DNA from: Saururus chinensis
Taxonomy: Eukaryota > Streptophyta > Magnoliopsida > Piperales > Saururaceae
Direction of reading: 5' to 3'
DNA: 64,000 bases
Assembly (NCBI GenBank): GCA_035235625.1
Contig: CP141148.1
Location: 6,567,001-6,631,000, forward strand
Numbering within the stretch: position 1 is the first letter of the stretch; every line of letters starts with the position of its first letter. The position numbers and the translations under genes were made by a program. Under the pieces are notes generated by a model. The model was not told the DNA's origin and searched no databases. It saw nothing but the letters and a program-made list of their open reading frames with translations. Shown in pieces: positions 1 through 64,000 of this stretch.

Positions 1-154
1 AATATTGATTCAAGAAACTGCAAGTGCACACACTTGAGAAATCAATTTTTATGGTCTCACAATGAAATTAACAAAGGAGTCTCTAAAATGACTTTGAGCA
101 AATTGAAACAAAGAGCAGGTACAACGTGGATTGGAATGAGTTAAACCTTTGTAA
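1..154. other. Flanking AT-rich DNA, no feature
   Basis: Short flank to the left of the Stowaway-like element. I see no coding pattern, RNA gene or repeat boundary here other than the TA target dinucleotide that follows. Confidence 0.5.
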
Positions 155-339
155 TACTCCCTTCGTCCTATATTAATAGCTCCAATAGAAAAAAAAATGG
201 TGTTCCATATTAGTTGCTCCTTTTGGTTCAATTTTAGTTGTTACACAGGTCTATCATGCTTCTCATACAATTTATTTTTTACTTCACTCCACAAACAGGA
301 GAAGCCAATTGTCATCCTCCATATATATTAATTGCTCTG

Positions 340-968
340 GTCCACCTGTCTACCACAACACCACCTCTCCTCCCACCACCATCCCCATCTCCGTTAGCCC
401 ATACCTTATGTTGTAGTCGTACACCCTTTGCCACATCTTGAACAGCGTGCACCACAACCCTCCATTCCCCTCATGTAGTTGAACGGCTCCCTGGGGATGT
501 CCCCTTCATGATGGTCGTACCCGCTGTCATGGCCGACAAACCCACCATGGTTGCAGTCTAGTAGTAGAAGACCGACGATGAGACGATGACTAGATAACCC
601 GCCTCCACAACCAACTTTGTATTATTCGGGCTGTTTTTCCATGTTTGCAGGATTACTGACTCCACCGGCAATGCGGCCAGGCTGATGCTCAAGACTAAGT
701 CCAGTAGCACGTCCTCCCAATACATGACGGTCCGGTTTAGCGATTCAATGAAGGGCTGAGTCGAGTTGATGAAGACCTCAAACAGCTGACTCACGGTCCC
801 AACGTTGGAGAGGAAGTTCTGGATAGCTGGGACCAACTTCCAACACCCTAGGGCCACCTCGTGGCGCTAGGATGGTAGAAGGACTCCGGGAATAGCCTGA
901 CCACATCGTGGATGATGTTGCGGACTACCTCATAGGTCTTCGGGTTGAGCAGAACATCATTTCATGGA
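340..968 (-). pseudogene. GH20 beta-N-acetylhexosaminidase fragment (HEXO type)
   Basis: Glycoside hydrolase family 20 enzymes remove terminal N-acetylglucosamine or N-acetylgalactosamine from glycans, in plants in the vacuole, membrane or apoplast. On the minus strand I read, in protein order, [20 protein letters not shown], then EVALGCWK, then [91 protein letters not shown] and GGEVVLW. These match the catalytic-barrel half of plant HEXO proteins. There is a frameshift just before EVALGCWK that destroys the Asp-Glu catalytic pair region, a stop after FYY, a further frameshift after the HDSGYD segment, and a TAG after VVLW. It is dead, lacks the N-terminal domain, and lies inside the Stowaway-like element. 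Identification is by recall of the family. Confidence 0.82.
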
Positions 969-981
969 CAACGATATTATG

Positions 982-3900
982 TGTCACGCCCCGGTGATGC
1001 CCGACCCGAGCCGAACCCGGTCCAGGGGCCGGTCAAACGCGCGGGGGCGACGAAGTGAAAATTTAGAAAAATGATCTAGCGGAAGACTTAATCCCTAACC
1101 ACGGGCGATTAACAGAAACACGGAGTGCACACAATCCTTTGAGCAAGAGTAAATAAAAAGGGAGAAAATGTGTTGCTTATCACAAAGTAAACAACAATCT
1201 CAAACCCACAAACTTAGTTAAGTAAAGCCCACACCGGCTCAAAATAAGTCATAAGCATCACAACTGCCTAATATGACATAAATCCAAACAAGAACCCTAC
1301 ACAAAGGTTCGAACATAAAGCATGAAATAAACGCAGGTAAGTCACGCAACGATCTCCATCATCACACCCAAGCTACCTCTGACCTTTCTTCATAGAGGCA
1401 ATCCTGTCCGTCTGCGTGTCACACCACGCAGCCCCAAATCCAAACACAAAAGAGGGGTGAGTTTTAACACTCAGCAATGGTTTTAAATATCACTGTCAAC
1501 GTAGAAAATACGATAGCTTAGAAATGAGATCATTTCAGATCAAAGATTTACATGGTGCATCACTTTCTGATCACACATTCATATCACTTAACACTGCATC
1601 ATAATGCATAATTCAACCTGCATGGATGTATCTCTAGCATACATATTCCCACATGCATTCACATCATAACCAATCCCGCATGGATGTATCTCTAACATAC
1701 ATATTCCACATGCATAACATCAAAATCAACATGCATGGATGTATCTCTAACATACATATTCCACATGCATAACATCAACACTAACATGCATGGATGTATC
1801 TCTAACATACATATTTCACATGCATAACATCAACACCAACATGCATGGATGTATCTCTAACATACATATTCCACATGCATAACATCAACACCAACATGCA
1901 TGGATGTATCTCTAACATACATATTCCACATGCATAACATCAAATCAACATGCATGGATGTATCTCTAGCATACATATTCCACATGCATAGTATCAAATC
2001 AAACTCCATCAAGGAGTAACCACACAATAATGTCACACAGACGGGAGCATAGACAAGGCCACAAAGGCGTGTCATGGTCCAAAATTCTACACAAGAATTC
2101 AAGAAAGATCGGGGTTGTCAATCCCTAATACTGCTCGCCCTGGACGATCCTGGCCAAGGATGTCCCATTCTCACACAGAGAATCTAGAGCAGGGGTGTTC
2201 GCCCAGGGACATCTCCTGCGGAGGGAAGAGCCCGAGTTCTCACACAGAGAACCCTAGAACACGTGGTAGCGGGGTGCACACGGCATACCACACTGGATTC
2301 TCAGGGTCCAGATGACACACATAATAATATTCTCACATATCCGCAAGACAAGTACACAACTCGTCCCCACATCATACCATTAAACAAGACTCAACCCGGG
2401 GAGTGCACTCATTCCACACAGGAACTTCAAATCAAAATATGTCCTTTCGGACCAATCAACTTGCGATTAATCCACGACCGATAAACCCGGCACACAATTC
2501 CATCACATTGTATCCAATCGGTCAAATTCGATTAATCACGATGAAGCCTCAATTGAAAATCCATTTTCATGATGCGTGCAGCATGGTACATGCGTGGGCA
2601 AAGCATACATGAATCCTAATCATGATAAGTGTTCTCACCAACCCCTAATGCATCATTCATAATCACGATATTAAGCTTCAACATCATCATTTAACCCCCA
2701 CATGTGTGTGTAACTAGTAGAAGCCTTTCACATAATGCATATCAACATGCTTGAAAATCAACTCACTACCACACTACACATGTGGATTTCTATCTAAACA
2801 TGAATTCCAGTGGAAATCATAGTAGAAGAATCGTTGAAATCATAGCTAGATTCAAAACTCAACCACAAAGGCTAAACGCATATAACATCACTCATTTCAT
2901 CATTGAGTCATGGCATTCACCAACATTCACACACCATTAATCACAATCTATCATGACAAATTAGTCCAACAATGAGTGTAGTCCTACTGAAAATATATGC
3001 TTAATCAAAGGGAACAACCATTCATAATTTCAAGATAACGATTCCAACATCATGCCACAAAGCATGTCATTCCACCATCTCTAAGCATATATCTCAACTC
3101 CATAAACTCAATAGCATGCATTTTCAGTAGCCTAACATAGCTTAAAACACTCCACATTCATATAAAATTGACAAGCTAAAGTGGAATCATCAAAATAGGC
3201 ATCATACACACAACATACAATTTTCTGTGTAGCCGATCGATCACCCTTCAGACCGTTCGATCGGTTACACGCAAAAATTTGAAATTTTCAGTTCAGCCGA
3301 TCGATCGCCCTGCAAGGCCGATCGATCGCCAACATGGCAGAACAGTCATCTTCTTCCTTTCGCAAAATCAAACCGAAACACCATAGATAACACTTCAAAT
3401 CCACATCTAACACCCTAATCATCATCAAAAGTCCTCCTTGACTTCCAGAATATCAAACCAAACCATAATAATGCAAAACCCTAAGAAATCAGGATTAAAT
3501 AATTCCATTTTCTAATCTTACCATTAACACACTAAATCAAGCAAACCATTTCGAAATAAGCCAAAAATGAAGAGTTTTACCATGGATAAACAGAGATTTT
3601 GAAGACCCATTACCTCAGCACTTGATTAAGCTCGGATTGAAGAGTCACCCTTCTTGAAATACTTGAAAACACAATGAGTTTGAATTAAACTTTAATGGAA
3701 ATCGATTTACTCAAGAAATCCCTAATTAAACCTTAGATCTAGGGCTTGTTGGTAGTAAAAATCGAATTTTGAATGTTAGGGTTTGTAGTAAAACACAAAT
3801 CAGTAGCTTTTGATGGTAAAAAATGAATTAAACTAAGGGGAAAATGGTAGATTTGGAAGAAATTAAGAGAAAAGCCATGGATTAGTGCTTAATTAGAGCA

Positions 3901-4430
3901 AGCTTACCTTAATCGGCTTCTAATTCGGGCCTAAGTGGGGATTAGGCCAGCCTTCCTTCCTTAGCCTATTTCCAAAAATGGAAATGACTCAGGTTTGCCC
4001 TTTTATAGTAAAGGTTGAGGTAGGCATAGGTAAGTTTTGGGGTGTAAATACGAAAAGTAGGCTAAAAGTGGATATTTTACAAATTTAAGCATAATTTAAG
4101 CCTAATAAAATTCTAAAAATTTTTGTGGGACCTTAAGTATATGTCTAGGTTCATTTGACACAAAAATAAAATTTTTGACGGTGGGGCCCACAGGGGTCCC
4201 GCCAAAACCCTAATTTTTGGGAAAATAGTGAAAATTCCAAAAAATCTCAAAAATTCACATTTGGTTTAAAATCACTTAAAACAACAAATGTTGAAGTTAA
4301 TTTTGGTTAAAACCATCACAAACTCTATTTATTTCATGAAATCACCAAATAAGATTAGAAAATGCGTAAATCTCACGATAACCCATAATTAAAGAAAACC
4401 AAAACCGGTTTAAAGATGAGGGTCCTTACA
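982..4430 (-). mobile_element. Solo LTR A (large, probably Ty3/gypsy)
   Basis: Boundaries are TGTCACGCCCCGG at 982 and GGGTCCTTACA ending at 4430, flanked by the 5-bp duplication TTATG (977-981 and 4431-4435). On the minus strand it begins TGTAAGGACCC and ends GCGTGACA, the TG...CA format. A TATAAAA box lies on the minus strand at 4001-4007, so the element points left. No gag-pol sequence or second LTR is present, so this is a solo LTR of 3449 bp. It is the inverted near-twin of LTR B (20815-24147). Inside are seven 56-bp tandem repeats (1615-2000) and a cluster of GATCGATC motifs (3230-3335). The gypsy assignment is inferred from size and terminal motifs. Confidence 0.92.
1615..2000 (-). repeat. 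About 56-bp tandem repeat, seven copies, in LTR A
   Basis: The unit contains GCATGGATGTATCTCTAACA followed by TACATATTCCACATGCATAA. About seven head-to-tail copies are visible. LTR B carries only four of the same unit (23300-23520), so copy number changed after or between insertions. Confidence 0.9.
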
Positions 4431-4435
4431 TTATG

Positions 4436-4750
4436 GATGTCACCCACGGCCTGGGAGACTACGAGGTCATCTTCCTGTCCGCGTTGGTGGGCATGGACAG
4501 CCAAGCACATGGCCCCTGGGAAGTTCAGCTTCAGGCCCTGCATCATCTTTACCTCCACCTGCATGGTGCTTTCCCTCTCACTTCACCTCCCCAAATCGAC
4601 CAGATGGTGCCAAGGAGTACAGGGACACAAAGGAGCTCGAACTATTGTAAAATGTAGATAATCTTATAAGTATATGACAATATAAGTTTTTATTACGTTG
4701 TATGTTACGTGGAACTTATTATCTAATAAAAATGACAAAAAAATAGATAT
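4436..4750. other. GC-rich then AT-rich interior of the Stowaway-like element
   Basis: The first part, up to about 4630, is GC-rich and open in more than one frame. It is probably more captured sequence, but I could not match it to a hexosaminidase exon or to any other family. The rest is AT-rich terminal sequence of the element. Confidence 0.4.
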
Positions 4751-4779
4751 GGAGCTATTAATATAGGACGAAGGGAATA

Positions 4780-6519
4780 GTAAAGTTAAACATATGTTTA
4801 TCATTGAAAGTAATAATCTTAACTCTTAACTATAAATAAACTCTTATCTTATTTGCTAATTACGAGAAGTTTAAAAGCTGTGAGTTGGATAAACAAAGAA
4901 ATGAAAGGATACCAATTTACATAATTGATAAAAACAACATGTACAGTCGGAACTCACCTTGAAAAAGACTATTGATTCAACAAGTCACAACTCCACACCT
5001 GAAATTTGTCTAAATGTAGTGTACTGCTCTTGAAAGCAGCCTCTAGTAAAGGCACATATCAAATCCAAACTAACGAAAGGGGGAAGGTCCAGGTTCCACA
5101 TTGCAACAAAATAAATTGTAGCAAAATCCGTTGATAATAGAAAGCTAGAAGTAATCACTTATCTGTGGATGAATACTTATCGCAAAAATTGCCTATCATA
5201 AAGTGCTAGACATTTTAATAACAACTAAAAGATAATGGAAATGACAATACTAATTTTGGTAGGAGAATAAGAACCAAATAATTATATGTCATCCCTTTGT
5301 TTAATATTGAATATACAACACTAAAAATGCTGATCAAGTTTATTAAAGGAAATAACATCCCACGACCATTAAAATCCCTACAGTCAAATTAGCAATAATT
5401 AACGTATTAGAACTAATATTCATATCAGTCAACTATTGAAATAAAATTCTATATATTTCATTTGACCATCACGTAGTTTATCCAATTACAGAAATAACTT
5501 AAAGAGGTTCTATTTAAATTGCTTTATTAGTCAGCGACACACTACACTTGACGTAAATAAGACTACATCCATATTTCATTATGAAGCTGAAAATGGAAAC
5601 ACATCTTAACATAAATAGTCCTTACTATATTTATTGTCTACATTAACAAAATTAAACAAAATAAATATGACGTAGTAATCTATGACAAAGCACTCCGAAT
5701 AAAACAATTAGATTACATGAACCAATCAAATGAGTGATTTAGAATAGTAATTGGATTCGATGTTACTTAAGAAATATATCTTTTCAATTTTAAAATGAGA
5801 AAACCATAATGGAACCTAAATAATTATATGTTTATATTCAAATTTAATCTATGACTAAGCACTTTCTATAATCAACAAACGTAAAGCTAAATTTCTTGAC
5901 AAAAAATTGGTTCAAATCAACCTCCTAAATATAATATATAATTTATATCACTATAAATGGGATATATTTATTGGTCAATTAGATAGGTTCTCTTGGAATT
6001 TGGTTACTAACGACTTGTGAGCATTTAGAACATAGTTTAAAATAAATTCATTATTGATAGAGATTTAAATATAATTATTGTGACCATTAATCTAAGATAC
6101 TCATTTGCAGCCCTAATTCAGTGCATGATTTTTTTTTAAAAAAACCAACCGATTTACTAAATGTAAAGATTGTGCTCTTATAGTTTTTTTAAAAAGGCAC
6201 TATTCTTTGTTAATAAAATAACTAATAGTTCCATATTGCCAAAAACCTTATCATTTTTGTCATAGGAGTACCCTCAAACTCTATTGATCTTTTATTCGCA
6301 ATCCCAATTAAAAGGGTATGACATTTTGTAAGATTCAAGGCTCTTTTGGGTGAGCCACAATTTTCCCAAACATACCATTTTTAACAACACGAAATATTTA
6401 AAAAATTAAAATCATATTTCCAAAAATAATATATAGACTGAACACAAAGAAAATGAGGGACCAAGCGTTGGGTGCTCGCATAAACTTTAGGTATTGCTTT
6501 AGGAAATATTTCGATATCA
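4780..6519. other. AT-rich intergenic DNA
   Basis: About 1.7 kb of AT-rich sequence with no long reading frame, paired termini or tandem structure that I can see. Confidence 0.5.
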
Positions 6520-7052
6520 AAGATGGTTCATATTGTGACCCATCTAGGAATAACATTCTATAGTATTAATGTGGAATTACAACACGTTAAAAATATAGTT
6601 GAAAGAGTACTGCCACAACTGCTAGTGACCAAGACCATTTTCATAACCAGACCATATACCATCATGTTGATTGTACATATTTATTATAACAAGTACCCCT
6701 TATAGCCCGTATGCTGACGATTGTCCATATTGTGACCCATCTAGGAATAACATAGTATAGTATTAAATGTGGAATTATGACACATTACCGCTAGTTACCA
6801 AGACCATTCTCATAACCCGACCATCTACCATCATGTTGACTATACATGTTTATTACAACAAGTACCCCTTATAGCCCGTGTGCTGACGATGGTCCAAGAC
6901 CCATCTAGGGATAACATAGTATAGTATTAAATGTGGAATTACGATACGTTACTGCTAGTTACCAGGACCATTCTCATAACCAGACCATCTACCATCATGT
7001 TGACTGTACATGTTTATTACAACAAGTACCCCTTATAGACCGTATGCTGACT
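6520..7052. repeat. Three-copy tandem repeat, unit 160-200 bp
   Basis: Each unit contains GACCCATCTAGGRATAACAT, then a segment with CTAGTTACCARGACCATTCT, then CATCATGTTGACTRTACATG and AACAAGTACCCCTTATAG. Copies begin near 6522, 6719 and 6888. The first has about 35 extra bases. No protein or RNA role can be seen. Confidence 0.85.
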
Positions 7053-7544
7053 GTTTAGGAATGCAACAAGTACCCCTTCCAGTCTAGAAAAAATGAATGT
7101 CAACTATAGAATTTGTTACATTCACCTTAAACATTTTAATGATGGCTCTCTTAGCACCCTTTTCTTCCTCTAAAATATTAAAATCTTGCAAGACTCGTTG
7201 ATCTTGCATATTATGACAAATTCAACAACATTATTGGTATGTGTGATATACCTATGAAAATGAATTTATCACTCTTTACTTTGTTTAACATCCATCGAAT
7301 ATAATCCTTGTTATAGTCAGATCGACCATAACCCAATTGTAAGAACTTTGATTTATATAATGGGGATGCAATAGCAAAGAGACGTTATATTTGCCATGAG
7401 ATTTGCATGTCATGGGGCCTGAAGATCTTAGATAAGAGATGTATCACGTTCTAATAAACATGATTGTCTGAAAGAAGTAACAAGCTAAAGAATGTGTTAG
7501 ATGCAATTTGTACCTAAATATGCACATCAAGCAATCACTTTCTG
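7053..7544. other. Intergenic DNA, nothing recognised
   Basis: AT-rich sequence between the tandem repeat and the malectin exon. The kinase-domain exons expected downstream of a minus-strand LRR-malectin receptor kinase are not here. Confidence 0.45.
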
Positions 7545-7898
7545 GGACCTTTCCAGGATTGAGAATCAGCATCATCCATAACTATCTCTACAAAATGGAG
7601 TTCAACATTGTATTCTCCATTCCTTAGCCCAAAGCGGAAGTATCTTAATGATCTTGGAGAAATTTGAGCAGTTTTGTATAGTTCTGACTCCAAAGTAGCA
7701 GTAATCTGAGAATATGCTATTGCAAAATAATTCAGGCCGCTGGGTTGGAAATGTAAAATCCTGCACTGCTTACTGCCTATTGATGTTTTGTGCTCACATC
7801 TACTGAAGCAGGTCCTAAAATATCAGTGTCATCATAGAAAATAATGCCTGAAGCTGATATCTGCTTTGTGCCACCATAGTTTACTGAGAATGAAGAGT
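7545..7898 (-). pseudogene. Malectin-domain exon of an LRR receptor-like kinase, decayed
   Basis: Malectin domains form the extracellular carbohydrate-binding-like module of plant LRR-VIII receptor kinases. On the minus strand a 3' splice site (TTTTATTGTAG) precedes 7898. The reading then gives SFSVNYGGTKQISASGIIFY, DDTDILGPASVDVSTKHQ, a stop where Trp is normal, AVSSAGFYISN, and after a frame change SELYKTAQISPRSLRYFRFG, LRNGEYNVELHFVEIV and SQSWKG. These follow the family order, including the NCGG-like start (here NYGG) and the hydrophobic FAEI-like strand. The downstream FDIYIQG motif and kinase domain are missing. It belongs with the LRR exon at 9140-9204. Confidence 0.78.
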
Positions 7899-8959
7899 CT
7901 ACAATAAAAATAATCAGCAAATATAGATTAACTTAAAGCTGATGCAATATCTTGATCTAAAAATGAATGTAATAAATAAATATAGGAAATCATAAATATT
8001 GATTACAGGTTGAGGGTTTGTTGATGCATGAAGAATCCTTTTCGATGTAACTGAGTGTACTTAAAGCTTTCTTGAAGTATTCAAATTCATCATTCAAGAA
8101 GAAATTACATTATAACTAATAAATTGAGCAAGACATGGTTAAAGAAAGGGTCTGAAACATGATTACACTATTTCTTAGAAGTGTACATTGAGAAAATTAG
8201 AAATTTCTATAAACCGCTACTTCCTTCTATTTTCCTTCACAATCCATCTAAGCTTCCACAACTACATTCCAGTATACATATCTAATCAGCATGGTGAAGC
8301 AACATTTAAAGCACATTTTCTAAACTAGTAAAATGTTTACTTATGAATCTTATTCATCACCAAATTAAAAAGAAAAGCCTCCTAGTTCTCAACCTTTGTT
8401 TCAGGAATATCTTTAGAGTTCTATTAAGCTATTTTTAGTTTTCCAGGCTCCACTTCTTTAGATTTGGCCGTTTTAAGTGTCATATGCAATAGTTTAGGAC
8501 TCTATGTTTTTTAATGGAAATTGAAATGCCACCAAAAGACTTTTAGGGAATAATTCTAAAAAATTATATTGTAAGATTGACTACTGATCAATTCTTGCAT
8601 AAGATAATTTTTGAAATTACATGAGTCGAGGAATGGTGAAGTGACAAATCCTTTGCAGTGTTATAGGTAAATAAAATAATGAAGTATTTAACCTTTGCCA
8701 GTCAACCTTCGTTCACTGAAAAAGGTAAATTTTCTTTTTAAAAGCAATAATGAATTTCTAGTATATTCTTCGTTTCTAAGTACTTTTGAAAGTATGATAT
8801 CAACGAAATATTCTTGTAGATCACACACCTATCATATAAGCCATTTGCATCAATAAACATTCCTACAACATTTCTATCAAGGAAATTTGCTTAGAAGTTG
8901 CTTGACACAGGGCAACTTGATGTATATATGCACCAAACCAATTAACAAAAGGTAACTCA

Positions 8960-9204
8960 GCTCACATTGCTAATTCAATTTGTCATAATGTAGAGGTAAC
9001 TGGCCAAATATCCCATTGAAGGAGACATTCCTAAAAAGAAGAACCACTGAAGGTGAAATTCAAGATCAACGATGGATTATTTGGAAATTAGTAACATGAT
9101 TTATTAACTTTGATTCAAAATGTTTAAAAAGTTATAACAAGACAAGACTTGGATTTATGATATTTACAGAAAGTTCACCACTTAGTTTATTATTCCCAAG
9201 GTAT
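8960..9204 (-). pseudogene. LRR exon remnants of the same receptor-like kinase
   Basis: Just after a GTTTCAG splice acceptor at 9205-9211 the minus strand encodes YLGNNKLSGELSVNIINP, a typical leucine-rich-repeat segment, followed by a PSLILNFTFS-like piece near 9060. A second LRR-like stretch, VSFNGIFGQLP, lies near 9000. Order and strand fit upstream LRR exons feeding into the malectin exon at 7545-7898. The reading frame does not continue, there is no signal peptide exon, and the segment is surrounded by AT-rich DNA. The call rests on pattern recognition of the LRR consensus. Confidence 0.6.
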
Positions 9205-9932
9205 CTGAAACATTTATTGAATTTATATCAAGATGAAGAAAGTGCCAAAAAGATTTTCTATGCATAGCATACACTGACAATATATTGTAGAAGAAAAATA
9301 AACTTGCATTGATGATCAAATTGCAAGCAATCACTCCTACTCTAAGAACTCACAAATAAAGCACAACTCATTTGGAGCATATTAGCTATAGTGTTAAGTC
9401 AAGTATCCAATATTGTAACTCACAAAAATGCTAGTGACTAAAAATTTTGGAATTACTGGGGGATTTGACGAGTTAGCTTGTTGAAACTCAAGTCGCGCTA
9501 GCACAAATAGAACATAACTTTATTAAAACTGATTATAGGAGAACGGAAAATATAATAAGAGAGCAGTTCTAGATTTGATACTTATGCAGAATATTCACAA
9601 TAAAATACCATTTGGAAAGTTAAATTGCATGTGATGGTTTAGTTAGATTCATAGCTCCTGTAAGCCAGGATCAGGCACACCAATCAAAGAACATTTCCCA
9701 TTCTAAGCAGAAACATGTATGTTGCCTCACTGGTCGCATAAAATTCTCTCTCTTTGACAATGCCAAAACACACTTAGTTGAAATGTGTGAGTGCGTAAGT
9801 TCGTCCACTTCTTTTCAATCCTTTCGTGCACACGACAATGCAAATGGGAAAAAGCACAATAAAGTGGCCTGAATCAAGAAGAAGGAAGTTCATAGAATAC
9901 AAATGAATTGCCAAACATATGCAAAAGCTTAC

Positions 9933-10013
9933 TCTAATCGAAGAAGCTCTGGCAGCGTGAATTTGCTTCTTAAGCTGATTAATCTTAGAAGTTAAACCCA
10001 CAAGAGCCGCATA
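9933..10013 (-). pseudogene. Isolated 81-bp exon of unknown gene
   Basis: The minus strand shows a polypyrimidine acceptor (TTCTTTATTGCAG), an 81-bp open segment and a donor (GTAAGC). It encodes 27 residues beginning YAALVGLTSKINQLKKQIHA and continuing ARASSIR, an amphipathic, Lys/Arg-rich helix. It is an in-phase exon with clean borders, but I do not recognise the family. It lies downstream of the GT31 fragment and upstream of the LRR fragment on the same strand. Confidence 0.4.
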
Positions 10014-10439
10014 CTGCAATAAAGAAATTTGAAGGCAAACTAAAAACACTATTAATCAAACATATAGTAGAGAAAGATAACACATCCAACATCAAGAAGA
10101 AATTCAGCTCCGAATTTGGAAAGTAGTTTTTATCTGATTAAATATTAACTATACACAATAATACAAAAATAGATAATTGGAAGCTCAATCAAGAAATATA
10201 GAATCCAACAGAGCTACAAAAGGATTGCGTGAGAACTTGTAATCAAATTAGTAATGGCAACACAGTCCAATTTTTGGCCCCAAAAATGAATAAGCAAACA
10301 TCGGGACAAATGGATATGACGAACGAATATTTGTAACCAAGCCCGTTTGAACTAAACGAGTAAAGTGTAGTCGAACCAAGTCCGACTGAGGAGCAAGTCA
10401 AACCTTGGGGGGTTTAGCAGCGGAATCGGAAAATTTAAT

Positions 10440-12190
10440 GACCATGGCTATCTTCCTCTACCACCGCTTTGATCCTCAAAGGACACCAATTTTCTATGGT
10501 ATACAAAATATTTATCATAGCCATACCTAGAGGAGTACCACAGCAGAGATTTCTCTCATCAATATGCTCCACATCAAGACCGATAAACCATGAACCTAGA
10601 TAAACATGCTCATTTGCATATATGTGAAATATATGTGAAGTAAATGCCTGCAAAACAAATGACACTATCAAAGAAGGACTTTGGATTCAAATGAGTGTCT
10701 TTGTTAGCTATAGGAGCTCAGTTCACTGATTGAATGATATATAAGTTGTCAAACCATTGGAAATTGCATAAAGCTGACGTGTAGCTGTCTAAAATACTTG
10801 TTCCCTTCCTCACCAAACTTCCAGTATTCTAGCTCATGGTACTTTGCTCCCCTGTCAATACAACTTGTTATTTTCTGTCAGCAAAGTAAGACACAATGTT
10901 CACAGGAACTTCACTAAAAGTTGTCATCTTACTTCTGGGTCAAGACAGCCTTGATTTCATGCAACCAATATAAACCCGTGGCTTTGATTGATGGCGAACC
11001 CTAGAAGCAACCATGCTTGTTAAAATTATTCTTAAGCTCAAAAGTGAAAGATTCAAGCATGTGTTTATGATAAGTGCTCAGAGAAGATGTGCTTCCACTA
11101 ATGAGGATTGACATGTATATCATCATCCACTTTGACATAAAAGTCAGCATCCCACTTTGCAACAGCCATTGAGAAGTATATTTGAGTTTTGGAAGACAGC
11201 TCATGATACCCTTCTACATGGTCCTGTTAGTGATATTATTCAAACTACTAAGATAGATGTAATTCAACCAAGCATAGAATTGTATCATCAGGCTCCAGCA
11301 TAGTATATGGCAGACTGATTATTGACTATGTCTAATTAGTTGTGAGGAACAAGTGTATCTTAACATGAATAATTTGGTACTACTTGGAAGTTTGATCATG
11401 CTACATACGTGTGGTTAACCGAACCTACATACATGTGGCCAATTACAAAATGCATAGCAATACCCTTTTCTTTTTCTAACCACTTTAAGTTTTCCCCTGT
11501 TACTATGCACAATCATATCAGAAATGCACTATCTTTAAAACTGTTACTTATAAGCAATAATTCATTGATAAGTAGACCTTGAGGCATCTATGTTTCTTGA
11601 ACTGAATCTCTTCTCTTTCTACTAGTAAATGCTGTTATAATTCCCATCACTATGAAGACTTTTTGTTGTTGTTTCAATTGATCAATTCCCACTTTACAAG
11701 CAACCGGTGATACGTCCCAGTTGCTTGCTTGTGCAGCTCTAGCAGTGGCCAACTACATTTCAAGATTGGAGATTGTTTTATCTAGAGACCTGAAATTATC
11801 AGAAAGCTTGTGTTTGATCATAACATGCAGCCACATCCCACATATGAATGTGAGAAATGAGTTCCTATGTAGATTGATTAAAGTTTACATAATCACTTCA
11901 TGTGTTTATGAAACACGACTAAGAATATCCCCTGCTGTGTCTGACAACTCCTAAAATAAAGGAGCTACTCATTAGAACCGTGCAAGTGCAATGCCAGTTT
12001 CTTTTTAAAGAGACAAGAGAGCATGATGACTACACAAACACAACAAACTTAATAATGTTACTGCCACTAATATAATTCTAAACTAACCTTTTTTTGGCAA
12101 TGAATTCCTGGTTCATTGACTCTTTCTTGATATCTTCTTAAAGACAAAACTTCTTCACTTATTTTAACAGGCTGAGAAATACTCCATAGC
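10440..12190 (-). pseudogene. GT31 beta-1,3-galactosyltransferase-like pseudogene
   Basis: Family 31 transferases are Golgi type II membrane enzymes that add galactose to arabinogalactan or N-glycan acceptors. Four pieces occur in order on the minus strand: exon 12088-12190 with clean AG/GT borders (LWSISQPVKISEEVLSLRRY, tentatively N-terminal); SRKRRDSVQET, stop, MPQG near 11575-11645 (family SRKRRDSVRETWMPQG, so TGG became TAG at 11588-11590); [20 protein letters not shown] then [20 protein letters not shown] at about 11101-11223 with the DxD metal motif intact, followed by a stop at 11098-11100; and an exon starting at 10647 with [20 protein letters not shown] and [12 protein letters not shown], the C-terminal signature. 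The C-terminal tail is degenerate. Splice signals survive but two stops make it non-functional. Confidence 0.85.
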
Positions 12191-12944
12191 CTACACAAAT
12201 TACAAACAAACGGATTCATCATCACATATGTTCCTTCGTGCATCCAATAAAAGGATAATGGTGAAAACATATAGCTACAGTCTGTGAGAGAAAGAAATTC
12301 AATGTGTACAATGATTAGCAAGATTATGAACTCCCAAATACCCAAGTTCCAATATCATGTAAATTTTCTATACTAAAAAAATTCAAAGATCCGAAAATAA
12401 AGATCAATAGCTTTAAAAAGAAAGCCAAATTTTAGACAGTTAACATCAAGGTCAAACTGTTAGACATTCATTCAACAAATTTTTTTTGCATAGTCATCAA
12501 GATGTAACCATAACTGGGCAATACAAATTTTACCAGGGGACTTCCTTATGCATAGTCAATTATGCAAGTATAAAAAATAAACGGTACACTCAAGAAAAAT
12601 GAACCATTTCCAAAGTAACATTGAAGTAAATTATGAACAAACCATCATCCCAATCGGCAGGGCATTACAACCAAGTTTTACCTTTTACAAAACCAAATTG
12701 TGCAGGAAAAATTATTATAATCTACATTGACAACATGCAATCCACAAAAATCTAAATGGCATCCACATGGAAATGAATCATAATACATTCAGGAAGAAAT
12801 GGGACATCTTTCAATGTTATAAATAGGAAAACTACCAATCAATCGATTGAAAAATATAAACATCTGCCATCCCAAATCCAACGTGCAAGAGCCAAATAAG
12901 GAAAAAATGCTAAAAAAAATAAGAGAGCAAAATAAAAACCCAAC

Positions 12945-13058
12945 CTCCTGCTCGGAGAGGGGCTTGCACTGCATGAGCTTCAAAATCTGCTTGTCGAGGT
13001 TGTCATAGGAGTTGGAATATCCACTTGTGGGAACAGACATTTGATTACATTTGAAAAC
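12945..13058 (-). pseudogene. PP2A catalytic subunit first-exon fragment
   Basis: PP2A catalytic subunits are soluble Ser/Thr phosphatases. After an acceptor-like GGATTTACAG the minus strand has 18 bp, then an ATG (13038-13040) opening 32 codons: MSVPTSGYSNSYDNLDKQIL, then KLMQCKPLSEQE, ending at a GTTGGG donor. The segment from DNLDKQ to PLSEQE matches the conserved start of plant PP2Ac (LDxQIxxLMQCKPLSEQEV), and the preceding intron fits a 5'-leader intron. The next exons (AKEILMEESNVQPV, GDIHGQF) are not found in the 12 kb to the left, so this is an orphan exon. It could still be transcribed, but it cannot make a phosphatase. Confidence 0.75.
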
Positions 13059-15820
13059 CTGTAAATCCAAAAGGAGAGCCAAAGCTAAGGCCTTGGCCAA
13101 TGATAAAAGCCGCCGTCCAACACGAACCTGACAAACATCCATAGCCATAAACCACATCAAAGTAGACACAATTGATCATATCCCATGGAACCACTGCATA
13201 TGATTAGTGATCAATTAAAACCAATAATCAAATGAACAAACATGCCTACAGATCAAAGAAATAGATAAAGTCCACGAATAGTCAATACAAGGAATAATCG
13301 GTCTCAAAACCTTAATAGAAACAGCCATGCATTCACCGCCAATCAAAAAGATAAAAATCTCAAAGCACAACAATACCATATTAAAACATCTGATGCTAGC
13401 GAAGATGATGCAGAGATCAAGCAAAAGCTAGGAGGTGGAGGGATCAAGTAAAGACAAGGAGGCAGAGGTTTAGATCAGTACCTCGACAAGTTGTTGTGAG
13501 AGTCTCGCAGATTGCTTATTACGGTTATTTATAGTAGCAAGCAACTAGTGAGAAGCATCATCCATAAACAGCCTTGTCAACGTGATTTTCCTCTTTGATG
13601 CTTCTCCATGTCGCTGTCCATAGTCACTGCTCCTCTACAAAATTAGAATTCAAAACATAGTACACTCTCATACGGCAAGAAATAGTGAAAATGACCACAA
13701 CCGAGGGATAATGGGGTACTGTAGATATTGGCTTCGTGAGCTTCGATGGTACATGTTGGAGGTGGGCGCTGCGCCAAAAGGGAGGAGCAATGGAGGATGG
13801 GACTGGCTCAGAAAGAGGGGAGACCGATCATCGGGAGGAAAATGGCCTGAAGAAAACCGAAAAGGCATGACAGCTATACGAAAACGGTAAAAAGTAATAA
13901 AAACTTTGACCAAAGTTAAAAAGGCAAGAAACACCCAATTAACATGAAAGAAGTTCAAAAGGCATAATATTTTGGTATATGAAACAAAAGAATTTTAAAA
14001 GGCAAGTAATATTTTTTTAAATTAAATTTAACATCCCATTTAATCCAAATGTGGCATGTATTAACTTGCCAAAGCTAATTAGAGGAACTTATCAAATAAA
14101 TTACTATCCATAAATAATACAATATGTTTTTTTTATTAAATTTAATCCACATTAAAAGGCAATAAACGCCTCCATCTCAAATTGAATCAAATGTAACATT
14201 TTTTTTATTAAATTTAGTCCACCTTAAAAGGCAATAAACAACCCCATCTTAAATTGAATCCAACGTCCAGCCAAAAATGGCATAACCTACCAAATAAATC
14301 ACTACCCATAAATATCGCATTAATTATTGACAACCAATAACAATGCAACTACTAAAACTATCCCCAAAAACAAATCTAAATTATGAACATCATAGTACAA
14401 AATCGAAACATAAGTTTGAAGGACATTTTTGTCCAACGTGATAAATTTATTCATCCTCAATAAGTATCATTAATTACTAAGATCTCATACCTTAAATATC
14501 CCCAGAAACTAACCAAAATTACATCAAAACACGTAGGAAAAGGAGGGATATGAATAGAGGGCATTTTTGTCAGCCTGTGGCAAAGTGTCTCGGCCGCCAT
14601 TAATTTTGACCCCAAATTCCTGGGATACCCCTATAGAATACATATAATTCATGGGAAATGAACTACATAACCACGTAAATACTCACTCCATGGCATAAAA
14701 GGTCATTTGCCACTTGGAAAAGTCAAACTGGCCGCGGCTTTTTTTATGGAGAGCTAAGGGCATTTTCATCCAAAAGTGGCAAAGTGTCTCGGACACCATT
14801 AATTTTGGGCTTAAATACCCGGTATACCCCTGCAGAATACAAATTATTGCATAAAACTTCAATTAAGTAAATATGTAAATACCCATTCCCCTTGTGCACT
14901 AAATTGTAAATCATACATTAAAAAGTCAACCTAAAGTCAAACTCTCCGCTGCTCTTTTAGGGTGGAGGATTTGCAAAAATGCGGCAAATATGAATTTTAA
15001 TGTAAGAAATTATCCTTTTGGTTGGTTCATGTTTTTTTGTTTGGCATGGATTTGGGTGGATGTATCTAATTTTATTAGGGTTGCGTTCAAAACCTGGGTC
15101 AACCCCATCCAAATAGAACAAACCCAAGATTAACTCAGATCAGATCAAGTCTAAGAAACATGAGTAAATCTAGGGTTGAGTTGGGTCTAGCATGTAGAAA
15201 CACACAAAACCGACTTGACCCAAATTCGTAATTAACGCACAAAACCACATTTAACCTGGGTCATATGAATTTTTATAATTTTTGTAGATATAACTAACCT
15301 AATATAGTGTTGGTTTGATTTGAATTATTAGAATTGACCCAACCCAAGATAGAATCTCACTTTCTATTTCAGTTCTCAGTTTTTTTGGTCTCTCTCTTGG
15401 GTTGGGTTGGGTTGGGTTTAAGATATTTAGTTTCAATCTCAGGTCATGTCCAAAGAACTTAGTTTCAATCTCAAGTCGAGTTGGTCCTACATAACCCTAT
15501 TCTAACTTGACTTGAGATGCAGCCCTAAGTTTTGCAGTTTTCCATGGTTTTTGGTTGACTTTATTATGTTTGGCAAATAACTAGGTCAAAAGTCTTCGAT
15601 TTTTTGCCTTTCGATTTATCTACTTCTTTGGAAGTAGTCCTCATTTCCTCCTCTTGTTGCACTTGCATGCGACAATAGCTATCAAAATTTTCTTAATTTT
15701 CTCTAAATGAAAGAGATCTTAAATGACCCCTCACCGAAGTCAAGCTAAATTATTGATGTTTTTAAATTTTAAATGGTACTTGTAAATGTACGAATTATAT
15801 CTAAGTATAATTGACAAAAT
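13059..15820. other. AT-rich intergenic DNA with local duplications
   Basis: No gene recognised. Visible structure: near-duplicate segments at about 14110-14170 and 14200-14260 (AAAGGCAATAAAC context); a second pair at about 14566-14640 and 14757-14840 sharing TGGCAAAGTGTCTCGG and a GGATACCCCT-like tail; and a short run of four TTGGG units at about 15398-15418. The 15.0-15.5 kb stretch repeats words such as GGGTCAACCC in both orientations. Confidence 0.5.
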
Positions 15821-15837
15821 GAGCACTACAACAAAAT

Positions 15838-18800
15838 GTAGTATTAGCGACGCAAATTTAAGCATCACTAAAAATAACTAATTGCGACATATAAAAAATG
15901 TTAAAAAAAATAAATTATTAGCGACGCATTATCTTATACGTCGCTAATAATCACATATTAGCGACACTTAGCTTAAAGTATCACTAATACTAATCATATT
16001 AGCAACACTTAATCACAAGTGTCGCTAATAGTTCCTCTATTTCTGACGTTTTCTACAAACGTCACTAAAAGATACATATTTTAAATAAAAAGTAAAAAAA
16101 ATATAACTATTAGCGACACTTTTTTTAGACGTTGCTAATGGCTTTCACATTAGTGACGCATTTAAAAAAGTGTCGCTAATAGTGTTGTTATTAGCGATGT
16201 TTTAAATAAGTGTCACTAATAGTTATTAATTAAAAAAATTGAATTATTAACAAAGCTGTTAAATAAGCATCGCAAATACCTTTCATAATAGTGACGCTTA
16301 TTTACAAGTGTCGCTAATAGTTTTTATTAATTAATTTTATTTAATAAATAAAAATTAAAAATTTCAAATAAACTTTGTAAATATAATATATTTTATTCAA
16401 TATTTACTATTTGTATATATAATAAATAAATATTAAAATTACAATAAAAAGTAGTATTAACAATTGATTAAATTTTTACTAATTATATATAATATATATT
16501 TTATTTCTTAAATTTTCTTATTAATTTTAAAATATAATTTAGAATAAAAGAGAGAGATGAGAGAGTGCATGGAGAGAGAGAGTGGAGAGAGAGTGAGGAG
16601 AGAGAGGGTAGAGAGAGAGGGTGAAGAGAGAGTGTGTGAGGAGAGAGAGAGTGAGGAGAGAGGGAGGGAGAGAGAGGATAGTGAGAGAGGGAGGGAGTGA
16701 TGAGGAAAGAGAGACAGGGAAGGAGAGAGGGAGAGGGTGGAGAGAGTGAAAGAAAGAGGAGAGAGGGGGTGAAGAGAGAGAGAGTAGAGAGGGAAAATTT
16801 TAATTTTAATTTTTTATATTTTTTATTTTAAAAATAAATAAATATGTAGAGAGAGAAAAATAGAAAGGATATAGAGAGAGAGGAGAGAGGGAGGAGAGAG
16901 AGGAAGGGATAGAGAAGAGGAGAGAGAGGGAGGAGAGAGAGAGGGAGGAGAGAGTAGAGAGTGAAATTTTCAATTCTAAATTTTTTATATTTTTATTTAA
17001 AAATTAATTAAAAATAAAAAAGTAAATATGTATTGGTGACGCATATCGGTATGCGTCACTAATACTTTTATTATTAGCGACGTATAAAAATGTGTCACTA
17101 ATACTAAGGGTATTAATGACGTATATTCTTATGCATCACTATTACCTTATAATTTATTATATTTACATTTAAATATGTAGAGAGAAATTTTGAGGATATA
17201 GTGAGAAGTAGAGAGAGATGGTGAGGAGAGAGAGAGTGTGGAGAGAGGGAGGGAGAGAGAAGGTGAGGAGAGAGTGGGAGGAGAGAGAGGGAGAGAGGAG
17301 AGAGGGAGAGGGGGAGAGAGAGAGAGAGGAGAGGAGAGAATAGACAGAGAGGGGTGAGCAGCATGAGTAGAGAGGGAAAATTTTAATTTTAATTTTTTTT
17401 ATTTAAAAATTAATTAATAAATAAAAATATATGTAGAGAGAGAAAAATAGAAAGGATATAGAGAGAGAGTAGAGGGGGAGAGAGAGAAGAGGAGAGAGAG
17501 GTGGAGAGAGAGAGGAGAGAGAGAGGGAAGAGAGGGGAGGAGAAAGAGAGAGTGAGGAGAGAGGGTGAGGGGAGAGGGAGAGAGAGAGAGGAGAGAGATT
17601 AGGGAGGGATAATTTTAATTTTAAAATTTTTTGTTTAAAAACTAATAAAAATTAAATAAATAAATATGTATTAGTGACGTAGGTTGGTATGTGTTACTAA
17701 TACTCTTATTATTAGTGACGTATAGAATTATACTTCGCCAATACCTTTGGCATTAGCTACGCATATTACTATACAGTACTAAAAATAAAAGTTAATAGCG
17801 ACGCATATTATTACCTGCTAATTGATTATATTAATTTTGAAATATGTAGAAAGAGAAAAAATAGAGGATATAGATAGAGAAGAGAAAGGGGGAGAGAGAG
17901 GAGAGAGGGGAGATATAAGAGGAGAGGGAGGGAGGGAGAGAGAGAGAGAGAGAAGAGAGGGGGAGGAGAGAGGGAGGGAGAGAGAAGAGGAGAGAGGAGG
18001 GGGAAGGGGAGGAGGAGGGGGAGAGAGAGAGGAGGGAGACGGAGAAAGAGGAGAGAGAGAGGGAGCAGAGAGGGTGGAGAGAGTATAGGGAAAATTTTAA
18101 TTTTAGTTTTTTTATATCTACCATTTTTTAAAAATTAAATAAATAAATATGTATTAGAGACGCATATAGGGATGCATCGCTAATATTCTTACTATTAGCA
18201 ACTTATAGTATTATGTGTCGCTAATACCGAGGGTATTAGCAACATATATTCATATACATCGCTATTACCTTATAATTTATTATATTACTTTTAAAATATG
18301 TAGAGAAAAAAATTGAGGATATAGAGAGAGAGGAGAGAGGGGAGAGCGAAGAGAGAGGGAGGGGAAGAGAGGGGAGAGGGAAGAGAGAGGGAGGGAGAGA
18401 AGAGGAGAGAGAGGGGGAGGGAGAGAGGGAGGGGAGAGGGAGAGAGAGAGAGGAGAGAGAGGAGGGAGAGAGAAGAGGAGGGAGAGAGAGCGGAGAGAGG
18501 GAGGGAGGGAGAGAGAAGAGGAGAGAGAGGGGGAGAAAGAGAGGAGAGAGAGGGAGGGAGGAGAGAGAGAAGAGGAGAGAGAGGGGGAGAAAGAGAGGAG
18601 AGAGAGGGAGGGAGGAGAGAGAGAAGAGAGAGAGGGAACAGAGAGTAGATAGGAAAAATTTTAATTTTAGTTTTTATATATTTTTTATTTAAATTTAATT
18701 AAAAAATAAATAAAAATATATTAGTGATGCATATAGGTATGCGTCACTAATACTCTTATTATTAGCGATGTATAGGTATATACGTCACGAATACTAGGGG

Positions 18801-19500
18801 TATTAGCGACATATATACCTATATGTAGCTAATAATAAGGGTTAATAGCGATGCATATTCCTATTCGTCGCTATTACCTTATAATTTATGTAGAGAGAGA
18901 AAAAAATTGAGGTGATAGAGAGAGAGGAGAGAGGGAGGGGAGAGAGAGGAGAGAGAACAGGAGAGAGAGGGGGAGGAGAGAGGAGAGGAGAGAGAGGAGA
19001 GGGAGAGGAGAGAGGGGAGAGAGAGGAGAGGGAAAGAGGGAGGAGAGAGAGGGAGAGAGGAGAGGGAGAGAGGAGAGAGAGAGAGAGAGGAGAGGGTAGA
19101 GAGAGAGAGAGAGAGGAGAGGGAGTAGGGAGGAGAGAGGAGAGGGGGAGTGAGAGGATAGAGATGACAGGGAGAGAGAGAGAGGAGAGAAAGGAGAGGGA
19201 GAGAGGAAAGAGAGATAGGAGAGAGAGAGGAGAGAGGAGAGAGAGAGGAAGGGGAGAGTGTAGAGAAAGTAAGAGTATTTGTTAACACTTGTGTATAAGT
19301 GTCACAAATAATACGATGCTAGCGACGTTTATATATAATTGTCCTAAATAAAAATTATTGGCGATGTTTAATAAAATGTCGCCAATATATAAATATTTGC
19401 AATGGTTTTATTATTAGTCGGCAAAAAATAAATTTTTGCGACGCTTAGACAAAGCGTCGCAATTACATTCATTTGCGACGCTTTCTAAGTGTCGTAACAA
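15838..19500. repeat. CACTA-1 left subterminal array
   Basis: Composite higher-order repeat. Small inverted pairs of TTAGCGACGC / GCGTCGCTAA-like motifs (many with TTAGTGACGC) alternate with purine tracts of GAGAGAGG type and AT-rich spacers. From about 16540 the larger unit is [GA tract, about 120-350 bp][AT spacer][two to four palindromic CGACGCATA...TATGCGTCAC pairs], repeated roughly five times to 19290. The purine tracts at about 16541-16795, 16845-16965, 17170-17370, 17428-17605, 17845-18080, 18300-18650 and 18890-19275 are all purine on the + strand. The open frames in them are low-complexity artefacts. Confidence 0.9.
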
Positions 19501-19702
19501 AAAAGGCGCGTTGTACGAAAAAGCCAACGTGGGGCAAAATTTTTGCCCGGTGAGGGTGATATTTCAATCATGCGCGTGAAATCACCCGCGCAGGCAATTT
19601 ATATTCACCCATGCGGGATTTTTCTCTCCCTTCCGCTCCTCACCTCCCCCCGCTGCCATGTGCCGACCTCCACTGTGTGCTGATTGTCCTCGTCGCAGTC
19701 TG
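19500..19702. other. Conserved junction between CACTA array and core
   Basis: Where the motif array stops, GGGGCAAAATTTTTGCCCGG leads into a GC-richer block with CACCCGCGCAGG. The same kind of junction (TTTTTGCCCCGC then GAAATTTTCGCCCGCATG; and AAATTTTGCCCACCATAC) ends the arrays of CACTA-2 and CACTA-3, which defines the family and its orientation. Confidence 0.65.
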
Positions 19703-21904
19703 TGTAACCCCCCGACTCAAGCCGGGGTGAACAAAATATCTAATAAAAAATTTTAAATCACTTAAGCCAAGAATCATCATCTGTGTGTGAGAGGTACAAC
19801 ATTCATCCACGATGACAGAGCTTTAGAGCTTTCCCTTGCATAGACTTAGTTGTAACGTTCACATACACATGACAAAGTTTCATAATTAGTCACGTATAAA
19901 TGAGAATAAAACTTATAATTATAAATAAATTGAATCGGGCTAATGTTGCTTTGCCATTGGTTGCCTATGTACATATTGAATAACATTTAAAATGTTATTC
20001 CAAAACGATCGGATCTGAACGTAGTTCTGCCTAATGGCAATTACATATATCAGACATCATAAAATTATATACGTTAAAGTATGTATATTCTTATACTCAA
20101 ATATATCATTCGGAGTTAGATTAAAATCTCATAAATCATGGAAGTCGGACAAAAGTTTAATAAATCATATAAATCGTCAGAGTTAAATAGAAGCTGACAC
20201 ATTAACTAGATTACACACCTCAAATTATATCGGATAAAACATAACAAATTAATTCAAATCAGAACATATTAATTCATATATCTTAATTAGTATATTATTA
20301 TCACTAATAAGATGTGTAAGCGTATAAATAAATTAATATCCTAAGTTAACTACTTAGGATATATACATATTCTCATACAAAAGATCATGTATACTTATCT
20401 ATAGGAGACATTGGAAACGGCAATGTTTAGGGTTGTTCGTTTCTTAGATTGTCCTCCTTTTTAGATCAGGATATAGAAGGCAGAATCTCCTTTGAAGTAG
20501 ATGGACGTAGCATCCATTAGCCTAGAGATGCTCCTTATTTTCCTTGCTCGAAGGTGACAGGTAGAACATCATCTTCACGGAGACATTTTCTACTTCCGCG
20601 CTTGTGAACTATGGGCGGAGCCTCCCCTTAGCTCGGAGATACTTTTCTTATTGGTTGGCTCTTCGGTGGAAGACAGAGCCTCCCATACTCTGGATTGCTT
20701 CTCTTATTGTGGCTCGGCAACTTCGAATAGAACCCTGTCTTGCTCCTGGCCCCTTTTTCTTTCAACAATGCTTGATAAAGACATGCAAGGTCTCTCCTTG
20801 TCTCGGGGCATTTCTGTAAGGACCCTCATCTTTAAACCGGTTTTGGTTTTCCTTAATTATTGGTTATCGTGGGATTAACGCGTTTTCTAATCTTATTCAG
20901 TGATTTCATAAAATAAATAGTGTTTGTGAAGGTTTTAACCAAAATTAACTTCAACATTAGTGGTTTTAAGTGATTTTAAACCAAATATGAATTTTTGGGA
21001 TTTTTTGGAATTTTCACTATTTTCCCAAAAATTAGGGTTTTGGCGGGACCCCTGTGGGCCCCACCGTCAAAAATTTTATTTTTGTGTCAAATGAACCTAG
21101 ACATATACTTAAGGTCATACAAAAATTTTTAGAATTTTATTAAGCTTAATTTGTGCTTAAATTTGCAAAATACCCACTTTTAGCCTACTTTTCATATTTA
21201 CACCCCAAAACTTACCTATGCATACCTCAACCCTTACTATAAAAGGGCAAACCTGAGCCATTTCCATTTTTGGGAATAGGCTAAGGAGGGCTGGCCTAAT
21301 CCCCACTTAGGCCCGAATTAGAAGCCGATTAAGGTAAGCTTACTCTAATTAAGCACTAATCCATGACTTTTCTCTTTATTTCTTCCAAATCTACCATTTT
21401 CCCCTTGATTCAATTTGTTTTTGACCATCAAAAGCTACTGATTTGTGTTTTACTACAAAACCTAGCATTCAAAATTCAATTTTTACTACCAACAAGCCCT
21501 AGATCTAAGGTTTAATTAGGGATTTCTTGAGTAAATCGATTTCTATTAGAGTTTAATTCAAACTCATTGTGTTTTCAAGGATTTCAAGAAGGGTGACTCT
21601 TCAATTCGAGCTTAATCAAGTGCTGAGGTAATGGGTCTTCAAAATCTCTGTTTATCCATGGTAAAACTCTTCATTTTTGGCTTATTTCGAAATGGTTTGC
21701 TTAATTTGGTGTGTTAATGGTAAGATTAGAAAATGGAATTATTTAATGCCGATTTCTTAGGGTTTTGCATTATTATGGTATGGTTTGATGTTCTGGAAGT
21801 CAAGAAGGACTTTTGATGATGATTAGGGTGTTAGATGTGGATTTGAAGTGTTATCTATGGTGTTTCGGTTTGGATTTGCGAAAGGAAGAAGATGACTGTT
21901 CTGC

Positions 21905-22015
21905 CGTGTTGGCGATCGATCGGCCCTGCAGGGCGATCGATCGGCTAAACTGTAAATTTCAAATTTTTGCGTGTAACCGATCGAACGGACTGAAGGGCGA
22001 TCGATCAGCTACATA
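21905..22015 (+). repeat. GATCGATC motif cluster in LTR B
   Basis: Within about 110 bp occur GCGATCGATCGGC twice around the palindrome GCCCTGCAGGGC, then ACCGATCGAACGG and GCGATCGATCAGC. The same cluster is in LTR A (3230-3335), and related CGATCGAT words occur in the insertion in LTR C2 (50985-51140). Self-complementary, CpG-dense; function unknown. Confidence 0.7.
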
Positions 22016-23299
22016 GGAAATTGCATGTTGTGTATATGATGTCTATTTTGATGATTTTACTTTAGCTTGCCAATTTTATATGAATGTGGAGTGTTTTAAG
22101 GTATGATAGGTTACTGAAAATGCATGCTATTGAGTTTATGGAGTTGAGATATATGCTTAGAGATGGTGGAATGACTTATGTTTTGTGGCATGATGTTGGA
22201 ATTGTTATCTTGAAATTATGAATGGTTGTTTCCCTTTGGTTAAGCATATTTTCAATAGGACTACAATCATTATTGGACTAATTTGTCATGATAGATTGTG
22301 GTTAATGGTGTGTGAATGTTGGTGAATGCCATGACTCAATGATGAAATGAGTGATGTTATATGTGTGTAGCCTTTGTGGTTGAGTTTTGAATTTAGCTAT
22401 GATTTCAACGATTCTTCTACTATGATTTCCGCTGGAATTCATGTTTGGAAAGAAATTCACATGTGTGGTGTGGTAGTGAGTTGATTTTCAAGCATGTTGA
22501 TATGCATTATATGAAATGCTTCTACTAGTTACACACACACATATGGGGTTAAATGATGATGTTGAAGCTTGACATTGTGAGTAGGAATGATGCATTAGGG
22601 GCTGATGAGAGCACTTATCATGGATTAGGATTCATGTATGTTTTTCCCACTCATGTACCATGTTACACGCATCATGAAAATGGATTTCCAAGTGAGGCTT
22701 CATCGTGATTAATCGAATTTGACCGATTGGATGCAATGTGATGGAATTGTGTGCCGGGTTTATCGGTCGTGGATTAATCGCAAGTTGATTGGTCTGAAAG
22801 GACATATTTTGATTTGAAGTTCCTGTGTGGAACGATTTGAAGTTCCTGTGTGGAACGATTTGAAGTTCCTGTGTGGAACGAGTGCACTCCCTGGGTTGAG
22901 TCTAATTAAATGGAATGATGTGGGGACGAGTTGTGTACTTGTCTTGCGGATTGTGAGAATGTTATTATGTGTGTCATCTGGACCCTGAGAATCCAGTGTG
23001 GTATGCCGTGTGCACCCTGCTACCACGTGTTTTAGGGTTCTCTGTGTGAGAACTCGGGCTCTTCCCTCCGCAGGAGATATCCCTGGGCGAACACCCCTGC
23101 TCTAGATTCTCTGTGTGAGAATAGGACATCCTTGGCCAGGATCGTCCAGGGCGAGCAGTATTAGGGATTGACAACCCCGATCTTTCTTGAATTCTTGTGT
23201 AGAATTTTGGACCATGACACGCCTTTGTGGCCTTGTCTATGCTCCCGTCTGTGTGACGTTAATGTGTGATTACTCCTCGATGGAGGTTGATTGTGATGA

Positions 23300-23520
23300 C
23301 ATTATGCATGTGGGAATATGTATGTTAGAGATACATCCATGCATGTTGATTTTGATGTAATGCATGTGGAATATGTATGTTAGAGATACATCCATGCATG
23401 TTGAATTGTGAAATAATGCATGTGGGAATATGTATGTTTGAGATACATCCATGCAGTTTGATTTGATACTATGCATGTGGGAATATGTATGTTAGAGATA
23501 CATCCATGCAGGTTGAATTA
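23300..23520 (+). repeat. About 56-bp tandem repeat, four copies, in LTR B
   Basis: Four copies of ATATGTATGTTAGAGATACA followed by TCCATGCATG. This is the same unit as the seven-copy array in LTR A. Confidence 0.9.
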
Positions 23521-25328
23521 TGCATTATGATGCAGTTTTTAAGTGATGTGAATATGTGATCAGAAAATTATACACCTTGTACATCGTTAATTTGAAAGAT
23601 TATATCGCCATGCTATCGTATTTTCGATGTTGTTAGTGATATTAAAACCATTGCTGAGTTTGTTAAACTCACCCCTCTTTTTGTGTTTTGATTTGGGGCT
23701 GCGTGGTGCGACACGCGGTGACGGTGAGATTGCCTCTTTGAGGAAAGGTCAAAGATAGCTTGGGTGTGATGATGGAGATCGTTGTGTGGCTTACTTTCGT
23801 TTGTTTCATGCTTTATGTTAGAACATTTGTGTAGGGTTCTTATTTTGGATTTATGCCATCTTTTACAGTTGTGATGCTTATGACTTATTTTGAGCCGTGT
23901 GGGCTTTACTTAACTAAGTTTGTGGGTTTGAGATTGTTGTTTACTATGTGATAAGCAACCCTTTCCTTTCCCTTTTATTTACTCTTGCTCAAAGGATTGT
24001 GCGCACTCCGTGTTGTTGTTAATCGCCCATGGTTAGGGTTAAGTCTTCCGCTAGAATCGTTTCTTAATTTTCACTTCGTCGCCCCCGCGCGCTTGACCGG
24101 CCCTTGGACCAGGTTCGGCTTGGGTCGGGCATCGCCGGGGCGTGACAATTTCCTCCTCATACAGTCGCCAACTTAGAGAATGGACCCCTCCATTGCATAG
24201 AACACACTTAATTCACTCAAGAATGCCTCTTAAATAGGCTCAATCGGAGTAAGAATGATCAGAAACAGAGAAGGAGAAGTTCTCCGGTATTTGAGGACGA
24301 CGGGCAGAGCCTCTGCTTGTCTTAGGGCGTTTCCTCCTTATACGGTCTCCAACTCAAAGAAATGACCCCTCCATTGCATAGAGCACACTTGATTGACTTA
24401 AGAACGCCTCTTGAATGGCCTTAATTGGACTCAGAACGCTCAGAAACAAAGAGAATGAAATTCTAATTCAAAAACGGAAGAAAAGGGGTATATATAACCA
24501 CTAAGCCCCACCAAAACCGCGTGCAGCACGAGTTGCGCCAGCACTCCACGGTTCATATCCATGGCCTTGCGTTATGTGTGTGGGAAAGCACGCAGGCTAT
24601 TCTTTTCTTTTTTTAAAAAACAAATCTTCAAATACGCTAAACTTCCTACCCCGGATTCAAATTTGTGCGTTCTTGGTATCGTTGGACTTGTATCGAGGAG
24701 CACTTTGATATTAAACCACTTAAAGTAGTATAACCAACTCTTTTTAAATGGGTCCTGCCTATTTTTACATTTCCCGAGGTCATAACTTCCAATCTCAACC
24801 TCTGTTTCACGCGGTATTTGATTTGTTATGCTTGTTTCTTCGAGCTTTACTCATATATGAAGGTTTCGACCTCTGAAACCCTCTATAATTTATCAAAAAA
24901 AATAACTAATTACCTCTAACCCCATGGTTAGATGTAATCAAAAAAATAGGGTATTACAGTCTGCCTCGTTGCACCCCAACTGCCATCTTTGCCCACGTCC
25001 TAGCCACTCAGCACGGTCCACCCCGCTGCACCCTGGCTGCCCTCTACCACCACTCGTCTGCCCAAACTGCACCCCAGCCTCCTATCCGCCCTCTACCACT
25101 GCCCGTCTACCCTGCCGTCCCAACCGCCCATTCGCCCTGTGCACCCCAGCCCACCTCCGCCCCTGCTGCACCCCAGTTGCGTGTCCACCCCAGCATCCCA
25201 GCCGCCTTTCCACCCCGCTGCACTCCAGCCGCCCTCCGCCATCCCCCATCTGCCACCGGCCATCCCACTCTACTCCACCTCCCTTCCTCTCCTCAGTTCC
25301 CCCCTTCTCACCCCATCTCCCCCCTTCC

Positions 25329-25370
25329 CCCCTCCTTCCCCTCTGATTTTCGATGGAGGGGAAGGAGGGG
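25329..25370. repeat. Core hairpin 1
   Basis: Perfect 15-bp stem CCCCTCCTTCCCCTC / GAGGGGAAGGAGGGG with a 12-base loop (TGATTTTCGATG). Confidence 0.88.
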
Positions 25371-25478
25371 ATAGAGCCAAGGAGAGAGGGGGGTGGGGGA
25401 CTGGATTCAAGTGCCCTGCCATCCTCCGATCCCCCACCCCCCCCTCCCTCTCCCTCCCCCCTCTCTCCCCGGAGCCGC

Positions 25479-25519
25479 CCCCTCCTTCCCCTTGATTTTC
25501 AGAGGAGGGGAAGGAGGGG
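25479..25519. repeat. Core hairpin 2
   Basis: Stem CCCCTCCTTCCCCT (25479-25492) / AGGGGAAGGAGGGG (25506-25519), loop TTGATTTTCAGAGG-like. Homologous to hairpin 1. Confidence 0.85.
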
Positions 25520-25527
25520 GAGCTGGG

Positions 25528-25886
25528 TGTTGTGGACGGATGTCCACAACAGCCGAGCTAGTCGGTAACGAGAAGGGAGCGGTGCAGGAAGGCCGGGAAA
25601 GGGGGGAGGAGTGGCATGGCTATTGAACAGGGGAGATAGGTAGGGGAGAAGAGGAGAAGATTAGACACTGATTGATTTATTCATTAATCAAATCAGAGCA
25701 TAGCCCTTACATTTAAATAGGCTAACTAATGAGCTCACTAACAGGCGCCTAAGGCCCAATAATATAATTAAAATAAACCATTAATACCCTAATTAATCTA
25801 TTGACCTAATTGCCCTCATTACATAATTAAAACCCTAACTACCCTAACACGTGGCCCCAATGGAAACCCCTAGGATGTTCACAACA
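25528..25886 (-). mobile_element. Solo LTR F, short copia-like LTR
   Basis: It begins TGTTGTGGAC at 25528 and ends TTCACAACA at 25886. Flanks are CTGGG (25523-25527) and CCGGG (25887-25891), a 5-bp duplication with one mismatch. Read on the minus strand it has a TATTTAAA box (25712-25719) followed by an AATAAA-type signal (around 25675), the order of an LTR promoter and polyadenylation region. It is 359 bp long with TGTTG...CAACA termini typical of Ty1/copia. It sits inside the CACTA-1 core. Confidence 0.75.
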
Positions 25887-26031
25887 CCGGGGAGAGAGGG
25901 GGAGCGGAAGGGAGGGGCCCGGATTCTGGCTCCCCTCTCTCCCCAATGATCCCCCTCCCCCACCCCGCTCTGCTCCACCCCCCTTCCCCTCCCCGGTTCC
26001 CCCCCTTCTCACCCCCGGCTCCCCCCTTTTC

Positions 26032-26073
26032 CCCCTCCTTCCCCTCTGATTTTTGGTGGAGGGGAAGGAGGGG
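26032..26073. repeat. Core hairpin 3
   Basis: Perfect 15-bp stem of the same sequence as hairpin 1, loop TGATTTTTGGTG. Confidence 0.88.
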
Positions 26074-26173
26074 GGTGGAGCCGGGGAGAGAGGGGGGTAG
26101 GGGGCCGAATTCCGGTGCCCACCCGTCCTCCGATCCCCTACCCTTCAGATTCCACCCTCTCCCTGGTGCCGCC

Positions 26174-26214
26174 CCCCTCCTTCCCCTCAATTTTCAGAGG
26201 AGGGAAAGGAGGGG
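26174..26214. repeat. Core hairpin 4
   Basis: The same stem with one mismatch (GAGGGAAAGGAGGGG on the right arm), loop AATTTTCAGAG. Confidence 0.85.
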
Positions 26215-26509
26215 GAGGAGCCGGGAAGAGAGGGAGGAGCGGGAGGGAGGAGGGGGCCAGATTCCTGCTCCCCCTCCCCTCTCTCCCCAGTGATCCCCCT
26301 TCCCCCTCTTTCATCCTCCCAATTTCTCCCTCCTCTGGTTGACAGACCGGATGAAGGGGCCTCGGGGGGCAGGAATGCGGCTCCCCCACCGGCTTCCAGC
26401 TTCTCCCTCTAAACCCCCTACACCCGATTCCCCCCTTCGCTCGACAGACCAGAGGAAGGGTCCCCGTTGAATTCTGATCCCCCGTCGATGCCCTCCTTCC
26501 GCCAGCGGT

Positions 26510-26993
26510 TTTTTTATTAATTTATTAAGTCATTAGCAACGCTTAGAAAAGCATCGCTAAAGCCTTTCTATTTTTTTATTTATTTATATTCTATATTAGT
26601 GACGCTTTCAAAAGCGTCACTAATAGGAAAATAAATTTTCTAATTTCGGTTTTGACAAACTATTTTTTTGCTATTTTATTTAAAAAAATTTATTTTTAGC
26701 GACGCATACATTATTATTAGTGACGCTTAGAAAAATAAAAAAAATTTATTTCATTTTTTGTCAAACTATTTTTTTTATTATTTTATTTAATATTTTATTT
26801 TTAATTTTTTTTATTAGTGACACGTACACCAGCGCCACTAATATGTAACTATTATCAACGCTTAGGATAAAAAATAGTAATGTATTAGCGATGCATAATT
26901 ATGGGTAGCAAAAAAGTAATATTTAGTGACATTTATTTATACTTTATACTATTATTGACGTTTATCATTATGCGTCACTAATAAGTAATAGCG
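26510..26993. repeat. CACTA-1 right subterminal array, inner part
   Basis: TTAGCRACGC / GCGTCACTAA motifs and AT spacers without the purine tracts of the left array. It is interrupted at 26994 by LTR D and resumes at 30694-30809, so the right arm is much shorter than the left. Confidence 0.85.
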
Positions 26994-26998
26994 AGTGT

Positions 26999-29900
26999 TG
27001 TAATGTTCGGGAATTTTCTAAATTCCCAAAGTTGACCACAGGAAATTAGGGTGTTGGATCCCTTAACTTTCTTATGAGAATAACTCAATCACTGGTTGGA
27101 ACTAGTAGGTGAAATCTATATGGTTGGAAAGTAGACAAAAAGAGCTTCGAAACGCCTCCAAGAACACACGAATCAAAATTCGGATAGGGAGATACGACTG
27201 TTTGAAGTTGAATATAGCGCATAAGGTCCATTTACCTGAATTAGATGCGTAAATTGACCGTTTAAGTCACTTTACGGGACAAATTATTTTTGTGACAGAA
27301 ATTAATAAAAATAGGCCCAATTAGCCCAACTCTTAATGGGAATAGAAAACTCTAATCTCTATGCTTATAAAAAGGCTAATTAAGGCTAATGGAAGAGAAG
27401 TTTTTTGGACCTAAGGAAGAAGAGCCGGCTACTCTTTCGGTGAGGCTTGGGTGGCAGTGGCACTTAACAAGATGACTAACGTTGTTTAGTTTTAATTAGA
27501 TTGATCATTATAACCTCTTAAATTTAATAATGTGACGTTTTAGGAATAAACTGCCTGCCGGATTCATTCTACGGGCCGAACAACTTTCCATCGTAGGCTG
27601 GATTGCTGTTCATGCTAAACTCCCCATCCCAGGTCCCAGGTAAGGAGAATAGATGGGTAGATGCAGTATATTTTTTATTTTCCCCGTCTCTCCTTCTCTG
27701 GCCAGAGGGTTGTTGCCGGATTTTTGACCGTCACCCTGTGAAGGGAGATGAAGATGGCGGTTGTACCCTCAAACTAGATTGCCATTTCTGTCGGTCACCA
27801 CGAACCGGTGGTTCATGGCAGCCCTTGTCCCTTGTTTTATTTCTCTAGCCTTTGAGTTGCAAGGGATCGGCAAGGAGGTTTGGCTGGCCGCCGTTGTGCG
27901 CCTTCGGCCCTTTGATTCGACCCCTCCGGCGGAAGCTCCACCTTTTGCTCATAACTCATTCCGGATTGGTGTCGCCATTGTCTAGTGCTGATCAGCTGCC
28001 ATTCAGCAGTGGTTTAGCATGCGCAGAAGATCCCAGATCTGCAGTGCGGATTTGGGCATTGTTGGGTGATTCTGGGTGTCGCTGGGCTAGGAACCAGAAT
28101 TTGAGCCCCCGCCCCAGTTGCCCCAAATCAAGCGACTCCGCCTAAGGCCGTAGGGTCGAACCGGCGGCGGCCAGACGTGCAGTCCTGCCGCTGCCCACAG
28201 GGAGTCTCCTTGAAGGAGATGACCCGCAGACGGGTCTGCAGGTTCGGCCCAATTCTGAGCTGGAATTGCAAACCCGACCTGGGCTAATAAAAATAATAAT
28301 GTTACTGAACCGGATCCGGTTCAATATGGTTTAAGTGTGGAAAAAATTCAAGAAAATTATGTAATGTCCGAGGGAATGTGAAGGGTAACTGGACCAAGTT
28401 TCATATCTTGAAAAAAATTCCAAACTTGGCAAAATAACCATTTTACCCTTATAGTTAAATTATCGTGGGTAAACCACTTACCCAACTTTGGGGCTTTGGT
28501 TCAGGGGCCTATGAGTTGATCTAAAAATTGGTAAAATTCTCAGTGAGAGTTTAATGTGTAACCTAATTATAGTCCAAACCACTTACCCTTTTGCCCTTAG
28601 GGTTTATAGTAAACCGTTAGTCAAAACCTGGGTCGGTTCAAGGGGTTCAAGACCCGGTCACACGCCATGAAAATTACGCAGAGTCCATGAAGTCAAGTAG
28701 TACACTTGAGTTCAATTTTGGACCCATCATATGTTAATAAGGCATTAAACCAAATGATAGAAATACCCTTTGAGTGAACAACTTTCATTTGTGTGAATGG
28801 AAGCATAAGTGAGTTGGAGGGTGGAGCCCTCTGAAAGGTTAATGACTTAAAATAAACAGAAGGGTAGTGAGATGACCAAATGACCCAAGGGAGAGTACCA
28901 TACCTTAGGTGGTAGAATTACCCTAATACCCTTAAGGGCAGTATGTTCCACTTATGTCAAAACTAATAACCTAACTACTAAGCGTTAGGTTACGCTATAG
29001 TGACGTGGAATGGCTTCAAAAGGAAGTGGTGTGACTAGTAAGTGACACAAAGACCTTGTCAGGTCATAGTGTCACGGGAAACAAGGGGAATGACCCTAAT
29101 TCTCAAGGTTTAGGGCAACGAATTACACGTGTCTACAACCGAGTACATCGATCAACTAGAGTATTAAATACGTAACTCATGTGATGTGTTATAGTTAATT
29201 ACACTCTTGGGCTTGAATTCTCTGAGCCCTGGCATAGTATATATGTTATTTATTCTTATGTTTGCATTTATTATTGATGCATTGATTTATATGAGTAACT
29301 TAAGATTAATGAATTTTAATCAAGAGACATGGGTTCTTGTTGGATTAGGGGAAGAACATCTAATCAAGATAATAACTAAAATACCCTCTTTAGGGTGGGG
29401 ACACGTTCATGGAGTGAATCGGGCCCTGACATAGAATTTTTCCTCGGTTAATGAACCAATGGTGGTTATGGGATGTTCTCTGAGTCATAGCTCAATGGAT
29501 GATCTATTTATTGGGCCAATTCACAAGGTGAAAAGGACCCAAATGGTCGAGTGGATACTGGACTGGATGGTAATAATCTAGTCTAAGTTTCAGATGTTTG
29601 GGGGAGTTAATGGTTATAAAGACTTGAGGCTTCTATAAATACATTAGTAATGTCTTATAAGACATTTTCTCCCTGAGTTGGGATGATGGAGATTGTAATA
29701 TGCTTCTTCATCGCCTCGACGGTTCTGGTATTGGCCAGAGAGTCTTTACCGCAAGTCTCCCACAGGTCTTCCCATGACTATTTAGTATATACGAAAAGCG
29801 AAGTTGTATGAGCATCATGAAAGGCTTGTGTTTCTCGCCAATCTATGTCCATGAGCACAGTTGGGATCCTCTTCTCTAGATTCTTGGCAGGCTAGTGAGA

Positions 29901-30688
29901 GCCCTATAGATTTGGGTTCAGCTGCTGTTAAGCAGTCTTCTCCAAGGTTGGAGTACTATGTTTGGAGATATTTCAAGGGGCAAGTCATCTCTGAGTTACA
30001 TATTGATAATATTAATTATTGAACAAGTGTTGTGAGATAATTAATAACATCATTTGATATTGCTTGTTAATTAGACAAGTGGAATGATTAAAGAACTTCC
30101 TAAAATGTAGGTTGATTGAAAATACATAAGCATTGCATGTGTGATGCTATGTTTCTTAGGATAGAGTAGTTTCTAGGAAGAACTACATCTGGATCCGATC
30201 TTATTGAAAACATTGGAGATGCTATCTAATGAGTACGTAGGCAACTAACATCGGGTCCGAAAACTATTAATAAAACCTTTTATCCTTTAGAAGCTCTTCT
30301 CCTAAAAGTGGAGAGATTTCATTGTTGTTGTGGTGGTTGTTTTATTTGGTTGGCTGCAATTCTCCAGGCGATGACAAGTGAGACTAAGACAGGTGATCAC
30401 AAGTTGAAGTTTCTGTTTTTTGCAACTCTGGTATGTAAGTGTTTCACTAACGTGAGAGTCAACTTTGTTGTTTATTTTCAAACAGACGACGGACTTGTAC
30501 TTAGATGGATGAGTTGTTTTAGACGTGAAATAATATCATATGATATAATATCCGTATTTGTAAACCCCAGTTATCATGGCCAGGGTATTTAATCCAATGG
30601 ATTGTTTTGTATTCAAGAAAGGAAAAAAATTCTCGTTACTTACCGTTCGTGCTATTTAAAAATGCTTTTAAAAATCTAGGTCGTGACA
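26999..30688 (+). mobile_element. Solo LTR D (large, probably Ty3/gypsy)
   Basis: It begins TGTAATGTTCGGGAATTT at 26999 and ends CTAGGTCGTGACA at 30688, with target duplication AGTGT at 26994-26998 and 30689-30693. Both flanks are CACTA-1 motif array, so the empty site reads continuously. TATAAAAA at 27366-27373 gives + orientation. Downstream of it lies a GC-rich leader-like block (27420-28270). Its 3690 bp hold no gag-pol motif. A second LTR-start-like word, TGTAATGTCCGAGGG at about 28364, has no paired end. Open frames in the GC-rich block are not genes. Confidence 0.88.
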
Positions 30689-30693
30689 AGTGT

Positions 30694-30809
30694 AGTTTTA
30701 TCGATGCATTTAGCGACATTTTTTATGCGTCACTAATACTCATTACCGACGCTTATGGTACTATTAGCGACTGCTACATGCGTCACTAATACAACAATTT
30801 GTTGTAGTG
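30694..30809. repeat. CACTA-1 right terminal motifs
   Basis: The outermost right motifs (TTTAGCGACATTTTTTATGC, GTCACTAATACTC, TTAGCGACTGCTACATGCGT) run into the TIR ending TTGTTGTAGTG. Confidence 0.88.
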
Positions 30810-30812
30810 GAG

Positions 30813-33393
30813 GTCGATCCCGTGAGGGCATGAAATTAAAAAATAAAATTTAATCTAATCCAATTAACAAATATAAAATAAATAACTAATTTAACTAAAA
30901 TGAACTAAACAGATAAACAATAAATAAAAAGAAACTGAAACTACCAAACATAACTAAATCACTAAAAGAAGGAAAATTCAAGTAAAAGATAAAGGCTGGA
31001 ATTTGATCAAATTTAGAAAGTAAATAAAAGTGTTGAAAGTACAAAATGAAAATTTTCCAAAGTTTAAGAATCCTTTTTTATTAACTTGTAGAAAATCATA
31101 TTTATGTTTATTAATTTATTTCTCAATTATAACTTACAATAAATTTGAATTCAATTATATTTATCATGAAAATTTTCATCTTTTGAAGCTCTTATCAAAA
31201 TAATAAAGTTATATTCTTCCTCATTTCAATCGAATAAAGCCAAGTCATAAGTTGTATCCACATGATTAACTCAAACTCATACCCAATTCTAATATTAAAC
31301 AACATTAAACAAAATATTTAATTAATAAATACTAATTTAAATATAATTAGACTAATATCTAAATTAATTTTACTAATCATCTTGAGATAAAAATAATTAT
31401 CATCAAAGACCAATGGAAAATTAAGGAAATCACATGAATTAAAAATCTCTACAAAATTATTAAGAGGTCCATCCTAACCTTAGTTAAGAAAATTAGCCAC
31501 TAATTAATATTAAAAATATAATCTCTATCAATAAATAAAAAGGCTTACAAGATAAAAACAAAATAAAAAAACTAGGCTTGAACCGGCCACTTAAACTCAA
31601 CCCTACCCATCTATTAAATTTTGCACATCGCTTGTGAAAAAAATGGCTCTGCTATAGTACCCGAGTCACTGTTCATTGTTTTGGCATCGGTGTTTCAAGC
31701 TTTTATTCATGTTGTTGTTTATAAGAAAAGTTCTTCATGCTCCCCTCTTACAATGAGCCCAACGTAAGGAACACACGGGAACCATTAATATTTAAGATCG
31801 ACCAGGCATATGCTAGAGCATATTAGCATAAATGATACTCTAATGTGCACTAGTGAATATGTTGTCGATCTTGTGGATAAACAACTACCATGTGTACCTT
31901 CTGTTGTGCTCCTTGTCATGGTAGAGCATGTAAAATGGCTCCTTGTTTATATAGTCATTGGGTAGCCCTAATTCTCAATTAAACAAGGAACCAACTTACC
32001 TAGCTCATTTATGAATGGTGTTTGACGTGGCTCTTAGACTTGTTTTTGGCTAGTCAGGCTCCCAACTAGATCGAACATCCCCCGAGACTAGGGCTGGTTG
32101 TGGACATCCATTGTCCAATGCCTGGGTTATATCTGAGGTGTTCATGCTCATGTCAGGTCAAATTCTTTTGTCTATCAATTTTCGGACATGGCCATGGATG
32201 AAGACCTAGTCCGGCCATTTGTCCGAAGTTCGGTTAACTTTTAAATTCAATGTACATTCTTATATGAAGGACAATTTTTATTTCTCTATAACTAGTATTA
32301 AGCATCTTTTTCTTATACTTAAATCATTAATTTAAAAACAATCATGTTAATAATATATTTGCATTCTTTTTTAAAGTTAACTATTATATATTCTTTAAGT
32401 AGCTTTTTAACATGAACTAATTTGTTCAATAGTAATACTACAAATAATGAAGATGTTATATCAAGTCTAAAATATTATTATATGCTAAGTTACTTAATCA
32501 AGAGATCCTTACCCTAGTTATCCTACTCAGCCAAAGTCATCAACAACTCTTTTATTCTCTCAAACCGCTTCAACCCTCAACTACCTGCCTAAGAGGTTAT
32601 GTTCATGGATAGTGATTTTGTCCACTAAAAAAGAGGCTTTGTCAATAGACAAAACACCATTTGACAAATTATTAATAGACACATACATGGACAAGCCTTG
32701 TCCGCCGGCTATTGAGATGAGGGCCAGCCCGACCCAAGACCCTCCCCAATGCAATTCTCTCATGTGCTTCTGCTAATCTTCATCGCAGACTAGACTTTGC
32801 TTCACTATTCTTCATCAATCATTACTTACAACTTCCAGTAACTGTCAAGACAATCTAAAAACAACTCTTATTTCAAGTAGAAGGTAAAAAGCTAAAATAT
32901 TCTACATCTTCATTCAAGTGTCAGCTCCATAGCTACGTCCAACGTAATTGATGCAATGAAGCTTCAACGGCAGCTATTAATAGCAAGCTGAGTTTTTTCT
33001 TTTCTTCTTCCACTTGCCGAAACTACTCCAAACAGTAAAATCTATAACCACATTACTAGATTTGATCATAACATCAAAAACCATTAAAATTTTCAACCAA
33101 ATGCAAGCAGCCTATTTGCAACCTATTCGAGAATTTCTCCTCTCCAAGTTTTGGGTCTGTTCAATAGGGACAGCCACAAAATTTTCCTCTTTCCAGTCCA
33201 AATCACTCATCATTTGATTTTAAATTTAAAATATGTTCTTCATTGATTTAATTAGAATGGGTTTCAAAATGCTGAATTTATTTGGCTAAATTCGCACTTA
33301 ATTTCAACCAAATAAGATCTACCCGATTTGGTGTATAGGAACTATTTGGAAAGATGACCATGAGTCTCGCTTAGACCCAACTGTCCACTTATC
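30813..33393. other. AT-rich intergenic DNA with old repeat remnants
   Basis: No gene recognised. At 31738-31800 there is a single arm resembling the MITE at 57929-58091 (CTCCCCTCTTACAATGAGCC, then CAACGTAAGGAA). The remainder, including 32.0-33.3 kb, shows no paired termini or coding pattern that I can defend. Confidence 0.45.
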
Positions 33394-33401
33394 TTTCTGG
33401 C

Positions 33402-34658
33402 CAGGGCCGGCTTGAGACAATTGGAGGCCTAAAGCAAGATTTTAAGTGTGTTATTTTTATATTTAATATAATATTAATATATTAATTTATTTTAAAAAAA
33501 ATTACACTTCAAGATGAAAATTACTAATTAAGTTGTTATTTTAAAGTTTTGCTGATAAGATATGTCTAGTCTACACTGTAGTCATAGCCGGGCTAGTGCA
33601 TTATAGCCCGTAGTTAGAACATGGCGAGGGGCTTGTCTCTTACATTAGTAGCCCCTTGGACACCAAATTATAGTTAGGGACTTTGTGTAATGTACTAATA
33701 GCTCTGCTTGCTATCAATTTATAGTTAGGGCTGCAACACCCTAACCCTCTTGCAGTTGCAACATGGGCTTGATGTACCTATACTAATATATTATTTTCAA
33801 GAGATAATATTTGAATGAGCTCCATTAATATGTTATTTCATTTAGCAGGGCTTGCACCGGCCGCATAAAGTGCTTTTAGATATCAATCCAATGATATGTG
33901 TTATTGAAAGAGAAGGCATATCCGAATTATCTGCATGTCTTGCTTAGTTAGGCACATGTGTGGCTAAATTTGCCCGGGTACAATAACTTTTCCTTGTTTC
34001 AAAAGTTGCTTTCAAATTATAAAAATATTTTAAAATATACGAAAACCATCATAATTGAAACTATGCTAAGAAATAATAATATTATAAAATAAAATTTTAC
34101 ATATTAAGTAAAAAAGAATATAAATTTAATTTTAGAACATGAAAAAAAACAACCTCAAGAATCAAGACTGCTCGTTATTGGGGTGAAAGAGATGAGAGTA
34201 ATATCTTGAATATTAAAAATTGAGAAAAATATGAGAGAATTGTGTGGGAAGAGCTCTCTTTAAAGGGTATAGTATAAAAAAAAGCTAATTTAGCCTAAGA
34301 CTAAAGGTGTGATATATAGAATGTAAAAAATAAAATAATGCTTAATAAGTGTCCATTAGGTGTTGAGTATATATGGATGATTTTATGTTAAACCAAAGTA
34401 ATATATGGTAAGTAATTTTTTCTTGTTTGGCGATTGATTTGAGGGTTTTTAGAAAAGCTATACATAGAAGTCTATGAAGTAGAATTAATATGCAAGATGA
34501 CATAAAAAAGGTAACAATCCTCCTAAAACTCTTTAGATCACTATCATAAAAATATATTTTTAATATGATCTATTGCTTAATTATGGTTATTAGGGGCCTT
34601 GTGTTTTTACGGGGCCTTAGGCAGCAACCTAAGCTGCCTTAAGGTCTAGCCGCCCCTG
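33402..34658. mobile_element. Non-autonomous hAT element
   Basis: Termini CAGGGCCGGC (33402) and GCCGCCCCTG (ending 34658) are inverted, with TTGGAGGCCT / GGGGCCTT-like subterminal words further in. The exact 8-bp duplication TTTCTGGC is at 33394-33401 and 34659-34666, diagnostic of hAT. It is 1257 bp long with an AT-rich interior and no BED or hAT dimerisation-domain frame, so it depended on a partner transposase. Confidence 0.9.
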
Positions 34659-34666
34659 TTTCTGGC

Positions 34667-37165
34667 TATGTCCATATTTATTTCAACATGTTCGAGACTC
34701 CATAAAATTGTCTTAATTACTTATAAGCATGTCAAAAGTCTTGTGAATTGTTCATCATATTGTCCAAGTACCTCGAAAAGTTGTATTTAAAAACATAGAA
34801 ACTAAATCAATTCTGATTAATTTAAATGAACGTCTACATGAGCAGTTACCCAACTTAATAAATAAAAAATCTAATCCCTAACCTAACACTAATAATCCCT
34901 AATTAAATCATTATTAACATAATATTAGGCTAGTACATTAGTTATACATAGTGTATAAATAAATGAATATTGTGCGTATCAGTCACTATGATGCCTAATG
35001 AATAATTTTTTTCTGTTTAAGAGTCAAAAGTGGATTCTAACTCCACTCCTATTAATTTATTAAAAAAATTGATACGCCCTAGGTGCATGTTTTAGAATAT
35101 GTTTTTGGCCCATTATGAGTTGTCATATCGAGATCTGGCTACTTGTAACAGGAGCTAAAACCCACATGTTCCCTAAAAATTCTCAATTCTCCTCACCTCG
35201 ACTCTTGAAAATTGTTTCAAATTTTGCATGATGTCATATCTCAGCATTAAGGACCATATTCTAACCCCAAGTCACCTCGTGTCACAGCCCAAACTCCCTT
35301 ATATTTTAAAAAAGACAACAAAATAATTTTCAAGGGATAAGATCACTGAATAACAAGAAAGTTTTCGCATCCTTTTTTTATGGAGTCTTCATGTACCTAC
35401 CTATACATATAAAAATATACATGGTCGAGAACCACCTATGAGCTAAAACTCACTAAGCTTGCCCTATATCTACTAGATCACGATACACATGCAACTTATA
35501 TGTATCCTAAATTATACCTATACAACTACCTGCAACATATAAATATCAATGTAATTTCATTTACATCCCTTAGTTTAAATGATCGTACAAAATGTCAAGT
35601 CATTTTTTGCATATATATCATGTCATATTATACATATGTTATATCTTATCATCATAACATATTATAATAGCATATTTCCATGCATAACATATAAAATATC
35701 TTTTCATAATGTCTACTGGCTAACATAATTTATCATTCCAAGATAAACATAATGATCATTAGTTTAACTATCAAAATTATTCACACATCCTCATTAGAAC
35801 AAACTACGAAAATAAACATGAAGACATTATTCTATGTCCTTATCAAGTAATTACACTTGGATTTACAAGAAAATAACATTGATCTTTCCAATTATCCATA
35901 TGCATCTTGTGTAATGTCCCTTGTTTTCTTATAATTTATTGTGATTTTTTTACTATTTTTTTTATCATTTTTGTGGAGAAATGTGACATTTCGGTGTATT
36001 TGGTCTTAGTAATTATACCTATAGAGTCGTGTGTAGAGTCCAGTCACATGCCGCAGGCCTAGACGTGTGCTTGTGGCGCGAAAAGAGAGAAAGAACAGGA
36101 AACAACAAGAGAAGAGATAAAAAAGAAAAAAAATAGATTGGGCTTGCCCGAGCCCAATCCACACAAAACGAGAACACCCTCTTACTACAGTCATCTCTTC
36201 CGGTGAACACCAGCCACCAATGGGATGCTCAACCACCCCGCTAGCTCTGGCTCGACGATGCAATGGTAGAGGGCTACTGTCCTGGCCCCCACTGCCACTC
36301 TGCCCCGTCTTTCCCAGTTATTCTTCCCCCTCTCTTAGTTTCATGTTTTTTGCCACTGTTGTGGGCCGGCCAAGGCTAGCTAAACATCATGAGCTCCACC
36401 CCGGCCTGGTAATGGTGATGGGCCATCGTCCCATCCCCCTGTGCCTCTCCTTTGCCACTCCACTCCTCTTTCCCCCTCTAACCTATTTTCTATCGGTGCT
36501 TATTTTTGGTGAAAAGGTGGCCGCCGGTGGTGAGCCATGGCAACTGAACCTCCATCTTGCTTTGCCTTGATCTGGCAAAGGCAATGGGGAGACACTGTAT
36601 TCGACCTCCTCCCCCTCCACCCTAAAAAGGGCCACCCTTTCCCCATCTGTTTCTCTGAGTTTTTCCACTCGATGAGCTGCTAGTACATTTTGCCCAATCA
36701 ATTTTTCCTTTTTGGCATGTGCTGAGCAGTTGGAAGGCCACCGTCATTTGCTATCATCCTCCACCGGACATGGCTCCACCCGGCTGTTAGGGCCATGGCA
36801 AGGCTGGCCAGTGTTGCTGACACCTCTGTCTATTATGGCATTTGTGACCGCTAATGCTGACCAAACTTAACCAATCGGACCTCTGTTCGGATCCTTCCCG
36901 GTCCATTGATGGCAAGTCTGCTGCCGGAAGTCAACCACTGATCAATTGGCCTATCTGCATCGTTGCTCTGATTAGGCAATGAGTGGGGACGCCAGTTCCT
37001 AGCCCCTCTCTGTTTGCCAGTTTCATACACACACCACTTATTGGCCATTTTTTGCCACCAGCCGCAGAACGGCCCCCAATCAGACTTGATCCAGTTTGCC
37101 TCAACTTGGCGACACATAGTATTATGCACCTCAAATACAGTTAGCATTTGTGATTCATAATACTA
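34667..37165. other. Intergenic DNA with a GC-rich block at 36.0-37.1 kb
   Basis: 35910 starts with TGTAATGTCCC, an LTR-type start. It is followed by a purine stretch and then a GC-rich 36190-37140 block, the same order as in LTR D (promoter region, then GC-rich leader). I found no convincing 3' end or duplication, so it may be a truncated LTR. The open frames here have no recognisable domain. Confidence 0.4.
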
Positions 37166-37169
37166 TATA

Positions 37170-39585
37170 TCGCAAGTAATTTTTTGTATTTGTGACGCTC
37201 ATATCTATGTCTTACTAATACCCTTAAATTTCTAAAATTTATAATTCTCAAATATAATTTAATTATATCAATACATACTTTATAATTACCAAAAATTAGG
37301 ATAATTTATTTAATATTTGGTGATGTGGGCTTGGGCTTTCATACGCATCGAATTGAGATTTGATTGACTGTAGGGGTATGCATGCTACATGTCCTGTGTT
37401 TTATGTATGCGTGTCGTCTGATTTATATTCGACAACAAACAGTATAGGGGCTTTCATTGAGGCGCTTGAGAGTAACGTCACACACAACAATTAGTTTGAG
37501 CTTGCTACCTCTCTATAGGTTGTCACACACAGATGCATATGTGTCGAGTCTGGAAAGGGACAAAATTATGGCCTTAATTTTAAAATGCATAGATTAATTA
37601 TGTAGTATATAATTACATATATTCAATTATAAATATTTTTTAAAAGTGAAAGAAGAGAGAGAAAAAGTGAGAGAGGAGAGAGGTAGAGATAGAGAAGATT
37701 TTAATTATATATTATATTATTTTTTAAAATAAAAATATATATATAGTAGCGACTCATAGAATTATGCATCGCTACTATCCTATGTTAGTAGCTATGCATA
37801 GACCCATACAGGGCTACTACTTAGGGTAGTAATGACGCATATCTTTATGCATCGCTACTACCTTCCATAGTAGTAATGTATATTTTTATGAGTTGCTACT
37901 ATATATTTTTATTTTTAAAAATAATATAGAATAAAAGAGTAAAGAGAAAGAGAAAAAGAGAGAGGAGGGGAGAGAAAGAGGAGAGAGAGCGAATGAGAGA
38001 GGGAGAGAGGGGAGAGAAAGAGAAAGAGAGGATAGAGAGAGAGGGAGAGAGGAAGAGAGAGAAAAAGTGAAGGAGAGAGGGTAGAGAGAGGAGAGAGGGG
38101 GAGAGAGAAGGAAGAGAAGGAGAGAGGTAAGATAGAGAGGATTTTAATTATATATTATTTTTTAAAATAAAAATAAAATATATATAGTAGTGACACATAG
38201 AATACCCTATGTTAGTAGCGACACAAATTATTATGTGTTGCTACTACCTTCTATAATAACAACACATTACTATGTGTCACTACTATATTTTTTTATTTAA
38301 AAATTAATATAGAATAAAAGAGGCGGAGAGAGAAAAAGAGAGGGGGAGAGGGAGAGAAGAGAAAGCAAGAGTGAGGGAGAAAGAGAGAGGAGAGAGCGAG
38401 AGGCAAGAAAAAAAGAGAGGATATGGTGAGTGGGAGAGGGGAAGAGAGAGAAAAATGAGAGAGGAGAGAGGGTAGAGAGGGAGAGAGAGAATATAGGGTA
38501 GAGATAGAGATGATTTTAATTATATATTAAAAATTAAAAATATATAGTTGCGACGTATATAATTATGCGCCACTACTATCCTATGTTAGCAGTTATGCAT
38601 AGACCTATGCATTACTACTACCTTTTACTGTAACGACACATATTTCTATGTGTCACTACTAAATATTTTTTTATTTTAAAAATAATATAAAATTAAAGAG
38701 GGGGAGAAATAGGAGAGAGAGAAGGAAGAGGTAGAGATCTCATCCTCTATTCTCTCTCTTCCCTCTCTCTCTCTCTTCCCTATCTCTCATCGCTCCTCTC
38801 TCTCCTCTCTCACTCTCTTCCCTATCTCTCATCTCTTTCTCTCTCACTGATATCTCTCTCCTCTTTCTCTCCTCCCTCTCTTTTTCCCTTCTTGCTATTT
38901 CTCTCTCTCACTTTTATTATATATTAAATTTTAAAATAAATATAAAAAATAAAAATTATAAGCAACAGCATAGCATATAAATATGCATGGCTAGTAACCT
39001 AAATAATAGTGACACTTATTCATATGTGTTGCTAATAATATATGCTAATAACCTATTTTATTAACGACACATAAAGATAGCTTTTGCTACTACTTAGGTT
39101 AGTAGTGATGCATATTTCTATGCATAGCTAGTACATATAATTTTAATTTCTCTCTCTTCCCTCTCTCTCCTCTTTCCTCTCTCTCCCGCTAATCTCTTCC
39201 CCTTCTTATTCTTTCTCTCTATATATTATATTTTAAAATCAATAAAAAAATTAACATAAATACAAGAAAATATATAGAGAGGGAGAGAGATTGAGATGAG
39301 AGAGAGGGGACAGAGTGTGTGAGAGGAGAGAGAGTGAGAGGGGGAGAGAGTGAGAGGAGAGAGAGAGAGGGAAAAGAGAGTGAGAGGGGAGAGAGTGAGA
39401 GGAGAGAGAAAGGAAAGAGAGTATTTTATATTTTTTTCTCATTGATTTTATAAGGAAGTGTCACATGCTTACATATAAGCGTGGCAAATAGCATTGTTAT
39501 TAGTGACACTAAGTCAGAAGCGTCACAAATAGTTATACCATTTGTAACGCTTCTGAGTAAGTGTTGCTAATGACAATGTGTTTTT
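37170..39585. repeat. CACTA-2 subterminal array (element end not found)
   Basis: It is built like the CACTA-1 left arm: TAGTAGCGACGCATAG / TATGCATCGCTACTA-type inverted pairs, AT spacers and purine tracts. The core motif drifts to AGTAGCGAC. Purine tracts lie on the + strand at about 37640-37700, 37935-38140, 38320-38510 and 38700-38740; then the + strand becomes pyrimidine-rich (38745-38910, 39145-39215) and purine again (39275-39420). It ends at the GCCCCGC junction (39580-39610). I cannot see a CACTA terminus to its left nor a right arm, so the element is truncated or disrupted. Confidence 0.8.
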
Positions 39586-39599
39586 GCCCCGCACGAGTG

Positions 39600-40380
39600 A
39601 AATTTTCGCCCGCATGTTATAAACCCCCACCTCTCCCCTCCAGCCACCGCCTCCCTCATGCTACTGCTGCTACCTCCTATCTCCCACCTCCTCATTTTGG
39701 CACCATCGCTCACCCCCCCCCCCCCTTCCGCTAGCACCCTCCCTTAAACATCTTCAATCTTCAAAAGCTTCTCAAACTCATCTTTCAATTTTAAATCAAC
39801 CCTAACAAAATCTATGGAACAATACAAATCATCTACATAAGAATATTTTGTTGTCATAGAATTTGTCAATCACAATCTATAATAAATACCATGTGAAAAG
39901 GTTACCATATGATAATGGTGGACACAATTATGGTAGCATGTTAACTATTAAAGACACATTAGCATGGAAGTAAGTCAGAAGTTACCTTAAAATTGACTTT
40001 CAACCTATAGAAAGTAACTGTATAAAACTTGCAAACAAGATGATGGGCAACTAGTCGCTTCTTGCCCTTATCATCAACATCACTAAGCTTGGCTGCCTTA
40101 TCCAAAGTTTTCACGAGTTAGCTTCTCCAAGTATGGAAGACCGTATTGGTATCGATGAGAGTAGTGATGATTAGGGATATGGGTACATGCCGATGATGCA
40201 TTTAGTATGTGCCAAAACATGCATAAAACATTTGATACATATAAAATAATGTTATAATTAATAATACATCATGATTATACTTCTTTTAGAGCATCCTAAA
40301 ATATGGCTTGATGATCCACCCCCATTACCACCAACCCCACCCCCTTATAACAACCCATTCATCAATATCCACACCCATTC
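39600..40380. other. CACTA-2 inner flank, nothing coding recognised
   Basis: A short CCCC-rich stretch (39625-39745) resembles the start of the CACTA-1 core. The following 600 bp are AT-rich without a recognisable gene. Confidence 0.4.
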
Positions 40381-40384
40381 ATCA

Positions 40385-41150
40385 TTACATTGAGAAAATC
40401 ATAAAAAAATTTAATAAGAATGATAATCGTCCAGCGAGAACACCTGTGGATGTAACATTGCACTTAAGCAAAACATGGGTGAGAGCATATCACAACTTCT
40501 ATATTCTCAAATTATTTGAAGTCTTAATTACATCATGAATTGTATGAGACCAGACATCGCATACTCAGTGAGTAAACTAAGTAGATTTAATAGTAACCCA
40601 GGGGCAAACCACTGGAAGGCTGTAGTCGGGGTTCTTAGATATCTAAGATATACCTTGAACTATGGGCTGCATTATACTAGGTATCCAGCAGTACTAAAGG
40701 GTTAATGTGATGCAAACTGGATATCTGATACAAAAGACTCAAAATCCACAAGTGGATATGTCTTTACACTTGGAGGTGCAACAGTGTCTTGGATATCCTC
40801 GAAACAAAAGTGCATAATACGATCCACAATGGAATCTGAATTCATTGCGCTTGATAGAGCACGTGAAGAAGCTGAATGGCTTCATAATTTTTTAGAGGAT
40901 ATTCCAATGTGGGGGAAACCTGTGCCACCTATATGCATCTATTGTGATAGACAATCGGCTATAGAAAGAGCACAAAGTAACTTGTATAATGGTAAGTCTC
41001 AATATATACATCGGAGGCACAATACCATAAAATAATTACTCTCTAGTGGAATAATTTCTATTGAGTATGTTAGGTCAAAAGAAAATATTGCGGATTCATT
41101 TATTAAGGGATTGACCGGGAAAGGGTGTCTTCAACGAGATTTCCTATAAA
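40385..41150 (+). pseudogene. Ty1/copia reverse transcriptase end and RNase H remnant
   Basis: The C-terminal part of a copia Pol polyprotein. Segments in order: HYIEKIIKKFNKNDNRPART, TPVDVTLHLSK (end of RT), then after a frame change [127 protein letters not shown] and CLQRDFL. The RNase H carboxylates are visible: Asp in CDANW, Glu in MESEF, Asp in YCDRQ, and a final Asp in IADSF. A TAA before CDANW (around 40703), one after NTIK and frame changes disable it. The upstream gag, protease and integrase are absent. Confidence 0.92.
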
Positions 41151-41432
41151 ATCATTGAAAATGAATTATGCACTAATCCGATTTGGGATTTCTGTTCGTT
41201 TTCATTTCTGTGAGAGCATACATAATGTGATTCACTACAAGTACTGTGTTGGAGGTGCTCCTACAATACGTGGTTGATCATCTTATCCTGGGAGGCAGAT
41301 GCCTAAGAGTCCTAAGCACTGTTAAGGAGGGCAAATTTTACCTTAAGGACAGTGTGATTTGCTTGATTCGATCATAATCTTTCCCGTAAAATTTCTCATC
41401 ACCATATTTGCAAAGGTACGAAAATAACAAGT

Positions 41433-41894
41433 TCATCCCACTTTTGTTATCCATATATCATCCAGCACAAGCAAGCATCTCTTATCCCTCACTAAATCTT
41501 GAAGGCTTCTCTGTAATGCTCCAAATGTCATGCCTGAATGATTTTCTTTTGCTACAAATTCAATGAGCTCTCTAGTTACTTTAGCAATGTCAAAAATGTC
41601 AGACACGCTTGACCAACTTCGCAAATTAAAATAATCTTCAATTTTTTTATCTTGGAAGACATGCTTGGCTAGAGTAGTCTTTCCTATGCCTCCCATCCCC
41701 ACTACCGAGATCACAGAGTATCTCTTCTTACTTGAACTAGTTGATGCTGACAAGTCTATTATGTTTTTTTTATCTTGATTTTTTGGGACATTCAACAGCA
41801 TAGGAAGCAAGATTGAGAAAGTAATGTCTACCAAAAGAGCCATGATCTTCTCTTCTCTAAATTGTTGAAGATAACAATTTGCGGGATGGAGCAA
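41433..41894 (-). pseudogene. Truncated NB-ARC (NLR disease resistance) fragment
   Basis: NLR proteins are cytoplasmic immune receptors. The 153-codon frame contains the P-loop GMGGIGKTTLAKHVF (residues 66-80), an RNBS-A-like segment YFNLRSWSSVSDIFD (88-102) and the kinase-2 motif RCLLVLDDIW (139-148), then stops. RNBS-B, GLPL, MHD and the LRR region are missing. The likely start is the internal Met at residue 18 (41843): MALLVDITFSILLPMLLN resembles the first helix of a coiled-coil domain, but it joins NB-ARC after about 25 residues, so most of the coiled coil appears deleted. It is convergent with the copia remnant 280 bp away. Confidence 0.88.
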
Positions 41895-42049
41895 AGAAGA
41901 ACCGATGAACTTCGCTCTCTGAATAGGAATGGAAGGCTATGCAGTCGACAGGAAGGTGCAGCATTATTGCTAGGCGGGACCCGTTGCTTGTTCAAAAAGT
42001 CAAAATAATTGATGCCGGTGGGCCCTTTAAGACGATTCCCTTTCATGCC

Positions 42050-45000
42050 TTAGTGTGCGTCCGGAGACTGTTGTTGAACCCATGGGAGTAGCAAGTGCCA
42101 CCAAGTTTCCAAACTAGTGTAAAATGATATTCCTACACAAAAAATATACAATAAAAAATTACATATGAATTTTGATTGGATTAGATAAATGGGCCCAAAT
42201 GAACTTTGTGTAAAGCCCGCTTATCTAATTCAATTAAAGTATGAGTTTTTGAACAAATTTGTTGTGGGCATCCTTTTCTTTTTTTTTATATTTTTTTAAG
42301 TTCCTTATGTTTTGTAGGTACTTATTTCAATAGAAATTAGAATATTACATATTCAAAATAATGGTCATGAGGGGATCCAATCACTAAAGACGGAGGGCCA
42401 CAAGAGCAAATCCATTTACGTTCTTTACTTGTAGAAATCTTTATCTCTCTCTATATATTTCAAGTGTCTCTCTATATATTTCAAGTGTATTATCTAAAAA
42501 ACCCTCTAAAATGCTGATATGTCAAATGGAAAACCATGATCTGGCCTTCTCTCAAGTTGAAAATAACAAATTTTAAGGATAGTAGAACACGATATATGAA
42601 CTGTGATCTCTAGAATGAATATAAAAGGAACTCATCCTTTTAGAAAGGTTGTTCAGGTTACATTGCAATGGAGAGGAAGGTAACTGGCAATTGAAGAGGA
42701 ACGTGAACTGTCACTTAATGTTCAAAAAAGCTTTGCATTATCGCTGAAATGGTCCCATTGCAACAAGGAAACACAATAGTAGATGGCGGAGGGGAGGAAG
42801 GTGCATGCATTCCGACCACCACACCTATTACTAAAAAAGTGTGCATTATTGCTGCAAGGGTCTCATTGATACAAGTTGTCTTCCACTTTTTTTTAGGAAG
42901 AATTTTTAATACTTTCTACTCATTATGATCCCAATGCAAGGAAAACTTGAAGGTCGTTCATTTATGAAATGCATGATTACAAAATTTTATATTCTCTAGA
43001 TTTTAAAAACAAATGTCATATGACCTATTTATGGACAAAATTGCACTTAGGTTTTCACTATCTTATATAATTATAAGTGAATACCAAAATAGTGTTGCAC
43101 CGTTCTGGTGTGCTAGAATTTATTGGCGGCTAATGGAAGTCATCGGTGGGAGGTGACTAGCAGTAACTCCCCGGAGAGCATCGTTCAATAAGAAAAAAGT
43201 CGGTGGTGACACCGTAGACGCTATTTGAGGGCTCCAAAGCCTACATTTCACAAAAATGATCCTTTTTTTATACCAATTATGAATAGGATCGGTATTTGCA
43301 TATAATACAATGGAGAGTTAGACAATAATGGCATGTATATTGGTGGAATGATAGTGTTGATGAATATTCATCTGTCGGTGAGCTTCGACGAGTTGCTGGT
43401 TCAAGTGAATGCACGACTTGATACAATAGTAATGCCACTTTGAAGTATTTAATTCCATCTTCAGGATGATCCATGATATATATATTACAAGACAATGAGG
43501 ACCTCCATTCATAAGAAGGTGAATAAGGAGGTGTTATCATTGTATGCCGAGATGAAAGAGCCCGATAACAGTAACAAATTACCGTCCGTAGAAAGGAACC
43601 AAATAGTCAATAGAGCTAAACCACCAGTCATAATGGCTCAGCCCAGCTCTAATGTCAGGTTTCAGATTGGAGTCAATGAAACATAGTTCACATTTGAAAC
43701 TGTCATGTAACATTGAATCTTTAGATTACATGTGATTGGACTTTATCATCTACTCGACCACACAATATTGACCATATCGTGTTAAGTTCAAATCATATCG
43801 TGTGAAGAAAGAAATATGATGTATAATATAACACATTAGTAATTATATGAAACACACATGCGATATATCAATCATGATTTTCAACATAGATGTAATAACA
43901 AGGCATGCATTCATATCGTGGTTTCGATAACACGATTTTAATTGTAAGCATGTTTACACAATATATGATGTCAAGTGATGTAGCATTTTTTTTAACACAA
44001 TAATGTGCAAAGCAGATTGGGAGAACTGGGAAACTTGCTTTCAACAAATCCATGTCAATCTTCTTTCACCAATCTAAGAAGTACAAAACCTGAAATAGGA
44101 ATCAATCAGAATCGATTAGAGGAATTGTCACCAAGGATGGGTAGGACAAGGACTTCATTTGATAACTATGAACCTCCATACAACCCTTGTAATTATGACG
44201 ATGAAGAAGTTAAAAATATGTGGGGTGACGATCAGTGGTACAATAATGATATAGTTGACATGAAAAATACATCTGACCAGGAAGAATTCGGAAACAACGA
44301 GGTCCCCAGTAACACCGATATTGAGGCAGAGGTATATTGGGATATAGTCGATTATTTAAACATGTTGGAACCTAATATTGGTGAAGGCTAGCTAATGGCA
44401 GGCAGTTTGCAGGTAAAGGATTACTAAAAGCTCCTCGAAGTAGGCGCATATTTTCTTAGTTTATTACATTTCAAAAGGGTCTTAATTGATTTAGTAGTAG
44501 GGCCAATTTCACATATTGTGTTGTAGATGAAAACAAGAATACTTACGTGGCAAAGTGCTCCAATTATTCTTATAACTGGTACATAATGGCTTCAAATATA
44601 GGAGATTATGCGATTGTTACGAGGTTAGTGCCAAACCATTCAAGTAGAACCTAAAGGAAGTCAACTGACCATCCCCTAGCATTGCACTTTTGGATTGCGA
44701 GAAAATATTGTGGCCTATTTAAAGATTCAGTAGACATTACACTTAATAGCATAGCAAGTTATTTTTCAAAACAGTGGGGCATAACTGCGAACTCCAAGAA
44801 ATGCTAGCGAGCAAGTAATGTATGAGACTAATTGAAGTGTTGATTTAGTGTCATGATATGTTAGTCTATTGTGTTAATGTTTACACGCTTATAAGGTGAT
44901 TCGGTGATTCAGTTCGAAACAGCTTGGAATCAACTTCTGTGCAAAATTTTTAATTCCACCTAGATTCTACACGTAAACATGATTTTGATAATTCGAGCCG

Positions 45001-46828
45001 AAATTGAGACGGAATCAATGAAATTTGACAAAATTTCAGTACCTAAACAACACCTAAGTATTAGTGATACAAAAGGAAATGATGTAGATAAACTTGTACT
45101 TAAGTTGTCAGTGCTTGGAGCAAGGCATTAGATGAAGGAAATCTCTTTCTTATACAAATGCTAATCATCAGATGAAGCCGAATCGCACCCACAACACGTC
45201 AGATGATGCCGATGCAGAGAAGTGAGGTTGAAGAGTTGATCAATCACAATAGTGACATGACATGAGTTGATCAATACTTAAACATGCAAAAATGCATAAG
45301 TATTGCATATGTAAATATAGTTTAATTAAGAAAATGAAATAAATTAGAGATTATGTATGCATCAAACAAAGGCCCCCTTTGCATGCGATAATTACATTAC
45401 GCGCTTCTAAATTAATAATGAGTATAATCCACATGTGTATATAATTATAAGCAATATACCAACACAAATACAATCATAGTAAGCATTTGTTTTTTGATTC
45501 AAAACAGTAAGCATATTCATTGAATGTAATTAATAAAATTTAAGCAACAAATATATGTATTATAGAAAAATGCAAAAAAAAAATACTTGTGAAGCATGCC
45601 TATGTGAGGAACCTACCCAAAATGTCAAAGCTTAGGATTTTAAATTTATTTTTTAAAAACATTGGAGTGTAAAAATAAGAATAAATATTTTTAACACAAA
45701 TACAAAGTAAAAAAAAGATTAAACTACTATCTAGGCTAATTGCTGCTTTTCACATATACGGATAACAAAGCATCTATTTAAATTACACAATTAACATAAT
45801 TTACCAAGAAGAAGTTGACTTTATTAGCCAAAATCTGTTACAAATATACAGATATTATAAAAATATGGCACCACACATGCCTACACTCTATAAAATAAGA
45901 GGGATCATGTACCTTCTGGTCATCGAGCTTACGACCACCATTAACCAAAAAATCATAGTCTAGACAAACCTCTACTACTAAGATGCATGAGTATATCGAA
46001 CTATACCCAGCATGATAAAAAAAACTATAATTAAATACTAGAGATTTATAACAAGGTTAATTAATAAAATTCATCACCATATAAAATTATGACATAATAT
46101 TTTTTTCACATTTTTTAAAAATTATATATATTGCAATATCATTTTTATGCTTACATTGTAGCATTCACATTATTTTCCCATAATGACCAACCACTCCATC
46201 TTTTGGAGCATACCGCAAAAAAAAAAAGAACTTTGTTCCTAGAGTTAAACCTAATCTATTTGAACTAGTGGCCAACCAATCTATCATCCTCAAAGGCAAA
46301 GGCTGCACCATGTCGCTCATTAATAGCAGTATTGGATGTCCAGACCCCATGAAGTCTTTGAGACAACCCACACACAGTCTTGCATGCATGACCCTATGAA
46401 GGTTGATAACCCTTGGCTAAGGGTTGCCCAACATAATGAACGAGTGATAATTTGAAGATCACTAATACCACTTCTAAGTAATCACCTCTCATTTTCAAAT
46501 GCAAGTAGAGCCTTTACCCCTTCTCCTCGTGTACATTCTTTATTCGGCCAACACCTCACATAAAGACCATTATTGGTCAACACATCTTATGCAACCCACT
46601 TTAGGTTAGCACCACTCCTAGCAGCCACTTTCAAGATTTACACTTCCTATTTTTCTCCTTTATTATTTTTACCACTCTTTTTAGGGGAATTCAATATTTT
46701 TTACTTATTATTAAGGTTATATCATCATCTTACAATGCTAGCTTATTCTTCTCTTTCTTTGTTTTTTTTTAAATTATCATTGCTGACGCTATCAATGTCT
46801 CATTAACATGTCCAATCATATGTTAAAG
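42050..46828. other. AT-rich intergenic DNA, two unidentified frames
   Basis: Mostly AT-rich. Nothing is recognised apart from two moderately long + strand frames at 43495-43686 and 44005-44391. I see no paired transposon termini in this stretch. Confidence 0.45.
44005..44391 (+). CDS. Unidentified 128-codon acidic frame
   Basis: It is the longest + strand frame of the window that is not low-complexity or transposon-derived repeat. It is rich in Asp, Glu and Asn, with aromatic pairs in NYEPPYNPCNYDDEEVKNMW, and it has no signal peptide or membrane segment. I recognise no domain. A preceding frame at 43495-43686 ends PSSNVRFQIGVNET and could be an upstream exon, but the link is unproven. Composition looks more protein-like than the surroundings. 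It could be a transposon accessory protein remnant or chance. Confidence 0.25.
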   Translation: MQSRLGELGNLLSTNPCQSSFTNLRSTKPEIGINQNRLEELSPRMGRTRTSFDNYEPPYNPCNYDDEEVKNMWGDDQWYNNDIVDMKNTSDQEEFGNNEVPSNTDIEAEVYWDIVDYLNMLEPNIGEG

Positions 46829-46833
46829 ACCTT

Positions 46834-47766
46834 TGTAACACCACCAACTTGTTAGACTCCTAGTCAAAGCCCCACTGATAACTTGCCAATATGTCCAAGT
46901 CCATGTTGACAATGTGTGAGACATTTTATTCCCTAATTCTCAACTAGATCAATAGAGTTCTCCACCCATGTTGAGTGGTCTCTAATCTCTTGTCAACATC
47001 CCTAGGATTTTACTTCAACTTAACTAGGCTTTAACTAGGCTACCTGAAGCTTTCTCAATGATTTCTACGAAGTTATTGCTTTATACAATTATTATGTAGC
47101 TGTGGATTTCTAACCCACCTAGAACCTTTCTAGAGTTTCCCTTATTTCTCTTTTTTTTTACCATGCTTACACCATCTTTTACATTATAGTTCACAAACAT
47201 CACTTTAAAGCATATACATAGTTAAATCATTACTCTTCTACCACAAATTTTTACTTTAAACACATAAAATACTCCATTTCTAATAATTGATAGTGCTCTT
47301 ACCTCCAAAAATATTAGGTCTTCAAGTTCACACACTGTCTCCAGTGCTATTGAACCCCCAATTACTAGTTTGCCTCCTGTAGGATCCACTTCTTACTCCA
47401 AAATCCTCTCCTCCCATAAGACACTACATCCAAATGCATAGGAATAGGGTTTCCCAATGCTAGGCACCATTAATACCTTGAAAACCATTAGAAGTAGTGT
47501 TGAGGTTAAACTTCACTATATATAGGTTGGTCGCATGCATGTCAACATTGACTGCCAAAGTGTTGACATGTGAACCTAGTGTCAGACTGAATGAAAAGCA
47601 ATGTTAATTATAAATATCAACCAGAAGCTCTTCAAGACCATCGACACCTCTCCCTGTACTATTGACATGTCAAAACTTATATTGTCAAATCCCACAACTC
47701 CGAAAAATATCCAATCCTCCTCTCCTCCAACTTTAGAAATTACTCTTAAATTTTTAGGATGTCACA
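46834..47766 (+). mobile_element. Solo LTR G
   Basis: It begins TGTAACACCACCAACTTG at 46834 and ends TTTTTAGGATGTCACA at 47766, with target duplication ACCTT at 46829-46833 and 47767-47771. A TATATATA box at 47517-47524 on the + strand, about 240 bp before the end, fits an LTR promoter. It is 933 bp long with no internal region. It is unrelated by eye to LTRs A-D. Confidence 0.82.
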
Positions 47767-48189
47767 ACCTTCTCCCCTTTCAAGAATTTCATCCCTGAAA
47801 TTCAAACAAGAATTTTGACAATATTCTAATCTCATTGTGAAAGAATAACTACCACTTCCAACATTGACACCCCCTCCAACACGTCAGGACCCATATCAAC
47901 AAAAATCTTATTCATTGACACATGTCAATAATCCATCAACATGTCAAAAGTATGACATATATAAAAAGTTTTACCTGAAAAGGTTGTGGGTTCATTTAAA
48001 AAGCCTATAGACATTTTAAGAAACTTAAAGGCATTACAAAAAATTTGACAAAAATCTATCGTCACTCTTGACAATTAAATAGCAATATGATATGATAAAC
48101 CATTACTACATAAAGTTAAAAATGTAACAACCTTCATTAGAATGAGTTCTCTACTGACACCCCAATTGATAATTTGGATATTGAATTTA

Positions 48190-48510
48190 AGTGGAATTGA
48201 AATGTAGATTCTTAATTATAGATGAAGACTATGGAATCAAAATTATGTTTGGTAGTAACATTGCATGATTCTATGGAATGGAATTGAATGGAATGAAATT
48301 GGATGAAATGGCTACATGGCTGCTTTCTAATGCATAAAAAGTCAACAATGATGGTTAAAGGTGGAAATGAAAGTGGAATCAATAGAATTTTGTGAATGTC
48401 CTTGTCAGTAAATTTATAAAATTAAAGGCAGAAGTTGAATGGAATTGGAATTAAATTCTATAGCAATTTGCTACCCAACACAAAACTAGTTGAATCAGGT
48501 GGAATCAAGA
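48190..48510. mobile_element. Possible MITE
   Basis: Imperfect inverted termini: GGAATCAAAATTATGTTTGG, then TAGTAAC, on the left, against CCCAACACAAAACTAGTTGA on the right. The interior repeats TGGAATGGAATTGAATGGAA. I could not establish a target duplication, so the superfamily is undecided. Confidence 0.35.
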
Positions 48511-49128
48511 TAGAATTGAGAATAGGTATGAGTAGTCCAATTTAATAAGTTTTTCCGTTCTTTTATCTACCAATGCATCAAATCTTGAGGATGATGTGGA
48601 CCAGAAAAACAAAATGTTGCATATCCTCCTTGTAGAGTCCTTGGGTGGCTTATATGGATCTTACCTAGAATAAAATAGGAAGCTTTATTGCATTGAAAAG
48701 CTAACTAAATGAGAAAAATAACTAAGCCTTGCAATCTTTCTCTTTCTTCCAATTCATCCCCAAATTCCTCATCCTTCCATCACTAAACATGCCCTTTCAT
48801 CTAATTCTTCTATGTATCATGTCCTTCCTATATTAATTACATTGTGAACATGCTAGTTAACATAATCAACCTGAGCTATTTGCAAGCTTTTAGTTGAGCT
48901 CAACCTACTTCTAGACTTAAGCTTACTTTTTATTTCTTTTAAATTTTTTGTCTATATTTTATCATAAAAATATTTTTTTCTTAAAAATGGCTTTTTGGGA
49001 ATATATTGGTCTCTATTCCCAATGTGGAATGTTTTGTATGTTTGTGTTCATTTGCAAAAAAAAAGGTATGTTTGTGCTCATGTGCAGTTGCCTCAAACTT
49101 CAAATGTGCCACAATACATGGATCATGT

Positions 49129-51554
49129 TGTAACACCCTGGGCCACGACCCAACCTAACCTCGGGGTTTGGAAAAGTAGATTGGAGTAAATATTTCAAAA
49201 TCTAAGAGTAGCTTATGTGTGTGAGAGTTATAATGTTCCTCTACGCGCTACAAAGCTTCATCACACATTGGCTAAAACAAACCTATTTTTGTGGCTAATT
49301 TGGATTAGACCAATGGTGTCGTGTCATTGGTTACATATATATGTATTAGATAACACCTACAATGTTATTCTAATATAATCGAATTTGAACGTAGTTATGC
49401 CAAATAGCTAATATAAGCATCAGGCATATTTCTCTCATTCTCTCTCTGTGCGTTCATAGTCAGCAGACAGAATATCCCCTCACCTGGGGCTTGTTTCTCT
49501 TTATGTGCCTATAGGCATCAGATAGAACCTACCCTTTACCCAGGATGTTTCTCTCATTACGGCCCAATGGAAGATGACATAACCTCCTCTTACTCTGGTT
49601 CTCTTCTCTCTTTGGGCTTGAGGGTGTTGGACATAGCATTCTCTTGCCTCAGGCTGTTTCCCCCCTCTAGAGCCACCAACTTGAGGAATGGACCATTGCG
49701 TAGAGAACCCTCAAATTAGCTAAGAATGCCTCTTGAACGGGTAAAATTGGACTCAAAATGGCCAAAAAAACTCTCCTGGAACTGAACGACTCTTCCTTAT
49801 TTATAGGGAAGAGTCCACGAGTGAACCAAGACGCATGAGTTGCCCACTGTGAGGCAGCCCATGATGACACATGTCCCAAGCTATGCGGTTCTACGTGTCT
49901 ATCGGCAGTTGACATCACCAAATCTATCTTTTCCCTATTTTTTTATTATTTTAATCAAATAATACTCCAAACTTCAAAATGCAACTTCCTACCCCAAGTC
50001 AAAATCGCGCATTCTTGGTACTAATGGACACATATCAACGAGCCATTCCAAACTAGACCCCACATAGATGGGTTATCCCGCACTTTTAGAGTGGGTCCTA
50101 CCCATGTGAAATGTTTCCTGAGGTCGTAACTTTCGCTCCCGACCTCCCTTTTGCACGTTATTTGATTGTTAAACTTGTTACTTTGAGATCTAACTATATA
50201 CAAGGATTTAGAGTTTAATATCCGTCTAATGGACTTAGCGGATCACTATAAATAAGAATCAAGAGTTTTAGCCTCTTTGCACAAAATTTTTATATTAAGT
50301 AGAAACAATTAAAATCTACTTTTCACTCAATTATCATTCTCAAAATATCAATTAATCATCTATCAATTAATCCACACATGAACAAAACAATTTATGTGGA
50401 AAACACCAACAAGAGTAAAAAACTACAGCAATTCCAAAGTTACTAAATCAATACACAATAAACTAAGACTTTACATTGACACAAGCAAACCATCTACCTT
50501 GTTTAGACTCTAACACAAGCTCCTCTTATTTAGAAAATTGTTGTTGAACTTCAAGTCTTCTCCAAACACCTAAAACTTTCTTCTCCTTGCCTTGTCTTTG
50601 TCTCTTTCTAGTCTTCAACAAGTACCTCTTGTTGTCTTTACTTTGGCCTTGTGAAAATCTTAGTCTTCCATTGAAGACACGTTGCAACTCTTCTTTGAAT
50701 ACTCTATATATACTCTCCCTTAGGTGTGGATTTTCTCCTTCAATTCATCATAGATCTTCAATATAAAGCTCAAGTGAATCCTCCTTTAGAAAACTATAAG
50801 CAAATATGTAAAGTCTCTTTTCTTTTCTCCTCTAGTAGGTTTTCCTCTCTCCAATATTGTGATTTCATAACTTATACAATTCATTAACTTGGTTTTAGAC
50901 TTGTACTTGAATAAGGAATGAAATGGAAATCAGAAGGTCTTGAATCAAGTAAATTGTTCTTAAAATGATGGATCATTCTAAATAGCGATCGATTGGTCAC
51001 TATTTTTAATGTACATGATTCTTCTATCAATCAACCGATTGCAAAAACGATCAACTGATAACTCTTGACTTCATTTTGTATAAGGATGAATTAAGAAGCA
51101 ATCGATTGTTTATCCTTCATAATTTGTAGCGATCGATCATTCTGCTTGAATTTTGATATTTTTACCCTTTTAACCTTCTAAAACTTATGTAATCATTCCT
51201 TAACTATTTCCAAGTGATTTATGTACACCAATGTGACCTGAATAAGCTTCAAAACTCTTCACATTCTTCAGTCTTTCACCTTGATTAATAAGAACATGCA
51301 TGTTCATATTTTTTAAGTATGTTAATTTCAAATCTAACTCGACTATAACAACCTCAAATCAGATTTTTAGGACTCATCACATATATATAGTTTCTTGACA
51401 TAATTTTGACAAAGAAATCAACCAATAAACTAGACATATGACTCATATGTTCTTCCAAGGATCTCATCCCTCAAAACCCCTAATTTTTGTCCAAAATTTT
51501 ATAATTAATACTAACCCCTCGGCTTAGACACAAACAAAAAAATAGGGCATTACA
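49129..51554 (+). mobile_element. Solo LTR C2 with internal insertion
   Basis: It begins TGTAACACCCTGGGCC at 49129 and ends AATAGGGCATTACA at 51554, flanked by CATGT at 49124-49128 and 51555-51559. It is a diverged relative of LTR C1: both share the GGTTACATAT region, GAACGTAGTT and the CTTGAAYGG block, and C2 has a TATTTATA box at 49798-49805. C1 has nothing corresponding to about 50280-51490, so C2 appears to carry a later insertion of roughly 1.2 kb with CGATCGAT words and CTATATATA (50705). No internal retrotransposon region. Confidence 0.88.
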
Positions 51555-51715
51555 CATGTGCAAGTGGTAAGTGTAGGTGAGAGCTACCTAGCAAAATGTT
51601 CCAATACGATATGGGTTGACAATGAGCTCAATTTCCCAAACCTGAGATAAAAAAGGCAACATGGCTTAAGATAATTTGGGCTAAAAAATAAGAGATGTTT
51701 TGAAAATAAATATAT

Positions 51716-51790
51716 ACTCTCTCCATCCTATATTAATAGCTTCATTTAGTTTTTCAAAATGAACTAATTTTAGTTCATTGTTAAAAACTA
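51716..51790 (+). mobile_element. Stowaway-like left end, unpaired
   Basis: TACTCTCTCCATCCTATATT followed by AATAGCTTCATTT resembles the left end of the element at 155. I found no matching inverted end downstream, so this is probably a truncated copy. Confidence 0.5.
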
Positions 51791-51957
51791 AATAGTCTTG
51801 GCCCTGGCCAAAACAGCCCTTTCAAATTTTCTAAATGGTGAGAACATCTTAGGATGCAAAGACACTTCAATTCCTCATGTCATGTAGTTGTAGTTTTGCA
51901 GTACTCGATTCGTCGGGGTGGTGAGGTCCGTACATAGAGGATTTTAAACGGGCTTTT

Positions 51958-52982
51958 TGTTGATCACAACATAAATAAGTGCTAAATTGATAAAAACGAC
52001 AAAGTACTTTTTGTAGAGTGGATAGACTAGTGGAAGCTTTGTGGGAGGGGTTTGGTACACAAATCAAAACTCTAAACCAATCTACACAAAGCATGCACAA
52101 AACTCAAACAATTAAGCAATAACACATGCATCCAATCAAAAATAGATCAAGTATAATTGAAACAAGGAATCAATACATACTGACCTGGGCCTTTGCAGCC
52201 CTAGCACACTCTCCTCATATAGATCTTGCACGTGAAATCACAAGAGCAATCAATCAAAGTAAAGGAGAAATACCTTATGTGATGATCCCTCTCAAACCAC
52301 CTCTTGGAGTGAAGGAATTCACAACAACTATCTAGCCCTAGAATCAGCCACAATGATCCCGCCTAGGAGGAGATGAATCTCCCTTGATCAGCCCGCCAAA
52401 GACGCCTTGGAGAGGGGAGAAGGATGGCAGCCAGCAGCAAGCAAATCCCTTGCTTGAGCAAGCCGCACCAAGAAAGCAAGGGAGAGAGGGGGCGGAATTG
52501 TGAGAGGAGGAGAAGGAGTGGGGCGGCCTTGTGTTACAGCACTCCTCCTCTCCCTTTCCCTTTAAATAGTCCCCAACTTACCTTATTTAGGTGGGTCTCT
52601 TTTTAGGCTATTCTAAATGGGCCTAGATGCTTAATTCCTTCCAGTTTATCTTAGAGGTTCAATCGCAAAGGGAGTGGGCTCAGCCTGAGGAGGCTTGTGC
52701 CCCCTGCACACGGCCAAGCCCGTGACAGGGTCGACCCCTTGCCCCACCTTCGACACTTAATTCATGCATCTAGGCCCCACAATGTGTAAATGCACAACCT
52801 AGCAAATGCCTAGTACACGTGTGAGAAGTATGTGGGTCCCACTCGAATTATGTGTAATGAAAGTTCATGTGGGGTCGGCGCGACCGCCCTCACCAACCTT
52901 GGACCCCGTGGCCCATACCGGTTCACCTGGACCGCTACATCATTGGACCAAACCGGGCCTGAGCCCATACCATGGTCCAACA
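51958..52982 (-). mobile_element. Solo LTR H, copia-like
   Basis: On the + strand it runs from TGTTGATCACAAC (51958) to CCATGGTCCAACA (52982), flanked by CTTTT at 51953-51957 and 52983-52987. On the minus strand it starts TGTTGGACCATGG and ends TGATCAACA, typical of Ty1/copia. A TATTTAAA box on the minus strand (52561-52568) supports that orientation. It is 1025 bp long. No internal region is seen. Confidence 0.85.
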
Positions 52983-53109
52983 CTTTTTATCAAAATAATT
53001 AGACCTTTTTGCCTAGTCCTTGGAATCGGGCAGAGGCCACTTACACATGTTAGTAAATTTCAGCTTTGTGCCACTGATTGTGCACAACGTCAATATATAT
53101 TATAAGGAA

Positions 53110-53590
53110 TTTCTCCATTATAAGAAGAAGAAAAGGATGTTCTAGGAGGAGGAACTGGTAGTATGGTTGAGGGTGCTCAAGTCTAATAGGAGGCAGTTAG
53201 GTGGAGGACAACCAGTTGGGAGGAGGAAGTCGTGGTAGGTTCTTACCCGGAGCCGATGAGAAGGACGAGCAAGAGGACGGACGAGAGGGAAGGAGGCTGT
53301 CCAGGCCCAGTATTGGGTGTGGAGTGCCAGACTTGGCAGTGGCGAAGTCCTCGTTGAACAAGATATATATACTTGATGGCAAAGAAGTTGACGGAGAGGG
53401 CTGAGATATATGGATGCCGCGGATGACGGGGGGGTGGAGGAAGGGGTAGAAGAAGGACATGAGGCCGGTGGCGTTGAGGAGGAGGAGGAGGAGGAGAAGG
53501 CAGTTAGGTAGAAGACAGCCCCCGTTGGAAGGAGGAAGTGGTGATGGGTTCTTATTCCATTAATACATTTTAAATTAGATGGCAAACATT
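53110..53590 (-). other. GC-rich block of unknown origin
   Basis: A GC-rich island in AT-rich DNA. Minus-strand frames of 147 and 87 codons overlap and both look Pro/Ser-rich. The 87-codon frame contains HISQPSPSTSLP, IYILFNEDFATAKS and PHPILGLDSLLP, which look protein-like, and the words PTG and ANWLSST-like tails repeat at both ends of the block. I do not recognise a family. It may be a gene fragment or the leader of an old LTR. Confidence 0.3.
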
Positions 53591-54387
53591 CCTAAAAAGG
53601 GAAACAAGATTTGCAATTACCTTCATGGAATTTCAAAATTATGATACGCATCTCTTTTTCAGTCTAGGAACATCTAAACCAGGCTAATGGTGGGCTCATT
53701 GCAAGTGTTCATGTAAGCTTCACAGCAGAACATATTCTCAACTACGATGCAAGAAGTAAAGACCACCTAGAGGGTGGGGCTGAGGGCGAGGTGGGTAGAA
53801 CTCAAGTGGAATTTATGAGTCCGGTCCCCTGTTTTGTACAGCCCACCTCTGCCACAAAGTTGCAATTCAGGTTTGGTTTGGCAGTGAGTCAATTCAGTTC
53901 AAATAAGGAAAATTAGGATATGGTTAAAAAAATTGGCCCTAAATTTATAAACAAGTATACAATAATAACTATTCAATCAAATAACTAAAAACAATGAAAT
54001 ATTTTTTTGCAAATGAGAAAAACACAAAATTTATGCAATATAGGAGGTGAAATTCCCAAATATTTGGATAAAATTTGCATCACCAAGATAAAATTTGCAA
54101 ATTTTGTAAATTTCAGAAAATTGAAAGAATATTCCTAGGACATTTGAGTTGTGATTCAAATATATTTAAAGAATATTTGGCCAAAATGAGACTTTTTGAC
54201 AAGCAGCCCATGAGGCTACTAGATGGATCAATTACTTAGCTCATGCTACTTATTAGAGTGGTCATTAGATGATTGGGCATGAGAGTCTTGATTAGGAAAA
54301 AAAATTTGCCCACAATGTTGGCCATGTATTTTACAAGTCATCAAGTGACCCATCAATATGCTAAAACAGTAGGGTCTTCTACACTAA

Positions 54388-57150
54388 CACTATAACAAAA
54401 ATTACTATTTGCAATACATATGAATACATCGCAAAAAAATTAACTATTAATAACACTTTATAAAAAATGTGCTTTATAAAAAATGTCTCAAATAATGGTC
54501 GTATTAGCGACGTTTTTTTAAAAGCTTCACTACTAGTAGTATTATTAGCAACGCTTTATAAAAAATGTCACTAATAGTTATAAGATTTTACAAAATTTAG
54601 AATTATTTGCGACGCTTTTACAAAGTGTCGCAAATAGTATTAATAATAATGACATTTTTACAAAGTGTCGCAAATAGTATTAATAATAACGACGCTTTTA
54701 TAAATACATTGCAAATAAAATAAATTTATTTTAAAAATAAAGATTATTAGCAATGCTTTTTTAAAAGCGGCGCTAATAATACTACTACTATCGACGCTTT
54801 TAAAAAAGCGTCACTAATAATATTTATTCTTATTTAATTTAATATTTATTATTTAAATATATAATATATAATAATAAATATTTAAAAATTTTAAAATAAA
54901 CTTCTCAAATATAATATATTTTGCTTAATATTTGTTATTTATATATTTTATAAATAAATAATAAAAATAAATAAAATTCTACTAATTTATCACAACTCGT
55001 CAAAGCTAAGGCTCATGTTCATGCACATAATTATGTGAGAGAGATAAGAGAAGAAAGAAGAGATGAGATGAGAGAAGAGAGAGAGGGGGAGAGAGAGAAA
55101 AAAGAAGAGAGAAATAGAAAGAGGAGAGGAAGAGAGGGGGAATAAATTACTTTTATTTTAAAATATTATAAATTAAATTATTATATTTTAAAAATAAAAG
55201 ATATTAATGACACTTTGAAGAGAGAGGAGAGATAAGAGAGTGTAGAAAGAGTGTGTGTAGAGTGAGAGGAGAGAGAGTGAAAAGAGAAAGGGTAGAGAGA
55301 GTGAAAAGAGAAAGCGTAGAGAGAGTGAGAGAGGAGAGAGGGAGAGAGAGAGTGAGAGGAGAGAGAGAAAGAAGGAAGAGAGGAGAAGATAGTGTAGAGA
55401 GAGAGAGTAGAGAGAAGAAATAATTTAATTTATTTTTTTAAAATTTTTTATTATATATTTTATTTAAAAAATAATAAAATAAAATTCATTAGTAGCGCAT
55501 ATGCATATGTATCATTAATATTTTTGGTATTAGTGATGCATAAGAATAAGCGTCACTAACACTCTTAGTATTAGTGATACAACATATGTATCACTAATAT
55601 TAAAGGTATTAATGATGCATTTTTCTATGCGTTGCTAATACTTTCTAATTTATTTTTATTAATTTTAAAATATAGATAGAGATAGTGAGTGAAGAGAGAG
55701 GAAATAGAAAAAGAGGAGAGATAGAGAATGATGATGAGAGTAAGAGAGAGAGGAGAGGGAGTAGGAGAGAGAAGGGGATGAGAGAGTGGAGAAGGAGATG
55801 AGAGAAAGAGAAGAGATAATTTTAATTATGATTTTTAAAATTTATATATTATATTTTAAAATTAACAAAAAAATAAAATAAAATGTATTATTGACACATA
55901 GGAATATGCATTACCAATACTCTTGGTGTTAGGGATACATATGAATAAGCATCACTACTACTCTTAATATTAGCGATACATTTTTTTATGCATTTCTACT
56001 ACCTTTTTTATTTTTATTAATTTTAAAATATAAAGATAGATAGTAAATGGAGAGAGAGGATATAGAGAAAGTGAGAGGAGAGATAGAGAAAGAGGATGAG
56101 AGCGAGAGCGAGAGAGAGAGAAGAGGATGAGAGAGAGGAGAGGATGAGAGAGGAGAGAGGAAAGCGAGAGGATGAGAGAGAGGGAGATGACAAGGAGTAG
56201 GATGAGAGAAAGAGAGGAGAGAAGATTTTAATTATGATTTTTTTAGATTTTTTTATTATATATTATATTTTAAAATTAATAAAAAAAATAAAATAAGATG
56301 TATTAGTGGCCCATAAGAATATTTTATGCAGCGCATTTTGATGTGCATCACTAACCTTCTAATTTATTTTTATTAATTTTAAAATATAGAGATAGATACT
56401 AATTGGAGAGAGAGGATATAGAGATAGATGAGAGATAGAGAAAGAGGATGAGTGAGAGAGAGGAGAGAGAGAGGATGAGAGAGAGGAGAGGGATATGAGT
56501 GATAAAGAAAGGGAGAGGAGAGAGGGTAGGAGAGAAAGAAAGAGAGGGAAGAGTGTAGATAGAGGAGAGGAGAGGAGAGAAGGCGAGGGAGTACTACCAT
56601 CCCCCCTCTCTTCTCTCTCTCCTTTCTTCTATTCTCTCTCCTCTCTCCCTCTACCCTCTCTCTCTTCTTCTCTCCTCTCTCCTCTCCTTCTCTCTCCTCT
56701 CTCTCTACCCTCTCTCTTCTCTCTCTCACTCTCTCTATCTCCTCTCCCTCTCTCTCCTCACTCTCTCTACCCTCTCTCTCAACTCATTCTCTCTCTCCTC
56801 ACACTCTCTCTACCCTCTCTCTTCTCTCTCTTACTCACTCTATCTCCTCTCCCTCTCGCTCTCTTCACTCTCTCTACCCTTTCTCTCAACTCATTCTCTC
56901 TCTCCTCACTCTCTCTCTACCCTCTCCCTCTCTTCAGTCTCTCTCTTCTTACTCTCTCCTCACTCTCCTCTCTACTATCTCTCTCTCCTCATACACTCTC
57001 TCTCCTCTCTACTCTATCTCTCTCTTTAGTCTCTCCTCAGACTCTCTCTCACTCTCCTCTCTCTTCTCATTCTAACTCTCTTCACTCTCTCTCATTCTAT
57101 CTCTCTTCACTCTTGTTTCTCTCTCTTACCCCTTTTGCGATGCTTCCATT
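54388..57150. mobile_element. CACTA-3 left arm (right end not found)
   Basis: The terminus CACTATAACAAAAATTACTA at 54388 is followed by TTAGCGACGTTT, GCGACGCTTTTACAAAGTGT and many TTAGTGATGCATAAG-type inverted pairs. Purine tracts on the + strand lie at about 55030-55140, 55215-55415, 55680-55820, 56045-56225 and 56400-56590. At about 56597 the sequence flips to pyrimidine (CTCTCTCC) until 57125, so it could fold back on the purine tracts. It ends in the family junction near 57130-57230. No inverted right terminus is present before the window ends. Confidence 0.85.
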
Positions 57151-57299
57151 GGGAGTGTCACAAAAAGGGGAACACGGTCGAAATTTCCTTGCATAGGCAA
57201 AATGGAGAAATTTTGCCCACCATACATAAACCTCGACTCTCACCAACCACAAGCCCTGCTTTCCCTTCTCCATCCACAACAGAGACTAGTAGCAAGCAA

Positions 57300-57610
57300 G
57301 TGAAGGGATGCCTCCTCGAGGGAAGTGGGGTGACAACATTATAGCTTCGGCCAAGTCCAAGGCCATGACACTAAGAACCAAGCTCATGCATCACCAGCAG
57401 TAGCGCAACCGGAGGAGATACAGGTTGCTGAAGAAGGCGGTTTGGTCAAGGCACCAACAATGGGTTCAAGTGTGGGCTTGAATGAGGAAGACAAAGTGGG
57501 TATCGATGTAAAGGCATCAAATTTGGGGGTGAATGAGATTAGTGGATGTTGGGGGTGGGGGAGGGCGGTGATAGGGACCTCTCTATTGTTGGGAAGAGTT
57601 TTTCAAACTG
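57300..57610 (+). other. Possible CACTA-3 core coding remnant
   Basis: The first segment opens at the ATG at 57309 (MPPRGKWGDNIIASAKSKAM). A second open frame from about 57350 contains AQPEEIQVAEEGGLVKAPTM and SSVGLNEEDKVGIDVKASNL before a stop near 57605. It has normal amino-acid variety but no domain I recognise. Its position just inside the array junction suggests core sequence of CACTA-3. Confidence 0.25.
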
Positions 57611-57928
57611 CACTCTAACAATGAGACTAATGTAAGGTATGCAAAAAATTGTAGATATTTTAGATCTACATCACACATGCTAGTACACAGTAGCATAAGT
57701 GACGCTGATGCTTACACTAACATACATTAGTATGCACCTTACAATCTATAGCACTCATATAACATCAGCATTCATGGTGTGGCCCCCATGCTTGATCTCA
57801 CATGAGCCCCGCAATCAATGCATGAATTTTGTGAGTTGTTGTACAATCACAATAAGTTAGATCAAAACACTCCTCCATCATTTGTCAAGATATAGTTTGA
57901 TGGTTCATCTAATGGAAGTGTTGTCCAT

Positions 57929-58091
57929 GCTCCCCTTTTCATGAGCCCAATGTAAAGAATGTTTGGAAACCGTTAATACTTAAGATCGATGTTGCATACT
58001 AGTACACATCAGCATAAGTGGTGTGCACCATTGATGTCACGAATGAATGGTTCCTAAACATTCTTTAAACTGGGCTTATAGAAAGTGGGGA
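57929..58091. mobile_element. Small inverted-repeat MITE
   Basis: Arms of about 45 bp: CTCCCCTTTTCATGAGCCCA followed by ATGTAAAGAATGTTTGG on the left, and the inverse of CCAAACATTCTTTACATTGG with substitutions (TTCCTAAACATTCTTTAAAC, TGGGCTT, AAGTGGGGAA) on the right. Total about 160 bp. A single related arm lies at 31738-31800. Target duplication unclear. Confidence 0.6.
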
Positions 58092-58139
58092 ATATAAAAA
58101 ATTTATCCCATTTTATGGGAACCTTGGAAGTGTTGAAGG

Positions 58140-58545
58140 TGCTATAATTAGGAATTGTGAGTCTTTTTTGCTCTTGGTGTCTCTCTTGACCTTGGGCTCA
58201 TTAATTTTTTGATGGCAGAAGCTACTGCTTGTTTAGATGGTCTTAAAAATTGGCAGCATGGTTCAACATCTACCACTTATGCTCCAGCCTCCTAAGGGAC
58301 TTCTTGATCATCATAAGTTTTCTTAAAGAGCTCTATACTACTACACCATGGATTATTTCTCCATTTATAAAAGATATTTAGGTCATCTTAGCTAGAATAT
58401 TTCCTAACGTTAGCATTAAAGGTAATAGGGTGGCTAACACAATTGCCAACTCTTGTTTCTTCTCAGGGCTCTTGTGTGTTTGCTTCATTCTCTTCCCTCC
58501 TTGTTATTTATTCAAGAGGAGGCCTATTGTAGTGTTTGTTTCTTA
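58140..58545 (+). pseudogene. LINE-type RNase H remnant, degenerate
   Basis: Across several frames I read GAIIRN, AEATACLDGLKNW, YTPWIISPFIKDI, LARIFPNVSIKGN and RVANTIANS, then HSLPSLLFIQEEAYCSVCFL before a T/A-rich tail. The order (acidic AEAxACLDGL helix, then the ARIFPNVSI and RxANxIAN end) is that of the RNase H domain at the 3' end of plant L1-type LINEs and related host RNase H proteins. Many frame changes; clearly dead. Confidence 0.5.
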
Positions 58546-58559
58546 AATTAATATTTTTA

Positions 58560-61500
58560 AATAAAAAATATAACTGTCATGACTGCAAAGTGCTTGCGAT
58601 ATTAATTTTTCTCAAAATGGTCATAATTATTTAGATTTTGTGCCTAATGCAATTTTATATCTAGTTTTATAATAAAATAGGATGGCTAGCTAGCCAGTGC
58701 TCTAGCTGGCGAGCCCCATGTCCAGATCACCAGCCAAGGCTAACTTTACAATGCTGACTAGATTCCTCCTAATATATTTGTGCTAATGCTTCCATTTTAT
58801 GCAAAATCCTTATTCTTCTTATCTGTAAACTTGGAAAATCAATAGACAAAACCTACAACTTTAGCAAAAAAATATCAAGGCACCTAACAATTGCCAGTTG
58901 GGCCCTTCCAGTTTCGAACTTGTAGTTTGCATTTGGACACATGCAGATGTAAGTAGCTAATTTGTAGTTAACAAATTATGAGGAGACACTAGTACAAACA
59001 TATGCATCTTCTCATTCACCCTTAGCAAAACATTCAGGACATAAATCTATCAGGGATGAACTCTTACTTTGCACCTAACATATATGCAAAATAGGGAACA
59101 TAACATGCAAAACATAAATTAACATAACATTTAAAACATAAAATGTAAACTTATCAAATTTATTAGGGAACATAATATGCAAAACATTCTAAAAATATGA
59201 TACTTACATCTAACATGCAAAACAGTCTAAATACATGAAACTTAACATGCAAACTTATCAAATCTAGCAGGGAGTTAACATGCAAAATAAATCCTAAACA
59301 TGAAACTTTGCATCTACCATGAGACTGTATGTCTAACAACTTGAAACATAACATGCAATGCACATCAAATGGTTTTTTGCCCCACACAGGTGAATCTTAT
59401 GCATCTTTTTAAGAAGTAAATTCCACAAGGAATTGAAATAAATTCCTTACTCATGGGCATAGCCAAACAAGGCAAGGGTATTTTGCACAAAATACTATTC
59501 TGAGATATCTTTTTGAGCATAAAAGCAGTTTTGGAAAAGTTGAATCCAGTTCAAAAATTTTAGAAAAATGACAAGAAACTACTTAACGGCAATATAATAG
59601 AGATTATGCTAAAATTCTATGTTAGCTATACAGTAGCAAGAGATGAACCGGGCATGACTTGTTTTCAGTTGTCTTCAGGTCCATCCAATCTGATCTAGAC
59701 ATGGTTCAAAGTCAACCCAAATATCCTTGATAAACATAACAAATTAAAAAAAATCTAAAACATAAATCCTGAACATGAACATGAAATTACATGATAGACG
59801 GAACACCACACTTAATGGTAGTTCAAGCTGTTCAAAACTAATGCCATTTAGAGAACCTTAAACAGATAGGACCTTAATATATCCCTGCAATTAGGCATTA
59901 GTTGCACAAGGTAATAATGGAAATCCTGCATTACTTTTAGAAGATTTTGTTCTCTCTCATTCATTACAAATAAAGAAAGCAAACTTTCCCAGTTAATTCC
60001 ATAACTAGCTCTAATATAAATCATAATAATAGAAAATAGAGAATCGGATAAAAACTACAAAAATAAACACCAACAACTAGCCATAAGAATGAACTATCAG
60101 TTTCATACAGAGGCCAAGAAAAATGAGGATTGACTACAAACAAGACTTTATAAGGAACTAGTTCTTCTGAGATAACATGTCACATTATCAAAAGTTATTC
60201 AATTCAATCACACGAACGTGACAGCTTTCTATCCAAACAAGGTAGACCCAATGACTAAAAAGAGTAGGAAACTCTCCAAAGGATGCCCTGTATGTTTCAA
60301 TTACAATCTTCATTTCTCCTCTTTCAAAAAGGTTCGGGTTTCATAGTTACAAAAACCCACTTGTAAAATAAAAGTTTTCTCAACCAACAAATCAGCCAGG
60401 GTTCGAAAAAAACGTTGGGTGTTAGCTTCATAATCATGAACGAAATAGAGCATAACACTAAAGCACAAACAAAAGTGAAATGGGGAATTTAAATAAAGAT
60501 TGGGAATTAGTTTCAAAATTATGAATGAAATAGAGTAGAACACTAAAGCACAAAGAAAGGGGAAACATGCATCTTTGTTTCTTTTATATCAACCCAACGA
60601 TCTATCTAACATGGACTAAAAAAAAAGAGGCGTTGATGACCATACAAACAACAATGCTATGTTCATATGAAGAAAAATAAACAGGAAAAGTGAAACAAAA
60701 AAGTGTTCTTTTTCTTCTTCTCTCTCAGTTGTTTCTAGTTTCTCAAAGAGCAATAATATTTAAGACAATTATCCAAGTGGTTTGACAAAAAAAAAGGGTA
60801 AAGGATGTAGAAGGATAAAAAGAAATGAAGAATAGAAAAAGAAAAGATGAATAACATGCAGAACCATTTGTTCCCTGCATAGTTTAACACTTTTCCGAAA
60901 TTGTTATTAACTCGCCCAAAATGGTTATTGGTTACTTGTATGGGAATGTTGGAAAAATGCTTTGCCGTCACAATGAAACAACAAAAGAAAAGGTTATAAG
61001 AGCTTCATATTTGTGGTAAAGAAAGCTAGGAGAGCAAACTACAACAAGTAACATATAAATTTTGAGGGCAATAATCTCCTCAGTACCCCGCTTTACTCAT
61101 AAATTCGTCGAGGGAGTCTATGGGGTTACTGGGGTATTGAGGGGAGTTTTGGGGTTCATGTAGCCACACACGTTCATAAATTTTTCTGACACGCTCAATA
61201 CTATAGCCCACCCAAGAATTTTGAAGGCCGTTGAAGCAATCCAATAGCTTTACCATTTTGACAACTTACAAACTAAAGACGGGAAAGTAGACATGCTTAC
61301 ACTATCACTGCTACATTGCATTGCAGCCATCTATGTCCCTGCCATTGCGCAGAGCAGAGCATTCCCTTGCTCTGTTTGTCACCTTCATTGAGATGACACA
61401 GAGACATAAAGCATTCCCGAGCGTTGCTCATCTACTGGTCACAATGGTGAAACCACTATTCCTTGCTTCTTTAAAAGCCTTGTTTTCAGGCATAATGGCT

Positions 61501-61799
61501 GAAAATCAATTTTTGGGCATTCGGAGTGTTAGCCAATAACATCTGACATTTACGAAAAAACAAAATACAAAGCGCATTCATACATTCAGACCCATATTAA
61601 AAACAATTTCAGTAATATGTTGAAATCACAATCACACAATCCCTTCGCAGAGCCCTAGGTAAAAAGATAGGGGATGTACAGTAGAAAATAATTACATTGC
61701 ACTGTAGAGAGTTAAACAGTGCGTGCGATTGGAAAAATTTTCAATTAAAAAGGCTAATATTTTGTCATTAAATCCATACACCACAACCTTTCATTCAAT
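58560..61799. other. AT-rich intergenic DNA
   Basis: No gene recognised. Structure seen: clusters of AACATGCAAAAC words at 59090-59360, and a direct duplication of about 65 bp with an 84-bp offset (60421-60484 and 60505-60566) sharing AACACTAAAGCACAAA. A 72-codon frame at 61321-61539 has no recognisable domain. Confidence 0.45.
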
Positions 61800-61949
61800 T
61801 AAAAATAAGGGAAAATTATTTAAATAATAATTTAAGAAAAATATTTACCACTTTGAACCACTTTGGAAAATATTAAATAATAATTTAAAAAAAATATTTA
61901 CCACTTTGAACCACTTTGGAAAATATTTCTCAAAGTAGTGTTCCTTTTT

Positions 61950-61989
61950 GCCACGCAGGTGCCAGCCAAGCAACTGGCACCTGCGTGGC
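61950..61989. repeat. Perfect 16-bp hairpin in the left MULE arm
   Basis: GCCACGCAGGTGCCAG, 8-base loop CCAAGCAA, CTGGCACCTGCGTGGC, then nine T residues. The corresponding site in the right arm (about 63633-63663) keeps CAGGTGCCAG and ACGTGGC but not the fold. Confidence 0.92.
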
Positions 61990-62008
61990 TTTTTTTTTTA
62001 AATTTTAG

Positions 62009-62166
62009 CTGATTTCGTCGTTTAGAATGACGAAATTAGGTTTAAGTTGATTTCATCGTTCTAAACAACGAAACCGGGTTAAAGTTTATAAAACTTAACC
62101 CAATTTCGTCGTTTAGAAAGACAAAATCACCTTAAGGCAATTTCGTCCTTCTAAACGACGAAATTG
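62009..62166. repeat. Array of four 27-bp palindromes in the left MULE arm
   Basis: Four units of the form ATTTCGTC, 8-9 bases, GACGAAAT (for example ATTTCGTCCTTCTAAACGAC then GAAAT), separated by about 10-30 bases. Three related units are in the right arm at 63491-63608. Each can form its own stem. Confidence 0.85.
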
Positions 62167-62881
62167 TTATGCTTACTATTTGTGACTAGATCAGGGCCTA
62201 CAGTTAGCAAGCAACTCGAGTCAAATAATGGGTATCGGGGGCAACCCGCAGCGGCCAGGGGGAGTAGCGACTGGCGCGGGAAGCAATTTAATAAACAGGA
62301 CCATGATCCATGAACTCGGTCCAGTCTCTAGAACACGCTTCCAATTATTGTGACGACGAGACTTATGCTCTTCACGACGCAAGCATTTTTTAATGCTCTT
62401 ACTTACTATGAGCTTAAGAAACATTTGAAGGCAGTTCATCTACCAGATCAGTAATATACACATTACCATATTAAGCTAGGTTTATGGTGAGAAAAAGAAT
62501 TGTCGAGGAGGGAGCTCATCTGGTAACTTCAAGTGGCAGTGGGTCCCTTAATGGATGCATTAATGGATGCAAAACAAGGACATCACATCCCATAACCCTT
62601 TATCGTCAACCTCATGCATTTGGAGAAAGGTAACGATCAACGACGAAATCACTGCACTTACACGAATTTGGAAAGATAAACAGTAAGTTTTATTTTCCTG
62701 AACAGTTAGTTTTATTTTCCTAAACATTGGAAAGATGAACAATAAGTTTTATTTTCCTGTGCTGCAGATCAATGATGACCAATGAGAATATAGCTGGCCA
62801 CTTGTGCACAATTTAAGTAACTGTTCCCCCAATCCACATGGCACTAATGTCATTATTATTTCTATAGTCTTCCCAGCATAA

Positions 62882-63064
62882 TTGAAGTCCAAGAGGTCTT
62901 TGATTGACAATCTTGTAATCAAAGAACGATGGGTTGAAATTTATAAGCACAATGTGTCCGATTTGAAGGACACAGTAGCATCGAAGCTGACAGACAACAA
63001 TCTACTCATTGCATGGTTTGGCTGCTCGTATTTACAGAAGAAAAGACGACTGGCAACAAAATAA
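62882..63064 (+). CDS. Unidentified frame inside the MULE
   Basis: A 60-codon frame reading MKSKRSLIDNLVIKERWVEI, YKHNVSDLKDTVASKLTDNN, LLIAWFGCSYLQKKRRLATK and then stop. The composition is protein-like (amphipathic, Lys-rich, one Trp-Phe-Gly-Cys core). It may be the last exon of a captured host gene, but I do not recognise the family. Being inside a MULE, it would fit a Pack-MULE pattern. Confidence 0.3.
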   Translation: MKSKRSLIDNLVIKERWVEIYKHNVSDLKDTVASKLTDNNLLIAWFGCSYLQKKRRLATK

Positions 63065-63756
63065 TGTGTAAACAAGTGCGACTTTTTGGAATTTTTATTC
63101 TAGACTAAAGGTAATTATCAATGGCATATGTATATAAACATATTTGATTTATATCTGCTACGTAGATTAGGCTCTCTAGAAAATTATTATAATCTTTTTT
63201 TAAAATAATTATTACGGTAAATCCCTTTTTTATGTAAAAAAACCCTAAACAAATACCCAAAGTACGACAAATGAGGATAGCCTTATTACAGTTTACCATA
63301 AGAGACGGATAACCTGATTTATAGGAGATGCCCCGGGAGTATATAACCGTTTGTATTTGTCATCTATTGTCGAGATGCTCTTTCATTGCAACATCCCTAT
63401 TCTCTTCGGCTCGACGATACCAGCGAGATCATGCAGACGTCTAATCTAAAACGATAGCTCCATGCATTTTTTTTTAAAAAAAGTTCATGTGATTTTGTCG
63501 TTTAGAAGGACGAAATCGGGTTAAATTTTATAAACTTTAACCCAGTTTCATCGTTTAGAACAACGAAATCAACTTCAACCTGATTTCGTCCTTCTAAACG
63601 AAGAAATCAGCTAATTTTTTTTAAAAAAAGTTATACAGGTGCCAGCTAAGCGCTTACGTGGCAAAAAAGAACACCACTTTAAATATTTTCCAAAGTAGTC
63701 TAAAGTAATAAATATTTTTTTAAAATTATTATTTAAATAATTTTCCCTAAAAATAA

Positions 63757-64000
63757 TATATGCTCAAAAATCTAATCAAATCAAGCAAAAAAAATAAATA
63801 GTACATTTTCTTTTGGGTAACAAGGAGTACAATTTTTTGTGTACTGTCACATAGTAAACATACGTTCAAAAATCTACCATTGCATACCAAGCAAAAATAA
63901 AAAACAACCAATACAAATTTTCGTGTAAGCATGCAAATTTTAAAACCCTACTTAAATCGCAACAGCATTTCTTCTTCCATTTGGTGTCAGAGTGTCAGAT
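63757..64000. other. AT-rich flank, no feature
   Basis: No reading frame or repeat that can be supported; the window ends here. Confidence 0.5.

Follow-up and report, generated by a model that had tools for sequence, protein, structure and literature searches.

Among the described systems closest to the locus analyzed here are the Pack-TYPE elements of the Mariner superfamily. According to the passages devoted to them in one study, these elements have been annotated in rice and maize, more commonly in rice, are mostly of low copy number, and carry TA duplications; rice Mariner cluster 217 contains one gene fragment, and PIF cluster 18 contains two fragments per element (PMC8903248). In grapevine, captured sequences occur in PIF and hAT elements, and the relevant passages of that report state that no Tc1/mariner element was detectable (PMC2528002). 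TA is the target site of Stowaway elements in the excerpt of a further source (PMC10004981). Pack-MULEs are thought to build multi-gene chimeras by template switching between unlinked genes. MULEs have long ends and 9-bp duplications.

The locus described here lies in a 64-kb window of the Saururus chinensis genome, the window being the whole stretch of DNA that was analyzed. Its AT-rich ends enclose a GC-rich segment, which is best explained as a chimera of at least two unrelated plant genes, namely a GH20 hexosaminidase (minus strand) and a nicotianamine synthase (NAS; plus strand). It resembles the Pack-Mariner elements of rice and maize, as the cited passages portray them, in its Stowaway-type ends, TA duplication, and internal coding-gene fragment, and differs from rice cluster 217, as portrayed there, in holding two unrelated, oppositely oriented fragments with hardly any spacer (PMC8903248). 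It shares the terminal sequence and TA duplication with Stowaway MITEs; however, its 1167 bp are more than the 800 bp to which the excerpt of one source restricts MITEs (PMC9319602), and it contains gene fragments. Like Pack-MULEs, it combines GC-rich pieces of several parents within one element, but its ends and TA flanks are of the Stowaway/mariner type.

The original prediction for this DNA proposed a Stowaway-like element that had captured a hexosaminidase fragment, and held that such capture is rarely reported for Tc1/mariner elements of the Stowaway type. Literature under the name "Pack-Mariner" appears to be sparse; capture by the Mariner superfamily is already known, having been published for rice and maize in the passages cited above (PMC8903248). 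Among the literature matches listed (titles and abstract openings), none was on point for NAS or hexosaminidase captured by a transposon. The chimeric content of this locus is somewhat more informative than a single fragment, and two unrelated head-to-head fragments bear on the mode of uptake, that is, contiguous mobilization versus template switching.

Results

Termini, base composition, and size of the element

The inverted ends (157-184 and 4750-4777; Table 1) are identical at 27 of 28 bases when the TA is left aside, and TA stands immediately outside both of them, as in Stowaway and Tc1/mariner elements. A search of the window with the pattern TAYTCCCTTCGTCCTATATTAATAGCTCCA, allowing at most three mismatches, returned two matches, 155-184 (+) and 4750-4779 (-), and none in 100 shuffles. 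The ends are of the CTCCCTCCGT type, the consensus of Stowaway ends; in a literature search this string was not found together with Stowaway. The predicted inverted termini with TA duplications were therefore confirmed, and the ends do match CTCCCTTCG, except that the right one is a base off, reading TTCCCTTCG with the terminal C missing. Rejoining the flanks gives a computed empty site of ...CTTTGTAA-TA-GTAAAG.... The end pattern had no match in viral and prokaryote collections, as plant DNA would predict. Under a loose pattern search, runs of CTCCCTCT-type simple repeats at 16655-19042 imitate a Stowaway end.

Table 1. Positions of the features of the locus within the 64-kb window
Feature	Position	Strand	Basis
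TA duplication, left copy	155..156		TA directly outside left end
Left terminal inverted repeat, CTCCCTTCGTCCTATATTAATAGCTCCA	157..184	+	Pattern match, end comparison
Left AT-rich subterminal part with TIR-like repeat (~315-337)	185..350	+	GC profile, local alignment
Decayed GH20 hexosaminidase fragment, probably captured	353..952	-	Four frame segments; Pfam and PDB matches
NAS fragment, left of nested insert	958..981	+	Added residues raise NAS score; 977-981 is one TTATG copy
Solo-LTR-like insert, 3449 bp, TGTCACGCCCCG...AGGGTCCTTACA	982..4430		Ends, TTATG duplication
TTATG duplication, right copy	4431..4435		Flank of nested insert
NAS fragment, right of nested insert	4436..4523	+	Pfam PF03059, unjoined and joined
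GC-rich stretch, possibly a third captured piece	4524..4645		GC 0.44-0.56 (profile)
Right AT-rich subterminal part	4646..4749		GC profile
Right terminal inverted repeat, TTCCCTTCGTCCTATATTAATAGCTCCA	4750..4777	-	Pattern match, end comparison
TA duplication, right copy	4778..4779		TA directly outside right end

GC content is 0.20-0.42 in the ends of the element versus 0.40-0.60 in its middle. The left subterminal part includes a TIR-like repeat that runs in the direction of the left end (score 26, reached by 1 of 300 shuffles). Although weak by blastn (14 bases, E 0.59), this repeat could be subterminal in nature or a relic. The GC-rich stretch toward the right end, where none of the frames submitted to Pfam reached a family cutoff, is possibly a third captured piece. 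In the subset of element frames submitted to Pfam, no transposase was matched. Without the nested insert and one of the TTATG copies, the sequence enclosed by the TA duplication amounts to 825 + 342 = 1167 bp.

Hexosaminidase fragment

The minus strand carries four GH20 segments (851-952, 561-866, ~409-560, and ~353-505), entailing three frame changes; the last two are supported in the stitched reading only. The frame 561-866 matched PF00728 above the Pfam cutoff (E 2.7e-14, 53.7 bits), bearing out the predicted decayed minus-strand hexosaminidase. Alone, the frame 851-961 scored 15.9 bits (E 0.0086; cutoff 22.3) at profile positions 140-165, which directly precede those of 561-866. Neither of the frames 409-621 and 353-505 gave a GH20 match in Pfam by itself, nor did a peptide stitched from these two. 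The hand-stitched reading of all four covered positions 141-320 of the 348 in the profile, at 95.6 bits (E 5.2e-27). Since ~600 bp span 180 profile positions, there is no space for an intron of the usual size.

Among solved structures, the GH20 piece matched 10 sequences at E ≤1, of which nine were beta-hexosaminidases (best E 7.9e-4). In the alignment with a beta-hexosaminidase beta chain, presumably the human one, HEVALGCW of this locus stands against DEVEFKCW, so that the first residue of the Asp-Glu pair, which we assume to be the catalytic pair, is replaced by His. NCBIfam gave no match for the GH20 fragment. A HEXO2-like assignment is not claimed for the piece.

Nicotianamine synthase fragment and nested insert

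The unjoined frame 4382-4654 (+), read from the unaltered letters of the window, matched PF03059 at positions 183-208 with 22.5 bits (E 8.2e-5; cutoff 27.1). Joining the sequence across the nested insert extended the match to positions 177-208, at 27.1 bits (E 3.2e-6), which equals the Pfam cutoff; the residues left of the insert account for a rise from 21.9 bits, the unjoined score in another run, to 27.1 bits (+5.2), which points to an uninterrupted NAS piece prior to the insertion. Its final stretch, AKHMAPGK, lies in a different frame and matches only with an 11-X spacer, picked after inspection: with this spacer before AKHMAPG, the score was 32.6 bits (E 6.8e-8, positions 177-224), and the AKHMAPG block alone had no Pfam match. 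Six of nine peptides in the joined-NAS run matched nothing up to E 10.

It could be argued that the NAS similarity arose by chance and that GH20 is the only captured fragment, given the unjoined score below the cutoff, the joined score equal to it over 32 profile positions, and the absence of matches in NCBIfam and, with a 37-residue NAS piece and a limit of E 10, in solved structures. We regard this as very improbable, because, across the 10 proteins of the unjoined-NAS run, no match to an unrelated family was better than E 0.032, because the far side of the insert adds to the score, and because the later block, in profile order, contributes 5.5 bits, the spacer having been chosen post hoc. 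Host coding-gene fragments, as in Pack-TYPE elements, thus lie between the ends, GH20 above its cutoff and NAS at its cutoff when joined.

The insert that divides the plus-strand NAS fragment is bounded on both sides by TTATG, and its longest stop-free stretch is 98 codons. A second copy at 20815-24147 (-) has identical 12-base ends and is flanked by ATTTC on either side. Aligned globally, the copies share 3086 identical positions and show 183 mismatches and 244 gap positions (94% identity over ungapped columns). In a blastn search of the window, the insert matched this one other copy and tandem repeats. The copy at 982-4430 has seven tandem units of ~55 bp (1610-2004), and offset matches suggest the same array in the copy at 20815-24147. 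The TG...CA ends, the 5-bp duplications, and the lack of an internal coding region are marks of a solo LTR; a Tekay-like lineage is not claimed for it. The insert appears to be younger than the Stowaway-like element.

The original prediction had placed about 630 bp of hexosaminidase sequence between the termini. The GH20 fragment is there, but the termini span 4.6 kb, of which 3449 bp belong to the younger insert, and the NAS fragment was overlooked. GH20 similarity starts at ~944-952 (-) and NAS similarity at ~958 (+), so that the two run head to head within ~15 bases; with an unrelated NAS piece in this position, a plain native HEXO pseudogene is unlikely.

One element or two insertions

Were the two ends parts of separate short MITEs, each would need an inner inverted partner, which was sought by local alignment against letter shuffles (n = 300). 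For the left end, equally good partners were found in 182 of 300 shuffles (region 185-460) and in 202 of 300 (185-981); for the right end, the count was 76 of 300 (4436-4749). Outside the element, even the best of four partner tests was equaled by 33 of 300 shuffles. No inner partner above chance was thus found in the window, which argues against two flanking MITEs. The two ends diverge beyond ~30 bases and have little common sequence there, so they could derive from different elements.

A lone Stowaway-like end is located at 51717 (51715-51745, +). It shares 24 and 23 of 28 bases with the ends of the element, which resemble each other more closely. Neither 48700-51714 nor 51747-54700 holds an inverted partner of the lone end that exceeds chance, which indicates that solitary ends occur in this genome. 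An upstream match in the same orientation as the lone end scored 30 and was rejected, 32 being the highest score among 100 shuffles.

Two independent Stowaway insertions or relics might accordingly flank a chimeric pseudogene, either native or made by another mobile element, a reading with which both the solitary end at 51717 and the lack of a second copy of the whole unit in the window agree. It seems to us rather improbable, since the ends face outward and are near-identical and TA-flanked, with no inner partner above chance, and since the other inverted repeats of the joined element reach at best E 0.59 by blastn.

Other features of the window

With blastn (E ≤0.01), the element matched only itself, its own ends, and 51715-51745, so that no parent gene was found in the window. 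Among the pieces scanned, the host-gene-like match nearest to the element is a malectin-domain piece at 7538-7822 (-) (PF11721, E 4.6e-11). An exon-like galactosyltransferase piece lies at 11101-11226 (-) (PF01762, E 8.1e-10), the one of six pieces scanned that matched this family; others resemble further exons by eye only. A piece of an NB-ARC (NLR-type) gene is found at 41436-41936 (-) (E 7.9e-22), and 40706-41032 (+) looks by eye like the RNase H of a copia retrotransposon, with no Pfam match up to E 0.01. The NB-ARC and malectin pieces, together with the type of the mobile elements, point to plant DNA.

Discussion

We consider it likely that the locus is a single non-autonomous Stowaway-type (Tc1/mariner) element that captured both the GH20 and the NAS fragments. 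Capture by a Stowaway-like element, as originally proposed, is still the best reading of this one locus; the proposal is supported in part, as it lacked both the NAS piece and the insert within it and as capture of this kind was already published.

The two fragments may have been acquired in more than one way. For Pack-TYPE elements, fusion has been proposed, in which two neighboring Stowaways flanked a piece of DNA, lost their inner ends, and mobilized everything between the outer ends; rice Pack-Mariner cluster 217 illustrates this in the passages concerned (PMC8903248). The degenerate TIR-like repeat just outside the GH20 piece could be taken for a trace of such an event; however, it is oriented like the left end, not inverted as the inner end of the first element should be, and no inverted relic above chance was found. 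Fusion would moreover take up contiguous DNA, and two unrelated, abutting, opposite pieces would need a chimeric source or repeated rounds. This makes fusion unlikely as the origin of the element.

Two unrelated opposite-strand pieces with hardly any spacer are the expected product of template-switching repair. On the capture reading, the gap left by the excision of a related element would probably have been repaired by copying ectopic templates, with switching between them, and a mariner-type transposase supplied from elsewhere may then have moved the chimeric element as one unit into a TA site. The NAS piece would afterwards have received an LTR retrotransposon, of which a solo LTR was left, and the coding pieces would have decayed. 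The locus looks dead. For the template-switching route taken by itself as the mode of fragment uptake, our confidence falls a little short of even.

With the same reservation, we tentatively propose that a Stowaway/mariner-type element built a multi-gene chimera from unlinked genes by template switching and not by contiguous mobilization. If true, this would mean that a gap-repair route of capture is common to Stowaway elements and Pack-MULEs.
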